In this document: positions 1 to 64,000 of the stretch, piece after piece | Position numbering within the stretch: the first letter of the stretch is position 1 | How the letters are laid out: each line of letters starts with the position of its first letter | From: Steroidobacter gossypii | GTDB lineage: Bacteria; Pseudomonadota; Gammaproteobacteria; Steroidobacterales; Steroidobacteraceae | Assembly (NCBI RefSeq): GCF_016801985.1 | Contig: NZ_JAEVLS010000002.1 | Span: forward strand, 868,001-932,000 | DNA: 64,000 bases | Direction of reading: 5' to 3' | Position numbers and translations under genes: made by a program | The notes under the pieces: generated by a model | Databases searched by the model: none | What the model saw: the letters and a program-made list of their open reading frames with translations, nothing else | Told to the model about the DNA's origin: nothing

Positions 1-1
1 G

Positions 2-433
2 GGCGAGCTGCTCGGCCCGGTCGTGGCCAATCTCGGTTACGAGCTGTGGGAAATCGAGTACGCGCCGCGCGCCGGCGGTGGCCTCCTGAGGCTGTATATC
101 GACAGCCCGGACGGCATTTCTCTGGACGATTGCGAGCGGGTGAGTCGGGCCGTCAGCGCCGTGCTGGACGAGGCCGACCCCATTCCCAATGAGTACACGT
201 TGGAGGTGTCCTCGCCGGGGCTGGATCGGGTGCTGCGTACCCGGGCCCATTTCGAGCGCTTCAACGGCGAGCGGGTCAAGGTCGAGATGATCCAACAGAT
301 CAACGGCCGCAAGCGCTTCCAGGGGCGGTTGAAACAGGTAGGGGAGAGCGAGATCACGCTCGAGATGGACGGCGGCGAGGTGAGCTTGCCGATCGAGGAC
401 ATTCACCGGGCTCGGTTGGTCCCGGATGTGTAG
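2..433 (+). CDS. rimP: Ribosome maturation factor RimP, 5'-truncated by the window edge
   Basis: RimP binds the 30S subunit during its assembly. The reading frame is open from base 2 ([17 protein letters not shown]), so the GTG at 23 is internal and the true start lies before the window; the family is about 150 residues and about 144 are present. The N-terminal alpha/beta domain contains ELWEIEY, the substrate-facing [22 protein letters not shown] segment and VSSPGLDR; a C-terminal SH3-like barrel follows ([17 protein letters not shown]). It lies 44 bp upstream of nusA in the conserved rimP-nusA-infB order, which supports the identification. Confidence 0.95.
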
Positions 434-477
434 GCGCGACGGGAGTCGCAGGCCAGGCGTATAGCGGAGTTCGCACG

Positions 478-1983
478 ATGAACAAAGAGATTCTGATGGT
501 TGTGGATGCCGTCTCCAACGAGAAGGGCGTCGACAAGGAAATCATCTTCGAGGCGCTCGAAGCCGCGCTCGCGTCCGCGACCCGCAAACGTCACGGCGAA
601 GGCATCGACGTGCGCGTCTCCATCAACCGCAAGAGCGGCGACTACGATACGTGGCGCCGTTGGAAAGTATTCGCGGACGACTCCACCGAGCTGGAATTTC
701 CGGACAGCGAGCTGCGCCTGGAAGACGCCAAGGACATCAGCCCGGACGCGGAAGTCGGCGGCTATGTCGAGGTGCCGATGGAGTCCGTCGCGTTCGGCCG
801 TATCGCTGCTCAGACCGCCAAGCAGGTCATCGTGCAGAAGGTGCGCGAGGCCGAGCGTGCGCAGGTGGTCGATGAATTCAAGGTGCGGCAGGGCACGCTG
901 GTGTCCGGCATCGTCAAGCGCGTCGATCGCAACGGCGTGTTCGTGGACCTGGGCGGCAACGCCGAAGGCTTCATCGCCCGCGATCAGATGATTCCTCGCG
1001 AGCCGATCCGCTCGCAGGATCGCGTCAAGGCTTACCTGGCGGACGTGCGCAACGAGCAGCGCGGCCCGCAGTTGTTCCTGACGCGCACCGCGCCAGAATT
1101 CCTGATCGAACTGTTCAAGCTCGAAGTGCCGGAAGTCGGCCAGGGCTTGATCCAGATCCTCGGCGCCGCTCGTGATCCGGGCGTGCGCGCCAAGATCGCG
1201 GTGAAGAGCAACGACAGCCGCATCGACCCGGTCGGTGCCTGCGTGGGTATGCGTGGCTCGCGCGTGCAGGCGGTTTCCAACGAGATCGCGGGCGAGCGCG
1301 TCGACATCATCCCTTATGACGACAACCCGGCGCAGTTCGTGATCAACGCCATGGCGCCGGCGGAAGTGGTGTCCATCGTCGTCGACGAGGACTCGCATTC
1401 CATGGACATCGCGGTGACCGAGGAGAAGCTGTCCCAGGCCATCGGCCGCGGCGGTCAGAACATCCGGCTCGCCAGCGAGCTCACCGGCTGGGAATTGAAC
1501 GTGATGACGCAGCAGGCCGCCGAAGCCAAGAGCGAAGGCGAGTCGCAGAAGCTCATCGACTTGTTCAAGCAGCAGCTGGACGTGGACGAAGACGTGGCGC
1601 AGATCCTGGTGCAGGAAGGCTTCTCGACCATTGAAGAAATCGCCTATGTGCCGGCTTCGGAGCTGGCCAACATCGAGGAATTCGATGAAGAGATCATCAA
1701 GGAGCTGCGCAATCGGGCGCGCGACGTGCTGCTGACGCAGGCGATCGCGAGCGAGGAAGAAATCGACAGTGCCGAGCCTGCGGCGGATCTGCTGGAGGTG
1801 GACGGCATGGACGACGACCTGGCGCGGAAGCTCGCCAGCAGAGGCATCGTGACGCGTGAGGATCTCGCCGAACAGGCGATCGATGACCTGACGGAGATCG
1901 AAGGCGTGGATAACGAGCGCGCGGGCGCGCTCATCATGGCGGCGCGTAAGCACTGGTTCGACTCAGCGGGGCAACAGGCATGA
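478..1983 (+). CDS. nusA: Transcription termination/antitermination protein NusA
   Basis: NusA binds RNA polymerase and modulates pausing, termination and antitermination. The 501-residue length equals that of the E. coli type. An N-terminal polymerase-binding domain ([18 protein letters not shown]) is followed by an S1 domain around residues 135-200 ([19 protein letters not shown]), two KH domains ([28 protein letters not shown]) and two C-terminal helix-hairpin-helix acidic repeats, the gammaproteobacterial form. A GGAG sits 8 bases before the ATG. It is followed 37 bp later by infB, in the same operon. Confidence 0.98.
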
Positions 1984-2020
1984 GCGGGGTCGGAACGAGT
2001 AGCGGGTCGGGAGGGCGTAT

Positions 2021-4750
2021 ATGGCGGATGTGACGGTAAGCCAGTTTGCCGAGGTACTGAAGGTACCGGTCGAGCGGCTGCTGACGCAGCTCGATGAAGC
2101 CGGGATTCAAGTCTCCGGCGCGAATGACACGATCAGCGACGATGCCAAGATGGAGCTGTTGACGTTCCTGCGTCGTGCGCACGGGCGTACGCAGGAAGCC
2201 ACTGCGCCTCGCAAGATCACTTTGAAGCGCAAGTCCCAGGGCGAAATCAAAGTCGCCTCGGCGCAGGGTCGTGCGCGCCTGGTCAACGTCGAGGTTCGCA
2301 GCAAGAAGACGTATCTGAATCGCAGCGTGCTCGAAGAGCAGGCGCGCGGTCCGGCGACGCCTGCTGCTGCCGAGGAGCGGGCCAACGACCGGCAGAGCGC
2401 AGCGGCGGCCGAAGAAGCGGCGGCGCGAGCTGCAGCTCAAAGTGCTGCCCTGGCAGCTCAGAACGCAGCCCAGGCGGCTGAACAGGCTGCTCAGGCAGCG
2501 GCTGCCGCAGCTCAGACGGCTGCGCAGACCGAAGCCGAGCGTGCCGCTCAAGCGGCCGCTGAAGCTGCGGCCGAAGAGGCGCGCAAAGAAGCCGCTCGCC
2601 TGCAGCAAGAGCAGGCCGAAGCCGAAGCGCGTGAAGCCGCGGCTCGCGAGCAGAAGCAACTCGAAGACGAAGTGCGTCGGATGGCGGACGAGGAAGCTCG
2701 TCGTTCCGCCGAAGACGAGACTCGTCGCATGGCTGAAGCCGCTGCGCGCGCCGAAGCCGAACGCAAACAGCAGGAGACCGCGGCTGCCGCAGCCCCAGCG
2801 CGTGCGGCGGAACGTGGCAAGCGCGGTGGCGACGGCGACGGCCGTCCGCAGCGCGCCGAGCTGCACATGTCGAGCGACGCCAGCGCTCGTTTCAAGAAGA
2901 AGAAACAGCAGGCGACCTCGGCTCGCACGCGTGGCCGTGCGACGCAAATCAACGTCGGCACTCAGCATGGTTTCGAGCGACCCGCCGCGCCGGTCAAGCG
3001 CGACGTGCAGATCGGCGAGACCATCACTGTCGGCGAGCTGGCCCAGCGCATGGCCGTGAAGGCCAACGAAGTCATCAAGGTGATGATGAACATGGGCGTG
3101 ATGGCCACCATCAACCAGCCCATCGATCAGGACACCGCGGTGCTGGTGGTGGAAGAGCTGGGCCACAACCCGGTCATTCACAAAGAGAGCGCGATCGAAG
3201 ACGAGTTGCAGGCCACTGACGCCTCGCACGAGCTCGAGCCGCGGCCGCCGGTCGTCACCATCATGGGTCACGTCGACCACGGCAAGACCTCGCTGCTCGA
3301 CTACATCCGTCGCACCAAAGTGGCGGCGGGCGAAGCGGGTGGCATCACGCAGCACATTGGTGCGTATCACGTCGAGACGCCGAAGGGCGTCATCACGTTC
3401 CTTGATACCCCGGGTCACGCCGCGTTCACCGCGATGCGTGCTCGTGGCGCTCAAGTGACGGACGTGGTCGTGCTGGTCGTCGCGGCTGACGACAGCGTCA
3501 TGCCGCAGACCATCGAAGCGATTCAGCATGCGAAAGCGGCTGAAGTGCCCATGGTCGTGGCGATCACCAAGGTCGACAAACCGACCGCCGATCCGGAGAA
3601 AGTGAGAAACGACCTCTCCAGGTACGAAGTGCTGCCCGAAGCGTGGGGCGGCGACACGATGTTTGTAAACGTGTCGGCGCACACCGGCGCGGGCATCGAC
3701 GAGCTGCTCGACACCATTCTGCTGCAGGCGGAAGTGTTGGATCTGAAGGCCACCAAGTCGGGCCTCGCGGCCGGCGTCGTGGTCGAGTCCAGCATGGAGA
3801 AGGGTCGCGGCGCCGTGGCCACCGTGCTGGTGAAGCGCGGCTTGCTGAAGCCGGGCGATCCGATCATTGCCGGCACCGAGTTCGGTCGCGTGCGCGCGAT
3901 GTTCGACGAGACCGGCGCGCAGGTCACCGAAGCAGGTCCGTCGTTGCCAGTCGTCGTGCTCGGCTTGTCCGGCGCGCCGAATGCGGGCGATGAGCTGCTG
4001 GTGGTCGAGAGCGAACGCAAGGCTCGCGAAGTCGCGTTGTATCGTCAGGGCAAGTTCCGCGATACCAAGCTCGCGAAGCAGGGCCCGGCGAAGCTCGAGG
4101 ACATGCTGTCCCAGATGGGCGACGGCAAGGTCGCGACCGTGCACGTCGTCATCAAGGCGGACGTGCAGGGTTCGGCGGAAGCGTTGCGCGACTCGCTCAC
4201 CAAGCTGTCCACCGACGAGGTGGCGGTCAAGGTCATCGGCAGCGGCGTCGGCGGCATCACCGAGTCCGATATCACCATGGCGCAGGCATCGAACGCCCGC
4301 GTCATCGGCTTCAACGTGCGCGCGGACAGCTCGGCTCGCAATCTGATCAAGGAAGCGGGTATCGACGTTCGTTACTACAGCATCATCTACGAAGCCATCG
4401 ACGACATGCGCGCGCTGCTGACGGGCATGCTGGCGCCGGAAGTGAAGGAGCAGATCGTAGGCCTCGCCGAGGTGCGCGAAGTGTTCCGCTCCAGCAAGTT
4501 CGGCACGGTGGCGGGCTGTATCGTCGCGGATGGCTACGTACGTCGGAACAATCCGATACGCGTGCTGCGTAATAACGTGGTGATCTTCGAGGGCGGCCTC
4601 GAGTCGCTGCGCCGCTTCAAGGACGACGTCAACGAAGTTCGCGCCGGCACCGAGTGCGGTATCGGCGTCAAGAACTACAACGACGTGCAGGTGGGCGACC
4701 AGATCGAGTGCTTCTCGCGCGTCGAAGTGGCTCGCACGTTGGACGTTTGA
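2021..4750 (+). CDS. infB: Translation initiation factor IF-2
   Basis: IF-2 is the GTPase that places initiator tRNA on the 30S subunit and drives subunit joining. Residues 1-50 form the IF2_N domain ([20 protein letters not shown]). Residues about 110-270 are an Ala/Glu/Arg-rich, probably helical linker. A second IF2_N-like unit precedes the G domain, whose P-loop [22 protein letters not shown] (G3) and NKVD-type ITKVDKP (G4) motifs are visible. The C-terminal domains II, III and IV are complete. Its 909 residues compare with 890 in E. coli. A GGGAGGG ribosome site precedes the ATG. Confidence 0.98.
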
Positions 4751-4756
4751 GGTTAG

Positions 4757-5407
4757 ATGTCGACGAAGTCCTATCCCCGCGCCAAGCGGGTCGGTCAGCA
4801 GATTCAGCGCGCCTTGAGCGAGTTGATTCGACGCGAGCTGCGCGACCCGCGGCTCGGCATGATCACGTTGACCGACGTGCGCATGTCGAGCGACCTGAGC
4901 TACGCGAAGGTCTATTACTCGGTGCTGGGTGCGGACCCGCACCTGGCGCAGCAGATCCTCACCCAGGCCGCGGACATCCTCCGCGGCCCGCTGGGCCGTG
5001 CGCTTGGCATTCGCCATAGCCCGGAATTGCGCTTCGTCCCGGACGAACTGATCGAGAGCGGGGCGCGCCTGTCGGCCCTGATCAATCAGGCCGTAAAGGA
5101 CGACCAGGCGCGGCACGTCGAGGACGAGCCCGCAACGAAGTCTGAGAACGCCGCCGACTCCGACGACGGCGCCCAATCCGATTCGGACGACGACGGGCAC
5201 TACGATTCGGACGAGGACGACGACGGGCACTACGATTCGGACGAGGACGACGACGGGCACTACGACTCGGACGAGGACGACGACGCCCATTACAACTCGG
5301 ACGACGATGACGACTCCGTTCCGGGCGAGGACGACGCCGATCCCGATCCCGGCCCGGATGCGTTACCCGACGACGCTGACGACCCCTCGTCGCCCCGGAA
5401 GCGTTAG
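4757..5407 (+). CDS. rbfA: Ribosome-binding factor A with a long acidic repeat tail
   Basis: RbfA is a cold-adaptation and 30S maturation factor that binds near the 5' helix of 16S rRNA. Residues 1 to about 115 are the normal KH-type core (YPRAKRVGQQIQRALSELI, DVRMSSDLSYAKVYYSVLG). Family members usually end at 120-135 residues, but this protein has 216. The extra 90 residues are Asp/Glu/Ser-rich and include four copies of a ten-residue unit, DDDGHYDSDE, encoded by a 30-bp DNA tandem repeat at 5191-5310. GAGG lies 4 bases before the ATG. truB follows after 17 bp. Confidence 0.95.
   Translation: MSTKSYPRAKRVGQQIQRALSELIRRELRDPRLGMITLTDVRMSSDLSYAKVYYSVLGADPHLAQQILTQAADILRGPLGRALGIRHSPELRFVPDELIESGARLSALINQAVKDDQARHVEDEPATKSENAADSDDGAQSDSDDDGHYDSDEDDDGHYDSDEDDDGHYDSDEDDDAHYNSDDDDDSVPGEDDADPDPGPDALPDDADDPSSPRKR
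5191..5310 (+). repeat. 30-bp tandem repeat, four copies, inside rbfA
   Basis: Four head-to-tail units at 5191-5220, 5221-5250, 5251-5280 and 5281-5310 are seen directly. The first two are identical, the third has a single change (GATTCG to GACTCG), and the fourth has diverged (HYNSDD instead of HYDSDE). The unit is a multiple of three, so copy number can change without a frameshift. Confidence 0.97.
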
Positions 5408-5424
5408 CACCTCAAAGGACTCTC

Positions 5425-6372
5425 GTGAAGCGCTTCTATCGTGAAGTCGACGGCATCCTGCTGCTCGACAAGGCCCTCGGCGTGTCTTCGAACGCCGCGC
5501 TCCAACAGGTGCGTGTGCTGTATGGCGCGCTCAAGGCGGGCCATGCGGGCAGCCTGGACCCGCTCGCATCGGGCCTGCTGCCGGTGTGCTTCGGCCAGGC
5601 GACGAAGGTGTGCGGCCGTCTGCTGAACTCTGGCAAGACCTATCGCGTGCTGGTCCAGCTCGGCGAGCTGACGCCCTCCGGCGATGGCGAAACCGAAGTC
5701 GTCGAACGCGCGCCCGTACCGCCGCTGACCGTGGCAGGCGTGGACGCCGTGCTCGCAGGATTCCTGGGCAACCAGCAGCAGATCCCGCCGATGCACTCGG
5801 CGCTGAAATTCGAAGGCAAGCGCCTGTACGAGCTGGCTCGCAAGGGCGAGTCGGTCGAGCGTCCGCCTCGCGACATCGTGATCCACAGGATCGCGCGGGT
5901 GAGCAACGAGGAGACCCTCGCCGCCAATCAGCTCGAGTTCGATGTGTACTGCTCCAAGGGCACCTACATCCGAACGCTGGCCGCGGACATCGCCGTGAAG
6001 CTTGGCACGCTGGGCTATGTGAAAGGCCTGCGCCGCTTGTCGGTGGATCCATTCGGCGACCTGCCGATGTTCACCCTCGACGCGTTGACAGGTGAATCGC
6101 AGGAGCAACTCGACGGCCGCTTGCTGGGCGTGGATACGGCATTTGCCGACCTGCCGCGCATGGATCTGGACGCCTCCGCCGTCAAAGCCCTGCTGTTGGG
6201 TCAGACCATTGCCGCGGAAACGCCGGCGCCCGCGGCAGAAGTGAGACTTTATGGCGGACCCGGGCGTTTCCTGGGCCTGGGCGAAGGCCTGCCGGGTGGC
6301 CGGATCAAACCCTCGCGCCTGTTCATCACGGTGCCCGAGGGGACCGGCCGCAGTCGCCGCGGACGGGGCTAA
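5425..6372 (+). CDS. truB: tRNA pseudouridine(55) synthase
   Basis: TruB converts U55 in the T-loop of elongator tRNAs to pseudouridine. The catalytic region reads [12 protein letters not shown], with the invariant Asp in SLDPLA, and a [11 protein letters not shown] strand follows. A later [13 protein letters not shown] motif and a C-terminal PUA-like segment complete a 315-residue protein, close to the E. coli length of 314. The GTG start is preceded by AAAGGA at the right distance. It occupies the usual position between rbfA and rpsO. Confidence 0.97.
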
Positions 6373-6397
6373 TTCGTGGTTTTACTTGAGATTCTGG

Positions 6398-6425
6398 TTG
6401 AGATTCCGGGCCGCGCGGGTACAAT
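6398..6425 (+). promoter_or_regulatory. Candidate sigma-70 promoter for rpsO
   Basis: TTGAGA at 6398-6403 and TACAAT at 6420-6425 are separated by 16 bp, between the truB stop and the rpsO start. A promoter at this place is known in E. coli; here the call rests on the two hexamers only. Confidence 0.55.
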
Positions 6426-6517
6426 GCGCGCCTCTCAAAAGGGCTATCGGCGCGGTTGCCGGCCCGGCCAGAGTTTCTTCACGCGGCGATTCGTACGCCG
6501 CACCTGAGGTACTGCAG

Positions 6518-6787
6518 ATGTCATTGTCGACCGATCAGAAGGGCGGAATCGTCGCCCAATACCGCCGTAACGCCAACGACACCGGTTCGCCGGAAGTCCA
6601 GATCGCGCTGTTGTCCGCGCGTATCAACGGCCTGGGCGAGCACTTCAGCGCTCACAAGCGCGACCACGCGTCCCGCCGCGGTCTGCTGAAGATGGTGAAC
6701 CAGCGCCGCAAGCTGCTGGATTATCTCAAAGCGACTGCGCCGGAGCGCTATACCGCCGTCGTCGCCAGCCTCGGTCTGCGGCGCTAA
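6518..6787 (+). CDS. rpsO: 30S ribosomal protein S15
   Basis: S15 is a primary 16S rRNA binding protein of the central 30S domain. The 89-residue product has the canonical form ([49 protein letters not shown]) and exactly the E. coli length. The ATG at 6518 is chosen because GAGG lies 8 bases upstream; a longer open frame from 6251 overlaps truB and is not credible. It is followed by a strong hairpin and then pnp, as in other Gammaproteobacteria. Confidence 0.98.
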
Positions 6788-6798
6788 GCCGTAAGAGT

Positions 6799-6829
6799 GA
6801 GGAGCCGCACTCCAGCCTGGCGGCTCCTC
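6799..6829 (+). terminator. rpsO-pnp intergenic hairpin
   Basis: A perfect 10-bp stem (GAGGAGCCGC with GCGGCTCCTC) closes an 11-base loop just after the rpsO stop. There is no T-run, so it may act as an attenuator or as an RNase processing site rather than a full terminator. The E. coli rpsO-pnp spacer is known to hold both kinds of element. Confidence 0.7.
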
Positions 6830-6990
6830 GCCCGATCGCGCACGAACCGTGGCCCCAGTCGCAAGCAGACCCGTCATGTCGTTCCGTTCGCCGCCTGCAG
6901 TCTTCGATCCAACTTCGTGTCTCGGCCAATTTGCGCCCTCGTGTTGCGCGATGAGCTGCTGAGCCATCCATTCAGTACGTGGGAACCATC

Positions 6991-9078
6991 GTGAGCGCTA
7001 TCAAAAAATCTTTCGCCTTCGGTCAGCATCAAGTCACGTTGGAAACCGGAGAGATGGCCCGCCAGGCCGACGGCGCGGTCGTGGTGACGATGGGCGACAC
7101 AGTGGTGCTGGTCACCGCGGTGGGCCGCAAGCAGGCCGATCCGAACAAGGATTTCTTCCCGCTGACCGTCAACTACGTCGAGAAGACCTATGCCGCGGGC
7201 CGCATCCCCGGCGGCTTCTTCAAACGCGAAGGTCGCCCCTCCGAAAAAGAAACGTTGACCTCGCGCCTGATCGATCGCCCCATCCGTCCGCTGTTCCCCG
7301 AAGGCTTCTTCAACGAGATCCAGGTGGTCGCCACCGTGGTCTCGCTGAACCCCGAAATCGATGCCGACATTCCCGCCATGCTGGGCGCCTCCGCGGCGCT
7401 GGCGCTCTCCGGCGTGCCGTTCATGGGCCCGATCGGCGCCGCCAAGGTCGGTTACATCGATGGCCAGTACGTGCTCAACCCGACCGGCAAGCAGCTCAAG
7501 ACCTCCAAGCTCGACCTGGTGGTTGCGGGCACCGCCGAAGCGGTGCTGATGGTGGAATCCGAAGCCGATCGTCTGCCGGAAGACGTGATGCTCGGCGCCG
7601 TGGTGTTCGGCCACGAGCAGATGCAGGTCGCCATCAAGGCGATCAACGAGCTGAAGGCCGAGGCGGGCAAGCCGGCCTGGGATTGGGCGCCGGCGCCGGC
7701 CAACTCCGCGCTGGAAGCCGCCGTGGCTGCTAACGCCAAGAGCGCGCTGACCGAGGCCTATCAGATCTTCGACAAGCAGCAGCGTCGCAATCGCATTCAA
7801 GAGATCAAGACCGCCGCGCTGACCGCGCTGGCGACCGGCGAGGCCCCGCAGTTCACCGCGGCCGACGTTTCCAAGGAATTCGCCAACCTCGAATATCACA
7901 TCGTGCGCGATCGCGTGATCGCCGGCCAGCCGCGCATCGACGGCCGTGACATGAAGACGGTGCGTCCGATCACCATCAAGACCGGCGTGCTGCCGCGTAC
8001 TCACGGCTCTGCGTTGTTTACTCGCGGCGAGACGCAAGCGCTCGTCACCACGACGCTCGGCACCGGCCGCGATGCGCAGATCATCGATGCGCTCACCGGC
8101 GAGCGCAAAGAGCCGTTCATGTTCCATTACAACTTCCCGCCGTTCAGCGTCGGCGAGACCGGCATGATGGGTTCGCCCAAGCGCCGCGAAATCGGCCACG
8201 GCAACCTGGCTCGTCGCGGCATCAATGCCGTGATGCCGGACATGACCACGTTCCCGTACGTGATTCGCGTGGTCTCGGAAATTCTCGAGTCGAACGGCTC
8301 GAGCTCCATGGCCAGCGTGTGCGGCTCGAGCCTCGCGCTGATGGATGCCGGCGTGCCGATCAAGGCCTCGGTCGCGGGCGTCGCGATGGGCCTGGTGAAA
8401 GAAGGCGACAAGTTCCAGGTGCTCACCGACATCCTCGGTGACGAAGATCACCTCGGCGACATGGACTTCAAAGTGGCCGGCACCCGCGACGGCGTGACGG
8501 CGCTGCAGATGGACATCAAGATCAACGGCATCACCAAGGAGATCATGCAGACGGCGCTGGAGCAGGCGAAGGCCGGCCGGCTGCACATCCTGGAGCAGAT
8601 GGACAAGATCCTCCCGCAGGCTCGCCCGCAGATGTCGGAGTGGGCGCCGTCCATCATCACCATCAAGATCGATCCGGAGAAGATCCGCGAAGTCATCGGC
8701 AAGGGCGGTGCGGTCATTCGCGCCATCACCGAGGAGACCGGCACCACGATCGACATCGAGAACGACGGTACCGTGAAGATCGCGTCCGTGGACGGCGTAT
8801 CGGGCCGCGAGGCGCAGCGTCGCATCGAGCTGATCACGGCCGAGGTCGAAGTGGGTCGCGTCTACGAAGGCCGCGTGGCGCGCCTGATGGACTTCGGCGC
8901 GTTCGTCACCATCCTGCCGGGCAAGGACGGCCTGGTGCACATCTCGCAGATCTCCGAGGAGCGCGTCGAGCGCGTCAGCGATAAGCTCAAGGAAGGCGAC
9001 GTGGTGCGCGTGAAGGTGCTGGAAGTCGATCGTCAGGGCCGCGTGCGTCTGAGCATGCGCAATGTCGACGCCGCCTAA
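6991..9078 (+). CDS. pnp: Polyribonucleotide nucleotidyltransferase (PNPase)
   Basis: PNPase is a 3'-5' phosphorolytic exoribonuclease of the RNA degradosome. Two RNase PH domains, the second with [11 protein letters not shown] and [19 protein letters not shown], are followed by a KH domain ([15 protein letters not shown]) and an S1 domain ([21 protein letters not shown]). The GTG at 6991 ([11 protein letters not shown]) is preferred because GGGA lies 6 bases upstream and the N-terminus then matches the family; a GTG at 6979 would add four residues. The product is 695 residues. Confidence 0.97.
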
Positions 9079-9111
9079 CTAAAGTCATTCGCTCGAAGTC
9101 GCACTGAATCG

Positions 9112-9141
9112 GACCGGGGGCAGTGGCCACTGCCTCCGGTC
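9112..9141. terminator. Bidirectional terminator-type palindrome between pnp and phaR
   Basis: Two 15-base arms (9112-9126 and 9127-9141) are reverse complements except for one G-T pair. The element lies between the convergent ends of pnp and phaR and can fold on either strand, so a shared terminator is the simplest reading. Confidence 0.75.
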
Positions 9142-9161
9142 GAAAGACTGGTTGGCTTGAC

Positions 9162-9737
9162 TCAGGCGCGCGAGTCGGCTTCCGTATTCTCGGCGCGCTG
9201 GTCCTTGCGGGTGGCGGCTCCGCACATCACCTTGAAGATATCGTCCTGCACCGAGCGCCATCGCTCGATGTTCTGCTGCGTCAGCGTGGCAATGCTGTCG
9301 TAGGCATCGTTGCCGATCACGCCTCGCATCTGGTCCCGCATCTGCTGCTGTTGGCTCGACAGCAGCTTCAGGCTCTGCTCCAGATAGCTGCCCACCAGGC
9401 ATTGCATGGCGCCGCCATACGAGCGGATCACCTGCGACAGGAAATCCTGGCTCATGAGCGGCTCGCCGGCATGCTCCTGCTCGGCAATCACCTGCAGCAG
9501 AATCGAGCGGGTGATGTCTTCCTGAGATTTTTTGTCGATCACCACGAAGTCGATCTTGTCCATCACCAGGCGCCGGATGTCGGCCAGGGTGATGTAACGG
9601 CTTTCGACGGTGTCGTAGAGGCGGCGGTTGGGATATTTCTTTACAACCCTGGGTTGGGGCTGATTCTCTCTGGGTCCGTTGTCTTTGAGTACGTTCTCCT
9701 GTTTGCTGTCGATCTTGTCGATCGTGGGCTCGCCCAT
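9162..9737 (-). CDS. phaR: Polyhydroxyalkanoate synthesis regulator PhaR
   Basis: PhaR proteins bind DNA and PHB granules and repress phasin or PHA synthesis genes. The hallmark PHB_acc_N domain is present (KKYPNRRLYDTVESRYITLADI, then DFVVIDKKSQEDITRSILLQ), followed by the PHB_acc region (SYGGAMQCLVGSYLEQSL). The start at 9737 gives 191 residues, the usual family size, and has GGGGAG 5 bases upstream. An alternative ATG at 9794 would overlap the gluQRS stop as ATGA. No PHA synthase or phasin gene is visible in the window. Confidence 0.88.
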   Translation of the reverse strand: MGEPTIDKIDSKQENVLKDNGPRENQPQPRVVKKYPNRRLYDTVESRYITLADIRRLVMDKIDFVVIDKKSQEDITRSILLQVIAEQEHAGEPLMSQDFLSQVIRSYGGAMQCLVGSYLEQSLKLLSSQQQQMRDQMRGVIGNDAYDSIATLTQQNIERWRSVQDDIFKVMCGAATRKDQRAENTEADSRA

Positions 9738-9790
9738 CACTGCTCCCCGATGCAGTTCCGAGCTAGAAGCCAATCTTGTTTCTAGCGCAT

Positions 9791-10777
9791 TCATGTTAAT
9801 CCATCCTCGCGCCCGGCCCGGATCGCTGCCTGACGCAGTCCGTTCAAACGTTGCGGTTGCCAGTGTTTTATTGACCACTCCCACAACGTCGCCAATCCGG
9901 CGCGACGCAGTTCGGGAGGCGGCGCTTGCTGCAGAAACTCCAGCGCCCGCCATAATTCGTACGTGGGACGGGTTATGTCGATTGCTGCAGCGCCTGCCGA
10001 CTTCGACAGTTTGATCCCATTAACATCTGTTGCTACCGGCAAATGTGCGTACACCGGTGTTGGCAGATTTAACATGCGTTGCAATATCACCTGTCGAGGC
10101 GTGCTGTGTAGCAGATCGGCGCCGCGCACGACCGCGGAAATCCCTTGAAAAGCATCGTCAACCACCACCGCCAGCTGATATGCATGTATACCGTCGCGGC
10201 GCCGAATGACGAAGTCTCCAACTTCTGCTGACACATCAACAGTGAAGCGTCCTTGCAGCAAATCCGTAACTGCGGTTTCCCCCAGGGGTACGAACAAACG
10301 AACGGCGGTCTTTCTCTCCGGTGCACGCGGACCGCTCCGACACCAGCCCGGATAGCGCAACTCGTCAGTATCAAACAAACCCTTCGCAGTAGATTGCGCG
10401 GCTTGCAGTTCACTGCGAGAACACGAACAAACAAATGCTTGACCGTTATTGAGCAGCTGTTGGGTTGCTGCCTCGTAGGCTTCGCGTCGTGAACTCTGGC
10501 GCAAGATGGACCCAGTCCACTCGAAGCCGAACGCGTCGAGGGTGCGGATGATCAGGTCGGCGCTGCCGGGGACCTCGCGGGGCGTGTCCAGATCTTCGAT
10601 GCGCAGCAACCATTCGCCGCCGGCCTGGCGCGTATACAAGTAGCTGCCAACGGCGGCGACCAGGGAGCCGAAATGCAGGGGGCCGGTCGGCGAGGGTGCG
10701 AACCGGCCCCGATAGGGATCAGCTGGGGGTAGTTGGGGGTTGGACGAGTGCAGTTGCGCCTCTGAACGAACAACCAA
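9791..10777 (-). CDS. gluQRS: tRNA glutamyl-Q(34) synthetase GluQRS
   Basis: GluQRS attaches glutamate to queuosine at position 34 of tRNA-Asp; it is a GluRS catalytic domain lacking the anticodon-binding part. The HIGH-like APSPTGPLHFGSL, RIEDLDTPR, zinc-site cysteines (VCSCSRSEL, YPGWCR) and the KMSKS-like IKLSKSAG are all present. The frame opens with TTG at 10777 and has no ATG before the catalytic core, so the exact start is uncertain. It lies 22 bp after dksA, the common dksA-gluQRS pairing. Confidence 0.93.
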   Translation of the reverse strand: MVVRSEAQLHSSNPQLPPADPYRGRFAPSPTGPLHFGSLVAAVGSYLYTRQAGGEWLLRIEDLDTPREVPGSADLIIRTLDAFGFEWTGSILRQSSRREAYEAATQQLLNNGQAFVCSCSRSELQAAQSTAKGLFDTDELRYPGWCRSGPRAPERKTAVRLFVPLGETAVTDLLQGRFTVDVSAEVGDFVIRRRDGIHAYQLAVVVDDAFQGISAVVRGADLLHSTPRQVILQRMLNLPTPVYAHLPVATDVNGIKLSKSAGAAAIDITRPTYELWRALEFLQQAPPPELRRAGLATLWEWSIKHWQPQRLNGLRQAAIRAGREDGLT

Positions 10778-10799
10778 CCCCTGTCAGCCAACTAAAGCA

Positions 10800-11747
10800 C
10801 TAGCGGTAGCGGTCGTCGCGGTCGCCGTACTGCTTCTCGCGGCGCTCACGGCGCTCCTGGGCTTCCACGCACAGGGTGGCGACCGGGCGGGCTTCCAGGC
10901 GCTTGATGCCGATCTCCTCGCCGGTTTCCACGCAGTAGCCGTAGCTGCCGTCCTCGATGCGCTTGATCGCTTCTTCGATCTTGCGGATCAGCTTGCGCTC
11001 GCGGTCGCGCGTGCGCAGCTCGAGGCTGAACTCCGATTCCTGGGTGGCGCGGTCGTTGGGATCGGGGAAGTTGGCAGCCTCGTCCTTCATGTGAAGCACG
11101 GTGCGATCCACTTCCTGCATCAGGTCGCGCTTCCAGGTGTTGAGGATCTGGCGGAAGTGCTCGAGCTGCTCCTTGTTCATGTACTGCTCGCCACGCCGCG
11201 GAATGTAGGGTTTTACATTCCGAGGGCCGGCCAGCAGATTGATGCTGGAAAGGTCCTGGCCTTCGCCGTCCTCATTGTCGCCGGCAGCGTCAATGTCTTG
11301 AGATTGAGTCATCGTGTGGGCAGTCACGGGTCTGGAATTCGTGGTCTTCGCAGAGGTTGCAAGGGCCGGCGCGGAGTCGTCCGACGATTCGTCGTCCGGT
11401 TGCGCCGGTGCGGCTTTGGGCTCGTGGCTCGGGGCCGGCTTGTGGGCCGGCTTGGCCGCCGCAGCGACCGCGGCCGGTTTGGCGGCGGATCGTTCGGCTG
11501 GCTTGTCGTGCGCCGATTTCTCGGCGGACTTTTCTAGGGAAACGACTTTATCCAGTGGTTTGTCCGCTTTGGCGGCGGGCGTCGAGCGGGGCGCGGCAGC
11601 GGTGGCCGCAGGCTTGGGGCGAGGCGCGGCGACAGGCGGTTTCTTGGCCGGCGCCGCTTTCCTGGCAGTCTCTCGAGCCGAAACTGTCTTTTTGACTACC
11701 GGTTGCTTGGCCTTCGTCGCTTTCGCCGACGGTTTTTTTGCGGCCAT
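10800..11747 (-). CDS. dksA: RNA polymerase-binding factor DksA with a long basic N-terminal extension
   Basis: DksA enters the RNA polymerase secondary channel and potentiates ppGpp control of rRNA promoters. The C-terminal 150 residues match the family: coiled coil with the acidic tip DPNDRA, then RDRERKLIRKIEEAI. The zinc-finger region reads GYCVETGEEIGIKRLEARP and LCVEAQERRE, so the second cysteine of each CXXC pair is Thr or Ala. The first ~165 residues are Lys/Ala/Pro-rich, histone H1-like. The ATG at 11747 has GGAGG 8 bases upstream, so the extension is probably translated. The total of 315 residues compares with 151 in E. coli. Confidence 0.95.
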   Translation of the reverse strand: MAAKKPSAKATKAKQPVVKKTVSARETARKAAPAKKPPVAAPRPKPAATAAAPRSTPAAKADKPLDKVVSLEKSAEKSAHDKPAERSAAKPAAVAAAAKPAHKPAPSHEPKAAPAQPDDESSDDSAPALATSAKTTNSRPVTAHTMTQSQDIDAAGDNEDGEGQDLSSINLLAGPRNVKPYIPRRGEQYMNKEQLEHFRQILNTWKRDLMQEVDRTVLHMKDEAANFPDPNDRATQESEFSLELRTRDRERKLIRKIEEAIKRIEDGSYGYCVETGEEIGIKRLEARPVATLCVEAQERRERREKQYGDRDDRYR

Positions 11748-11875
11748 CTACTATGCCTCCGCGATTACCTCGCGCTGGAGCTCAACCCTCGCCGGGGCGA
11801 GGCTCGAGCCCAAACAACAGCTTGGACCCAACCCTTGAACAAGTTCCGGACAATCGCTCGCCAAAGAGGGGCGCG

Positions 11876-11881
11876 ATTATA
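11876..11881 (-). promoter_or_regulatory. Candidate -10 element of the dksA promoter
   Basis: On the minus strand TATAAT reads from 11881 to 11876, about 130 bases before the dksA ATG. The -35 region 16-17 bp further up (around 11898-11904) matches the consensus poorly. Confidence 0.45.
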
Positions 11882-11965
11882 CAGACCGCGCCTGAGGCGT
11901 ACAGAGTCCCATTCATAGTCCCGCTCGAAGTCGATTTTTGGGCCTGCTCAGCCTGCGTCAACGCG

Positions 11966-11994
11966 TCCACAGGCGAGAATGTTTCACATACACT
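11966..11994 (+). promoter_or_regulatory. Weak candidate promoter for smc
   Basis: TCCACA (11966-11971) and TACACT (11989-11994) stand 17 bp apart, 38 bases before the smc ATG. The rest of the 284-bp dksA-smc spacer shows no gene. Only hexamer resemblance supports it. Confidence 0.3.
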
Positions 11995-12031
11995 ACCGCC
12001 CGTTTTCACACCCCCTTTTGCTCGAGGCGCG

Positions 12032-15000
12032 ATGCGACTCAATAAGATCAAGCTGGCCGGGTTCAAGTCCTTTGTGGACCCGACCGCGGTGAATTTCCCT
12101 AGCAACCTGATCGGCGTCGTGGGGCCGAACGGTTGCGGCAAGTCCAACATCATCGACGCGGTCCGCTGGGTGATGGGTGAGATCTCCGCCAAGCACCTGC
12201 GCGGCGACTCCATGGCGGACGTGGTGTTCAACGGCTCCAGCTCCCGCAAGCCCGTGGGCACGGCCTCGGTGGAGCTGGTGTTCGACAATTCGGACGGCAA
12301 GCTGGGCGGCCAGTACGCCAACTTCAACGAGGTGTCGCTGAAGCGCGTGGTGTCCCGCGACGGAACCTCGGCGTACTTCCTGAACGGCGCGCGCTGCCGC
12401 CGCAAGGACATCACGCAGCTGTTCCTGGGCACCGGCCTGGGCTCGCGCAGCTACGCCATCATCGAGCAGGGCATGATCGGCCGCGTCATCGAGGCGCGCC
12501 CGGAGGAACTGCGTGGCTTCATCGAAGAGGCGGCCGGCATCTCCAAGTACAAGGAGCGCCGCCGTGAGACCGCCAATCGCATCTCCGCCACCAAGGAGAA
12601 TCTGGAACGCTTGAACGACGTCCGCGAGGAAGTCGACAAGCAGCTGCGCCACCTGCAGCGTCAGGCGGCGACCGCCCGTCGCTATCAGGCCTTGAAGCAG
12701 GACGAGCGCAAGATCAGCGCCGAGCTGATCGCCCTGCGCCTGAAGGCCATCGAGAACGACTCGCAGTCCAAAGAAAGCATCCTGAGCGAGCGCGACACCG
12801 CCCTGCAGGGCCTGATCGCCGAGCTGCGCGCCATCGAGTCGTCGATCGAAACCTCGCGCGAGGACTTCACGGAAAAGTCGGAAGCGCTGAACGCCGTGCA
12901 GGGCCGCTTCTATCAGATCGGTTCCGAGATCTCGCGCACCGAGCAGCAGATCCAGCACACCCGCGAGCTGCGCCAGCGCCAGCGCCAGGATCTGGAGCAG
13001 GCCGAGGAGGGCGCGGCTGAAGCCGAGATGCATCTGACGCGCGACCAGACGCAGATCGATCAGTTCCGCACCGAGCTGGAAGAGCTGGAGCCCGGTCTGG
13101 ACATGGCTCGCGAGCGCGAGCGCGCCTCGGCTGAGGCGTTGTCGCAGGCCGAAGAGGCCATGCAGGAGTGGCAGGAGCGGTGGGAAGAGTTCAACCGCGA
13201 CTCACGCGCCGCCAGCGAAAAAACGCAGGTGGAGCGCGCGCGCATCGAGCAGCTGGAACATCAGCTGACGGCCTTGCAGTCGCGGCGTGAGCGTCTGAGC
13301 ACCGAGCTCGGCCAGCTCGACATGGGCGATGTCGAAGAACGGATCGCCATGCTCCAGGCTCAGCTGGACGACGCCGCCGCTCAAAGCGAAGCGGCGGAAA
13401 CTCAGCTGCGCGAGGCGACCGAAGAGTTGCAGCGCCTGCGTGAGCGCGAGCGTGAGCTGGTGAGCGCCGACGACAACGGTCGCAAACAATTGCAGGAAGC
13501 GCAGGGACGATTGATGTCGCTGCAGGCTTTGCAGCAGGCCGCGCTGGGTCTCGCTCAAGGCAAGGTCACCGAGTGGCTCTCGTCCAACGCGCTGACCGAG
13601 CGGCCGCGCCTCGGTCAGCAGCTGGTGGTGGAGCCAGGTTGGGAGCGCGCCGTCGAAACGGTGCTCGGTTCGTATCTCGAAGCGGTCTCGGTCGACACGC
13701 TCGATGACATCGCTCAGCGTATCGACTCGCTGCAGGTCGGCACGGTTTCGTTCTTCTCCGCAGGCGCAAGCACGGCTCATAGCAGCGATGGCAGCAGCCT
13801 GTTGTCGCGCGTGCAGGGGCCGTCCGCGATCTCGGCGCTGTTGACCGGCATCGTCGCCGTCGACTCGCTGCCCGAGGCGCTGGAGCGTCGTCATTCGCTG
13901 GCCGATGGTCAGTCCATCATCACTCGCGACGGCGTATGGATCGGCCGCGACTGGCTGCGAGTCAGCCGTGACAAAGACGTTCACGCCGGCGTCATCGAGC
14001 GTGAAAAGGAGATGGGCGAGCTGCGTGAGCGCGTGAGCGCCGCCGAAGAGCAGCGTGAGTCCATCCAGTTGCAGCTCGCCGAGTGCCGCGAGTCCGTCAG
14101 CTCGCTCGAGCATCGTCGCGACCAGTTGCAGGCCGAAGTCAACCGCCTGCATCGCTCCAACAGCGAGTTCAGCTCGCAGGTCAGCGCGCTGCGCGCGAAG
14201 GCCGAGCAGACCGCGGAGCGCATGCGTCGCGTCACTGGCGAGATCGAAGAGCTCGACCGCGATTACGAAGGCCGCTCCGAAGCGATCGCCGAAGCGCGCG
14301 CCCGCTTGCAGGAAGGCCTGGAGGCGATGGGGCAGTTCGAGGACGCCCGCGTCGGCCTCGAAAACGAGCGCGAGGAACGTCGTCAGGCGCTGTCCTCGAC
14401 GCGCGCACAGGCGCAGCAGGATCGCGATAACGCGCAGGAAGTGGCCATCAAGGTGGAGTCGCGGCGCTCGTCGCTGGCATCCATCTCGGCGGGCCTGGAT
14501 CGTCTGCGCAATCAGTTGGAGCAGTATCAGCAGCGTCGCGACCGGCTGACGCAGCAGCTCGCCGATGGCGAGGAGCCGTTGAACGCCCTGGAGATGGAGC
14601 TGGAAGCCAAGCTCGAACAGCGCATCGAAGTCGAGCAGGAGCTGTCGGTGGCGCGCGAGGCGCTGGAAGGCGCCGAACATCTGATGCGCACCATGGATCA
14701 GCAGCGCCAGGATCGCGAGCAGGCCATCGAAAAGGCGCGCGCGGGTCTCGACGACCTACGCATGGCTGCCGAGGGCTTGAAGGTGCGGCGTGAGACGCTG
14801 CAGGAACAGTTCGCAGCCACGCAGTTCGATCTCGCGACGGTGTATCAGGAAATGCCGCCCGAAGCCGAAGTGGGCGCGTGGGAAGAAACGTTGGAGGACC
14901 TGTCCGAGAAGATCCAGAAGCTGGGCGCGGTGAACCTGGCGGCCATCGAGGAGTTCCAGGAACAGTCCCAGCGCAAGGAATATCTGGACAGCCAGTTCAA

Positions 15001-15535
15001 GGACCTGACCGAAGCGCTCGAGACGCTGGAGACGGCCATCCAGAAGATCGACAAGGAAACCCGGCAGCGCTTCCAGGATACGTTCGATCGCGTCAACGCC
15101 GGCCTGAAGGAGCGTTTCCCGCGTCTGTTCGGCGGTGGCCACGCGTATCTGGAGCTTGCGGGCGAGGACATTCTGAACGCCGGCGTGTCCATCATGGCGC
15201 GCCCGCCGGGCAAGCGGAACAGCACCATCAATCAGCTGTCGGGCGGTGAAAAGGCGCTGACCGCGGTGGCGCTGGTGTTCTCGATCTTCGAGTTGAATCC
15301 CGCGCCGTTCTGTCTGCTGGACGAGGTGGACGCGCCGCTCGACGAAGCCAACGTCGGCCGCTTCTGCAACACCGTCAAGGAAATGTCGGAGCGCGTGCAG
15401 TTCATCTTCATCACTCACAACAAGACCACCATGGAGCTGGCTTCGCAGCTGGTGGGCGTGACCATGAACGAGCCGGGCGTGTCGCGCCTGGTGGCGGTCG
15501 ATGTCGACGAAGCGGTGCGGCTGGCGGCAATGTAA
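12032..15535 (+). CDS. smc: Chromosome segregation protein SMC
   Basis: SMC is the ATPase of the bacterial condensin and works with ScpA and ScpB, both encoded at 22396-26048. The Walker A motif GPNGCGKSNIIDAVRW is near the N-terminus. Two long coiled-coil stretches flank a hinge around residues 520-660. The C-terminus carries the signature NQLSGGEKALTAVALVF and the Walker B LLDEVDAPLDEAN. The ATG at 12032 starts the canonical MRLNKIKLAGFKSF, with GAGG 4 bases upstream; the frame is open further up to 11738, but that part overlaps dksA. The product is 1167 residues. Confidence 0.98.
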   Translation: MRLNKIKLAGFKSFVDPTAVNFPSNLIGVVGPNGCGKSNIIDAVRWVMGEISAKHLRGDSMADVVFNGSSSRKPVGTASVELVFDNSDGKLGGQYANFNEVSLKRVVSRDGTSAYFLNGARCRRKDITQLFLGTGLGSRSYAIIEQGMIGRVIEARPEELRGFIEEAAGISKYKERRRETANRISATKENLERLNDVREEVDKQLRHLQRQAATARRYQALKQDERKISAELIALRLKAIENDSQSKESILSERDTALQGLIAELRAIESSIETSREDFTEKSEALNAVQGRFYQIGSEISRTEQQIQHTRELRQRQRQDLEQAEEGAAEAEMHLTRDQTQIDQFRTELEELEPGLDMARERERASAEALSQAEEAMQEWQERWEEFNRDSRAASEKTQVERARIEQLEHQLTALQSRRERLSTELGQLDMGDVEERIAMLQAQLDDAAAQSEAAETQLREATEELQRLRERERELVSADDNGRKQLQEAQGRLMSLQALQQAALGLAQGKVTEWLSSNALTERPRLGQQLVVEPGWERAVETVLGSYLEAVSVDTLDDIAQRIDSLQVGTVSFFSAGASTAHSSDGSSLLSRVQGPSAISALLTGIVAVDSLPEALERRHSLADGQSIITRDGVWIGRDWLRVSRDKDVHAGVIEREKEMGELRERVSAAEEQRESIQLQLAECRESVSSLEHRRDQLQAEVNRLHRSNSEFSSQVSALRAKAEQTAERMRRVTGEIEELDRDYEGRSEAIAEARARLQEGLEAMGQFEDARVGLENEREERRQALSSTRAQAQQDRDNAQEVAIKVESRRSSLASISAGLDRLRNQLEQYQQRRDRLTQQLADGEEPLNALEMELEAKLEQRIEVEQELSVAREALEGAEHLMRTMDQQRQDREQAIEKARAGLDDLRMAAEGLKVRRETLQEQFAATQFDLATVYQEMPPEAEVGAWEETLEDLSEKIQKLGAVNLAAIEEFQEQSQRKEYLDSQFKDLTEALETLETAIQKIDKETRQRFQDTFDRVNAGLKERFPRLFGGGHAYLELAGEDILNAGVSIMARPPGKRNSTINQLSGGEKALTAVALVFSIFELNPAPFCLLDEVDAPLDEANVGRFCNTVKEMSERVQFIFITHNKTTMELASQLVGVTMNEPGVSRLVAVDVDEAVRLAAM

Positions 15536-15538
15536 TTC

Positions 15539-16516
15539 ATGAATGAGTTGCGTTGGATTCTGATCGGGTTCGGCATCGTCCTGCTCGCAGGCATTTACCT
15601 GTGGGGGCGACGGGGCACGGCTGCCGTCGCCGAGGACGTGGCGCTGCGTGGCGGGCGCGCCGACCCGGCGTTGCAGCCGCAGGGGTTTGCGGAACCGCCT
15701 TCGTATGAATCGCCCGCTGCACACTCGTATGAGGAAGAGGAGCCGCCTGCGCCAGCGGCGCGCGCTCTGGAACGCGCGGCTGACTTCGAAGTCACGGCGG
15801 TGCGTCCGGTCAGCCCGCGCACTGAGGCCCGCCTTGCACGTGCTGAGGCGCCCCGTCCGATCTACAAAGAGCCGGCCTACAAAGAGATCGTGCCGCCGGC
15901 GAACACCAGCGGCGAGGCGCCGCGACCCTTGCCGGACTTCCGTCGCGGCCGCCTCGAGCCCACCATCGGCGCCGACATCGTGACGGAAGAGCTGCGAGTG
16001 GAACCGGCGACAGGAGAGACGCCGAGCACGGTGATCACGCCGGCGCCGACATTGTCCTCGAGCGAATCACCGCCGCCGCGGCGCTCCAGCGTCCGCAAGA
16101 TTCTGTCGCTGCGCCTGAGCCTGGCACCGCAGCGGGTGGAAGGCGCAAAGCTGCTGGAAGTGTTGCAGGAAGAGCTGCTCACTCACGGCAAGTACGAAAT
16201 CTTTCATCGCCTGCACAGCGACGGCCAAAGCCTGTTCAGCATTGCCAGCATGGTCGAGCCCGGCAGCTTCGATCTGGAGAAGATGGGCGAGACGCTGTAT
16301 CCGGGCATCACTTTGTTCGCGCAATTGCCGGGGCCGGTCCCGGGCATGCATGCGCTCAACGAGATGGTGGCGTGCGCGCGTCGCTTGCATCAGTCCCTCG
16401 GCGGTGTGCTCCAGGACGATCGCGGCGTGCCGCTGACGGTGCACCGTATCGAACGCATGCGGCAGGAAGTTCGTGACTTCGAGCGACCGCCGGGCGCACG
16501 CAGTCTTCAGGAGTAA
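15539..16516 (+). CDS. zipA: Cell division protein ZipA
   Basis: ZipA tethers FtsZ to the inner membrane and is restricted to Gammaproteobacteria. A single N-terminal transmembrane helix (residues 4-22, LRWILIGFGIVLLAGIYLW) is followed by a Pro/Glu/Arg-rich linker to about residue 180 and the ZipA C-terminal FtsZ-binding domain (ILSLRLSLAPQRVEGAKLL through GVPLTVHRIERMRQEV). At 325 residues the size is normal. It starts 3 bp after smc and ends 6 bp before ligA, as in related genomes. Confidence 0.94.
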   Translation: MNELRWILIGFGIVLLAGIYLWGRRGTAAVAEDVALRGGRADPALQPQGFAEPPSYESPAAHSYEEEEPPAPAARALERAADFEVTAVRPVSPRTEARLARAEAPRPIYKEPAYKEIVPPANTSGEAPRPLPDFRRGRLEPTIGADIVTEELRVEPATGETPSTVITPAPTLSSSESPPPRRSSVRKILSLRLSLAPQRVEGAKLLEVLQEELLTHGKYEIFHRLHSDGQSLFSIASMVEPGSFDLEKMGETLYPGITLFAQLPGPVPGMHALNEMVACARRLHQSLGGVLQDDRGVPLTVHRIERMRQEVRDFERPPGARSLQE

Positions 16517-18541
<2,025 letters not shown>

Positions 18542-18572
18542 TTTCCCGCCAGAAGACCCACGCCCCTAGCCC

Positions 18573-18600
18573 CTGTCGGGGGAGGTCCTCCCCCCGACAG
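18573..18600. terminator. Hairpin between convergent ligA and ppiC-like gene
   Basis: CTGTCGGGGG pairs with the CCCCCGACAG at 18591-18600 around a short loop. The stem lies between two convergent genes and can fold on both strands; there is no T-run. Confidence 0.6.
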
Positions 18601-18627
18601 CCGCCGCGCGAGCCGACGCAAGAACTC

Positions 18628-19446
18628 TTAGATCTTCTTCTCGATCTGAGCGTTCTTGCGAAGCTCCTCGAGATAAGTCTGCAGCTTCTTGCGCTGAACC
18701 AGCATCTTCACGCGATCCTTCACTTCCTCAAACGGAGGCGCTTCCGTCGCGCGCGACTCTTCGAGTTTGATGACGTGCCACCCGTACTGGCTCTGCACAG
18801 GCTGTTCCGTCATCTGCCCAGGCTGCAGTGCCGCCACGGCGTCGGAGAACGGCTTGACCATGCTCTCGAGCGTGAACCAGCCAAGGTCGCCCCCGTTCTT
18901 ACCGGAAGGATCTTTGGAGTTCTTTTCCGCCAGCTTGGCGAAATCGCCGCCGGCTTTGAGTTGCTTGGTGAGCGCCTCGGCCTTGGCCTGATCGTCGACC
19001 AGGATGTGCCGCGCGTGATACTCACGGGGCATCTGTGACACTTGCGCGTCGTACTCCGGACGCAGCTCTTCGTCGGTGACCGGATTGTTTTCCAGCCATT
19101 TCTGCAGGCCCGAATCGACCAGCACGTTCAAGCGCGCCAGCGCCAGCTGATCCTGCACCTTCTGGTCCTTGTCGACGCCTTCCTGCTGCGCCACTTCAGC
19201 AGCGAGCCGCATGCTGATGAACTGATCCAGCAGCTGCGATTTCTCGGCCTCGGCGACCTGCCGCTTGGACTGACGCTCGACGTTCTCGACGTACAGATCG
19301 AATTCGGACTTGCTGATCGGCTTGCCGTTGACGACCGCCACCTCCGGTCCCTTGGCGGCGGGTTGCTGGGCGGTGTCGGCGGCTTTGCCGCAGCCGGCCA
19401 GCAGCGTGAGAGGCAGCAGCAGGCCGACGAGAAGATGGCGGTTCAT
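18628..19446 (-). CDS. Parvulin-type peptidyl-prolyl isomerase lipoprotein
   Basis: This is a periplasmic foldase-like protein. The start MNRHLLVG at 19446 has AAGGA 5 bases upstream and opens a lipoprotein signal ending in the lipobox LLAGC. An N-terminal SurA-like helical region (AVVNGKPISKSEFDLYVENV) is followed by a parvulin rotamase domain (REYHARHILVDDQAKAEAL, DPSGKNGGDLGWF, QSQYGWHVIKLEE). The 272-residue protein is of PpiC/PrsA-like size. It lies downstream of bolA and yciB on the same strand. The exact subfamily is not resolved. Confidence 0.88.
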   Translation of the reverse strand: MNRHLLVGLLLPLTLLAGCGKAADTAQQPAAKGPEVAVVNGKPISKSEFDLYVENVERQSKRQVAEAEKSQLLDQFISMRLAAEVAQQEGVDKDQKVQDQLALARLNVLVDSGLQKWLENNPVTDEELRPEYDAQVSQMPREYHARHILVDDQAKAEALTKQLKAGGDFAKLAEKNSKDPSGKNGGDLGWFTLESMVKPFSDAVAALQPGQMTEQPVQSQYGWHVIKLEESRATEAPPFEEVKDRVKMLVQRKKLQTYLEELRKNAQIEKKI

Positions 19447-19494
19447 GGCGTTCCTTGAAAAGTAGGGAGTAAGACCCGGGAATAGGAGCATTCG

Positions 19495-19776
19495 TCAGCG
19501 CGCTTCGTCCGGTGTCAGCGCGGTGATGCTCAAAGCGTGGATGTCGGTCTGCATCAGCTCGCCCAGCGAGCGATACACCAGCTGATGGCGCTGCAGAGTG
19601 CGCAGACCGGCAAAGTCCTGCGACACCACGCGAACACGGAAGTGCCCTCTACCGTCGCGTGCGCCTGCATGGCCCGCGTGCAAATGACTGTCGTCGATCA
19701 GCTCGACCTGGTCGGTGTGCAATGCCTGGCGCAGCTCGCTGACGATGCGCTCGGCGCGCGAGGGAACGGCGCTCAT
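19495..19776 (-). CDS. bolA: BolA family protein
   Basis: BolA proteins pair with monothiol glutaredoxins in Fe-S metabolism and affect cell morphology and stress responses. The 93-residue product has the family fold with DDSHLHAGHAGARDGRGHFRV, including the conserved histidine region and HFRV strand, then LQRHQLVYRSLGELM. Its ATG overlaps the stop codon of the upstream yciB gene (ATGA), so translation is probably coupled. Confidence 0.93.
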   Translation of the reverse strand: MSAVPSRAERIVSELRQALHTDQVELIDDSHLHAGHAGARDGRGHFRVRVVSQDFAGLRTLQRHQLVYRSLGELMQTDIHALSITALTPDEAR

Positions 19777-20351
19777 TGCGGCTTCCCCGGCATCTGCGAC
19801 TTGTCCGGGTCCGCCGCGTCCTCGGCCGGCAGCTTGGATGACAGCCAGAACGCCTGGCCGATGGCAAATGCCGCCGTCAGCCCGAGCATGCCGTAGAGCT
19901 TGAACGACACCCAGAACGCCTCGGAGAAGTTATAGGCGACGTACAGGTTGATGACGCCGAGCGCGGTGAAAAACACGATCCAGATCCAGTTGAGCGTGAG
20001 CCACACCGGCCGTTCCAGCTGAAAGTTCGGGCCCATGATGCGCTCGATCAGCACCTTGTCGCCGAAGAAGCGGCTGGCGAGGAACGCCGCCGCGAACAGC
20101 CAGTTGACCACCGAGACCTTCCACTGGATGAACGCCTTGTCGTGGATCAGCAGGGTCAGGCCGCCAAACACCAATACCAGCGCGCCCGAGGTCAACGCCA
20201 TCTTGCTGACCTTGCGGTGACGGAACCATTGCCAGGCCGTCTGCGCTATCACCGCGACGATGATCACCCCGGTGGCCACGAACATGTCGCGGGTGACCTG
20301 ATAGGTGAGATAGAACGCGATGACCGGAAAGAAATCGAACAACAACTGCAT
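19773..20351 (-). CDS. yciB: Septation protein A / inner membrane-spanning protein YciB
   Basis: YciB (IspZ) is a multi-pass inner membrane protein linked to cell division and envelope maintenance. The 192-residue product starts MQLLFDFFPVIAFYLTYQ, the family hallmark, and shows five to six hydrophobic segments with the conserved FFGDKVLIERIMG and LTLNWIWIVFF stretches. The ATG at 20351 is chosen because the family starts there; the open frame beyond it overlaps the divergent yciO. It ends with an ATGA overlap into bolA. Confidence 0.94.
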   Translation of the reverse strand: MQLLFDFFPVIAFYLTYQVTRDMFVATGVIIVAVIAQTAWQWFRHRKVSKMALTSGALVLVFGGLTLLIHDKAFIQWKVSVVNWLFAAAFLASRFFGDKVLIERIMGPNFQLERPVWLTLNWIWIVFFTALGVINLYVAYNFSEAFWVSFKLYGMLGLTAAFAIGQAFWLSSKLPAEDAADPDKSQMPGKPQ

Positions 20352-20417
20352 GCTACGGCGCAGACCTTGCCGGACCGAAGACCCCGGCGGAGTTGACAGG
20401 CCCGCTATCATACCGGG

Positions 20418-21041
20418 ATGACCAGCCGCTATCTGGAGATTCACCCGCAGGATCCGCAGCTCCGCCTGATTCGCCAGGCGGTCGAGATCATTCGCGAGGG
20501 CGGGGTGGTCGTTTACCCGACCGACTCGTGCTACGCGCTGGGCTGTCACATTGGCGACAAGGCCGCGATGGAGCGCATCTCCCGCATCCGTCAGACCGAC
20601 AAGCACCACCACTTCACGCTGGTCTGCAGCGATCTGTCCGAGATCTCCAATTACGCCCGCGTGAGCAACACGCAGTACCGCACTCTCAAGGCGTTCACGC
20701 CGGGGCCATACACCTTCATCCTGCAGGCCACCAAGGAGACGCCGCGACGACTGCAGAACGAGCGGCGCAAGACCATCGGCATTCGCGTGCCCGACCATGC
20801 CGTGCCGATGGCCATTCTCGATGAGCTGGGTGAGCCCATCATGAGTTCGACCCTGATCCTGCCCGGAGATGAGCACCCGATGACGGACGGGCGCGAGATC
20901 CAGGAGCGGCTGTACCACTTCGTGGACGCCGTGATCGACAGCGGCAACTGCGGCTTGGAGCCGAGCAGCGTCATCGATCTGGCGGGGCCCGCGCCGGTGC
21001 TCGTGCGACGGGGCAAGGGCGATGTGAGCGCCTTCGAGTGA
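20418..21041 (+). CDS. yciO: YciO family L-threonylcarbamoyladenylate synthase-like protein
   Basis: This is a Sua5/YrdC-fold protein; the family makes the t6A intermediate, although the exact role of the YciO branch is less clear. The core is recognisable: IIREGGVVVYPTDSCYALGC, KHHHFTLVCSDLSEI, PGPYTFILQATKETPRRL, TIGIRVPDHAV and EPIMSSTL. Its 207 residues match E. coli YciO. It diverges from yciB and precedes trpS, with a promoter-like region between. Confidence 0.92.
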   Translation: MTSRYLEIHPQDPQLRLIRQAVEIIREGGVVVYPTDSCYALGCHIGDKAAMERISRIRQTDKHHHFTLVCSDLSEISNYARVSNTQYRTLKAFTPGPYTFILQATKETPRRLQNERRKTIGIRVPDHAVPMAILDELGEPIMSSTLILPGDEHPMTDGREIQERLYHFVDAVIDSGNCGLEPSSVIDLAGPAPVLVRRGKGDVSAFE

Positions 21042-21094
21042 ACAACCTCGCGGCGGGTCTTACGCGGGCTATCAAGCTTGGCTGTCAAGCTGCG

Positions 21095-21100
21095 TATAAT
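21095..21100 (+). promoter_or_regulatory. Candidate -10 element for trpS
   Basis: A perfect TATAAT sits 82 bases before the trpS start. No good -35 hexamer is seen 16-18 bp upstream, so only the -10 is proposed. Confidence 0.5.
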
Positions 21101-21181
21101 GCGCCCAGCTTTGCAAGCTGCTGATTCTTCGTATCAACAATACCCGCTAACGCCTTGTTTTATCGGGCCTGAGGCCAAGCA

Positions 21182-22395
<1,214 letters not shown>

Positions 22396-22399
<4 letters not shown>

Positions 22400-24987
22400 G
22401 CAAGTCCAAGCCCGAACTGAAGCTGGTGGAAGACACCGGCTCGCAGCTGCAGGACGAGGACCTGAGCATCGAGCTGCCGCCGCAGCAGAGCGAGATGCCG
22501 TTCGCCGTCGTCGAAGGCGAGCCGATGACGCAGCTGCCGCGGGATTTGTATATCCCGCCGGATGCGCTGCAGGTGTTCCTGACCGCGTTCGAAGGTCCGC
22601 TCGATCTGCTGCTGTATCTGATCCGCAAGCAGAACCTCGACATCCTGAACATTCCGATCGCCGAGATCACTCGTCAGTACATGCAGTACATCGAGGTGAT
22701 GGCGGAGATGCAGCTGGAGCTCGCTGGCGAGTATCTGCTGATGGCTGCGATGCTCGCGGAGATCAAGTCGCGCATGCTGCTGCCACGGCCGCCGGTAGCG
22801 GAAGGTCAGGAAGAGGAAGATCCGCGCGCCGAGCTGGTGCGGCGCCTGCAGGAGTACGAGCGCTTCAAGAAAGCGGCTGAAGACATCGATCGTCTGGCTC
22901 GCCTGGAGCGAGACACGATGCCGGCGTCGGCGGAGCTCGAGGAGCGCAAGGTCGTCGTTCGTCCCCCCGATGTGACGCTGAAGGAGATGCTCGATGCGTT
23001 CCGCGATGTGCTGTCGCGGGCGGAGAAGTTCGCGCATCACCACATCTCTCGCGAGCGCTTGTCGCAGCGTGAGCGCATGTCCGAGATTCTTTCGCGATTG
23101 CAGACGGTTGCGTTTTTCGAGTTCACGCAACTGTTCAAGATCGAAGAAGGACGCATGGGCGTCACTGTGACGTTCATCGCCATTCTGGAGTTGATGAAGG
23201 AAGGCCTGATCGAAATCGTGCAAGCTGAGGCTTATGCGCCGATTCACGTGCGCACCGCTCAGCGGCACCTGAAGGTGGTCCAGGGCGGCGCCGCCGCCGA
23301 ACAAGCCGACGCTGAAAACGTTGCGGCTTTGTCGCAGCCTGAGCTTGCGGGCGAGAACGATATTCCCGACGAGCTCGACGACGAGCCGGTCGCCGATGAA
23401 GCCGCCATGGCGGTTCAGGCGGCCGTCGCCGACGTCGCTGCGGCGTCGTCGATTGCGGTCGACAGCGTCGAGTCGGACGCGGCCATTGCCGATGCCGGGT
23501 TTGTTGAAGCTGCTGTGTCGGAGGCACTTGCGTCGACCGAGACTGCGGTCGATACGATCGCCACGGAAGAAGCGGCTGAGATCGAAGAGAGCGCGGTGAT
23601 CGAAGCGCCGGCCCGTGAGGCTGAAGCGGTCATCGATGACGCTGTCGCGGCTGATGCGGCTACCGCGGCCGATGAAACTATCGCGATCGCTGGAGCTGTC
23701 GCGGACGAAGAGGTGAACTTCGAGGCTGCCGAAGCCCCCGGTTCGGGCATCGTCGAAGAGCACGTCGCTACGGGGCATGTCGTCGAGCAACACACGGTCG
23801 AGGAACACGCCGTTCCCGAGCATGTGGTCGATGCCGAAGCGTTAGCCGAGACCGCGCCAGCAAGCGCAGTTCTCGTTGACGCCGAGGAAATTGCTGCCGA
23901 CCCCGCAGTCGACGAAGTCTCCGCTGCCATCGATGCGGCCGAGACTGGTGATGATGCCGCCACTGACGTCGTCGAAGAGGTTCCTGGTGATGCAGCCGCC
24001 GTCGAAGCCATCGTAGCGAATGAGGCTACGGATGCCGCTGCCGACGAGGTCGTCGTAGCGGATGAGGCTACGGATGCTGTTGCCGATGAGGTCGTCGTAG
24101 CGGATGAGGCTACGGATGCTGTTGCCGACGAGGTCGTAGCGAATGAGGCTACGGATGCCGTTGCCGACGAGGTCGTTGTAGCGGATGAGGCTACGGATGC
24201 CGTTGCCGACGAGGTCGTCGAAGCTGATGAGGCTGGCGACGATCTCGCCGGCGCTGAAGCAGTGGTCGACAACGCAGTTGTGGACGATGTGGCCGAAGCG
24301 GACGCGGATGTTGAAGCGAGCGCGGCGACGGAAGCGGCTGAGACGCACGTCGTCGAAGAGCATGTGATCGAGGAGCATGAGGTCGAGGAGCACGAGGTCG
24401 AGGAACATGTCGTTCACGAACACGTGATCGAAGAGCACGTCGTGCCCGAGCCAGTGGCGAACGAGGAAAGCGCCTCGCGCGCGACGCTGGAGACAGAGCA
24501 GCCGGTCGATACGTTGGTGGCCGAAGGCGAGATGGCAGAGATCGCCGACGTGGACGTCGCATCTGACGACTTACCTGCGACCGACGTAGTGGCCGAGGAT
24601 GCGCACCCCGAGCAGCAAATCGAAACCTGGGCCGAGGATGCGCAGCCCGAGCAGCCAATCGAAATCGCGGCCGAGCATGCGCAGCCCGAGCAGCCAATCG
24701 AAACCTCGGCCGAGCATGCGCAGCCCGAGCAGCCTATCGAAATCTCGGCTGAGGATGCGCAGCCGTTGGAGACGATTGAAGTCGCGGTAGAGGGGGCGGC
24801 GGCGGTGGAGATGACCAATGTCGTGATCGACGACGAAGCGCAATCGGCGACGAGCGATGCAGCTGAGTTGAGCGAGCAGTCGGCCGAGCTCACACCAGAG
24901 CAGGACGGCGAGCTGTCCGTCGACGACGACACAGTGACCGGGTCCTCCAGCGAGGCCGACAATTCGGACGCGGAACCATCGAGATGA
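22396..24987 (+). CDS. scpA: Segregation and condensation protein ScpA with a ~565-residue acidic repetitive tail
   Basis: ScpA is the kleisin that bridges SMC heads. Residues 1 to about 295 are a complete ScpA (FEGPLDLLLYLIRKQNLDIL, AGEYLLMAAMLAEIKSRMLL, and the C-terminal winged helix FFEFTQLFKIEEGRMGVTVTF cut here for length). Normal ScpA ends near 250-290, but this protein reaches 863. The extension is rich in Ala, Glu, Asp and Val and holds three repeat types: VADEATDAVADEVV (14 residues), VEEH-type His/Glu repeats, and EHAQPEQPIETSA (13 residues). The GTG start overlaps the trpS stop and the gene ends with an ATGA overlap into scpB. Confidence 0.93.
24013..24219 (+). repeat. 42-bp tandem repeat, five copies, in the scpA tail
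   Basis: Units begin at 24013, 24055, 24097, 24136 and 24178; the third is 39 bp because one Val codon is missing. Each encodes VA(D/N)EATDA(V/A)ADEV(V). Nucleotide identity between copies is very high, so the expansion is recent. Confidence 0.96.
24595..24789 (+). repeat. 39-bp tandem repeat, five copies, in the scpA tail
   Basis: Units begin at 24595, 24634, 24673, 24712 and 24751 and encode E(D/H)AQPEQPIE-x-x-A variants. The outer copies are the most diverged (EDAHPEQQIETWA, EDAQPLETIEVAV). Confidence 0.95.
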
Positions 24988-26048
24988 ACGAACAAGATCT
25001 CAAGCACATCATCGAAGCGACGCTGCTGGCGGCCGGCAAACCGGTCACCACGCAGCAACTGCTGGACCTGTTCGAGGAACGCGAGCGACCCACGCCCGAG
25101 ATGTTGCAGACCGCGATCGGCATGCTCATGGTCGACTACGAGCCGCGTGGCATCGAACTGGTCGAAGTGGCGAGTGGCTGGCGCATCCAGGTGCGGCCGC
25201 GTGCCGCCGAGGTGGTCTCGCGCCTGTGGTCGGAGCGTCCGGCCAAGTACTCGCGTGCGCTGTTGGAAACATTGGCGCTCATCGCCTACCGCCAGCCGAT
25301 CACCCGCAGCGAGATCGAAGAAATCCGCGGCGTATCGATCAGCTCGACCATCATGCGCACCCTGCAGGAGCGCGGCTGGATTCGCACCGTCGGCCATCGC
25401 GAAGTTCCGGGCCGCCCGGAATTGCTCGGCACCACGCGTGACTTCCTGGATTATTTCGGATTGAAGAGCCTGGATCAGCTGCCGACGCTGGCCGAGCTGA
25501 AGGATGTGGAAACCATCGGCGTGCAGCTCGAGCTGCCTGCCGACCAGGCCCCGGCCGCGGAAGGCGGCGAAGGTGCAACCGCTGAAAGCGCGGCAGGCGC
25601 CGAAGCTGCCGCGACGGAGGAAACAGTCGCCAGCGCCGAAGGCGAATCGACCGACGCGAGCGAGTCCACCGAATCGAGCGAATCGGGGGAGGTGTCGGGC
25701 GACGCCGAAGCGGAGCTCGCGTCCGAGTCTGAAGAGCAGATCCTCGCCGAAGCTGAAGGCAGCGCCGAAGCGGCCGACCACGACAGCGATGACGATGATT
25801 CGGACGATGCGGATGAGGAGATCGATCAACAGACCGAGCTGTCCGCCGACGCCGATGACTCATCGGAGGACTCCGATGACGATGACGACGACGGCAACAT
25901 CGACGACGCCGACGACGAGAACGAACTCTCCGCCGACGCGGACGACGGCGACGAAGACTCCGACGCCTCGCCCCCCATGGTGGCGTCCGACGATGACGAA
26001 CAGAACGACCGCACCCGTATCGAAGAGCCGCCGAGCGAAAGCCAATAA
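24984..26048 (+). CDS. scpB: Segregation and condensation protein ScpB with an acidic tail
   Basis: ScpB binds ScpA and completes the SMC-ScpAB condensin. Residues 1 to about 185 hold the two winged-helix domains (IIEATLLAAGKPVTTQQL, LETLALIAYRQPITRSEIEE, IRTVGHREVPGRPELLGTT). The last ~170 residues are extremely acidic and Ser-rich (DSDDDDSDDADEE, SEDSDDDDDDGNIDDADDE) with no recognisable fold. The length of 354 compares with 180-220 usually. The ATG overlaps the scpA stop. Confidence 0.94.
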   Translation: MNEQDLKHIIEATLLAAGKPVTTQQLLDLFEERERPTPEMLQTAIGMLMVDYEPRGIELVEVASGWRIQVRPRAAEVVSRLWSERPAKYSRALLETLALIAYRQPITRSEIEEIRGVSISSTIMRTLQERGWIRTVGHREVPGRPELLGTTRDFLDYFGLKSLDQLPTLAELKDVETIGVQLELPADQAPAAEGGEGATAESAAGAEAAATEETVASAEGESTDASESTESSESGEVSGDAEAELASESEEQILAEAEGSAEAADHDSDDDDSDDADEEIDQQTELSADADDSSEDSDDDDDDGNIDDADDENELSADADDGDEDSDASPPMVASDDDEQNDRTRIEEPPSESQ

Positions 26049-26087
26049 CACCACGGCGCCGCGAGCCTCAGCCGCGGCGCCCGCATC

Positions 26088-26942
26088 ATGTCCGAACGCC
26101 TTCACAAACTTTTGGCCCAGCACGGCCTCGGCTCGCGGCGCGAGATCGAGAAGTGGATGCTGGAAGGTCGCGTCAAGCTGAACAATCAGCCGGCGCAGCC
26201 GGGGGATCGTTATAACCCGGGCGATCGCGTCAGCATCGACGGCAAGGATGTGAGCGCGCGGCTGCAAGTTTTCGCCGCCCCGAAGGTCATCCTGTATCAC
26301 AAGCCGCAAGGCCAGCCGATTACCCCGACCGCGGAAGATGAAAGCGGCGAGGTGGCGGCCAAGTCCGTGATGGAATCGCTGCCGTCGTTGCGCGGCTCGC
26401 GCTGGCTGGTGGTGAACACCATGCAGGCAGGGGACAGCGGATTGTTGTTACTGACGAGCGATGGAAGATTGGCCGACGCCTTGCGCCGGCGGGCCGAAAC
26501 GACGCCGTCGGCCTACGTCGCCCGTGTGCTGGTGCCCACACCCGACTACGACGTGGAATCCATTCCTCGCGTCGTTCAATACGACAACGAAACGATCGAG
26601 TTCGAAAAGATCGAGCCCGCGGGCGGTGAGGGCACGAATCGCTGGTTCCGCGTCGAGTCGCATCGCGCACATCGTCGTGCGGCGGTTCGCGCTTTGTTCG
26701 ACAGTCGCGGCTTGAAAGTGAGCCGCGTCATTCAAGTGAAGTTCGGCGATTTCGAGCTGCCGCGAGATCTGCCCCGCGGCAAGCATCGCGAGCTATCGGA
26801 AGATGACGTGGCGGAGTTGTATGCGAGCGTCGAGCTCGCCATGCCAGCGCCGCCGCAGAAGCCCAAGACCGAAGCGGGCCGTCAGCAGCAAACGCGCCGC
26901 CGGCCACCGCCGGATCGGCGCAAAAAGCCGAAACGGCGGTAA
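26088..26942 (+). CDS. RluB/RsuA-family pseudouridine synthase homologue lacking the catalytic Asp
   Basis: The position after scpB and the fold identify the RluB/RsuA family (23S U2605 pseudouridylation in RluB). An N-terminal S4 domain (ERLHKLLAQHGLGSRREIE, GRVKLNNQPAQPGDR) precedes the catalytic domain. The invariant GRLD of the active site is replaced by NTMQ at residues 110-113 (RWLVVNTMQAGDSGLLLL), so the catalytic Asp is Gln113. The usual KPEG is KPQG and the EREYAVRV block is degenerate. The surrounding frame is intact and codon use looks normal, so this is a maintained gene, probably a pseudoenzyme. A Lys/Arg-rich tail ends the 284 residues. Confidence 0.85.
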   Translation: MSERLHKLLAQHGLGSRREIEKWMLEGRVKLNNQPAQPGDRYNPGDRVSIDGKDVSARLQVFAAPKVILYHKPQGQPITPTAEDESGEVAAKSVMESLPSLRGSRWLVVNTMQAGDSGLLLLTSDGRLADALRRRAETTPSAYVARVLVPTPDYDVESIPRVVQYDNETIEFEKIEPAGGEGTNRWFRVESHRAHRRAAVRALFDSRGLKVSRVIQVKFGDFELPRDLPRGKHRELSEDDVAELYASVELAMPAPPQKPKTEAGRQQQTRRRPPPDRRKKPKRR

Positions 26943-26956
26943 GTCCCGACGCCGCG

Positions 26957-26983
26957 TCGAAAGAGCCTCGGCCGCTTTCGACC
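26957..26983. repeat. Palindromic hairpin repeat, single copy
   Basis: GTCGAAAG and CTTTCGAC arms flank a GCC-TC-GGC centre. It differs by only a few bases from the four tandem copies at 41381-41529. It lies between the convergent rluB-like and VOC genes and may act as a terminator. Confidence 0.9.
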
Positions 26984-26992
26984 GGAAGAGAA

Positions 26993-27412
26993 CTATTTCG
27001 GCTCGTTCATCGACCACATCACGCCGAACGGATCCTTCAGCTGACCGTAGCGCGCGCCCCAGAACATATCCTGCAGCGGCAACACGACTTCTGCGCCGGC
27101 GTCGACGGCTCGCTGCCACCACTTGTCGATATCCTTCACCTGTAGCGTCAGGTTGAAGCCTTGCGGCTTCTCGGCCGGGCAGCCGTGTTCCGGGTAACCG
27201 TCGCTCAGCATCAGCGACGAGCCGTTCACATACAGGTGGACATGCATGGTGCGGCCCTGCTCATCGACGGGGTAGCGGAACGCTTCCTCGGCCCCGAAGG
27301 CTTTGATGTAGAAATCCGCCGCCTTGCTGGCGCCGTCCACGCAAAGATAAGCGACCAGGCCGCCTTTGACCGCGGGATTGGGATAGGTGGTTTCGTTCTG
27401 TGCTGCGCTCAT
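26993..27412 (-). CDS. VOC/glyoxalase superfamily protein, PhnB-like
   Basis: This is a small vicinal oxygen chelate fold protein of 139 residues (LVAYLCVDGASKAADFYIKA, LMLSDGYPEHG, WGARYGQLKDPFGVMWSM). The PhnB-like branch is generally of unknown substrate. The ATG at 27412 has GAGG 7 bases upstream; longer in-frame extension is not supported. It is convergent with the rluB-like gene. I cannot name a reaction. Confidence 0.85.
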   Translation of the reverse strand: MSAAQNETTYPNPAVKGGLVAYLCVDGASKAADFYIKAFGAEEAFRYPVDEQGRTMHVHLYVNGSSLMLSDGYPEHGCPAEKPQGFNLTLQVKDIDKWWQRAVDAGAEVVLPLQDMFWGARYGQLKDPFGVMWSMNEPK

Positions 27413-27574
27413 TGTGGGTCCTCGACCGTGTAGTGGTGCGAAATCAGCAGGGTCCGTAGCAAGGACGCGGCAAGCCCGGCCTACCCGACAACGCCTCGTC
27501 GAAAAATCTTGCGAACTGGCTCGGGGCGACGGGCGTTGCCATGATGCGCCGTGGTGGGAACACAGGAGAGTGCG

Positions 27575-27847
27575 ATGGACGAGGACTTGGAAGCCATGAG
27601 CCGGGAGCAACTGCTGGCCGAGGTCAAGAAACTGCGGGCCGGCATTCGCGAGCATCGCGACAGCAGCGCTCACGAGTTGTGCTGGCACCACCCGCAGCTG
27701 TGGGGGCTGCTGCCCGAACCCATCGATCCGCAGATCGCCGTGCCGCCTTGGCCGAAGTTCCTGCGGGGCTGTGTGCGCTATCGGGAGTCGCTGGATCGAC
27801 AGCGTCCCGATGCGCCGGTGCACGACAGGGAGTTCGGCGAGAAGTAG
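27575..27847 (+). CDS. Conserved small hypothetical protein
   Basis: The 90-residue product begins MDEDLEAMSREQLLAEVKKL with AGGAG 6 bases upstream of the ATG. A charged helix is followed by a HELCWHHPQLWGLLPEP stretch with a Cys and two His that could bind metal. I recall similar short proteins in other Proteobacteria, but no function is known to me. It is convergent with yciK, with 9 bp between stops. Confidence 0.7.
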   Translation: MDEDLEAMSREQLLAEVKKLRAGIREHRDSSAHELCWHHPQLWGLLPEPIDPQIAVPPWPKFLRGCVRYRESLDRQRPDAPVHDREFGEK

Positions 27848-27856
27848 CGTTGGACG

Positions 27857-28606
27857 TTATTGGGCGTTGATCGTCTGGCCCTGCACGCCGCGGCTGTCCG
27901 GGCCGAGCAGGAACAGATAGGCAGCGGTGATGGCCTCGGGCTCTGGCAGCTTGCTGCGGTCTTCGGCCGGGTAGGCCTGCAGACGCATGTTGGTTTTGAC
28001 GCCACCCGGGTTGATGCTGTTGACGCGCATTGCCGGCTGATTCTCCAGCTCCTGCGCGAGCATGTGCATGAGTCCGTCGCTCGCCCACTTGGACACCAGA
28101 TAGGAACCCCAGAACGCGCGGGGATTGGACACCACGCCGCTCGAAGTAAACAAAATCACAGGATCGGGCGAGCGCTTGAGCAACGGCAGACAGCTGCGCG
28201 TGAGAATGAAAGGCGCATTCACATTGACGTGCATGGTCCGCATCCACTTGGCGACGTCGTGATGTTCGATGGGCGCGCGCTCGCCGAGCATGGAGGCATT
28301 GTGGAGCAGGCCATCGAGTCGACCGAACTCCTGATCGAGCGCGGCGACCAGCTTTTCATATTCCTCCGGCCCCGCCTTCTCGAAATCCAGCGGCAGGATG
28401 GAAGGACGTGGGCCGCCGGACGCGACGATGGTGTCGTACACGCCTTCCAGTTTGCGAACATTGCGACCGTGCAGCACGACCTGCGCGCCGTGAGCCGCGG
28501 CGGCGATAGCCACCGCTTTACCGATGCCGTCGCTCGCGCCGGTGATGAGGATGACGCGATCTTTGAGCGCGTCCTTGGAAGGTCGATAACTGCGGGGGTC
28601 GGTCAT
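27857..28606 (-). CDS. yciK: YciK family short-chain dehydrogenase/reductase
   Basis: This is a classical SDR NAD(P)H oxidoreductase of unknown substrate. It has the Rossmann motif TGASDGIGKA, NAS in LLHNASMLGER, the catalytic Ser in FTSSG, and the YLVSK catalytic Tyr/Lys. A C-terminal INPGGVKTNMR follows. The N-terminus RSYRPSKDALKDRVILITG is typical of YciK. The 249 residues match the family. Confidence 0.9.
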   Translation of the reverse strand: MTDPRSYRPSKDALKDRVILITGASDGIGKAVAIAAAAHGAQVVLHGRNVRKLEGVYDTIVASGGPRPSILPLDFEKAGPEEYEKLVAALDQEFGRLDGLLHNASMLGERAPIEHHDVAKWMRTMHVNVNAPFILTRSCLPLLKRSPDPVILFTSSGVVSNPRAFWGSYLVSKWASDGLMHMLAQELENQPAMRVNSINPGGVKTNMRLQAYPAEDRSKLPEPEAITAAYLFLLGPDSRGVQGQTINAQ

Positions 28607-28620
28607 GAGGGATTGAATTC

Positions 28621-28662
28621 CAGTGCCTTATGCTCAGTGTTTTATGCCCGGTGTTCTACGCT
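28621..28662. repeat. 14-bp near-tandem repeat, three copies
   Basis: Units at 28621-28634, 28635-28648 and 28649-28662 follow CRGTGYYYTAYGCY. Each is itself two 7-base steps. The third copy overlaps the 3' end of the next minus-strand gene. Confidence 0.75.
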
Positions 28663-29489
28663 TTGCGCGCCGCGAGCCACGCCGTCCAGGGCTTTTGCAG
28701 CGGGCCGAGCTCGATGCGCTCGGTCGCGACATCGTAGTTGCGGGCGGCGATGCGGTCGAGCAGCTTGCGATGTAGGGCAGCGAGTACAAACACGGGGCGC
28801 AGATGCTCGGTCTGTGAGCCGCGCGAGGGAAGGGCGAGCTCGGCGATGGCCGTTTCGCGAACGACGCGCAGAGCGTCTTTCAACTTCGAATCGACCTCGC
28901 GGGCTCGTAGATGCTCGGTCTTGAGCTCGTGCTTGTCGAGTAAATCGAGTGGCAAATAAACATTGCCGTCGTAAGCGTCCTGGCGCAGATCGCGCACCAC
29001 TTCTGTCATTCGAATGCCGACGCCAAGTTTGTTGGCCGCGGCGCGGACCGCTTCATCCAGAGCGCCCGGGGCCACCAGCTGGGAAGCGATGAGCTCTTGA
29101 ATCGCGCCACCGCTGCGCGAGCAATACGCTCGCAACTCCTGCTGATTCGTGAACGTCATTCGGGCCAGGTCCATGTCCGCCGCGGCGAGCATTTCGTGAA
29201 GCTTGGCGAACACGGCGCGATCGCCTGACGCACGTTCGTGCAGCAAGCGAGTGGCGGGATGTTGGGGATTGCCATTGATCAGCCGATCCGTCTCGGCGCG
29301 CCACCATGTGAGCCTCGTGTGGGCGACATCGTGACTGGCGCTCTTGGCCGACTCACGGATCTCGGCGTCGATCACATACAACGCGAGCACGACCTCGCGT
29401 CGTTCCTCCGGCGAGTACAGCAGGGAGAAATAACGCATCGAGCCCGGCGGGGCGGTGCGATTGACCAGTTCGTTGTCGATGGCGCTCAT
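28656..29489 (-). CDS. Squalene/phytoene synthase family protein
   Basis: The all-alpha trans-prenyltransferase fold is visible: SMRYFSLLYSPEERREVVLAL, then AYCSRSGGAIQEL and the second Asp motif in EVVRDLRQDAYDGNVYLPLD. The first Asp-rich motif is weak (YVIDAEIRESA instead of DDxVD), as in the NDUFAF6-like branch, so a true squalene or phytoene synthase is doubtful. No carotenoid or hopanoid gene is adjacent. ATG at 29489 is preferred; a TTG at 29498 overlaps the rmuC stop. Confidence 0.75.
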   Translation of the reverse strand: MSAIDNELVNRTAPPGSMRYFSLLYSPEERREVVLALYVIDAEIRESAKSASHDVAHTRLTWWRAETDRLINGNPQHPATRLLHERASGDRAVFAKLHEMLAAADMDLARMTFTNQQELRAYCSRSGGAIQELIASQLVAPGALDEAVRAAANKLGVGIRMTEVVRDLRQDAYDGNVYLPLDLLDKHELKTEHLRAREVDSKLKDALRVVRETAIAELALPSRGSQTEHLRPVFVLAALHRKLLDRIAARNYDVATERIELGPLQKPWTAWLAARKA

Positions 29490-29494
29490 GGGGT

Positions 29495-30790
29495 TCAATT
29501 GGGGCCCGCATCGCTGGTGCCGGTCAGCTTGCGTTCGCCGTTCTCCGCAGGCTCGCGCACCAGCTTGTCGATGGGCTCCAATGTCTCCATCTCGCGATCG
29601 GGACGGACCCCCAACTCGGTGAACTTGCGCGCGCCGGGCAGCACCTGACGTTCCAGCGAACCGATGGCCGCGTTGAAATGATCGACGCTATTGCCCAGGT
29701 TGCGACCGAGCTTGCCCAGATGCGTGGTGAACACGGCCAGGCGCTTGTACAAGTCTTCGGCCAGCGTGCGAATGGTCTCGGCGTTTTGCGCCAGCGCCAT
29801 CTGGCGCCAGCCGTAGGCCACGGCCTTGAGCAGCGCGACGAAGCTCGAAGGCGTCGCGATGATCACATCCTGGCGAATGGCGTCTTCGAGCAGGTTGGGT
29901 TGTTCGGCCAGCGCCGCGGACAGGAACTGATCGCCCGGGATGAACAGAATCACAAAGTCCGGGCTGCGCTCGAACTGCGCCCAGTAGCTCTTGGCGCCGA
30001 GTTGTTTGACGCGTTCGGCGATGGCGTTGGCGTGCCGGCGCATGGCCATCGCGCGCTGCTCGTCGGTCGCCGCGTCCACCGCTTCGAGATACGCATCGAG
30101 CGGCGTCTTCACATCGACCACCAGGTCACGCCCGTCGGGCATGTGCACGATCATGTCGGGGCGCAGGTTGCTGTCCCCGACACGCACGTGCACTTGTTCC
30201 TTGAAGTCGCAGTGCTCAACCATGCCGGCCAGCTCGGCGAGCCGGCGCAGCGTCATCTCGCCCCACTGGCCCCGCACTTCCGGCCGACGCAGCGCGTTCA
30301 CCAGCGTCCGCGTTTCTTTCTGTAATGCCTGCTGACCGAGCGCCACCGACTCGAGCGACGACTTCAGGCTGCCGAAGGTTTCGGCCCGCTCCTTTTCGAT
30401 CCGCAGGATCTGTTGTTCGGTCTTGCCGAGCGCCTCACGGATCGGCGCGAGCATGGACTCGATCGCTTTCTCGCGCTCGGTCAACGCGGAGACAGCATAC
30501 TGCTGATGCTGGGTCAAATGCTCCCGCGCAAGCTTCAGGAACAATTCGCTGTTCGAGTGCAGCGACTGATTGGCGATGCTGTCGAACGACGACTTGAGCC
30601 GCTCCATCGAGCGTTCGAGCGCGGCGTGCCGCTCACGCTCCAGCTGCTCTTCGCCCTTGATCTGCGCTTTCAGCACTGCGAGCTCGACGTGCAGCGATTG
30701 CGCGCGCTGGCGGCTACGCAGACTGGCGATGAGCGCGCCAAAGGCCACGCCGACCACGAGCGCGACCGATCCAATCAACCAAATCGCCAT
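29495..30790 (-). CDS. rmuC: DNA recombination protein RmuC
   Basis: RmuC limits inversions at short inverted repeats and has a PD-(D/E)XK-related core. An N-terminal membrane anchor (AIWLIGSVALVVGVAFGALIA) precedes a coiled coil to about residue 170, then the RmuC domain: GQWGEMTLRRLAELAGM, RPDMIVHMPDGRDLVVDVK and FVILFIPGDQFLSAAL. The ATG at 30790 gives 431 residues; a TTG at 30814 would add eight. It follows ubiG closely on the same strand. Confidence 0.92.
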   Translation of the reverse strand: MAIWLIGSVALVVGVAFGALIASLRSRQRAQSLHVELAVLKAQIKGEEQLERERHAALERSMERLKSSFDSIANQSLHSNSELFLKLAREHLTQHQQYAVSALTEREKAIESMLAPIREALGKTEQQILRIEKERAETFGSLKSSLESVALGQQALQKETRTLVNALRRPEVRGQWGEMTLRRLAELAGMVEHCDFKEQVHVRVGDSNLRPDMIVHMPDGRDLVVDVKTPLDAYLEAVDAATDEQRAMAMRRHANAIAERVKQLGAKSYWAQFERSPDFVILFIPGDQFLSAALAEQPNLLEDAIRQDVIIATPSSFVALLKAVAYGWRQMALAQNAETIRTLAEDLYKRLAVFTTHLGKLGRNLGNSVDHFNAAIGSLERQVLPGARKFTELGVRPDREMETLEPIDKLVREPAENGERKLTGTSDAGPN

Positions 30791-30815
30791 GCTGTTTGAT
30801 TCAGGGCCAACCAAC

Positions 30816-31526
30816 TCAGGAGTCTCGCTTCAGGTGCATCATGTAATTCACGCTCACGTCGCTGCTGCGACGTGCAAGGTGTGAGAAGGGATCGTAGGAC
30901 AGGCCGGCAACGTCGATGACCGACAGCTGCGCTGCGCGCGCCCAACGGCTCAGCTCGGATGGCTTGATGAAACGCTCGTAGCTGTGCGTGCCGCGAGGCA
31001 GGAGATTGAGCACATATTCCGCGCCGACGACCGCCAGCAGATAAGCCTTCAGATTGCGATTCAACGTGGAGACGAAAATGTCGCCGCCCGGGCGCACCAG
31101 ATCATGCAAGGCTTGCAACACGCTGGCCGGTTCCGGCACGTGCTCCAGCATCTCCATGCAGGTCACCACATCGTAAGCGCCAGGCGAATGAGACGCGTGA
31201 GTCTCGGCCGACTCGCGCATGTAACGAATGGTGACCTGACTTTCGAGCGCATGCAGCTCGGCGACCTCGATAGTTTGGGGCGCGAGATCGATGCCAGTGA
31301 CATCGGCCCCACGCCTGGCCATCGCTTCGCTGAGAATGCCGCCGCCGCAGCCGACGTCGAGCACGCGCTTGCCGCGCAAGGATGCGCCTTCGTCGATGTA
31401 GTCGAGGCGGACCGGATTCAGTTCGTGCAGCGGACGAAACTCGCCGCGTGGATCCCACCAGCGCTGCGCGATGTCATCGAAGCGGGCGATTTCCGCGGGG
31501 TCGTGATTGGAGGCGGTTGCGTTCAT
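30816..31526 (-). CDS. ubiG: Ubiquinone biosynthesis O-methyltransferase UbiG
   Basis: UbiG performs both O-methylations in ubiquinone synthesis using SAM. SAM motif I is VLDVGCGGGILSEAMA, with GIDLAPQTIEVA as motif post I. The N-terminal FDDIAQRWWDPRGEFRPLH and the internal LNLLPRGTHSYERFIKPSEL membrane-interacting insert are diagnostic. The 236 residues match the family. Ubiquinone production fits an aerobic respiratory gammaproteobacterium. Confidence 0.96.
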   Translation of the reverse strand: MNATASNHDPAEIARFDDIAQRWWDPRGEFRPLHELNPVRLDYIDEGASLRGKRVLDVGCGGGILSEAMARRGADVTGIDLAPQTIEVAELHALESQVTIRYMRESAETHASHSPGAYDVVTCMEMLEHVPEPASVLQALHDLVRPGGDIFVSTLNRNLKAYLLAVVGAEYVLNLLPRGTHSYERFIKPSELSRWARAAQLSVIDVAGLSYDPFSHLARRSSDVSVNYMMHLKRDS

Positions 31527-31552
31527 GATTTGTCCATTCCGGCCGCACCTGG

Positions 31553-31636
31553 TTTATCGGAGCGCCTGTGCGGCATCTGGTCTATCGGATCGCCTGTGCG
31601 GCATCTGGTCTATTGGATCGCCTGTGCGGCGATACG
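31553..31636. repeat. 28-bp tandem repeat, three copies, between ubiG and the amidohydrolase
   Basis: Units at 31553-31580, 31581-31608 and 31609-31636 share TATCGGATCGCCTGTGCGGC. The third covers the last codons and stop of the amidohydrolase gene, so the array looks like a tandem copying of that gene's 3' end. Confidence 0.92.
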
Positions 31637-32896
31637 CGCGCGCCAAAGCTCGGCGCGATTCAGCACCGCGATCGTGTCCAGATGCGTCAGCTCGCGATCG
31701 CGCATCAGCATGCGGCCGGCGACCCACACGTCACTGATTTGCTCGCGCGACGCGGCAAACACAATTTGCGCGGCCGGATCATAAGTCGGCTGGGTATTGG
31801 GGTGGGCGAGGCCGATGCAACAGAGGTCGGCCCACTTGCCAGGCGTCAGCGAACCGATCGACTCGGCCAGACCCAGAGCGCGGGCGCCGTTGAGCGTCGC
31901 TGTTTGCAGCCACTCGTGAGCATCGACCGGCGTGGCGTTCGGGAACATGCTGTTGGCGATCAGCGCAGCGCTGCGCAGTTCGGCGAGCAGATCGTTGTTG
32001 CTCACTCCGCCGCTGCCGAGCGCGACGTTGACGCCGCGATCCTTGAACAACGGAACGGGGCACAAGCCGCTGCCGAGCTTGAGGTTGGATTGCGGGCAAT
32101 GCACGACGCTCGCGCCCGCGGCGGCGACGCGCTCCACATCCGCCGAGTCGAGCTTGACCATGTGAACGGCGGCGAGCAGCGGCGAGAGCAACCCGAGTTG
32201 CTCCAGCCGCTCGAGCGAAGGCGCGCTGCCGCGGCTTTCGTTCACGTGCATGCAGATGGGCAATTCCAGCTCGTCGGCCAGACGCCGCACGCGCTCCAGC
32301 GTTTCGTCGCTGAGTAGCGCCGGCTCCACGGGTGCCAGCGCGGTCGTGATCAACGGATCGTCGCGATACTCATCCCGCAACTGCAGCCCCTTGGCCAGGC
32401 ATTCGCTGGCCGAGCCGGCCCACACCGAAGGCGCATCCTGTACGGGCAGGCCAACGCAGACGCGCATGCGTGCGTCGGCGGCGGTCTGCGCGACGACTTC
32501 GGGAAACAGGTGCTGGTCGGCAAAACATGTCGTGCCGCTCGACAACGCCGCGGCAATCGCAAGCTCGGTGCCGTCGCGGACGTATTCAGCATCGACCCAG
32601 CGCTGCTGCAGCTGTCGCAGGGCATGCGTCCAGTGCTCGAAGGAGCTGGTGCCGACGGCCCCGTGCAACAGGCTGCTGGCGGCATGGGTATGCGCGTTCA
32701 CGAAGCCCGGCAGCAGCGCGTGCGCTGGCCGTTCGATCTCTTCCCGCGGCGAAAAACGCTGTTTTGCCTCGGCGGTGGGCAGCAGCGCGACGATGCGTCC
32801 CTGATGAATCGCCAGCGAATGTGCTTCCAGCACCGAGCCCGCCGGTTCGATCGGAATGATCCAGCGGGCCGTGAGCAGCGTGTCGATAGGTTCCAT
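31610..32896 (-). CDS. MtaD-like TRZ/ATZ amidohydrolase with altered active site
   Basis: The 428-residue protein has the fold of 5-methylthioadenosine/S-adenosylhomocysteine deaminases. It keeps the metal pair HTH at 69-71 (FVNAHTHAASSLL), H217 and E220 (CMHVNES) and H245 (AAVHMVKL). The metal/catalytic Asp of the GTDG motif is replaced by Gly296 (VALGSGGVSNNDL), and the HAPYT substrate motif reads LAPVEPA. By family knowledge these changes should abolish normal deamination. ATG at 32896 is used because upstream frame overlaps gyrA. Alternatives are an altered chemistry or a pseudoenzyme. Confidence 0.82.
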   Translation of the reverse strand: MEPIDTLLTARWIIPIEPAGSVLEAHSLAIHQGRIVALLPTAEAKQRFSPREEIERPAHALLPGFVNAHTHAASSLLHGAVGTSSFEHWTHALRQLQQRWVDAEYVRDGTELAIAAALSSGTTCFADQHLFPEVVAQTAADARMRVCVGLPVQDAPSVWAGSASECLAKGLQLRDEYRDDPLITTALAPVEPALLSDETLERVRRLADELELPICMHVNESRGSAPSLERLEQLGLLSPLLAAVHMVKLDSADVERVAAAGASVVHCPQSNLKLGSGLCPVPLFKDRGVNVALGSGGVSNNDLLAELRSAALIANSMFPNATPVDAHEWLQTATLNGARALGLAESIGSLTPGKWADLCCIGLAHPNTQPTYDPAAQIVFAASREQISDVWVAGRMLMRDRELTHLDTIAVLNRAELWRARIAAQAIQ

Positions 32897-32975
32897 GCGG
32901 CCGGAAGTATAACGGAGCGCCCTGTTTTGGATGCGTAATGTGATAAGATTCGGCACTTCCTTCGTCGAGCTCCGC

Positions 32976-35630
32976 ATGGCTGAAATCGCGCGCGAAATTC
33001 TGCACGTCAACCTAGAAGACGAGATGCGTCAGTCGTATCTCGACTATGCGATGAGCGTCATCGTCGGGCGCGCTCTGCCCGACGTGCGCGACGGCTTGAA
33101 GCCGGTCCATCGTCGCATCCTGTTCGCGATGCATGAGAGCAATAACGTCTACTCCCGCCCGTATGTGAAGTGCGCGCGCGTGGTCGGTGACGTGCTCGGT
33201 AAATATCACCCGCACGGCGACTCGTCGGCCTACGACGCGCTGGTGCGCATGGCGCAGAACTTCTCGATGCGCTACCAGCTGGTCGACGGCCAGGGCAACT
33301 TCGGCTCGGTGGACGGCGATCCGCCGGCGGCGTACCGATACACCGAGTGCCGCATGACCGCACTGGCGAGCGAGCTGCTCGCCGACATCGACCGCGAGAC
33401 GGTGGATTTCGTCGACAACTACGACGGCAAGGAAAAAGAACCGGTCGTGCTGCCGACGCGCGTGCCGAATCTGCTGGTGAACGGCTCGGCCGGCATCGCG
33501 GTCGGCATGGCCACCAACATTCCGCCGCACAACCTGGGCGAAGTGATCAGCGCCTGTATCGCACTCATCGACGATCCGAACGTCTCGATCGCCGCGCTGA
33601 TGCAGCTCATTCCGGGCCCGGATTTTCCGACCGCGGGCATCATCAACGGCTCGGCCGAAATCGCCCAGGCTTATCTGACTGGCCGCGGCCGCGTGTATGT
33701 GCGCGCCCGCACCGAGATCGAAGAAGACGACAAAGGCCGGCAGGCCATCATCATCACCGAGCTGCCGTACCAGGTGAACAAGGCGCGGCTGCTCGAGCGC
33801 ATCGCCGAGCTGGTGCGCGAGAAGATCATCGACGGCATCGCTTCTGACGGCCTGCGAGACGAGTCCGATAAGGACGGCATGCGCGTGGTCATCGAGTTGA
33901 AGCGCGGCGAGGTCGCCGACATCGTGCTCAACAAGCTGTTCAAGCACACGCCGATGGAAACGGTGTTCGGCATGAACATGGTGGCCTTGCAGGATGGTCA
34001 GCCCAAGCTGTTCAACCTGAAGGAGATGCTCGAGGCCTTCGTGCGGCATCGGCGCGAAGTGGTCACTCGCCGGACCATTTTCGATCTGCGCAAGGCGCGC
34101 GAGCGGGCGCACATCTTGGAAGGCCTCGCGGTGGCGCTGGCCAACATCGACGAGATCATCGCGCTCATCAAGGCCTCGCCGAATGCGGCCGAAGCCAAGA
34201 CCGCGTTGATGGGCCGGTTGTGGACGTCGGGTGCGGTGCCGTCAATGTTGGAACGCGCTGGCGGCGTGAATTCGCGCGTCGATGGACTGTCGGCCGAGTT
34301 CGGCCTGGTCGAGGGCGGCTATCGTCTATCCGACGCTCAGGCGCAAGCCATCCTGGACATGCGGCTGCATCGGCTCACCGGCCTCGAGCAGGACAAGATC
34401 ATTGCCGAGTTCGCCGAGCTGCTGGAGCTGATCAAGGACCTCAGCGACATCCTCGCGCGCCCCGAGCGCCTGCTGCAGGTGATCCGCACCGAGCTGGAAG
34501 AGATCAAGACCAAGTACGCCGATCCGCGTCGTACCGAGATCAATGCCGATCATTCGGATCTGACGCTCGAAGATCTGATCGAACAGCAGGACGTGGTGGT
34601 CACGTTGTCGCACGGTGGCTACGCGAAGGCGCAGCCCGTCACCGAATATCGCGCCCAGCGGCGCGGCGGTCGCGGTAAGGCGGCCACTGCGATGAAGGAC
34701 GAGGACTTCGTCGACAAGCTGTTCATCGCCAACACCCACGACACGCTGTTGTGCTTCTCCAGCACCGGCAAGATGTATTGGCTGAAGGTGTACCAGCTGC
34801 CGCAGGCGAGCCGAGGCTCACGCGGCAAGCCGATCGTGAATCTGCTGCCGCTGCAGGAAGGCGAGCGTATCAACGCCGTGCTGCCCATCCACGAATTCGA
34901 GCCGAACAAGTTCGTATTCATGGTGACCGCGGCGGGCACGGTGAAGAAGACCTCACTGGAAGCGTTCTCGCGGCCGCGCCAGGCCGGCATCATCGCCATC
35001 GAACTGGAACAGGGCGATCGGCTGGTGGGCGTCGACATCACCGACGGCACCAAACAGATCATCCTGTGCTCGAGCAGCGGCAAGGCCATCCGCTTCGACG
35101 AGAACGATGTGCGTCCGATGGGCCGCACCGCGGCCGGCGTGCGCGGCATTCGCTTGCCGGAACCGCCAGCTCCCACCGAGGGGGTGGTGCCCACCAAGGA
35201 AGAGGTCATCTCGCTCATCATCGTCGACGAGCAGGGCATGGTGCTCACCGCGTCCGAAAACGGCTATGGCAAGCGCACCGCCATCGAGGACTTCCCGGTG
35301 CACGGCCGCGGCGGCCAGGGCGTGATCGCATTGCAAATCAGCGAGCGAAATGGTCGGATGGTGGGCGCGCTGCTGGTGAGGCCGGAAGACGAGATCATGC
35401 TGATCAGCTCCGGCGGCACGCTGGTGCGCACCCAGGTCGGCGAAATCTCCGTGCAGGGTCGTAACACGCAAGGCGTGCGCCTGATTCGCCTCGATGAAGG
35501 CGATCGTCTGGTGGGCCTGGAGCGCATCGTTTCCGATGGCGCCGCCGGCGAGGCTGGCGAGGGCGCCGAAGGTGGGGCGAGCGAAGGTGGCGAGGGCGAC
35601 GACGGCGGCGACGCGCCTGAGGCTCTCTGA
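32976..35630 (+). CDS. gyrA: DNA gyrase subunit A
   Basis: GyrA is the DNA-cleaving subunit of gyrase. The start [20 protein letters not shown] is at 32976. The quinolone-resistance region reads [12 protein letters not shown], so the positions equivalent to E. coli Ser83 and Asp87 are the susceptible-type residues. The catalytic Tyr is in YRYTECRM. The GyrA box is QRRGGRG, inside [14 protein letters not shown], and six C-terminal beta-pinwheel blades follow. A Gly/Glu/Ala tail ([18 protein letters not shown]) ends the 884 residues. Confidence 0.98.
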
Positions 35631-35633
35631 CCG

Positions 35634-35661
35634 GTCATTAGTCATTAGTCAGTAGTCACTT
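35634..35661. repeat. Heptameric tandem repeat between gyrA and serC
   Basis: Four 7-bp units (GTCATTA, GTCATTA, GTCAGTA, GTCACTT) fill most of the 35-bp spacer and end 4 bases before the serC ATG, where a ribosome site would be expected. Confidence 0.9.
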
Positions 35662-35665
35662 CAAT

Positions 35666-36745
35666 ATGAGAGTGTTCAATTTCTCTCCTGGCCCGGCGGT
35701 GTTGCCTCAGGAAGTGCTCGAGCAGGCCCGCGAGGAAATGCTCGACTGGCGCGGCACCGGCATGTCGGTCATGGAAATGAGCCATCGTGGCAAGGCGTTC
35801 ATTTCCATCGCGGAAACCGCCGAGGCGGATCTGCGCGAGCTGCTGTCGGTGCCGAAGAACTACAAAGTGCTGTTCCTGCAAGGCGGCGCGTTTGGTCAGT
35901 TCGCGGCGGTGCCGATGAATCTTTCCAAACCCGGCGATGTCGTGGACTACGTGAACACGGGCGCCTGGTCGAAGAAGGCCATCGGCGAAGCCAAACATTA
36001 CGCCAAGGTGAATGTGGCCGCCGACGCCGGCGAGCCGTACACCTCGATTCCCGCGCTGTCGGGCTGGCAGGTCAGCGACAACGCGGCATATCTGCACTAC
36101 ACGCCCAACGAGACCATCGGCGGCGTGGAATTCCATTTCGTGCCCGAGCTCAAGAGCGGCACGCCGCTGGTTGCCGATATGTCCTCGACCCTGCTGTCGC
36201 GGCCCATCGATGTTTCCAAGTTCGGGCTCATCTACGGCGGCGCGCAGAAAAATGTCGGTCCCGCCGGCCTCACCCTGGTCATAGTGCGAGAAGACCTGCT
36301 CGGTCACGCACGGCCGGGCACTCCCGCGTTCATGGACTATGCCGCCATGGCCAAAGAAGGCTCGATGCTGAACACGCCGCCGACCTACGCGTGGTATATG
36401 GCGGGCCTGGTGTTCCAGTGGTTGAAGCGGCAGGGCGGTGTCAAAGCCATGGGCGAGATCAATCGTCGCAAGGCCGAGCTGCTGTACTCGACCATCGACA
36501 ACTCGTCGTTCTACAAGAACCCGGTGGCGAAGGATGCGCGCTCGTGGATGAATATTCCGTTCACGCTGGCGCGACCGGAGCTGGACAAGACCTTCACCGC
36601 CGAAGCGAAGGACGCAGGGCTGGTGACGTTGGAAGGTCACCGCTCGGTGGGCGGCATGCGGGCCAGTATCTATAACGCCATGCCGCTGGCGGGCGTCGAA
36701 GCGCTGGTGAGCTTCATGAAGGAGTTCGAGCGTAAGCATGCGTGA
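35666..36745 (+). CDS. serC: Phosphoserine aminotransferase
   Basis: SerC makes 3-phosphoserine from 3-phosphohydroxypyruvate and also serves pyridoxine synthesis. The N-terminus RVFNFSPGPAVLPQEVLEQA, LFLQGGAFGQFAAVPMNL and the PLP lysine in IYGGAQKNVGPAGL are conserved. The 359 residues match E. coli SerC. No Shine-Dalgarno is visible because the heptamer repeat occupies the spacer. The next gene is the preceding step of serine synthesis. Confidence 0.96.
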   Translation: MRVFNFSPGPAVLPQEVLEQAREEMLDWRGTGMSVMEMSHRGKAFISIAETAEADLRELLSVPKNYKVLFLQGGAFGQFAAVPMNLSKPGDVVDYVNTGAWSKKAIGEAKHYAKVNVAADAGEPYTSIPALSGWQVSDNAAYLHYTPNETIGGVEFHFVPELKSGTPLVADMSSTLLSRPIDVSKFGLIYGGAQKNVGPAGLTLVIVREDLLGHARPGTPAFMDYAAMAKEGSMLNTPPTYAWYMAGLVFQWLKRQGGVKAMGEINRRKAELLYSTIDNSSFYKNPVAKDARSWMNIPFTLARPELDKTFTAEAKDAGLVTLEGHRSVGGMRASIYNAMPLAGVEALVSFMKEFERKHA

Positions 36746-36763
36746 GCGGGGCGTCAGCCCCGC
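36746..36763 (+). terminator. Hairpin after serC
   Basis: A perfect 7-bp GC stem (GCGGGGC/GCCCCGC) with a GTCA tetraloop starts right after the serC stop. No T-run follows, so strength is uncertain. Confidence 0.45.
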
Positions 36764-36791
36764 CGACTGAAGTTGAGGGGAGCTGTCGTCG

Positions 36792-37958
36792 ATGTTTCGA
36801 GTCCTTACGCTGAACAATATCTCGGTGCGCGGCCTCGAGCGTCTGCCGCGAGATCGTTACGAGGTCGCCTCGGCGCTGAGCGATCCGGACGCGGTGCTGG
36901 TCCGCTCGGCGGACATGCACTCGATCGATATTCCCTCCAGTGTCATTGCCGTCGGCCGGGCCGGGGCCGGCACCAACAACATTCCCGTCGCTCGCCTGTC
37001 CGAGCTCGGCGTGCCGGTGTTCAACGCGCCGGGCGCGAACGCCAATGCCGTGAAGGAACTGGTCATCGCCGGTTTGTTTCTTGCCGCCCGCAATATCTGT
37101 CAGGCATGGGATTACGCGCGCCAACTGACAGGTTCGGACGAAGAGATCGACGTCGCGGTCGAGCAGGGCAAGAAAAAATTCGTCGGCTACGAATTGCCGG
37201 GCCGAACCCTGGGCGTCATCGGGCTCGGCGCGGTGGGTGTTGAAGTCGCGAATGCGGCACATCTGCTCGGCATGCGTGTGCTCGGCTTCGATCCTCAGAT
37301 CACTGTGCAGCGTGCGTGGCAGTTGTCCTCGGGCGTCGAGCAGGCACTGTCGCTGGACGATCTGTTCTCACGCTGCGACATGGTGACGGTGCACGTGCCG
37401 TTGCTGGAAGGAACGCGCGGCTTCGTGAGCGCCGCCCGACTTCGGTTGCTGAAAGAGAAGGGCGTGGTGCTGAACTTCTCGCGCGCCGGCATCGTGGACG
37501 AGAGCGCCATTCTGGAGGCGCTCGAGGCTGGCAAGCTCGGCGCCTACATTTGCGACTTCCCGACCCGTCTGCTGAAGAACCATCCGAAGGTCGTGGCGCT
37601 GCCGCACCTGGGCGCCTCGACCGGCGAGGCCGAGGAGAACTGCGCCATCATGGTCGCCGACACGCTCAAGGACTTCCTCGAGAACGGCAACATCCGCCAT
37701 TCGGTCAATTTCCCCGAAGCGGTGCTGCCCCGGACGCCGAATGCGACGCGGCTGTCCATCGCGAATGAAAACGTGCCCAACATGGTCGGCCAGATTTCCA
37801 CGGCGCTGGCCCAGGCCAGCCTCAACATCGCCGACCTGCTGAACAAGTCGCGCGGCGGCCTGGCCTATACCCTGATCGATGTCGATGGCAGCGTGGCGAC
37901 TCCGGTCCTGGAACAGATCCGCAAGATCGAGGGTGTACTGAACGTACGCGCTCTGTAG
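36792..37958 (+). CDS. serA: D-3-phosphoglycerate dehydrogenase with C-terminal ACT domain
   Basis: This enzyme oxidises 3-phosphoglycerate, the first step of serine synthesis. The nucleotide-binding motif is GLGAVGVEVANAAHLLGM. The catalytic Arg, Glu and His are in FSRAGIVDES, GASTGEAEEN and ALPHLGAS. A C-terminal ACT domain (NVPNMVGQISTALAQASLNI) suggests feedback control by serine. The 388-residue form resembles the short SerA found next to serC in several bacteria. Pathway adjacency supports the call; the gene symbol is a homology-based choice. Confidence 0.9.
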   Translation: MFRVLTLNNISVRGLERLPRDRYEVASALSDPDAVLVRSADMHSIDIPSSVIAVGRAGAGTNNIPVARLSELGVPVFNAPGANANAVKELVIAGLFLAARNICQAWDYARQLTGSDEEIDVAVEQGKKKFVGYELPGRTLGVIGLGAVGVEVANAAHLLGMRVLGFDPQITVQRAWQLSSGVEQALSLDDLFSRCDMVTVHVPLLEGTRGFVSAARLRLLKEKGVVLNFSRAGIVDESAILEALEAGKLGAYICDFPTRLLKNHPKVVALPHLGASTGEAEENCAIMVADTLKDFLENGNIRHSVNFPEAVLPRTPNATRLSIANENVPNMVGQISTALAQASLNIADLLNKSRGGLAYTLIDVDGSVATPVLEQIRKIEGVLNVRAL

Positions 37959-38073
37959 CCGGCTGGGCCGGAAGCCCGAGGCCGGGAGCGCATGGATGCG
38001 CAGGACCGACGCGACTGGCAAAATGCCGGGCTGAACTCGATTCCACACCGATCAGCGTCCCCGCAGCCCCACA

Positions 38074-39264
38074 ATGAAGCACAAATCCAAGGCCGGCAAA
38101 GCCAGAGCCGGCGCCGCCCGCGGCAAGCAGACCAAGGCGTCCGCGCCAGCTGCCCCGAAGCAGGCTTCGGTCGCGTCGCCACCGCCGCTGAGCTCCATCC
38201 GCGAGCAGATCGACGACATCGATCAACGCATCCACGATCTGTTGAACGAGCGGGCGCGTTGGGCCCAGCAAGTGGGTCTGTCCAAACGGGGTGAAGGGCT
38301 CAGCACCGCGGACTTTTATAAGCCCGAGCGTGAGGCGCAGGTGTTGCGCAAGGCCATCGAGCGCAACCAAGGGCCGCTGCGCAACGAAGAAATCGTGCGG
38401 CTGTTTCGCGAGATCATGTCCGCATGCCTCGCTCAGCAGGAGCCGTTGAAAATCGCCTTCCTGGGGCCGGAAGGCACCTTCTCACAGCAGGCTGTGCTGA
38501 AGCATTTCGGCCATTCGGTGCGGGCGTTGCCGTTACCGGCGATCAGCGAAGTGTTCGAGGAAGTGCAGGCCGGTCATGCGGACTTCGGCGTGGTGCCGAT
38601 CGAGAACTCCACCGAAGGCACCGTCAATCACACCCTGGACATGTTTTTGAACTCGCCGCTGAAGATCTGCGGCGAGATCGAACTGCGCATCCGCCAGCAC
38701 CTGCTGGGCAAGATGAGGGGCCTGCAGAAGATCGCGCGCGTATGCTCGCATCCGCAGTCCCTGGCGCAGTGCCGGCAGTGGCTTGACGAGCACCTGCCAA
38801 ACATCGAGCGCGTGCCGGTCACCAGCAACGCCGAAGCGGCGCGGCGCGCGCGGGACGAAGAAGGAACCGCTGCGATTGCCGGCGAAGCCGCCGCCGAAGT
38901 CTACGGGCTGAGCGTGCTGGTGCCTGAGATCGAGGACACGGCCGACAACACCACGCGCTTCCTGGTCATCGGCCGCAAGCTGTTCAGCGCCAGCGGCCAG
39001 GACAAGACGACGTTGCTGGTGTCGGCCGGCGACACGCAATCGCCCGGCGCATTGCATCGCCTGCTCGGTCCGCTGGCCGCCAACAGCATCACCATGACGC
39101 GCATCGAGTCGCGCCCGTCCCGCAAACGCAAGTGGGACTATGTGTTCTTCATCGACGTGATCGGTCACGCCGAGCAGCCGCCGCTGCAGACCGCGCTGGA
39201 ACAGTTGAAAGAGGCTTCCACCCTGTTCCGCGTGCTGGGCTCGTATCCGGCCGCGGTGCTGTGA
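38074..39264 (+). CDS. pheA: Bifunctional chorismate mutase / prephenate dehydratase
   Basis: The P-protein converts chorismate to prephenate and then phenylpyruvate for phenylalanine synthesis. A Lys/Ala-rich N-terminal stretch of about 38 residues precedes the chorismate mutase helix domain (IREQIDDIDQRIHDLLNERA). The prephenate dehydratase domain has KIAFLGPEGTFSQQA and the catalytic-site Thr-Arg-Phe in ADNTTRFLVIG. The regulatory ACT domain carries the Phe-binding ESRPSRKRKWDYVF. The 396 residues are normal after allowing for the N-terminal extension. No Phe-rich attenuator leader is seen upstream. Confidence 0.96.
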   Translation: MKHKSKAGKARAGAARGKQTKASAPAAPKQASVASPPPLSSIREQIDDIDQRIHDLLNERARWAQQVGLSKRGEGLSTADFYKPEREAQVLRKAIERNQGPLRNEEIVRLFREIMSACLAQQEPLKIAFLGPEGTFSQQAVLKHFGHSVRALPLPAISEVFEEVQAGHADFGVVPIENSTEGTVNHTLDMFLNSPLKICGEIELRIRQHLLGKMRGLQKIARVCSHPQSLAQCRQWLDEHLPNIERVPVTSNAEAARRARDEEGTAAIAGEAAAEVYGLSVLVPEIEDTADNTTRFLVIGRKLFSASGQDKTTLLVSAGDTQSPGALHRLLGPLAANSITMTRIESRPSRKRKWDYVFFIDVIGHAEQPPLQTALEQLKEASTLFRVLGSYPAAVL

Positions 39265-39306
39265 GTTAACCTAGCCGGACTGGCCCACCTCCCTCGTAAG
39301 AATTCG

Positions 39307-40650
39307 ATGCCGCATTACATAGTCGAGCCTGTTTCTGGCGTCTCCGGTACCGTCCGCGTGCCGGGCGACAAGTCCGTTTCACATCGTTCCCTGATGCTCG
39401 GAAGTATTGCCGACGGCGTGACCGAGGTGAGCGGATTCCTGGAAAGCGAAGACTGCCTGTCGACCATGAAGGCGATGCGTGCGCTGGGCGTGCGCATCGA
39501 GCAGATCGGTCCGCAGGCGGTGCGCGTGCATGGCGTGGGCCTGCGAGGCTTGAAGCCGGCGAGTCATGCTTTGGATATGGGCAATTCCGGAACGGCCATG
39601 CGGCTGATGACCGGCCTGCTGTCGGGCCAGTCGTTCGATAGCGAATTGATCGGCGACTCCTCGCTGATGAAACGGCCGATGGAGCGCGCGGCCAAGCCGC
39701 TGCGCGAAATGGGCGCACGCATCGAGACGCTCGAGGGCAAGCCGCCGGTCAAGATCAAAGGCGGCGCGGCGCTCAAAGGCATTCGTTACGAATTGCCGGT
39801 GGCCAGCGCGCAAGTGAAATCCGCGGTGCTGCTGGCCGGTTTATATGCAAACACGCCGACCACGGTGATCGAGCCGGCGATCACGCGCGATCACACCGAG
39901 CGCATGTTGCTGAGCTTCGGCTGCCAGGTGGACGCGGCCCATGGCGAAGTCGCATTGACGCCGCCGACCTCGTTGAAGGCTTGCACCCTGGAAGTGCCCG
40001 GCGATTTTTCTTCGTCGGCGTTCTTCATGGTCGCAGGCTCCATCAATCCCAGGCAGGATGCGGTGCTGACCATCAGCGGCGTCGGCGTGAATCCGACGCG
40101 CACCGGCTTGCTGGACATCCTTGCTTTGATGGGTGCGGACCTGCGCGTAGTGAATCACCGCTCGGCGGGCGCCGAGCCGGTGGCGGATATCGAGGTGCGT
40201 CCGGCGCAGTTGAAAGGCATTCATGTGCCCGAACATCTGGTGCCGTTGGCCATCGACGAATTCCCCGTGCTGTTCGTGGCCGCGGCCTGCGCGCAGGGCG
40301 AGACCATCGTCACCGGCGCAGAAGAGCTGCGTGTGAAAGAGAGCGATCGCATCGCTGTGATGGCGGAAGGCCTGAAGGCCCTGGGCGTCACCTGCGAAGT
40401 GCTGCCCGACGGCATTCGCATTCAGGGTCGCCCGGAAGGGCGCAATCAGCAGGATCCGGGAGCGAAGGTGTTCTCCGGCGGCACGGTCGACAGTCACGGC
40501 GATCATCGCATCGCCATGTCGTTCTCGGTGGCCAGCCTGCGCGCCGCCGCGCCGATCAAGATCCTCGATGTGGCCAACGTGGCCACGTCGTTCCCGGATT
40601 TCCCAGGCACGGCGGGCGCCGCCGGTCTGCACGTTACCGTGCATGAGTAA
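39307..40650 (+). CDS. aroA: 3-phosphoshikimate 1-carboxyvinyltransferase (EPSP synthase), class II type
   Basis: AroA joins shikimate-3-phosphate and PEP in the aromatic pathway. The N-terminal GDKSVSHRSLMLGSIADG, GNSGTAMRLMTGLL, GDSSLMKRPM and the C-terminal ELRVKESDRIAVMAEGL are diagnostic. The four motifs used to define class II enzymes, GDKS, SAQVK, RDHTE and NPTR, are all present. The residue after NS in NSGTAMR is Gly, unlike the NAAT of the CP4 enzyme. The 447 residues fit class II. It overlaps the cmk start by 8 bp. Confidence 0.96.
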   Translation: MPHYIVEPVSGVSGTVRVPGDKSVSHRSLMLGSIADGVTEVSGFLESEDCLSTMKAMRALGVRIEQIGPQAVRVHGVGLRGLKPASHALDMGNSGTAMRLMTGLLSGQSFDSELIGDSSLMKRPMERAAKPLREMGARIETLEGKPPVKIKGGAALKGIRYELPVASAQVKSAVLLAGLYANTPTTVIEPAITRDHTERMLLSFGCQVDAAHGEVALTPPTSLKACTLEVPGDFSSSAFFMVAGSINPRQDAVLTISGVGVNPTRTGLLDILALMGADLRVVNHRSAGAEPVADIEVRPAQLKGIHVPEHLVPLAIDEFPVLFVAAACAQGETIVTGAEELRVKESDRIAVMAEGLKALGVTCEVLPDGIRIQGRPEGRNQQDPGAKVFSGGTVDSHGDHRIAMSFSVASLRAAAPIKILDVANVATSFPDFPGTAGAAGLHVTVHE

Positions 40651-41329
40651 CAGCGTTCCTATTCTGACCATCGACGGGCCGAGCGGCTCGGGCAAGGGCA
40701 CCATCGCCCGCCGGGTCGCCGACCAGTTGGGCTGGCACCTGCTGGATAGCGGGGCACTGTACCGGCTGGTGGCGTATTCAGCCGGGCGCCGAGGGCTGGA
40801 TCCCGCCGATCAGGCCGCGCATGAACGGGTGGCCGAGCAGCTGGATGTCAGATTCGGCCTCGCCCCGGACGGCGGCGAGCAGATCTGGCTGGAAGGCGAG
40901 GAGGTCAGCAAGGCCATCAGGACCGAGCAGGTGGGCGAGGGCGCCTCCCGGGTCGGCGCTATGCCGGGCGTCCGTGCGGCCCTATTGGAGCGCCAGCGTG
41001 CGTTTGCCCGGGCACCGGGGCTGGTGGCGGACGGCCGGGACATGGGCACCGTGGTTTTTCCGTCAGCGACATTGAAGATATACCTGACGGCGAGCGCCGA
41101 AGAGCGCGCGCGTCGCCGCTATAACCAGTTGAAAGACAAGGGCCTCGATGCTAACCTCGCCGCCCTTTCGCTGGACATCGCCGAGCGTGACCGACGCGAC
41201 GCAAGCCGCCCGATCGCCCCGCTTAAGCCCGCGGATGACGCGCTGATCGTGGACTCCACCTCGATGACGATTGACGCCGTCCTGGCCAGAGTTCTGGAGC
41301 TGGCCGCCGCTCGCTTCCGGCGTGGTTGA
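40643..41329 (+). CDS. cmk: Cytidylate kinase
   Basis: Cmk phosphorylates CMP and dCMP. The P-loop is IDGPSGSGKGTIARRVA, followed by the LLDSGALYRLVA, ADGRDMGTVVFP and the Arg-rich lid ERARRRYNQL. The C-terminal SRPIAPLKPADDALIVDST is typical. ATG at 40643 overlaps the aroA stop. The 228-residue length matches E. coli. The aroA-cmk-rpsA order is standard for the class. Confidence 0.96.
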   Translation: MSNSVPILTIDGPSGSGKGTIARRVADQLGWHLLDSGALYRLVAYSAGRRGLDPADQAAHERVAEQLDVRFGLAPDGGEQIWLEGEEVSKAIRTEQVGEGASRVGAMPGVRAALLERQRAFARAPGLVADGRDMGTVVFPSATLKIYLTASAEERARRRYNQLKDKGLDANLAALSLDIAERDRRDASRPIAPLKPADDALIVDSTSMTIDAVLARVLELAAARFRRG

Positions 41330-41380
41330 TTCGCGCCGTCGATTTCCCGTTCGAAGGACGTTTCTGTTTGGTTGGTTTTC

Positions 41381-41529
41381 GTCGAAAGGGCCTGGGCCGC
41401 TTTCGACCAGTGGAATAATCGTCGAAAGGGCCTTGGCCGCTTTCGACCAGAGGAATGATCGTCGAAAGGGCCTTGGCCGCTTTCGACCAGTGGAATGATC
41501 GTCGAAAGGGCCTTGGCCGCTTTCGACCG
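41381..41529. repeat. Tandem array of four palindromic hairpin repeats upstream of rpsA
   Basis: Units of 40 bp start at 41381, 41421 and 41461, with a final 29-bp partial unit at 41501. Each has a 27-28 bp palindrome with GTCGAAAG and CTTTCGAC arms around a GGCCTTGGCC-like centre, then 12-13 bp of spacer that is nearly identical between copies. The array fills most of the 307-bp cmk-rpsA spacer (41330-41636); I see no gene in that spacer. Confidence 0.96.
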
Positions 41530-41636
41530 ACGATGTGAACGCCGCGCCGGATGCGCGGCTCGATGCAACAACCCCTGCTCGGAGCGGATGCCGTCAGGAC
41601 AACCCATGCGGGCTCAACGTGGCCCCGGAAGTACTC

Positions 41637-43313
41637 ATGACCGAAAGTTTTGCGCAACTGTTCGAAGAAAGCCTGGCCTCCCAGCGGATCAAACCAGGCG
41701 CCATCCTCACTGGCCGGGTGGTGGAAGTCGGGCCCGACGTGGTGCTCGTCAACGCTGGCTTGAAGAGCGAGGCCGTGATCCCGGTCGAGCAATTCAAGAA
41801 CGACCGCGGTGAGATCGAAGTCAGCGTCGGCGACGACGTTGAAGTTGCCCTCGACAGTGTCGAGGACGGCAATGGCGAAACGCGCCTGTCGCGCGAAAAA
41901 GCCAAGCGCGCCCGCACCTGGTCGCGTCTCGAACAGGCGTTCGAGAAGCAGGAGATCGTCAAGGGCATCATCAATGGCCGCGTCAAGGGCGGCTTCACGG
42001 TCGAGATCGATTTCGTCCGCGCGTTCCTGCCGGGCTCGCTGGTCGATGTTCGTCCGGTGCGCGATCCCTCGTACCTCGAAGGCAAGACCCTCGAATTCAA
42101 GGTCATCAAGCTGGACCAGAAGCGCAACAACGTCGTGGTCTCGCGCCGCGCCGTGGTCGAGCAGGAGTACAGCGCCGAGCGTTCCGAGCTGCTGGAGAAG
42201 CTGCAGGAAGGCGCGGTGGTCAAGGGCACGGTCAAGAACCTCACCGACTACGGTGCGTTCGTGGACCTCGGCGGCATCGACGGCCTGCTGCACATCACCG
42301 ACATGGCGTGGAAGCGCGTCAAGCATCCGTCGGAAGTCGTCACCGTGGGTGACGAGATCGACGTGCGCATCCTGAAGTTCGATCGCGAGCGTCAGCGCGT
42401 CAGCCTCGGCATCAAGCAGCTCGGCAACGATCCGTGGCAGAACATCGCCCGTCGTTACCCGACCGGCTCGCGTCTGTTCGGCAAGGTCACCAACATCGCC
42501 GACTACGGCTGCTTCGTGGAAATCGAAGAGGGCGTGGAAGGCCTGGTGCACGTCTCCGAGATGGACTGGACCAACAAGAACGTGAATCCCTCCAAGGTCG
42601 TGCACATCGGCCAGGAAGTGGAAGTCATGGTGCTGGACATCGACGAGGAGCGTCGTCGTATTTCCCTCGGCATCAAGCAGTGTCAGTCGAACCCGTGGAA
42701 GGACTTCGGCGACAACTTCAACCGCGGCGACAAGGTCAGCGGCCAGATCAAGTCGATCACCGATTTCGGTATCTTCATCGGTCTGTCGGGCGGCATCGAC
42801 GGCCTGGTGCACCTCTCGGATATCTCCTGGGATATTCCGGGCGAGGAGGCGGTGCGCAACTATCAGAAGGGCCAGCAGGTCGAAGCCATGGTGCTGTCGA
42901 TCGACCCGGAGCGCGAGCGCATCTCGCTGGGCATCAAGCAGCTGGCGAAGGATCCGTTCTCGACCTGGATTGCCGAGCATCCGAAGGGCACTATCGTCAA
43001 GGGCACGGTGCGCGAAGTCGACGCCAAGGGCGCGATCATCGACCTGGGCGGCGGCGTGGAAGGCCACCTGCGCGCATCCGAGCTGTCGCGTGATCGCGTG
43101 GAAGACGCTCGTACGGTGCTGAAGGTCGACCAGGAAGTGGAAGCCCGCTTCACCAACGTCGACCGCAAGAGCCGCACGATCGCACTGTCGATCAAGGCGA
43201 AGGAGATCCACGAGGAAGCCGAGGCGGTGTCCAATTACCGCACTGGCGAGACCTCCAGTGGCACCAGCCTGGGCGATCTGCTGAAGGAGCACATCGGAAG
43301 CCAGGACAATTAA
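41637..43313 (+). CDS. rpsA: 30S ribosomal protein S1
   Basis: S1 binds mRNA at the 30S platform and unfolds structured leaders. Six S1/OB repeats are present; the first is [19 protein letters not shown] and the third contains [23 protein letters not shown] at 41637 ([18 protein letters not shown]) has GGAAG upstream and gives 558 residues against 557 in E. coli. The open frame extends to 41535 but that part is non-homologous. S1 is autoregulated in relatives; the hairpin array just upstream may matter here. Confidence 0.97.
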
Positions 43314-43336
43314 CCTGCCTCCGGCGGCACTCAGCG

Positions 43337-43364
43337 GCACGGCGGTGAGCAATCACCGCCGTGC
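43337..43364 (+). terminator. Strong hairpin between rpsA and ihfB
   Basis: A perfect 12-bp stem (GCACGGCGGTGA with TCACCGCCGTGC) closes a GCAA tetraloop, 24 bases after the rpsA stop. The following TTGCC is not a T-run, so it may also act as a 3'-end stabiliser. Confidence 0.75.
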
Positions 43365-43412
43365 TTGCCGCCCCAAAGCAGGTTCCGTGGAAGAACAACA
43401 ACGGGCCCGAGC

Positions 43413-43715
43413 ATGACCAAATCGGAACTCATCGAGCTCATTGCAGCCAAGCAGAAACATTTGCCAGCCAAGGACGTGGAGCTGGCAGTGAAGCAGGTGC
43501 TGGAAATCATGAGCGATGCGCTCGCGCAAGGCGGTCGCATCGAGATCCGCGGCTTCGGCAGCTTCTCGTTGCATTTCCGTCCGCCGCGCCAGGGCCGCAA
43601 TCCCAAGACCGGCGAGACGGTGGCGCTGTCTGGCAAGTACGTGCCGCACTTCAAGCCCGGCAAGGATCTGCGCGAGCGGGTCAACGACGGCGCCGGCAGT
43701 CCCATCCGGGACTGA
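43413..43715 (+). CDS. ihfB: Integration host factor subunit beta
   Basis: IHF-beta pairs with IHF-alpha to bend DNA sharply. The 100-residue HU-fold protein has [43 protein letters not shown] split by the usual arm, NPKTGETV and the C-terminal [16 protein letters not shown] at 43413 matches the family start. The gene lies between rpsA and lapA, as in E. coli and Pseudomonas. ihfA is not in this window. Confidence 0.96.
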
Positions 43716-43728
43716 GCTACTTCCTCCA

Positions 43729-43747
43729 GGTCGCGATTCTCGCGACC
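43729..43747 (+). terminator. Hairpin after ihfB
   Basis: GGTCGCGA and TCGCGACC form an 8-bp stem with a TTC loop, 13 bases after the ihfB stop. No T-run follows. Confidence 0.45.
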
Positions 43748-43814
43748 GACTTCAGCGCGGCAGCACGCCGCGCCTCGAGTTCGAACACCACACAACTGCG
43801 GTATTCTTGAGCGC

Positions 43815-44105
43815 ATGTCTCGCGTGGTCTTTTTCTTTTCCGTGGCTCTGGCGGCCCTGGTCGCGCTGTTCATCAGCGCCATGAACCTCGATCGGGTCGA
43901 GGTGGAGCTGGCGTTCCTGCGCATTGCCACGCCTTTGGGGCTGGCGCTGGTGGTGGCGTTCGTCGCCGGGCTGGTGGCGGGCCTGATCTGGCGCGTCTAC
44001 TGGGTGGCCGAGCTGCTCAACGAGCGCGGTCGTCTGCGACGCGCGTTGCGGCTGGCCGAGCAGAAGGCCCGCGCCGCCGCGGCAGCAGGGGAAAATGCCG
44101 GCTGA
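43815..44105 (+). CDS. lapA: Lipopolysaccharide assembly protein LapA family
   Basis: LapA is a small inner membrane protein that works with LapB in controlling LPS synthesis. Two hydrophobic helices (residues about 4-22 and 40-60) are joined by MNLDRVEVELAFLRIATPLG, and a basic cytoplasmic tail follows, matching DUF1049. The 96 residues are normal. It overlaps lapB by 11 bp. A TATTCT hexamer 8 bases before the ATG could be a -10, but that is weak. Confidence 0.88.
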   Translation: MSRVVFFFSVALAALVALFISAMNLDRVEVELAFLRIATPLGLALVVAFVAGLVAGLIWRVYWVAELLNERGRLRRALRLAEQKARAAAAAGENAG

Positions 44106-45294
44106 TCCGCCGTCCTTATTGTTGATCGCCGCGCTGTTCGTCGCCGCAGCCGCCGGCTGGCTGTTGGCTCGATATCGTTCCGGCGCTCGTCCCGACGCCG
44201 CCTCCCGTCAGAATTCCCAGCAACTCTCCGAAGATTACTTCCGCGGCTTGGGGTTCCTGCTCGATGAAGAGCCCGACAAGGCGCTCGAAGTGTTTCTGCG
44301 CATGGTCGATGTCGATAACGACACCGTCGAGACGCACTTCGCGCTGGGCTATCTGTATCGACGTCGCGGTGAAGTGGAGCGCGCGATTCGCGTGCACGAA
44401 AGCATCATGTCGCGATCGTCGCTGCGGGATGAGCATCGCGTGCACGCGATGTTCGCCCTGGGCGAGGATTATTTTCGCGCCGGCCTGTTCGATCGCGCCG
44501 AACGTTTGTTTCTGCAGCTGGCCGACGGCGGCGGGCGGCACGTGGCGGCGCTGCGTTATCTGTTACGGATCTACGAGCAGCAGCGCGATTGGGAACAAGC
44601 CATCGCCGTGCATCGGCGCCTGGTCGCAGTCGCCTCTCCCGAACATCCGACGGCCATCGCTCACTATCACTGCGAGATTGCGGAGCAGTTGCGAGCCCAA
44701 GGCGACTTCGACGGCGCGCGACAGCAACTGCACTCGGCGCGTGACGCGCAACGTAACTTTCCTCGAGGCGCGCTGATTCGAGCCGATATCGCGCTCGACA
44801 TGAATCAGCCGGAGCTTGCGGCATTGTTGTGCCAGCGCGCGGTGGAGTTACATCCGAAACTGCTCACACTGGCATTGCCCCGAGTGATGCGCGCGATGCG
44901 TGGCACCGACGCCGTCGAAATCGAGCGGCGCTTTCGTGCCTGGATACGGCCCGATCCGGTGGCGCGCGCCGAACTGGCATACGCGGCCATCGTGGCGGGC
45001 CTGGAGCAAGAGCCGTTCGTTATCGAATGTTTACCTGACCTGCTGCGCGAAGATCCGACGCTCGGTGAAATCGTCAGTGCGACCAGCGGCGATCCGGCGC
45101 ACCTGACGGCCGAGCAGCGCGCGGCATTGGCCACCGCGCTCGGACGTATCCTCCGCCGAACGCAGCGCTATCGCTGTGTGGACTGCGGCTTCGCGAGCGC
45201 CTCGCATTTCTGGCAATGCCCGGGTTGCCGCAGCTGGGACGCCTTCGCGCCGGTCGCGCTGCTCGATCTCACCCCCGGCATGCATCGCCGCTGA
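44095..45294 (+). CDS. lapB: Lipopolysaccharide assembly protein LapB (YciM)
   Basis: LapB promotes FtsH-dependent degradation of LpxC and so limits LPS synthesis. An N-terminal membrane helix (SLLLIAALFVAAAAGWLLA) is followed by TPR repeats (DYFRGLGFLLDEEPDKALEV, HFALGYLYRRRGEVERAI). The C-terminal rubredoxin-like metal site is complete: YRCVDCGFAS and WQCPGCRSWD. At 399 residues it is close to the 389 of E. coli. Confidence 0.94.
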   Translation: MPADPPSLLLIAALFVAAAAGWLLARYRSGARPDAASRQNSQQLSEDYFRGLGFLLDEEPDKALEVFLRMVDVDNDTVETHFALGYLYRRRGEVERAIRVHESIMSRSSLRDEHRVHAMFALGEDYFRAGLFDRAERLFLQLADGGGRHVAALRYLLRIYEQQRDWEQAIAVHRRLVAVASPEHPTAIAHYHCEIAEQLRAQGDFDGARQQLHSARDAQRNFPRGALIRADIALDMNQPELAALLCQRAVELHPKLLTLALPRVMRAMRGTDAVEIERRFRAWIRPDPVARAELAYAAIVAGLEQEPFVIECLPDLLREDPTLGEIVSATSGDPAHLTAEQRAALATALGRILRRTQRYRCVDCGFASASHFWQCPGCRSWDAFAPVALLDLTPGMHRR

Positions 45295-45314
45295 CGGTTC
45301 TGTCGGCGATTAAT

Positions 45315-45328
45315 TGGGCATTCGCCCA
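45315..45328 (+). terminator. Short hairpin after lapB
   Basis: TGGGC/GCCCA with an ATTC loop lies 20 bases after the lapB stop. The 5-bp stem is weak, so this is only a candidate. Confidence 0.3.
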
Positions 45329-45442
45329 GTAATCGGTCGCTTTGCGCGCGCCCTCCCGCTGGAGAATGCCCCCCACGGATGCGAGCGCATCCGCGATTCC
45401 CAATAGATCACTGTTCAGTTCATGTGTTTCAAGGAGAGAAGC

Positions 45443-45769
45443 ATGTCGACTCATCGTTCGGGACGCGCCCGCGGCATCGGTTCGGTGCGCTACACGGTGC
45501 AGCTGTTGATCTGCAGCCTGTTGCCAGCCGCGGTCTGGGCCGGCCCGGTGGATATCAACAGCGCCGACGCCGCCACCATCGCCCGGGAGCTGCAGGGCAT
45601 CGGGCTCAGCAAGGCCGAGGACATCGTCGCCTACCGCGAAAAGAACGGCGCCTTCAAGAGCGCCGACGAATTGCGCAAGATCAAAGGCATCGGCGCCAAA
45701 ACCTTGGAACGAAACCGCGCCAACATCCGTATGGATTCGGCGACAGGTGAGTCTCGCAAGGGCGGCTGA
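45443..45769 (+). CDS. ComEA-family helix-hairpin-helix protein
   Basis: This is a secreted or periplasmic DNA-binding type protein. An N-terminal signal ([16 protein letters not shown]) is followed by the ComEA HhH core: [35 protein letters not shown] and [20 protein letters not shown]. The ATG at 45443 has AAGGAGA upstream and gives 108 residues. A role in DNA uptake is possible for the family but is not shown here. Confidence 0.88.
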
Positions 45770-45927
45770 TCCGGTCTACCTCGGATCTCGAAAAGTCGAT
45801 TTCCGGGGCAAAACCACCACAGGCATGCCCGGTCACCACCGACCGGGCAACTTGGCACCCCCAGCCTGCAATCGGCTTGCGATATCATCGGCGTCGCTCC
45901 CTTAAAGCGTTAACGCGGAGATCTGCA

Positions 45928-46833
45928 GTGGCGAAAGTATCGACGACAGAAATCAGGACGGCGGTGTTTCCCGTGGCGGGGCGCGGCACGCGCTTCCTGC
46001 CGGCCACCAAGGCCAGCCCCAAGGAGATGTTGCCGATCGTCGACAAGCCGCTGATCCAATATGCCGCCGAAGAGGCGCTGGCCGCCGGAGCGCGCAAGCT
46101 GGTGTTCATCACCGGCAGCTCCAAGCGCGCCATCGAAGATCATTTCGACACCGATCACGAGCTGGAGGAAGCGCTGGAAGAGCAGGGCAAGAAGGAGTTG
46201 CTCAAGTCGCTCAAGGACATCGTGCCGTCGTGGGCCAGCTGTATCTATATCCGTCAGCCTTCGCCGTTGGGACTGGGCCATGCGGTGTTGTGCGCCAAGC
46301 CGGTGGTGGGCGATGAACCTTTCTTCGTGCACCTCGCGGACGATTTGATCGACGCGCCGACCCCCTGCTTGCGACAGATGGCGCAGGTGCATGCGGAGCG
46401 CGGCGGCAGCGTGCTCGGCGTAGAGACAGTGCCGCGCGCCGAAACCGACAAGTACGGCATCGTGGCCACCGAAGAGCGCGAAGGTCGCATCAGCACGGTC
46501 AAACAGATCGTGGAGAAGCCGCGTCCTTCCAATGCCCCCTCGACCCTGGCGGTGGTGGGCCGTTATCTGCTGTCGCCGACCATTTTCGGCAAGCTCGAGA
46601 ACACCGGCCGTGGCGCGGGCGGCGAGATTCAGCTGACCGACGCGATCGCCGATCTGCTCGGCGAGGAGTCGGTGTACGCCTATGAGTTCGAGGGCAAGCG
46701 CTACGACTGCGGCAGCAAGCTGGGTTATCTGCAGGCGACCGTGGAATACGGCCTGAAGCATGAAAGCCTCGGCACCAAGTTCCACGACTATCTGCGCAAC
46801 CTCACCTCGACCACACTCGCGCCCAAAGACTAA
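45928..46833 (+). CDS. galU: UTP-glucose-1-phosphate uridylyltransferase
   Basis: GalU makes UDP-glucose for envelope polysaccharides and LPS. The nucleotide-binding motif [27 protein letters not shown] and the sugar-binding EKPRP and [18 protein letters not shown] are present. The GTG at 45928 ([14 protein letters not shown]) has GGAG 7 bases upstream; the frame opens earlier at 45877 but that extension is atypical. The product is 301 residues. Confidence 0.95.
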
Positions 46834-46908
46834 TTCGTAACTTTCATGGCCGCGGGTCCTCGCGGGCTCGCGGCCATTGCGTATCCATCGGTCTCTTTCG
46901 AGAAACTC

Positions 46909-48219
46909 ATGTCAGCCAACTCAGACCTGCACAATCGGCGCAACGCTGCGCTCACCAAGGGCATGTCCACCATGCTGCCCGTCTATATCGAAAAGGGGCA
47001 GAACGCCGAGGTTTGGGACGCGGACGGACGTCGTTACGTGGATTTCGCGGGCGGCATCGCGGTGTTGAACACCGGCCACTTGCATCCGCATGTGAAGGCC
47101 GCCGTGATCAAACAACTCGACGCGGGCTTCACCCATACGTGCGTGATGATCACGCCGTATCGTGTCGCCGTCGAGCTGGCTGAGAAGCTCAATGCGATTG
47201 CACCGGGTCCCACGCCCAAGAAGACGATGCTGGTGACGACGGGCGCCGAAGCGGTGGAGAACGCGGTCAAGATCGCCCGTGCTCACACTGGCCGCTCTGC
47301 TGTGATCGCCTTCGGCGGCAGCTTCCACGGCCGTACTTATATGGCGATGGCGCTGACCGGCAAAGTGTCGCCGTACAAGGTGGGCTTCGGTCCGTTCCCT
47401 GGCGATGTTTATCACGTGCCGTTCCCGGTGACGTATCACGGCGTGACGACCGAGGACAGCCTCGCTGCGATCGAGCAGTTGTTCAAGTTCGACGTCGAGC
47501 CCTCGCGCGTCGCGGCGATCATCATCGAGCCGGTGCTGGGCGAGGGCGGTTTCTACGCCGCGCCGCCCGAGTTTCTCAAGGCGCTGCGCGCGCTTTGTGA
47601 CAAGCATGGCATCGTGTTCATCGCCGATGAGATCCAGACCGGCTTCGCGCGCACCGGCAAAATGTTTGCTATCGAACACTACGGCGTCGAGCCGGACCTG
47701 ATGACCATGGCGAAGAGCCTTGCCGGCGGCTTTCCGCTCGCGGCGGTGGTCGGCAAGCAGCAGATCATGGATGCGCCGATCACCGGCGGTCTCGGCGGAA
47801 CCTACGCTGGCTCGGCGGTGAGCTGTGCCGCCGCGCTCGCCGTCATCGAGGTGATGGAAAAAGAAAAGCTGCCGGCGCGCGCCGTGCAGGTCGGTGAAGT
47901 TCTCATGCAGCGGCTGCGCAAGCTGCAGGCCGAGTTCAGCTGCGTGGGTGAAGTGCGGGGCCTGGGCGCGATGGTGGCGATGGAGTTGGTGCGCAATCGC
48001 GACCCGCATGCGCCCGATGCGGATCTTGCCAAGTCGCTGGTTCAGCGCGCGGCGGCCAACGGACTGGTGCTGTTGTCTTGCGGGATCTACGCCAACGTCA
48101 TTCGTCTGCTGGTGCCGCTCACGGCCTCCGATGCCATCATCACCGAAGGCCTGGACATCATCGAAAGATCACTCCGGGAAGTGGTTGCGGCGGCGACGCC
48201 GGTGGCCGCGACCGGTTGA
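46909..48219 (+). CDS. gabT: Class III aminotransferase, probable 4-aminobutyrate transaminase
   Basis: This PLP enzyme most likely moves the amino group of 4-aminobutyrate (or a similar omega-amine) to 2-oxoglutarate. It has GAEAVENAVKIARAHTGR, the EPVLGEGGFYAAP block, the FIADEIQTGFARTG Asp and the PLP lysine in TMAKSLAGGFPLAAV. The 436-residue length fits GabT. No succinate-semialdehyde dehydrogenase gene is adjacent, so the substrate is inferred. Its last 51 bp overlap the 3' end of the convergent subtilase gene. Confidence 0.88.
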   Translation: MSANSDLHNRRNAALTKGMSTMLPVYIEKGQNAEVWDADGRRYVDFAGGIAVLNTGHLHPHVKAAVIKQLDAGFTHTCVMITPYRVAVELAEKLNAIAPGPTPKKTMLVTTGAEAVENAVKIARAHTGRSAVIAFGGSFHGRTYMAMALTGKVSPYKVGFGPFPGDVYHVPFPVTYHGVTTEDSLAAIEQLFKFDVEPSRVAAIIIEPVLGEGGFYAAPPEFLKALRALCDKHGIVFIADEIQTGFARTGKMFAIEHYGVEPDLMTMAKSLAGGFPLAAVVGKQQIMDAPITGGLGGTYAGSAVSCAAALAVIEVMEKEKLPARAVQVGEVLMQRLRKLQAEFSCVGEVRGLGAMVAMELVRNRDPHAPDADLAKSLVQRAAANGLVLLSCGIYANVIRLLVPLTASDAIITEGLDIIERSLREVVAAATPVAATG

Positions 48220-50154
48220 GCTGTTGGCGACCTTCCGGCGGCGCGGGCCCGGTAGGGCAAGCGGCAACAGACCCAGGACCAGCAACCACCAGTCGAAGTT
48301 GCCGCCGCCGCCGTCGCCAGTGCCGATCGGCGTGCTCGCCGGCGGCGTCTGTGGCTCTGGCGGAGTGCTGGTGACCATCGCGAAGTCGGTGTCGTCGATC
48401 GTGCCGACGTCATCGGTCACCCGCAGTCGCAAGGTGAAGCGACTGTTGCCACTGACTTGCAGGGTCGTCGACGCGGCTGTCGTGTCGACGATGGTTGGCG
48501 TGGCGCCCGTCACGTCGAGCACACTCCACTGATACGAGCTGACGGTGCGCCCCGGCGCACCGAAGCTGGTGCTGCCGCTGATATTCACGGCCACGTTCGG
48601 TTCGATGGTGGCAGTCGATTGCACGATGCCGAAAGGTTTGAGCGCAGCCTGTACGGCGGCGAAGGTGTTGAGCATGCCGGCGCCGCAAGTCAGCGTGGTA
48701 CAGATGCACTCGTAGCCCTGCACGAACGTGGTCGGCACACGGCAAATCAAAGTCGTCGCATCGCTCGAGGTGGGGAAGGGCGTGGCCGATTCTCTCAATA
48801 GTGTCGTGAACTGGGCCGGCGTCAGCGCCGGATTCACCTCGTGCATCAACGCCGCCGCGCCCGCCACCATCGGCGCGGCGAAGCTGGTGCCGAAGTTGAC
48901 CCGAGACACCGCGTCTGTATGACCGTTGCCCGCCGGATCGGGGCCACGGGTGCTGCTGTTGATCGGCACCTGGACGTGATACACACACGGCGCGTCGTTG
49001 CTGAAGGGCGGACCCTCGTTGATGCAATTGCCAGCCGGCGCGGCGATGTCCGCACCCGTGCCGAGATTGCTGTAGCCCACCTTGGTGCCTGCGTGACGGA
49101 CGCCGCTGACGCCCAGCACGCCGTTGCAGTTGGCCGGAACGCCGACGGGAATACCCTCGTTGCCGACCGAGGCGACGATCAATGTGCCGGCCGCCGTGAT
49201 TTCATCGACCGCGCTCTGATAAGCGGCGTTGCATTCCTCATTGCCGCCCAGGCTCATGTTGATGATGCTGGCGGGCGTGGGATTCAGTGGAGCGCCGTCC
49301 ACCGGCAGGCCGGCCGCCCAGCGCATCCCGTCGATGATGTCCGAATCGTCGCCGCCACATTTGCCCAACACGCGCACCGGCAGAATGCGCGCATCCCAGG
49401 CGGCGCCGGCCATGCCCGCGCCCTCGTTTGAGGCGGCGGCGATCAAGCCGGAGACTCGGGTGCCGTGCCAGGAGGAGCTCGATCGAAGCGCGCAGCCGCC
49501 GAAGACCGACGGATTCTGGGTGCGGTCGGCCTGCTCCAGCCAGTCGCCCGGATCGGTCGCGTCGCTGTCCCAGCCGTCGCTGTCGTTGGCGTTGAGCTCA
49601 TTGGAAATGAAGTCAAAACCCTCGAGCACCTTGCCCATCAGATCGGGATGGTCGGGCAGCACGCCGGTATCGAGCACGGCCACGACGGTGTCGACCTCGG
49701 GTCGGCCGGTGACGATGTCCCAGGCCTGATCGGTGCGCGTGGCGGCGACCTCGATGCTCTTGAAGTACCACTGATTGTCGAACAGCGGATCGGAGGGCAG
49801 CGCCTGGATCTGGCGTCGCTTGTCGGCGACGGCGAATTCCACGTCCGGATCGGCATTGAGCCGATCGAGCACCGCCTGCAGCTCGGCGCCGCTCATGCGG
49901 CGGTCCAGCTTGAAGACTTCGGTGGTGGGGGTACTGCGCCGTTTGTGCCGCATCGACTGGCCCGAGCGGGTCGACAGCTTGCTGGCGCGCTGAGAGGTGC
50001 TGGCCGACAGCGTCTGCTTCGCGCCGCTGCGCCACTTCACGATGATCTGGTCGGTCGCATCCTGGCCCTGCGGCCGCAGCGGACCTCGATAGTCCTGCGC
50101 CCACGCCGGCACGGCGAGCACAGCGGACAGGACGATGGCGAACAGCGATTTCAT
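48169..50154 (-). CDS. Secreted S8 family serine protease with PKD-like and C-terminal sorting segments
   Basis: This is a subtilisin-type protease. A signal peptide (residues 1-19, ending AWAQD) and a propeptide precede the catalytic domain with Asp162 (VAVLDTGVLPDHPDL), His230 (SSWHGTRVSG) and Ser424 (FGTSFAAPMVAGAA). A PKD-like beta domain follows, then a GDGGGGNF glycine stretch, a hydrophobic helix WWLLVLGLLPLALPG and PRRRK, resembling GlyGly-CTERM sorting signals. Twenty further residues after RRRK overlap the gabT 3' end. ATG at 50154 has AAGGA 8 bases upstream. The product is 661 residues. Confidence 0.92.
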   Translation of the reverse strand: MKSLFAIVLSAVLAVPAWAQDYRGPLRPQGQDATDQIIVKWRSGAKQTLSASTSQRASKLSTRSGQSMRHKRRSTPTTEVFKLDRRMSGAELQAVLDRLNADPDVEFAVADKRRQIQALPSDPLFDNQWYFKSIEVAATRTDQAWDIVTGRPEVDTVVAVLDTGVLPDHPDLMGKVLEGFDFISNELNANDSDGWDSDATDPGDWLEQADRTQNPSVFGGCALRSSSSWHGTRVSGLIAAASNEGAGMAGAAWDARILPVRVLGKCGGDDSDIIDGMRWAAGLPVDGAPLNPTPASIINMSLGGNEECNAAYQSAVDEITAAGTLIVASVGNEGIPVGVPANCNGVLGVSGVRHAGTKVGYSNLGTGADIAAPAGNCINEGPPFSNDAPCVYHVQVPINSSTRGPDPAGNGHTDAVSRVNFGTSFAAPMVAGAAALMHEVNPALTPAQFTTLLRESATPFPTSSDATTLICRVPTTFVQGYECICTTLTCGAGMLNTFAAVQAALKPFGIVQSTATIEPNVAVNISGSTSFGAPGRTVSSYQWSVLDVTGATPTIVDTTAASTTLQVSGNSRFTLRLRVTDDVGTIDDTDFAMVTSTPPEPQTPPASTPIGTGDGGGGNFDWWLLVLGLLPLALPGPRRRKVANSSTGRGHRRRRRNHFPE

Positions 50155-50513
50155 TGAGCGATTCCTTGCAAGCCCTCGACGAGTGTACGTCGCGCCTGAA
50201 CATAAGGTAAGCATGCGCTTGGTGTACGGCGGATGAATGTTTGCGACCCGCCTCGAGGCGCCTCCATCATCCACATCCAATTGGACGCGGCGTGCGAATC
50301 GACTCGAGGTCATACATTCGGTCATCCACCCATTCGCCCTCACAAACGTCCTGGATTCCGTGACGTAGCGCACGATGAACACCTTGCGAGCGCCGTTGCC
50401 GGGCCGGTAGCATCCATCGCGAATTTAACAATACTCAGCGCGAAACATTCCGGGATGGCAGGCAGTCGCAAGCAATCGCAGGGAGGAGCAAGTGCGGGCG
50501 CATTTGTTTCTGC
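50155..50513. other. Divergent spacer between the subtilase and the redox cluster
   Basis: The 359 bp hold the 5' regions of two divergent genes. I see no RNA gene, no clear FNR or CRP site and no convincing promoter. A strong GGAGGAG ribosome site lies at 50482-50488, 25 bases before the ATG of the next gene but in register with a short GTG frame at 50492. Confidence 0.6.
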
Positions 50514-50584
50514 ATGTACCAAATCGCAATCATCGGCGCCGGCCCCGCGGGCCTGAGCGCAGCCGCACGCGCCGCTGCGCGTGA
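50492..50584 (+). CDS. Possible 30-codon leader frame overlapping the flavoprotein start
   Basis: A GTG at 50492 is placed 5 bases after GGAGG(AG) and opens a 30-residue Arg-rich frame that ends at 50584, inside the flavoprotein gene in another frame. The flavoprotein ATG at 50514 has no ribosome site of its own. The frame might couple translation or be accidental; there is no homology evidence. Confidence 0.25.
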   Translation: MRAHLFLHVPNRNHRRRPRGPERSRTRRCA

Positions 50585-53045
50585 TCGACAGGCGAGGCGC
50601 AGTAGCCCCAGCTACATACTGCTCGAAGGCTTCAGCGCCCACGCCAAGACCATCCAGCGCTACCAGAAGGGCAAGCATGTGATGGCCGAGCCGGGATTCC
50701 TGGATCTGCGCAGCGATCTGGGCTTCGGCGCCGGCAGCCGCGAAAAAATTCTGTCGGCGTGGAGCGACGGTCTCAGCCAGCTCAACGTCAACATTCGATA
50801 CAACGCCGAGGTGCGCAAGATCGGCGGCGGCAAGGGCGCGTTCTCGATCCAGCTGGTCAGCGGCGAAGTCATCCAGGCCGCCTTCGTGGTGCTGGCCATC
50901 GGCCTGGAAGGCAACCCGCGCAAGCTCGGCACGCCCGGCGAGGACCTGGCGCGCGTTCAATATCAGCTGGACGATCCCAAGGAATTCAGCAACGAGACCA
51001 TCCTGGTGGTGGGCGCGGGCGACTCGGCCATCGAAAACGCGCTGGCGCTGGCCGAGCAGAACGACGTCTGGATCCTGAATCGCGGCAAGGAATTCAGCCG
51101 CGCCAAGGATGCGAATCTCAACGCAGTCGTGGCGGCCATCACCGATCCGCGCCGGCGGCTCAATTGTTACTACGAGACCAGCATCAAGAGCGTGACTCAG
51201 ACCGGCGGGGCGGTGCCGCTCACGGTGGTGATGCAGACGCCCGCGGGCGAGAAGACGGTGCAGTGTCATCGCATCATCGCGCGCCTGGGCGCGATCCCAC
51301 CGCGCAAGTTCGTGGAGTCGATCGGCATCAAGTTCCCGAACGAGCGGGCGGATGCGATCCCGGCCCTGTCGCGCCACTACGAGAGCAACGTGCCCGGCGT
51401 CTACATCATCGGCTCGCTGGCCGGCTTTCCGCTGATCAAGCAGGCGATGAACCAGGGCTACGACGTGGTCGAGTTCATCAACGGCAACGACGTGAAGCCG
51501 GCCGATCATCCATTGCTCGAATATCAGTTTTTCGGGCTGCCGTTCGAGCGCACCGTGGACGAGATCGTGGAGCGCTTCCAGACGCTGATCCCGATGTTTC
51601 GTGAGATGAATGCGCTCGCATTTCGGGAGCTGGTGATCGAGAGCGATCTGATGGTGGCGTTTCCGCCGGGCGCGGAGTTCGAGGATGCGCGCCGGCGCAT
51701 GGCGCAGCTGCAGAAGAAGCTCGCCAAGAAAGATCCGCAGCCGCGCATGACCCGCGTCATCCGCGAAGGCGAGGTAATCTATCAGCCCGGTGAGTTCGGC
51801 ACCTCCTTCTTCACCATCGTGGACGGCGAAGTGCTGCTCGAAGCCACCGGGCCACAGAAGATTCGCACGCGCCTGGGGCGCGGCGAGTTTTTCGGCGAGA
51901 TGAGTCTGCTCTCCGGCAGGCCGCGTCTGGAAAAGGCCATCGCGGGTCCCGGTTGCATCCTGGTGGAAACGCCGCGCCGGACCATGCTGAAGCTGATGAA
52001 CTCCAACGAGGAGGTTCGCAGCGGCATCGACTGGATTTTCATCGTGCGCGAGTTGCAGCGGCATTTCGCGCCGTTCGCCTCGCTGAGGGAGCTACGCAAC
52101 ATCGCGACCCGCGTGACGTTGCGAAAGCTCAAGGCGGGCGAAGTGTTGTTTGCGGAAGGCGAGACGGGCGACTCGCTCTTCGTGCTGCGCTCGGGTGCGA
52201 TCACGTTGCTACGTCGCCAGGGCGAGGCCGACCAGCTCGTCTCGCAGGTTCGCTCCGGCCAGCTGATCGGCGAGATGGCGCTGATGGGCGATCCGATCCG
52301 GCGCGAAACCGCCACCGCCAACGTGGCGGCGGAGTTGATCGAGATCAAGCGTCGCGAATTCCTCGAGCTCACACGGCGCGACGACGCACGCCTGGACCCG
52401 TTGCAGAAAGATGTGAGTCGGCGCGTGGTCGACAAGGCACGCATGCAAGTGCGGCCCGAAGCGGGCACGCTGATGAACTTCCTGATGGACGAGGGGCTGG
52501 GCGAGGCGACCAACGTCCTGGTCATCGACGAGGCGCTGTGCGTCGGTTGTGACAACTGCGAGAAGGCCTGCGCCGAAACGCATCAAGGCGTGTCGCGACT
52601 GGATCGCGAGGCCGGCGCCACCTTTGGCAACATTCACATCCCGATTTCCTGCCGGCACTGCGAGCAGCCTCATTGCATGAAGGATTGCCCGCCGAACGCG
52701 TTGCGTCGATCGGAAACTGGCGAGGTTTACATCAACGAAACCTGCATCGGCTGCGGCAATTGCGAGGCGAACTGTCCGTACGGCGTGATTCGCATGGTGT
52801 ACGACGCGCCGAAAAAGCCCGGCCTGGTGTCGTGGATGATCTTCGCCATGGGCAGTGGCCCCGGCGAGCAGCCCGACTACAAGCCCTCGGCCAAGTCCAA
52901 GGAAAAAGGCAAGAAGGCCACCAAGTGCGATGCCTGCGTCGGCATCAAGGGCGGCCCGGCGTGCGTGCGCGCCTGCCCGACCGGTGCGGCCATTCGCATC
53001 GGTCCGGAGCAGTTCGTCGACCTGGTCGAGGAGCGGAAGCGGTGA
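50514..53045 (+). CDS. FAD/NAD(P) oxidoreductase fused to two cyclic-nucleotide-binding domains and a four-cluster ferredoxin domain
   Basis: The 843-residue cytosolic protein has four parts. Residues 1-325 are a thioredoxin-reductase-like flavoprotein with GXGXXG motifs at 8-13 (IIGAGPAG) and 167-172 (VVGAGDSAIE) but no CXXC disulfide. Residues about 413-515 and 531-625 are two cNMP-binding domains (FFGEMSLLSGRPR, LIGEMALMGDPIRR). Residues 670-835 hold 16 cysteines in four sets (676/679/682/686, 713/716/721/725, 744/747/750/754, 805/808/817/821), the pattern of NrfC/DmsB-type [4Fe-4S] electron-transfer subunits. It overlaps the next gene (GTGA). It likely feeds NAD(P)H electrons to the membrane partner; the cNMP ligand is unknown. 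Confidence 0.85.
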   Translation: MYQIAIIGAGPAGLSAAARAAARDRQARRSSPSYILLEGFSAHAKTIQRYQKGKHVMAEPGFLDLRSDLGFGAGSREKILSAWSDGLSQLNVNIRYNAEVRKIGGGKGAFSIQLVSGEVIQAAFVVLAIGLEGNPRKLGTPGEDLARVQYQLDDPKEFSNETILVVGAGDSAIENALALAEQNDVWILNRGKEFSRAKDANLNAVVAAITDPRRRLNCYYETSIKSVTQTGGAVPLTVVMQTPAGEKTVQCHRIIARLGAIPPRKFVESIGIKFPNERADAIPALSRHYESNVPGVYIIGSLAGFPLIKQAMNQGYDVVEFINGNDVKPADHPLLEYQFFGLPFERTVDEIVERFQTLIPMFREMNALAFRELVIESDLMVAFPPGAEFEDARRRMAQLQKKLAKKDPQPRMTRVIREGEVIYQPGEFGTSFFTIVDGEVLLEATGPQKIRTRLGRGEFFGEMSLLSGRPRLEKAIAGPGCILVETPRRTMLKLMNSNEEVRSGIDWIFIVRELQRHFAPFASLRELRNIATRVTLRKLKAGEVLFAEGETGDSLFVLRSGAITLLRRQGEADQLVSQVRSGQLIGEMALMGDPIRRETATANVAAELIEIKRREFLELTRRDDARLDPLQKDVSRRVVDKARMQVRPEAGTLMNFLMDEGLGEATNVLVIDEALCVGCDNCEKACAETHQGVSRLDREAGATFGNIHIPISCRHCEQPHCMKDCPPNALRRSETGEVYINETCIGCGNCEANCPYGVIRMVYDAPKKPGLVSWMIFAMGSGPGEQPDYKPSAKSKEKGKKATKCDACVGIKGGPACVRACPTGAAIRIGPEQFVDLVEERKR

Positions 53046-53914
53046 TTCACCGCAATCTGCTTTCCTATCGCGGAGCCCGCTACCTGTGGTGGTCGCTGGG
53101 ACTGATCGTGGCTTCCTGCATTTTGTATGTGACGCAGGGCGACGCCCAGCCGCCCAATGGCGGCACCTGGCAAGGCTATGTGCTGGGCACGGTCGGAGCG
53201 CTGCTCATCGTGTGGCTCACGCTCCTGGGCATCCGCAAGCGCCGCTACAGCTCCACTATGGGAACGGTGCAAGGCTGGACTTCGGCGCATGTGTATCTGG
53301 GCTCGGCGCTGATCGTGGTCGCGACGCTGCATTCGGGACTGCAGATTGGCTGGAATCTGCACACGTTTGCGTATGTGCTCATGTGCGTGGTGATTCTGAG
53401 CGGCTTCTTTGGTTTGTACACCTACATGAGTTATCCGCAGCTCATCTCGAAGAATCGCGAGGGTGGAGCGCGAGCCGAGTTGTTTGCGGAGTTGTTCGAG
53501 CTGGACCGCAACGCGCGCGCCGTAGCGAGTCGCTGCGCGCCCGATGTGGCGATCGCCGTCGACAGCAGCATCGAACGCACCACGCTGGGCGGCGGGATTT
53601 ATTCGCAGTTGTTCAGTCGTGACGACTCGTACTTCGTTCGCGGCGCCGGCAAACCCGTGCGCAACACCGACCAGCAGCAAGTCATCGACTTCGTGGGCGC
53701 GCGTTTGCCGCGCGCCGCAAAGGGCGCCGAAGCCGCCAACTTGCAACAGCTCATCGTGTTGTTGTGCCGACGGCAGGCGGTGTTGCGCCGAATCCGCCGC
53801 GACATTCGTTTGTATGGTTGGCTGAAGATCTGGCTGTACTTCCATGTGCCGGTCACCATCGCGCTGCTCGTGGCGCTGGTGCTGCACATCATCGTGACGT
53901 TCTTCTACTGGTAG
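53042..53914 (+). CDS. b-type cytochrome-like integral membrane protein
   Basis: The 290-residue protein has four N-terminal hydrophobic segments (about 15-31, 45-63, 82-99, 107-129) and one C-terminal segment (about 261-289). Histidines at 83, 97, 107, 268 and 282 lie in or beside these helices and could ligate haem b. The stretch between helices 4 and 5 (about 130-255) is hydrophilic and probably folded on one face. It starts at a GTG overlapping the flavoprotein stop, so the two are probably made together. It may carry electrons from the Fe-S domain to quinol or the periplasm; no named family is certain. Confidence 0.7.
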   Translation: MIHRNLLSYRGARYLWWSLGLIVASCILYVTQGDAQPPNGGTWQGYVLGTVGALLIVWLTLLGIRKRRYSSTMGTVQGWTSAHVYLGSALIVVATLHSGLQIGWNLHTFAYVLMCVVILSGFFGLYTYMSYPQLISKNREGGARAELFAELFELDRNARAVASRCAPDVAIAVDSSIERTTLGGGIYSQLFSRDDSYFVRGAGKPVRNTDQQQVIDFVGARLPRAAKGAEAANLQQLIVLLCRRQAVLRRIRRDIRLYGWLKIWLYFHVPVTIALLVALVLHIIVTFFYW

Positions 53915-53929
53915 CGCGGGCTCAAGGAT

Positions 53930-55699
53930 ATGGACGCACTACTACGCGAGCTTCGAGAAGGTCCCGACGGGATCGCCGAATACTACGATACCGAGATCTC
54001 CAGCAAAGAGCTGACCATCGGCAGCTCCGCCGATCGCAACATCCAGCTGTTGGGCCGTGGCATCGCGGCCGAGCACGCCGTGATCCGCCAGGCCGGCGCA
54101 CAGCTCGAGCTGGAATGCCGGCGAGGCGAGTACGTGCGCCTCAACGGCAAGAAAAAAGCGACCGCGAGACTCTCCATCGGCGATGTCATCGAGCTGGCGG
54201 GGCATCGGCTGCGTATCGCGCAGCCGCCACCGGGATTCTCCGTCGCCATCGAGCTGCAGCCGAACGATCAGATCGACGCCAGCACGTTCGAAAGCGCGTT
54301 TCGCACCGACCTGTCGCAGACCTGGCTCGGCAAGCGCACTATGGCGTGGGCAGGTGTGGCCGTGGTGATGCTGTTCGGTTTGATATTGCCATTGATGGTG
54401 TACAAGGCGCATCGCGCCGACAATCCCGTGCCCTCGTGGTTTCCTGGCGATGAGTTCTGGAATTCGGGACCGCTGCATCAGGTGCATCAGCAAGCGATCG
54501 GCGACCGCTGCGAGACGTGCCACGAGAAGTTGTTCCAACGCGTGCAGGACTCGGCGTGCGAGACCTGTCATCGCACCACGCACGATCACATCATGCCGGC
54601 GCGTCTCGCGCTCACCGAGCTCGGGCCGACGCCGCGCTGTGCCACCTGTCATCGCGAACACAACGAACCGCAAACGTTCCTGGTCAACCGCAGCGACAGC
54701 AGCTGCATCGATTGCCATGGCAAGCCGCAGCACGGCTTCGGTGAGATCAAGATGGATCCGGTGAACGGGTTCGCTCTCGACCGGCATCCCGAATTCAAAG
54801 CGCATCTGCTGGCATCGGTCGCCGGACAGGCGGCGGGACGCGGCTTCAGCTACGACTGGAAGACCGTGGTCGCCGAGTTGGACAAGGCCGTGGAGCAATC
54901 CAACCTGAAGTTCTCGCATCGTCAGCATCTCGATCCGAACCGGGTGCTGCGACGTGGCGATAGCAAACCCATGAACTGCGCGGATTGTCACCGCCTCGAG
55001 CCGGATGGCGAGCACTTCGAACCGATCACTCAGGAGAAGCAGTGCGCGCAATGTCACGAGCTGACGTTCGATCCGGGCGCGCCCGATCGACAGCTGCCGC
55101 ATGGCAGGCCGCGCGAAGTGGTGCTCACGTTGCAGGACTACTTCACGCGCAAGTTTTCTGACCCGAACTTCGGTCGCGTCGCCACGCGTGAGCGTCGCCG
55201 CTTGCCAGGACAGGATCGGGAAGAGGAGACCTGCGACGGCGAGCCGTTCGACTGCGCCATGCGCAGCGCGAAGAAGGAGATCGAAAGTCAGTTCACACGG
55301 CGCGGCTGCGTCGGCTGTCACGCCGTCATCGACACCAAGGTCGCCAATGTGTTCGACCGGTTCCAGGTCGTGCCCATCCGGTTCGCGCGCGACTATTTCC
55401 CGGCCAACCGCTTCGACCATCGCAGTCATCAGATTCAGGGAAAGCTGACGGGCGACGACGCGTGCCTGTCGTGTCACGCCGCCAAAAAATCCACCGACAG
55501 CAGTGATCTGATGGTGCCCGGAATTGCGAAATGCACGGAGTGTCATGGCGACAAAGCCGCCGCCGAAAGAGTCACCGTGCAATGCGTGAGCTGCCACGAA
55601 TATCACCCGCGTCAACCCTCGCTGCTGGATGCTATCGGCACGCAGACGAGGAATCGCGAAACCGAAACCGCGCCTCGCGCCGAACTCGCTGGATTATGA
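53930..55699 (+). CDS. FHA domain - transmembrane - decaheme cytochrome c protein
   Basis: The 589-residue protein has an N-terminal FHA domain (about 27-95, LTIGSSADRNIQLLGRGI, AAEHAVIR), one transmembrane helix (about 137-158) and a periplasmic domain with ten CXXCH motifs (CETCH twice, CATCH, CIDCH, CADCH, CAQCH, CVGCH, CLSCH, CTECH, CVSCH). The FHA end should face the cytosol, where it could read phosphothreonine. The cytochrome c3-like haem part faces the periplasm. It overlaps the next gene (ATGA). A function in transferring electrons across the envelope is inferred. Confidence 0.85.
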   Translation: MDALLRELREGPDGIAEYYDTEISSKELTIGSSADRNIQLLGRGIAAEHAVIRQAGAQLELECRRGEYVRLNGKKKATARLSIGDVIELAGHRLRIAQPPPGFSVAIELQPNDQIDASTFESAFRTDLSQTWLGKRTMAWAGVAVVMLFGLILPLMVYKAHRADNPVPSWFPGDEFWNSGPLHQVHQQAIGDRCETCHEKLFQRVQDSACETCHRTTHDHIMPARLALTELGPTPRCATCHREHNEPQTFLVNRSDSSCIDCHGKPQHGFGEIKMDPVNGFALDRHPEFKAHLLASVAGQAAGRGFSYDWKTVVAELDKAVEQSNLKFSHRQHLDPNRVLRRGDSKPMNCADCHRLEPDGEHFEPITQEKQCAQCHELTFDPGAPDRQLPHGRPREVVLTLQDYFTRKFSDPNFGRVATRERRRLPGQDREEETCDGEPFDCAMRSAKKEIESQFTRRGCVGCHAVIDTKVANVFDRFQVVPIRFARDYFPANRFDHRSHQIQGKLTGDDACLSCHAAKKSTDSSDLMVPGIAKCTECHGDKAAAERVTVQCVSCHEYHPRQPSLLDAIGTQTRNRETETAPRAELAGL

Positions 55700-57762
55700 A
55701 AGACGTTTCCACCCCATCGCGTGCGAGGCGACTGTTGCTGCTGCCGTTCATGGCGGCGCTCCTGGTTGCCTGTTCCGGCGGCTCGTCAGTGACTCCAGAC
55801 ACCGGCACCGACGTGAGCAATCCGGGCTGTAACGGCAGCTGTTTGAACACGGGCTTCAATCTCACCGTCGCCGACGTGCAACAAGTGATCGCGCAGGGCG
55901 TGGCTGAAGCGCAGGCCCGCGGCGTGAACGCAACGATCGCGGTCGTGGATCGCGTCGGCAATGTGCTCGCCGTGTATCGCATGGGTGACGCGTCGACACG
56001 CTCGGTGACGGTCACGACGTCACCCGCGGGTGACGCGCCGATTTCGGGTGGGCTGGAAGGAATTCGCCTGCCGACGCAGGCGTTGCAGCTGTTCATCGAT
56101 CATGCCGCCGCCATCGCCAAGGCAGTGACGGGCGCGTATCTGTCTTCGGAAGGCAACGCCTTCTCGACGCGTGTCGCCAGCCAGATCGTACAGGAGAACT
56201 TCAACCCGGGTGAACAGCTGCAGCCGGCCGGCCCGCTGTTCGGAGTGCAGTTCAGCTCGCTCGCGTGCTCGGATCTGGTCCGTCAGTTCAACGGCACCGC
56301 CCCGAGCATCGGGCCACAACGCACACCGCTGGGATTGTCAGCCGATCCGGGCGGCTTCCCACTGTACAAGGGTGGCACCGTCGTCGGTGGCGTGGGTGTG
56401 TTGGCCGATGGTTTCTACACCATCGACAAGAGCATTCTCGACCGCGACGTAGATATCGATGAGGCGATCGCGCTTGCCGCGACATTCGGGTTCAGCGCGC
56501 CGGTCGATCGACGCGCCGACCGCATCACGGTCGATGGCAAAATCTTGCGCTTCACCGACGTGGAGTTCGCGGAGCTGAGCACGAACCCGCAGCTGGCGCC
56601 GGGTTTCGCATCGCTCGCGCCGACGGTGGGACAGGTGATCCCGGTGTTGGGTTACACCGACGGTGTGATTCGCGACGGCACCGTGTTCGGTCAGCCGGGC
56701 TCCGGCATTCGACCCGATGCGGATCAGAATTTCCCAGGACGCGATGCTTTCGTGCTGGTCGATGAGACCAATACGTTGCGTTTTCCGCCGCGCACCGGCA
56801 CTGACGCCGCTGTGGTCGGTGGGGCAGTGCTTTCCGAGAGCGAAGTTCGCACGTTGTTACAATCAGCACTCGATGTAGCAAATCGCGCGCGTGCGCAGAT
56901 CCGCCGTCCGACAGGTTCGCAGGCTCGTGTCACGATCTCGGTGGTCGACACTCAAGGTGCGATTCTCGGCATCGCACGCACGCGCGATGCGCCACTGTTC
57001 GGCACGGATGTTTCTTTGCAGAAGGCGCGAACGGCAGCGTTCATGTCCTCGAACACAGCTGCGGCGTTCGTCGCCACGCTGCCCGATGCGAAATATCTTG
57101 CCACGACCGACGCCGGCGCCAGCGTGGTCCGCGCCATTCCATTGAATAGCTACGTCGCTCAGTTCCAGGCGTTCATGAACAATCCGAATGCCCTGGCGGA
57201 CGGATCGATCGCGTACACCGATCGCGCGTTCGGCAATCTGGCGCGGCCGTTCTTTCCGGACGGCATCAACTATGAAAACCAGGGGCCGCTGAGCAAGCCC
57301 AGGGGCGAGTGGAGTCCGTTCTCCACCGGCATGCAGCTGGATCTGTCGATCAACGCGATCCTGCAACACGTATTGTTCGTCTCCGGCTTGCCGGTGCCCG
57401 ACGTGGCGCCCGGCTGCGCCGGCGTGCAACTGGCCAACGATCTGAGCAGCGTCGGACAGACCATCGCCGGAGTGCGACTGGGCAACGGCTTGCAGATCTT
57501 CCCGGGCAGCGTGCCGATTTATCGTGGCAATACGTTGATCGGTGGCATCGGCGTGTCGGGCGATGGTGTCGATCAGGACGACATGATCGCGTTCCTGGGC
57601 TTGCAGAATGCCGGTCAGGCGCTCAATGGCGCGATCAACAATGCGCCCCCCGAGATGCGCGCCGACACGCTGACGCCGATGGGTGTGCGTCTTCGCTACG
57701 TGCAGTGTCCGCAAGCGCCGTTCATCGACGTCACGGACGACAACGTGTGTGGAGGGATGTGA
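55696..57762 (+). CDS. Lipoprotein with two GlcG/HbpS-type domains
   Basis: The 688-residue protein starts at ATG 55696, overlapping the preceding stop. A lipoprotein signal ends in LLVAC. Two copies of a GlcG/HbpS-like fold are recognisable, one after LTVADVQQVIAQGVAEAQAR (with IAVVDRVGNVLAVYRMGD) and one after LSESEVRTLLQSALDVANRA (with ISVVDTQGAILGIART). Members of this family bind haem or small ligands; here a haem-handling or sensing role beside multiheme cytochromes is plausible. Exact function is unknown. Confidence 0.78.
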   Translation: MKDVSTPSRARRLLLLPFMAALLVACSGGSSVTPDTGTDVSNPGCNGSCLNTGFNLTVADVQQVIAQGVAEAQARGVNATIAVVDRVGNVLAVYRMGDASTRSVTVTTSPAGDAPISGGLEGIRLPTQALQLFIDHAAAIAKAVTGAYLSSEGNAFSTRVASQIVQENFNPGEQLQPAGPLFGVQFSSLACSDLVRQFNGTAPSIGPQRTPLGLSADPGGFPLYKGGTVVGGVGVLADGFYTIDKSILDRDVDIDEAIALAATFGFSAPVDRRADRITVDGKILRFTDVEFAELSTNPQLAPGFASLAPTVGQVIPVLGYTDGVIRDGTVFGQPGSGIRPDADQNFPGRDAFVLVDETNTLRFPPRTGTDAAVVGGAVLSESEVRTLLQSALDVANRARAQIRRPTGSQARVTISVVDTQGAILGIARTRDAPLFGTDVSLQKARTAAFMSSNTAAAFVATLPDAKYLATTDAGASVVRAIPLNSYVAQFQAFMNNPNALADGSIAYTDRAFGNLARPFFPDGINYENQGPLSKPRGEWSPFSTGMQLDLSINAILQHVLFVSGLPVPDVAPGCAGVQLANDLSSVGQTIAGVRLGNGLQIFPGSVPIYRGNTLIGGIGVSGDGVDQDDMIAFLGLQNAGQALNGAINNAPPEMRADTLTPMGVRLRYVQCPQAPFIDVTDDNVCGGM

Positions 57763-57763
57763 C

Positions 57764-59731
57764 GTGAGGAAAAGACGTCGACCACTAACGACCTCGTTGC
57801 TGACCCTCAGCACTTTCGTTGTCACTGCCACTGCGTGGTCGACGACGGCGAGTGCGCAGGAAGTTTGCTATCAGGACGACGTCGGGCGCATCGTGAAGCG
57901 CCGTCGTCCCGGTTACACGGAAGTGCCTTGTCCGCAGGAGGGCGCCGCGCCTCAAGCGCCGATCCCAAGTGAAGGCGTGCCGCCGCCGGAGACACAGCAG
58001 GTCGTGCCCGTGCCCACGCCGCAGCGAGTCGTGCCGTTGCCGCCGCGTGAAGCGCAACCCGACGTGCCAGCTTCCGTTGAAGACACCGGCCGCGCGCCTC
58101 GTCGGCGAACGATCGAGCGTGCGCCGCCAGCATCCATTTCGCCAATCCCGCGTCCCGGGCTTGCTGATTTCGTGGACTCGGTGCCCATGCCCGATCGCTG
58201 GCGCATCGTCGACACGCTGGGTTACAAGGAACGTTGGTGGGATCCATACAACCGCAACGTGCTGAAAGCGGACAAGCCGGTGGTCGGCGAGGATTGGTTC
58301 TTCAATCTCGGCCTGATCTCCGACACCGTGTACGAGCTGCGCGAAGTGCCGACACCCGTGGGCGCGATCTCCACCGATCAGCCGGGCGGCATCGACGTGT
58401 TCGGCAGCTTCGATCAATGGTCGATGTCCCAGAACGTCAGCGCCGAGCTGGTCTATTACAAGGGCAACACGGTCTTCAAGCCACCTGACTGGGAATTCCG
58501 TGTCACGCCGGTGTTTTCGTACAACTACACCGAGCTGGAAGAAGTGCAGGGCGTGAATGCCGATGCCCGACGCGGCCTGGACCGTGACGACACCTTCGTC
58601 GGCTTGCAGGCGGCGTTCGTGGATCGCCACATTCGCAATGTTTCGGACAACTACGATTTCGACAGTTTCCGGATCGGCATCCAGCCGTTCTCGTCGGACT
58701 TCCGTGGCTTCTTGTTCCAGGACAATCAGCTTGGCGCGCGCCTGTTCGGCACGCGCGACAACAACAAGTGGCAGTACAACATCGCGTACTTCCGTCGCCT
58801 GGAAAAGGACACCAACAGCGGCTTGAACGACGTGGGTGAGACGCCGCGTGAGGATGACGTGTTCGTGGTGAACCTGTATCGGCAGGATTTCCCGGTGCTG
58901 GGCTTCACCTCGCAAGCCACGGTGCTCCACAACCGCAATCGCGACGACGAGATTTTCTACAACGCCAACGGTTTCATCGAGCGGCCGTCGTCGCTCGGGC
59001 TGGAGAACCTGCGCGAGTACGATGTGACCTATGTCGGTTATAACGGCGACGGTCACTTCGGCCGGCTCAATCTGACGACTTCGGTGTATTACGCGTTCGG
59101 CGACGAAACGCCGAGCGTGTTCGTCAACCAGGAGGTGGATATCAGCGCCGTGTTCGCGGCCGCTGAGTTGTCGGTGGATTTCGATTGGATCCGTCCACGC
59201 CTGTCGCTGCTCTATGGCAGCGGCGACGACAATCCGTTCGACGACGAGGCCAATGGCTTCGACGCGGTGTTCGAGAATCCACAGTTCGCCGGCGCGGACA
59301 CCAGCTACTTCATTCGCCAGGCCGTGCCTTTGATCGGCGGCGGCCGGGTGGCGCTGGCGACTCGTAACGGCGTGTTGAACAACTTGCGCTCGTCGAAGGA
59401 GCAGGGGCAGTCGAACTTCACCAATCCCGGCGTGCTGCTGGCGGGACTGGGCGTCGACATGGACCTGATGCCGACCCTGCGCGTCTCGCTCAATGCCAAC
59501 TCGCTGTACTTCGACGATACGGCGGTGCTCGAGGTGGCGCGCAATCAGGGGCCCATCGACAAGCACATCGGCTACGACGTGTCGGCTTCATTGATCTATC
59601 GCCCGCTGATGTCGCAGAACATCGTGGTGCGGGCGTCGTACGCGACCCTGATTGCCGGGGATGGCTTCGATGCGCTGTTCCCGGACGAGGATCCGGGCTA
59701 CTTCCTGCTCAACGCCATTTTCGCCTACTGA
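57764..59731 (+). CDS. Predicted outer-membrane beta-barrel protein of the redox cluster
   Basis: The GTG at 57764 follows GGAGGG by 7 bases and gives 655 residues. A signal peptide (ending TTASAQEV) is followed by a short Cys-containing segment (CYQDDVGRIVKRRRPGYTEV), a Pro-rich linker to about residue 125, and alternating amphipathic strands to the end. The last residues are LLNAIFAY, an aromatic C-terminus expected of Bam-assembled barrels. Placed between multiheme cytochrome genes, it may be the porin of a porin-cytochrome conduit. It does not obviously match MtrB. Confidence 0.72.
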   Translation: MRKRRRPLTTSLLTLSTFVVTATAWSTTASAQEVCYQDDVGRIVKRRRPGYTEVPCPQEGAAPQAPIPSEGVPPPETQQVVPVPTPQRVVPLPPREAQPDVPASVEDTGRAPRRRTIERAPPASISPIPRPGLADFVDSVPMPDRWRIVDTLGYKERWWDPYNRNVLKADKPVVGEDWFFNLGLISDTVYELREVPTPVGAISTDQPGGIDVFGSFDQWSMSQNVSAELVYYKGNTVFKPPDWEFRVTPVFSYNYTELEEVQGVNADARRGLDRDDTFVGLQAAFVDRHIRNVSDNYDFDSFRIGIQPFSSDFRGFLFQDNQLGARLFGTRDNNKWQYNIAYFRRLEKDTNSGLNDVGETPREDDVFVVNLYRQDFPVLGFTSQATVLHNRNRDDEIFYNANGFIERPSSLGLENLREYDVTYVGYNGDGHFGRLNLTTSVYYAFGDETPSVFVNQEVDISAVFAAAELSVDFDWIRPRLSLLYGSGDDNPFDDEANGFDAVFENPQFAGADTSYFIRQAVPLIGGGRVALATRNGVLNNLRSSKEQGQSNFTNPGVLLAGLGVDMDLMPTLRVSLNANSLYFDDTAVLEVARNQGPIDKHIGYDVSASLIYRPLMSQNIVVRASYATLIAGDGFDALFPDEDPGYFLLNAIFAY

Positions 59732-59743
59732 GCTTGCGACCCG

Positions 59744-62700
59744 ATGATGCGAAAGATGCCAACAGGGAAACTCGGTCACATCGCCCGCACGGCGGGGCAG
59801 GCGCTGCTCGTGCTGTGCGCGTTCAGCGGCGTGGCCTCCGCCGGTTTGTTCGGCAGCGACGAGCCGAAATACGTGACGGCGCCGCCGGCGCCGAAAAGCC
59901 AGACCGACGACATGGTGCGAGCCAAGACCGAAGGCTGCCAGACCTGTCACACACAAACTGATTCCAACACCATGCACTTGAACCCGGCGGTGAAGCTGGG
60001 TTGCACCGACTGTCACGGCGGCGATGCGAGCGTGCGCCTGGCGCCTGGCGTCACGCGTGGGACCGACGCTTATATGAAGCAGCAAGAGCTCGCTCACGTG
60101 CTGCCGCGGTTCCCCAAGGAATGGAACTATCCGTCCAGCGCCAATCCCGAGCGCAGCTACACGTTGCTCAACCGGGAAAGCCCCGAATTCATTCGCTTCA
60201 TCAATCCCTCCGACTACCGCATCGTGCGCGAGTCGTGCGGCGCCTGTCACATGGAGATCATCGAAGCGACCTCGCGCAGCATGCATACCACGGGCGCGAT
60301 GCTGTGGGGTGGCGCGGCATATAACAACGGCATCCTGGATTTCAAACAGTACATCCTCGGCGAATCGTACGATCGCGACGGCAAAGGCGTGCTGCTCAAA
60401 GGGCCCAAAATCCCCGATCACCTGATCGATCAGGCCGCCATCGCTGGCATCCTGCCGCAGCTGTATCCGCTGCCGTCGTGGGAGACGATCTATCCCGGCG
60501 ACATCTTCCGCGTGTTCGAACGCGGCGGACGAAACATCGGCAACTTGTTTGCAGAGACGGGCCTGCCGAATGCGCTCGGCCAGCTGCAACGTATCGAGGA
60601 GCCGGGGCGGCCGGATTTCCGTCAGTCGAATCGTGGACCGGGCACCGGCGCTCGCATCGCCGTGCCGGTCATCAACATCACCAAGACGCGCTTGAACGAC
60701 CCGCTGCCGTGGTTCATCGGCACCAACGATCAGCCCGGCGACTATCGCCATTCGGGCTGCGCGTCGTGTCACGTGGTGTATGCGAACGATCGCGACAAGC
60801 GTCACTCGAGCATTTACGCCAAGTTCGGCCATGAAGGCCTGACGCGCACCGTCGATCCCACCATCAGCAAAACCGAGCCGGGGCACCCGTTGACTCACAC
60901 GCTGACGCGCTCCGTGCCGAGCAGCCAGTGCATGGTCTGCCACATGCACCAGCCGAACATGTTCATGAACAGCTTCCTCGGCTACACCATGTGGGACTAT
61001 GAGTCCGACGCGCCGTTCATGTGGCCCGAGAAGCAGCAGTACCCGGACAGCGAAACGATTCGCAAGGTGCTGGATCGCAATCCGGAGGGCGCGGCCACGC
61101 GCGGCAAATGGGCGGATGTGGAGTTCCTGAAGCAGGTGTCCGAGTTGAATCCGCAGCTCAAGGATACGCAGTTCGCGGACTATCACGGTCACGGCTGGAA
61201 CTTCCGTGCGGTGTTCAAGCGCGATCGTAAGGGCAATCTGCTCGACGCCAACAATCGCATCGTGAGCGATGACGATCCGCAGAAGTTCAAGAAGGCGGTG
61301 CACATGTCGTCCATCCACGTGGATGTCGGCATGCAGTGCGTAGACTGCCACTTCGCGCAAGATAATCACGGCAATGGCTACATCTACGGTGAAGTCGCCG
61401 CTGCGGTGGAGATCGACTGTAAGGACTGCCACGGCACCGCGTTGCAACTGCCGAATCTCTACACGTCGGGCCCGGCCGCATTGGGCGGCGGCGTCGACAT
61501 GACCACGCTGCGTACGCCGGACGGTCGGCGTCGCTTCGAATGGGTGGGCGATACGTTGTATCAGCGCTCGATGATGGAGCCCGGTGTCGAGTGGCGCATG
61601 AGCCTGGTCAAGCGCACCGTCGATCCGAAAAGCGCCGAGTACAACCCGAAGGCGGCGCGCGCCAAGCTGATGAGCAAGAACACCACGACGCAGGTCTGGG
61701 GCAAGGGTGTGGGAGCCAACGAGCTCGCCCACGCCGACGAGAACGTCGAGTGTTACATGTGCCATACCTCGTGGACCACGAGCTGCGGCGGCTGTCACTT
61801 GCCGATCGAGGCGAACGCCAAGACCACGCGCAATCACTACGAGGGCGGCGAAACCCGCAACTTCGCCACCTACAATCCGCAGGTGGCGCGCGATGAGATG
61901 TTCCTGCTGGGCCGTCGCGAGCCGGCCGCTGGCGGCAAGATCGCTCCCGTGCGATCGAGCTCGGCGCTGGTGCTGTCGTCGACCAATGCCAACCGCGAAA
62001 AGATCTATATCCAGCAGCCGCCCATCGCGGCGAGCGGCTACAGCTCACAGGCGTTCAATCCTCACTATCCGCACACCGAGCGCAAGACCGAGACCAAGAC
62101 CTGCAGCGACTGTCACTTGTCGAAGGAAAACGACAACAACGCCATCATGGCGCAGTTGCTGGCGCAGGGAACCAACTTCATCAACTTCGTCGGCTACAAC
62201 GCATACGTCGGCGGCGCCGGTCAGATCAGCGCCGTAACTGTGACCGAGTGGGATGAGCCGCAGGCCGTCATCGGCAGCTATCTGCACCGATACGCCTATC
62301 CCGACTGGTTCAACAAGCACAACGACAAAGGCCGCGAGCTGCAGAATGGTTACAGCCACAACGCAGGTGAGGTGCGCTGTCTGCAACTGCGCGGCGAGTA
62401 TCTGTATGTGGCCGAAGGCCGCGGTGGCCTGCAGGTGTACGACGTTGCGAGCCAGGGCAACAAGGGCGTGTCGCAACGCCTGATCACGGCGCCCTTCAGT
62501 CCGCTGGGTCACGATACCCAGGTCAATACCAAAGATGCGACCTGCGTGGCGCTGCCGACCAACCAGCCGATTCATCCGCCGCGGAATCAGGGCGAGAAGA
62601 TGCGCGTGGCGAATATGGAGCAGCCATTTCATCCGCTCTACAACTACGCGTATGTCACCGACTCGAAGGAAGGATTGATCCTGGTCGACGTCAACACCAT

Positions 62701-63517
62701 GGCCGACGGCGAGCCGCGCAATAACTTCCTCAAGCGTGCGGTGACGTGGAATCCGGGCGGCGTACTCAATGGCGCGCGGCACATTACGGTCGGCGGCTAC
62801 TATCTGTACATCACCACCGACAAGGGGCTGGCGATCGTCAGTGTCGATGATCCGCTGAAGCCGATGATGGTTGCGGAAGTGCCGCTCCAGAACGCGCACT
62901 CGTCGGCGTTGCAGTTCCGCTATCTGTTCGTGACCGATGCGGAAGGCCTGAAGACCATCGACGTGACCGACCCCAGAGCGCCGCGACTGGTGCCGAACAA
63001 CACCATCCGCATGAAGAACGCGCAGCGTGTGTTCGTGGCGCGAACCTACGCGTACGTGGCGGCGGGCAGCGATGGCGTCGTGATCGTGGACGTCGAACGT
63101 CCGGAGCGAATGTTCGAATATCAGCGCTTCAGCGCGGGCGGCAAGATCACCGATGCACGCGACGTGATCGTCGCGACCACCAACGCTTCTCTGTTCATGT
63201 ATGTCGCCGATGGCGAGAACGGACTGAAGGTCGTGCAGCTCACCTCGCCGGCTTCGCAGCCCAAGTTCTACGGCTTCAGTCCCGAGCCCAAGCCGGAGCT
63301 GATCGCGATGTATGAAACGAGCAAGCCCGCGCTGAGCCTGTCCAAGGGGCTGGAGCGCGACCGCGGCGTCGACGAGACGGGCGGGCAGATCGCGGTGTTC
63401 GGCCGGCGCGGCTCGCGTCCGTTGAGTCTCGAAGAGATGCGCAAGCTGTTCCTGAACGACAATGGGCAGCCCTGGTACGTCAGCGATCAGGTGGAACAGC
63501 AGATGTCTCGGCAGTAA
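59744..63517 (+). CDS. Decaheme cytochrome c fused to an LVIVD-type beta-propeller
   Basis: The 1257-residue secreted protein has a signal peptide ending GVASAG, then ten CXXCH motifs (CQTCH, CTDCH, CGACH, CASCH, CMVCH, CVDCH, CKDCH, CYMCH, CGGCH, CSDCH) spread over residues about 65-790. From about residue 875 a propeller of LVIVD-like repeats follows (YLYVAEGRGGLQVYDVAS, YAYVTDSKEGLILVDVN, YLYITTDKGLAIVSVDDP, YLFVTDAEGLKTIDVTDP, YAYVAAGSDGVVIVDVER). Such propellers bind surfaces or partners. ATG at 59744 or 59747 are both possible. A role at the cell surface is inferred. Confidence 0.85.
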   Translation: MMRKMPTGKLGHIARTAGQALLVLCAFSGVASAGLFGSDEPKYVTAPPAPKSQTDDMVRAKTEGCQTCHTQTDSNTMHLNPAVKLGCTDCHGGDASVRLAPGVTRGTDAYMKQQELAHVLPRFPKEWNYPSSANPERSYTLLNRESPEFIRFINPSDYRIVRESCGACHMEIIEATSRSMHTTGAMLWGGAAYNNGILDFKQYILGESYDRDGKGVLLKGPKIPDHLIDQAAIAGILPQLYPLPSWETIYPGDIFRVFERGGRNIGNLFAETGLPNALGQLQRIEEPGRPDFRQSNRGPGTGARIAVPVINITKTRLNDPLPWFIGTNDQPGDYRHSGCASCHVVYANDRDKRHSSIYAKFGHEGLTRTVDPTISKTEPGHPLTHTLTRSVPSSQCMVCHMHQPNMFMNSFLGYTMWDYESDAPFMWPEKQQYPDSETIRKVLDRNPEGAATRGKWADVEFLKQVSELNPQLKDTQFADYHGHGWNFRAVFKRDRKGNLLDANNRIVSDDDPQKFKKAVHMSSIHVDVGMQCVDCHFAQDNHGNGYIYGEVAAAVEIDCKDCHGTALQLPNLYTSGPAALGGGVDMTTLRTPDGRRRFEWVGDTLYQRSMMEPGVEWRMSLVKRTVDPKSAEYNPKAARAKLMSKNTTTQVWGKGVGANELAHADENVECYMCHTSWTTSCGGCHLPIEANAKTTRNHYEGGETRNFATYNPQVARDEMFLLGRREPAAGGKIAPVRSSSALVLSSTNANREKIYIQQPPIAASGYSSQAFNPHYPHTERKTETKTCSDCHLSKENDNNAIMAQLLAQGTNFINFVGYNAYVGGAGQISAVTVTEWDEPQAVIGSYLHRYAYPDWFNKHNDKGRELQNGYSHNAGEVRCLQLRGEYLYVAEGRGGLQVYDVASQGNKGVSQRLITAPFSPLGHDTQVNTKDATCVALPTNQPIHPPRNQGEKMRVANMEQPFHPLYNYAYVTDSKEGLILVDVNTMADGEPRNNFLKRAVTWNPGGVLNGARHITVGGYYLYITTDKGLAIVSVDDPLKPMMVAEVPLQNAHSSALQFRYLFVTDAEGLKTIDVTDPRAPRLVPNNTIRMKNAQRVFVARTYAYVAAGSDGVVIVDVERPERMFEYQRFSAGGKITDARDVIVATTNASLFMYVADGENGLKVVQLTSPASQPKFYGFSPEPKPELIAMYETSKPALSLSKGLERDRGVDETGGQIAVFGRRGSRPLSLEEMRKLFLNDNGQPWYVSDQVEQQMSRQ
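63325..63351. repeat. Possible dispersed repeat embedded in the decaheme gene
   Basis: The bases around CTGAGCCTGTCCAAGGGG encode SLSKG near the decaheme C-terminus. This resembles the CTGAGCCTGTCGAAGGG element dispersed in many proteobacterial genomes. Only this copy is seen here, so the call is tentative. Confidence 0.4.
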
Positions 63518-63535
63518 CGGGTCTCGGAGAACTCT

Positions 63536-64000
63536 ATGGGACGGAGGCGAGGCGCCTTCTCGAAAACAAGAGCGCTGTGGCTGATGGTGGCCTTGGGAGC
63601 GAGCGTACCGGCGCTCGCGCTCGAGCCGGGTATTGCCGATTACAAACACATGGGAGTGGCGAGCTGCGCCACCAGCGTCTGCCACGGCAAGCTTGCTCCG
63701 CAGTCAGATAAAGACGTGGCGTTGAACGAGTATCGGATCTGGCAGCAGGAAGACCGGCACGCGCAGGCCTATCGCACTCTCGAACTGCCGGAGTCCAGGC
63801 GCATTGCCGCCAATCTGGGCTTGCCGAATGCGACGGCGGCGAAGATCTGCCTGGATTGCCATGCGGACAATGTGCCCTCGGACAAGCGCGGCCCGAAGTT
63901 TCAGATCAGCGACGGCGTGGGCTGCGAGGCCTGCCATGGCGGCTCGGAAAAATGGCTGGAGAGTCACGCAGCGGAGAACGCGACCCACAAAGACAACCTG
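63536..64000 (+). CDS. Multiheme cytochrome c (c554-like), truncated by the window edge
   Basis: The ATG at 63536 has GGAGA upstream; 155 codons are present and the frame runs off the window. A signal peptide (ALWLMVALGASVPALALEPG) is followed by a CX4CH haem motif (CATSVCH) and two CXXCH motifs (CLDCH, CEACH). This pattern resembles cytochrome c554 family proteins, which is an homology-based impression. It continues the same operon 18 bp after the decaheme gene. Confidence 0.78.
   Translation, partial: MGRRRGAFSKTRALWLMVALGASVPALALEPGIADYKHMGVASCATSVCHGKLAPQSDKDVALNEYRIWQQEDRHAQAYRTLELPESRRIAANLGLPNATAAKICLDCHADNVPSDKRGPKFQISDGVGCEACHGGSEKWLESHAAENATHKDNL

Follow-up and report, generated by a model that had tools for sequence, protein, structure and literature searches.

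A conserved seven-gene redox cluster in Steroidobacter gossypii as a candidate NADPH-fed, cyclic-nucleotide-controlled electron conduit across the cell envelope

The window, a stretch of 64,000 nucleotides from Steroidobacter gossypii, ends in a run of seven redox genes (g1 to g7; Table 1). Judged from their sequences, these genes are a conserved unit and may encode an NADPH-fed, apparently quinone-independent, cyclic-nucleotide-controlled electron conduit across the envelope, a reading that we give an even chance of being correct. All seven frames were found intact and co-directional at the positions reported in a preliminary description of this DNA. Its account of a tightly spaced run holds, with 4-nt overlaps and a largest gap of 18 bp, as do its domain calls for g1, g2, g3, g4, g6 and g7, which Pfam and NCBIfam models and motif counts support. 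In the genome, full-length g7 encodes 435 amino acids, and two more co-directional genes follow it beyond the window (Table 1); neither these nor the glutamate-dehydrogenase linkage described below were visible to the preliminary description. We counted ten CXXCH motifs in g3, ten in g6, and four CXXCH plus one CX4CH in g7. A promoter scan found no promoter, and a scan of the window for CRP-like sites returned 17 matches against 19.5 expected, none of them directly 5′ of g1. Anti-phage models matched only the cyclic-nucleotide-binding part of g1 and the PP2C protein, and no relatives of g2 were found on viral contigs.

Table 1. Coordinates and features of the gene run and of its extension beyond the window.
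Gene	Position	Strand	Product or features	Basis or remark
g1	50514..53045	+	flavoprotein, two cyclic-nucleotide-binding domains, 16-Cys Fe-S domain	Pfam/NCBIfam
g2	53042..53914	+	His-bearing membrane protein, probable di-haem b	GTG start
g3	53930..55699	+	N-terminal FHA, one TM (139-157), decahaem cytochrome	
g4	55696..57762	+	HbpS/GlcG-like lipoprotein	PF03928 and lipobox
g5	57764..59731	+	putative outer-membrane barrel, without known family	GTG start
g6	59744..63517	+	exported decahaem cytochrome with LVIVD propeller	
g7	63536..64000 (5′ part)	+	c554-like cytochrome	cut by window end
PP2C	L004:2856-3686	co-directional	PP2C phosphatase with TM	beyond window, 12 bp after g7
g9	L004:3676-4671	co-directional	double FHA with TM	beyond window, overlaps PP2C gene

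In the proposed conduit, NADPH would reduce the FAD of g1, from which electrons would pass to four [4Fe-4S] clusters in the same protein, to two stacked b haems of g2 in the inner membrane and to the ten c haems of membrane-anchored g3. They would then travel by g7 and g6 and leave through a pore formed by g5, reaching an acceptor at or beyond the outer membrane; the g4 lipoprotein would be a haem- or ligand-binding part. We infer an outward direction because NADPH is a low-potential donor and the membrane potential favours electron exit. The two cyclic-nucleotide domains of g1, which follow its flavin domain and precede its Fe-S domain, would gate transfer, and the nucleotide signal would be set by CHASE2 cyclases and phosphodiesterases from linked genes. 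The operon of the organism's own clade also includes genes for a PP2C phosphatase and an FHA protein, and an NADP-glutamate dehydrogenase (GDH) beside or inside some clusters may tie the conduit to the NADPH/glutamate pool.

The preliminary description made its proposal depend on the genes occurring together elsewhere, and they do. In a sample of 274 genomes of the class, g3 (14 genomes, E ≤ 1e-60), g2 (15, E ≤ 1e-80), g6 (12, E < 1e-100) and g5 (12, E ≤ 1e-6) mark nearly identical sets of 12 to 15 genomes each, and g3 and g6 share 11 genomes (Fisher p ~3e-16). The presence of g5 tracks that of g6, and at E ≤ 1e-6 no g5 match was found apart from the gene set in the 274 genomes. On this finding we rejected the idea, prompted by its WDPYNQN-KGD stretch, that g5 is a common barrel with other partners. 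Pairwise distances among g1 to g7 correlate at 0.87 to 0.95, to which common descent alone would contribute part. The gene set also occurs in other classes, is present in 32 of 99 genomes from one family, that within which the Sphingobium relative nests, and is carried on Sphingobium plasmids; its cofactor residues are invariant from the organism's own class out to these other classes. Core-only forms exist: a g6 match was absent from seven of 32 g3-positive genomes, in three of which (G214, G473 and G332) the contig ends directly after the genes seen. Two clusters (G005 and G205) each span two contigs that we took to abut. This co-conservation argues strongly against a chance origin of the set.

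Conserved sites were scored in rows covering at least 75% of the profile, and rows L110 and L035 were left out of one alignment of relatives. The g1 protein consists of an FAD/NAD(P) oxidoreductase, two cNMP_binding domains (PF00027, 117.9 bits, two stretches) and an Fe-S domain with 16 cysteines. The FAD/NAD(P) glycines and all 16 cysteines are kept in 59 of 59 rows; so are the phosphate-binding Glu and Arg of the first cyclic-nucleotide domain, while the second retains Glu in 58 and Arg in 56. The same sites were also compared in a 32-row alignment. The 16-Cys domain suggests a place for four [4Fe-4S] clusters, and the window's g1 has no redox-active CxxC of the thioredoxin-reductase type between residues 1 and 340. 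The Fe-S domain is shared with AegA-type Fe-S flavoproteins (64 bits, cut-off 1003) and the NAD(P) flavoprotein domain with YpdA-type reductases (103 bits, cut-off 340), but the tandem cNMP domains set g1 apart from both. In two loci (L100 and L101), g1 and g2 are fused as one open reading frame.

For g2, the coverage filter left 14 rows, and counts were taken from a separate alignment of 64 loci (62 distinct genes, the window's own included). Five histidines (83/97, 268/282 and 107) are invariant in 64 of 64 loci and in 11 of 11 rows. In di-haem b proteins of the NADPH oxidase kind, two transmembrane helices each carry two histidines 13-14 residues apart. The g2 protein has four hydrophobic segments and fits this pattern (two His ~14 apart, twice), its helices being placed from hydrophobicity alone. 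Its sole Pfam match, to cytochrome b561, scores 25.1 bits, below the cut-off of 30.1, and it contains no ferric-reductase Pfam domain. We consider g2 a probable di-haem b membrane protein. NADPH oxidases and ferric reductases likewise combine a cytosolic NADPH-FAD donor with paired histidines ~14 apart in two helices; here, by contrast, the g1 donor is in nearly all loci encoded apart from the membrane protein and carries an Fe-S domain and two cNMP domains, and the likely acceptor is a decahaem cytochrome.

The ten haem sites of g3 (C/C/H) are kept in 63 of 63 rows, one of them as CX4CH in L100 and L101. The FHA model is passed by the window's g3 (23.1 bits, cut-off 20.7). FHA domains that read phosphothreonine do so with an Arg, Ser, Asn motif. 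At these positions the 63 rows have Arg in 54, Ser in 3, Thr in 5 and Asn in 31, and only four rows combine Arg, Ser or Thr, and Asn; in the window's own protein, Ser and Ala replace Arg and Ser. We rejected the g3 FHA domain as good evidence of phospho-control, since Ser/Thr is kept in only 8 of 63 rows. Control through FHA is the weaker case because this domain has mostly lost the phosphothreonine serine. The earlier suggestion that the conduit is regulated is supported by the conserved cyclic-nucleotide sites and the linked cyclase and phosphodiesterase-like genes, to which the g3 FHA domain adds less than its presence might suggest.

We analyzed gene linkage with cluster limits set by hand. 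CHASE2-cyclase genes lie within 20 kb of the cluster in 14 of 28 genomes (1.3 expected under random placement), NADP-GDH in 11 of 19 (0.5 expected likewise) and a phosphodiesterase-like gene in 8 of 20, from two families only (0.4 expected); each count exceeds the maximum of 20,000 simulations. The cyclase neighbours carry the BLAST label 'CHASE2AC', which was checked with Pfam for nine proteins, and all nine contain a class III cyclase domain above the cut-off. In a held-out family (f204), the phosphodiesterase-like gene adjoins g3 in 24 of 26 loci. Of the 14 hold-out loci that showed g6, 13 were extended (L150 stopped at its contig end). In 10 of these 13 a match to a CHASE2 cyclase lies no more than 18 kb from g7, and NADP-GDH is near the cluster in only 3 of 13. 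In the window's own genome, the CHASE2, phosphodiesterase-like and GDH genes are all on other contigs than the cluster. The best model for the phosphodiesterase-like gene is SpdA, a 2′,3′-cyclic-nucleotide enzyme, and its SpdA and cAMP-phosphodiesterase scores are both below cut-off. The neighbouring genes look able to make and break cAMP, and the conduit would with them be a switchable electron outlet. A cluster-neighbour gene labelled 'CcmI' encodes a TPR protein.

A more specific form of the proposed conduit is a cAMP-gated valve, in which nucleotide binding within g1 would open, in soil bacteria, an NADPH-oxidase-like, quinone-independent wire from cytosol to surface, GDH would be the NADPH partner in some lineages and the g3 FHA domain, lacking its serine, would serve as a docking site. 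We put this forward tentatively, as possible. One cluster (G205) has double-FHA, PP2C, STPK and glutamate dehydrogenase genes all nearby, which recalls the actinobacterial glutamate control by GarA/OdhI and PknG. Unlike in that system, the genes here adjoin a multihaem conduit and the FHA proteins are membrane-anchored; g9 scores 72 bits against the OdhI model (cut-off 200).

The g4 protein has a lipobox (LVAC) and three stretches matching PF03928 (E 2e-24). The barrel assignment of g5 was not confirmed: its sequence has a rough alternating pattern, none of 11 members matched any Pfam model at E ≤ 1, the only porin match scored 18 bits (cut-off 250) and the AlphaFold model, from too shallow an alignment, was unusable (pLDDT 26.5). 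The ten C/C/H sites of g6 are kept in 41 of 41 rows. PDB sequence searches matched g7 to cytochrome c554 (E 0.004) and gave no usable match for g2, g3, g5 or g6; the single one for g3 was to a chain named SAKe6EEref at E 0.05.

The c554 likeness of g7, together with weak matches of g6 to NrfH, HmcA and ExtM, would also suit a reductase system for one compound, with g6 and g7 as multihaem enzymes and g5 as the substrate entry. That compound might possibly be a nitrogen compound whose ammonium product is taken up by the linked NADP-GDH, and the linkage itself agrees with this, as do operon-like runs: cyclase-GDH-g1-g2 (L124), GDH-g1 twice within one genome (L127 and L128), GDH-g7 (L120) and g7-GDH-g4 (L099). 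The linkage and these runs also count in favour of the outward conduit. However, many clusters are without GDH, a GDH match (E ≤ 1e-100) is absent from 13 of 32 genomes, none of the nine proteins of the organism's own operon contains CXXCK, and 25 c-type haem motifs plus a barrel-like gene would be costly for a soluble substrate. We consider a dedicated reductase unlikely, slightly more so than the cAMP-gated valve.

Comparison with known conduits bears out the earlier statement that the set does not match Mtr or Pio clusters. In the Mtr/Mto/Pio layout, an inner-membrane feed is joined to a periplasmic multihaem protein, an outer-membrane protein and an exported decahaem protein, and the feed comes from quinol oxidation of the CymA type. 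The present set would share this layout, but its feed would be a flavoprotein of the NAD(P)H type together with a probable di-haem b protein, and none of its proteins passed the Mtr/Mto/Pio family models. The DmsE/MtrA-type decahaem model TIGR03508 gave 25.5 bits for g3 and 20.9 for g7 (cut-off 192.2), and the MtrC/MtrF domain 16.5 bits for g6 (cut-off 30), whose six NCBIfam matches include no OmcA/MtrC family. The model of the MtrB/PioB-type barrel (PF11854) was matched by none of the 11 g5 members at E ≤ 1. The ExtM equivalog of the Geobacter Ext operon (NF040943) gave 66 bits for g6 (cut-off 800). PMC10734462 describes PCC3 and Uet clusters in iron and cathode oxidisers, the former with a periplasmic cytochrome of 21-27 haems and the latter with an 11-haem protein, tetra- and trihaem subunits, a PPIase and NHL units. 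Like these, our set combines a porin (putatively g5) with several multihaem cytochromes; it differs in its HbpS lipoprotein, LVIVD propeller, flavo-Fe-S protein and 10 + 10 + 5 haem motifs, so that no cytochrome of PCC3 size is present, and none of the Uet units so described is among the nine genes of the operon. In the literature searched, no description of the gene set was found, and PMC12016527 concerns another subject. The sole earlier sighting found comes from Table 1 of PMC10734462, where a single row lists for 27 of 87 genomes of iron-oxidising Gallionellaceae a forkhead-associated protein that has 10 CXXCH and resembles g3 by description only.

That sighting would fit a conduit running inward, in which Fe(II), minerals or reduced organic compounds would supply the electrons that reduce NADP+ for ammonium assimilation by GDH. 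NADP-GDH is usually biosynthetic. Yet NADP+ reduction from such donors would be uphill, and electron entry would oppose the membrane potential unless coupled, for which we saw no coupling element; we regard inward flow as improbable. Least probable is a sensor complex of small net flux that reads the outside redox state into cyclase, FHA and kinase/phosphatase signalling. The signal domains of g1 and g3, the linked cyclase, phosphodiesterase-like, STPK, PP2C and FHA genes and the redox sensors known among HbpS-like proteins speak for it. Against it, a set with two decahaem proteins and four Fe-S clusters would fit flux better, and most g3 FHA domains have lost the phosphothreonine serine.

Most known trans-envelope conduits of this sort belong to bacteria that respire metals or oxidise iron, and quinones feed them. 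The set described here differs in its NAD(P)H-type flavoprotein and in having cyclic-nucleotide sites within the proposed electron path. The family of the Sphingobium relative has been studied for pollutant breakdown. If the outward conduit is real, soil bacteria would be able to release reducing power through an outlet that can be switched, and second-messenger control of transmembrane electron flow would become testable; the cAMP-gated valve, if true, would to our knowledge be the first trans-envelope electron conduit gated by a second messenger.

All seven genes of the co-directional run in the preliminary description were recovered intact on contig C22:868001-932000 of the 7.1 Mb genome, and the c554-like cytochrome g7 reaches its full length of 435 aa just beyond the window end. 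A PP2C phosphatase gene follows g7 after a 12 bp gap and is overlapped by the gene for a double-FHA protein whose C-terminal part carries a TM segment. The four related loci in named genomes (Steroidobacter and Peristeroidobacter) share g1-g7 identities of ~80 to 94%; three keep the order g1 to g7 then PP2C, and the fourth lies on a short contig ending inside g5, the putative outer-membrane barrel. PP2C follows g7 in the window's genus and in genomes G009 and G205, which together form one clade, and the double-FHA gene comes after PP2C in the window's own genome, G009 and G205. STPK genes adjoin the clusters of G174 and G205, and G174 has a further PP2C.

Locations of genes in and around the cluster (L-numbers, fetched loci; GDH, glutamate dehydrogenase)
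Feature	Location	Context
Subtilisin-like protease, Gly-rich C-terminal hydrophobic tail	window 48169-50382 (-)	Divergent from g1; likewise upstream in three named relatives
PP2C phosphatase with C-terminal TM, then double-FHA protein	L004:2856-4671	Just past window; end of run
NADP-specific GDH	L099:5834-7366	Inside cluster, between g7 and g4
Caspase-domain protein with Sel1 repeats	L032:6799-9888 (G205)	Between STPK gene and g1
TPR protein	L106:14774-15715	Example of TPR gene near g1
~811-aa protein, 11 CXXCH	L095:8558-10993	Resembles parts of g6
~811-aa protein, 12 CXXCH	L096:5888-8326	Resembles parts of g6
542-aa outer-membrane-like protein	L041:16381-18009	Different from g5; adjoins two g7-like cytochromes

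Co-occurrence in other genomes, on which the grouping had been made to depend beforehand, was borne out. Among the 274 genomes of the class sample, 14 have the FHA-TM-decahaem protein g3 at E<=1e-60, not counting four weaker matches (E ~1e-4 to 1e-3), and 12 have the decahaem-propeller protein g6 at E<1e-100, not counting 49 genomes in which matches were weaker; 11 genomes are common to both (Fisher p ~3e-16). The corresponding counts are 15 for the membrane protein g2 (E<=1e-80, leaving out 21 genomes in which matches were weaker) and 12 for g5 (E<=1e-6). The mismatches were G229, which is 88% complete and yielded no g3, G214, whose contig stops inside g5, G028, and G091, which is 100% complete and carries g7-g1-g2-g3 and gave no match to g6 or g5. 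Elsewhere, g3 occurred in 5 of 60 genomes of the window's family at E<=1e-30 (7 at 1e-3), in 15/398 of the phylum sample and in 32/99 of family f204 (both E<=1e-10); 25 of the 32 g3-positive genomes studied for neighbours had g6.

Twelve plasmid records carry g3 relatives, every one from Sphingobium. On S. herbicidovorans pMSHV, g1-g2-g3-phosphoesterase adjoins g6-g5-g4-g7, and its g1 places among f204 genomes. In the g1 tree, the window's genus, with the window's own copy, joins one genome from each of two further families (supports 100/100 and 100/99), and four other members of its family fall elsewhere; transfer of the cluster between families is therefore probable.

The predicted cofactor sites are strongly conserved. 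The flavo-Fe-S protein g1 combines FAD and NAD(P) motifs, two cNMP_binding domains (CNB1 and CNB2) and a 16-Cys Fe-S domain; none of the 16 cysteines or FAD/NAD(P) glycines varies across 59 rows, and the flavin part of the window's copy lacks CxxC. The phosphate-binding Glu and Arg are kept in 59/59 rows in CNB1, and in 58/59 (Glu) and 56/59 (Arg) in CNB2. In g2, His 83, 97, 107, 268 and 282 are present at 64/64 loci (62 distinct genes, the window's included), the pairs 83/97 and 268/282 each being spaced by 14 positions, a pattern shared with the two stacked b haems of NADPH oxidases. Ten haem sites are kept in g3 (63/63 rows), which has an N-terminal FHA domain and one TM segment, and ten in g6 (41/41), which has an LVIVD propeller; g7 keeps four CXXCH (20/20), the window's copy adding one CX4CH. 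The product of g4 is an HbpS-like lipoprotein. For g5, no match to a known family was found and structure prediction gave no usable fold.

The simplest chain would run NADPH-FAD-4[4Fe-4S]-2 haem b-10 haem c-outer membrane. The cyclic-nucleotide domains separate the flavin domain of g1 from the Fe-S domain of the same polypeptide. Every cofactor is backed by conserved residues, and every electron transfer is inferred. We prefer outward flow, given a low-potential donor and a membrane potential that works in the same direction. An Arg after the second Rossmann strand, which marks NADPH preference, is kept in 58/59 rows of g1; together with a linked NADP-specific GDH, it suggests NADPH rather than NADH as donor.

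Linkage was scored within 20 kb of the cluster, with expectations from 20000 random placements. CHASE2 genes, candidate cyclases, were linked in 14 of the 28 genomes having one (expected 1.3), and 9/9 CHASE2 neighbours scanned in Pfam contain a class III cyclase domain. The SpdA/CpdA-like phosphoesterase, which scores under the cut-offs of both families, was linked in 8/20 genomes (expected 0.4), and NADP-specific GDH in 11 of 19 (18 over cut-off; expected 0.5). Each count exceeded all 20000 placements; genomes that are related do not count as independent, but linkage extends across 11 (CHASE2), 2 (phosphoesterase) and 7 (GDH) families. One locus reads cyclase-GDH-g1-g2 on a single strand (L124), another has GDH ahead of g7 (L120), and one genome has two clusters (L127, L128), each with its own GDH adjoining g1. 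Another 26 g3-positive genomes of f204 served as a hold-out. The phosphoesterase adjoins g3 in 24 of them; of the 13 clusters extended, 10 have a CHASE2-cyclase match <=18 kb from g7 and only 3 have GDH nearby, so the link to GDH, though real, is far from general. In the window's genome, matches to all three lie on contigs other than the cluster's.

At four loci (L033, L039, L040, L088), FecR-like and TPR-barrel-like genes, labelled by eye, form a block with a CHASE2 cyclase that adjoins the cluster. A TPR protein, often divergent, is encoded near g1 at 25/26 hold-out loci; its NrfG match is weak and under cut-off, and it may serve cytochrome maturation.

The FHA domain of g3 is 36% alike to the second FHA of the double-FHA protein. 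Since its phosphothreonine-contact position is Ser or Thr in only 8/63 rows and all three site residues occur together in 4/63, its role may lie in docking and not in phosphothreonine reading.

Several variants were seen. In one family, g1 and g2 form a single ORF of ~1120 aa (L100, L101), and these two genomes gave no g6 match. G155 has a second, diverged g7-g1-g2-g3 set adjoining the main cluster (L036, L173). Around the ~811-aa CXXCH proteins, the fetched stretches held no cluster gene; similar partial g6 matches are present in other genomes too. The genome of the 542-aa protein, possibly an alternative pore, gave no g5 or g6 match.

On paper the set works like porin-cytochrome conduits, but tests of membership in Mtr/Pio, PCC3, Uet and ExtM gave no support, in keeping with the non-match to Mtr and Pio clusters claimed at the outset. 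A full-text literature search found no paper on the set. One table row lists a 10-CXXCH forkhead-associated protein in 27/87 Gallionellaceae iron oxidisers, the sole mention of "forkhead-associated" in the main text of that article (PMC10734462).

The system is real, widespread and dedicated, and uncharacterised in the literature searched. A conduit is its likely function, and control by cyclic nucleotides is the best-supported regulatory idea.
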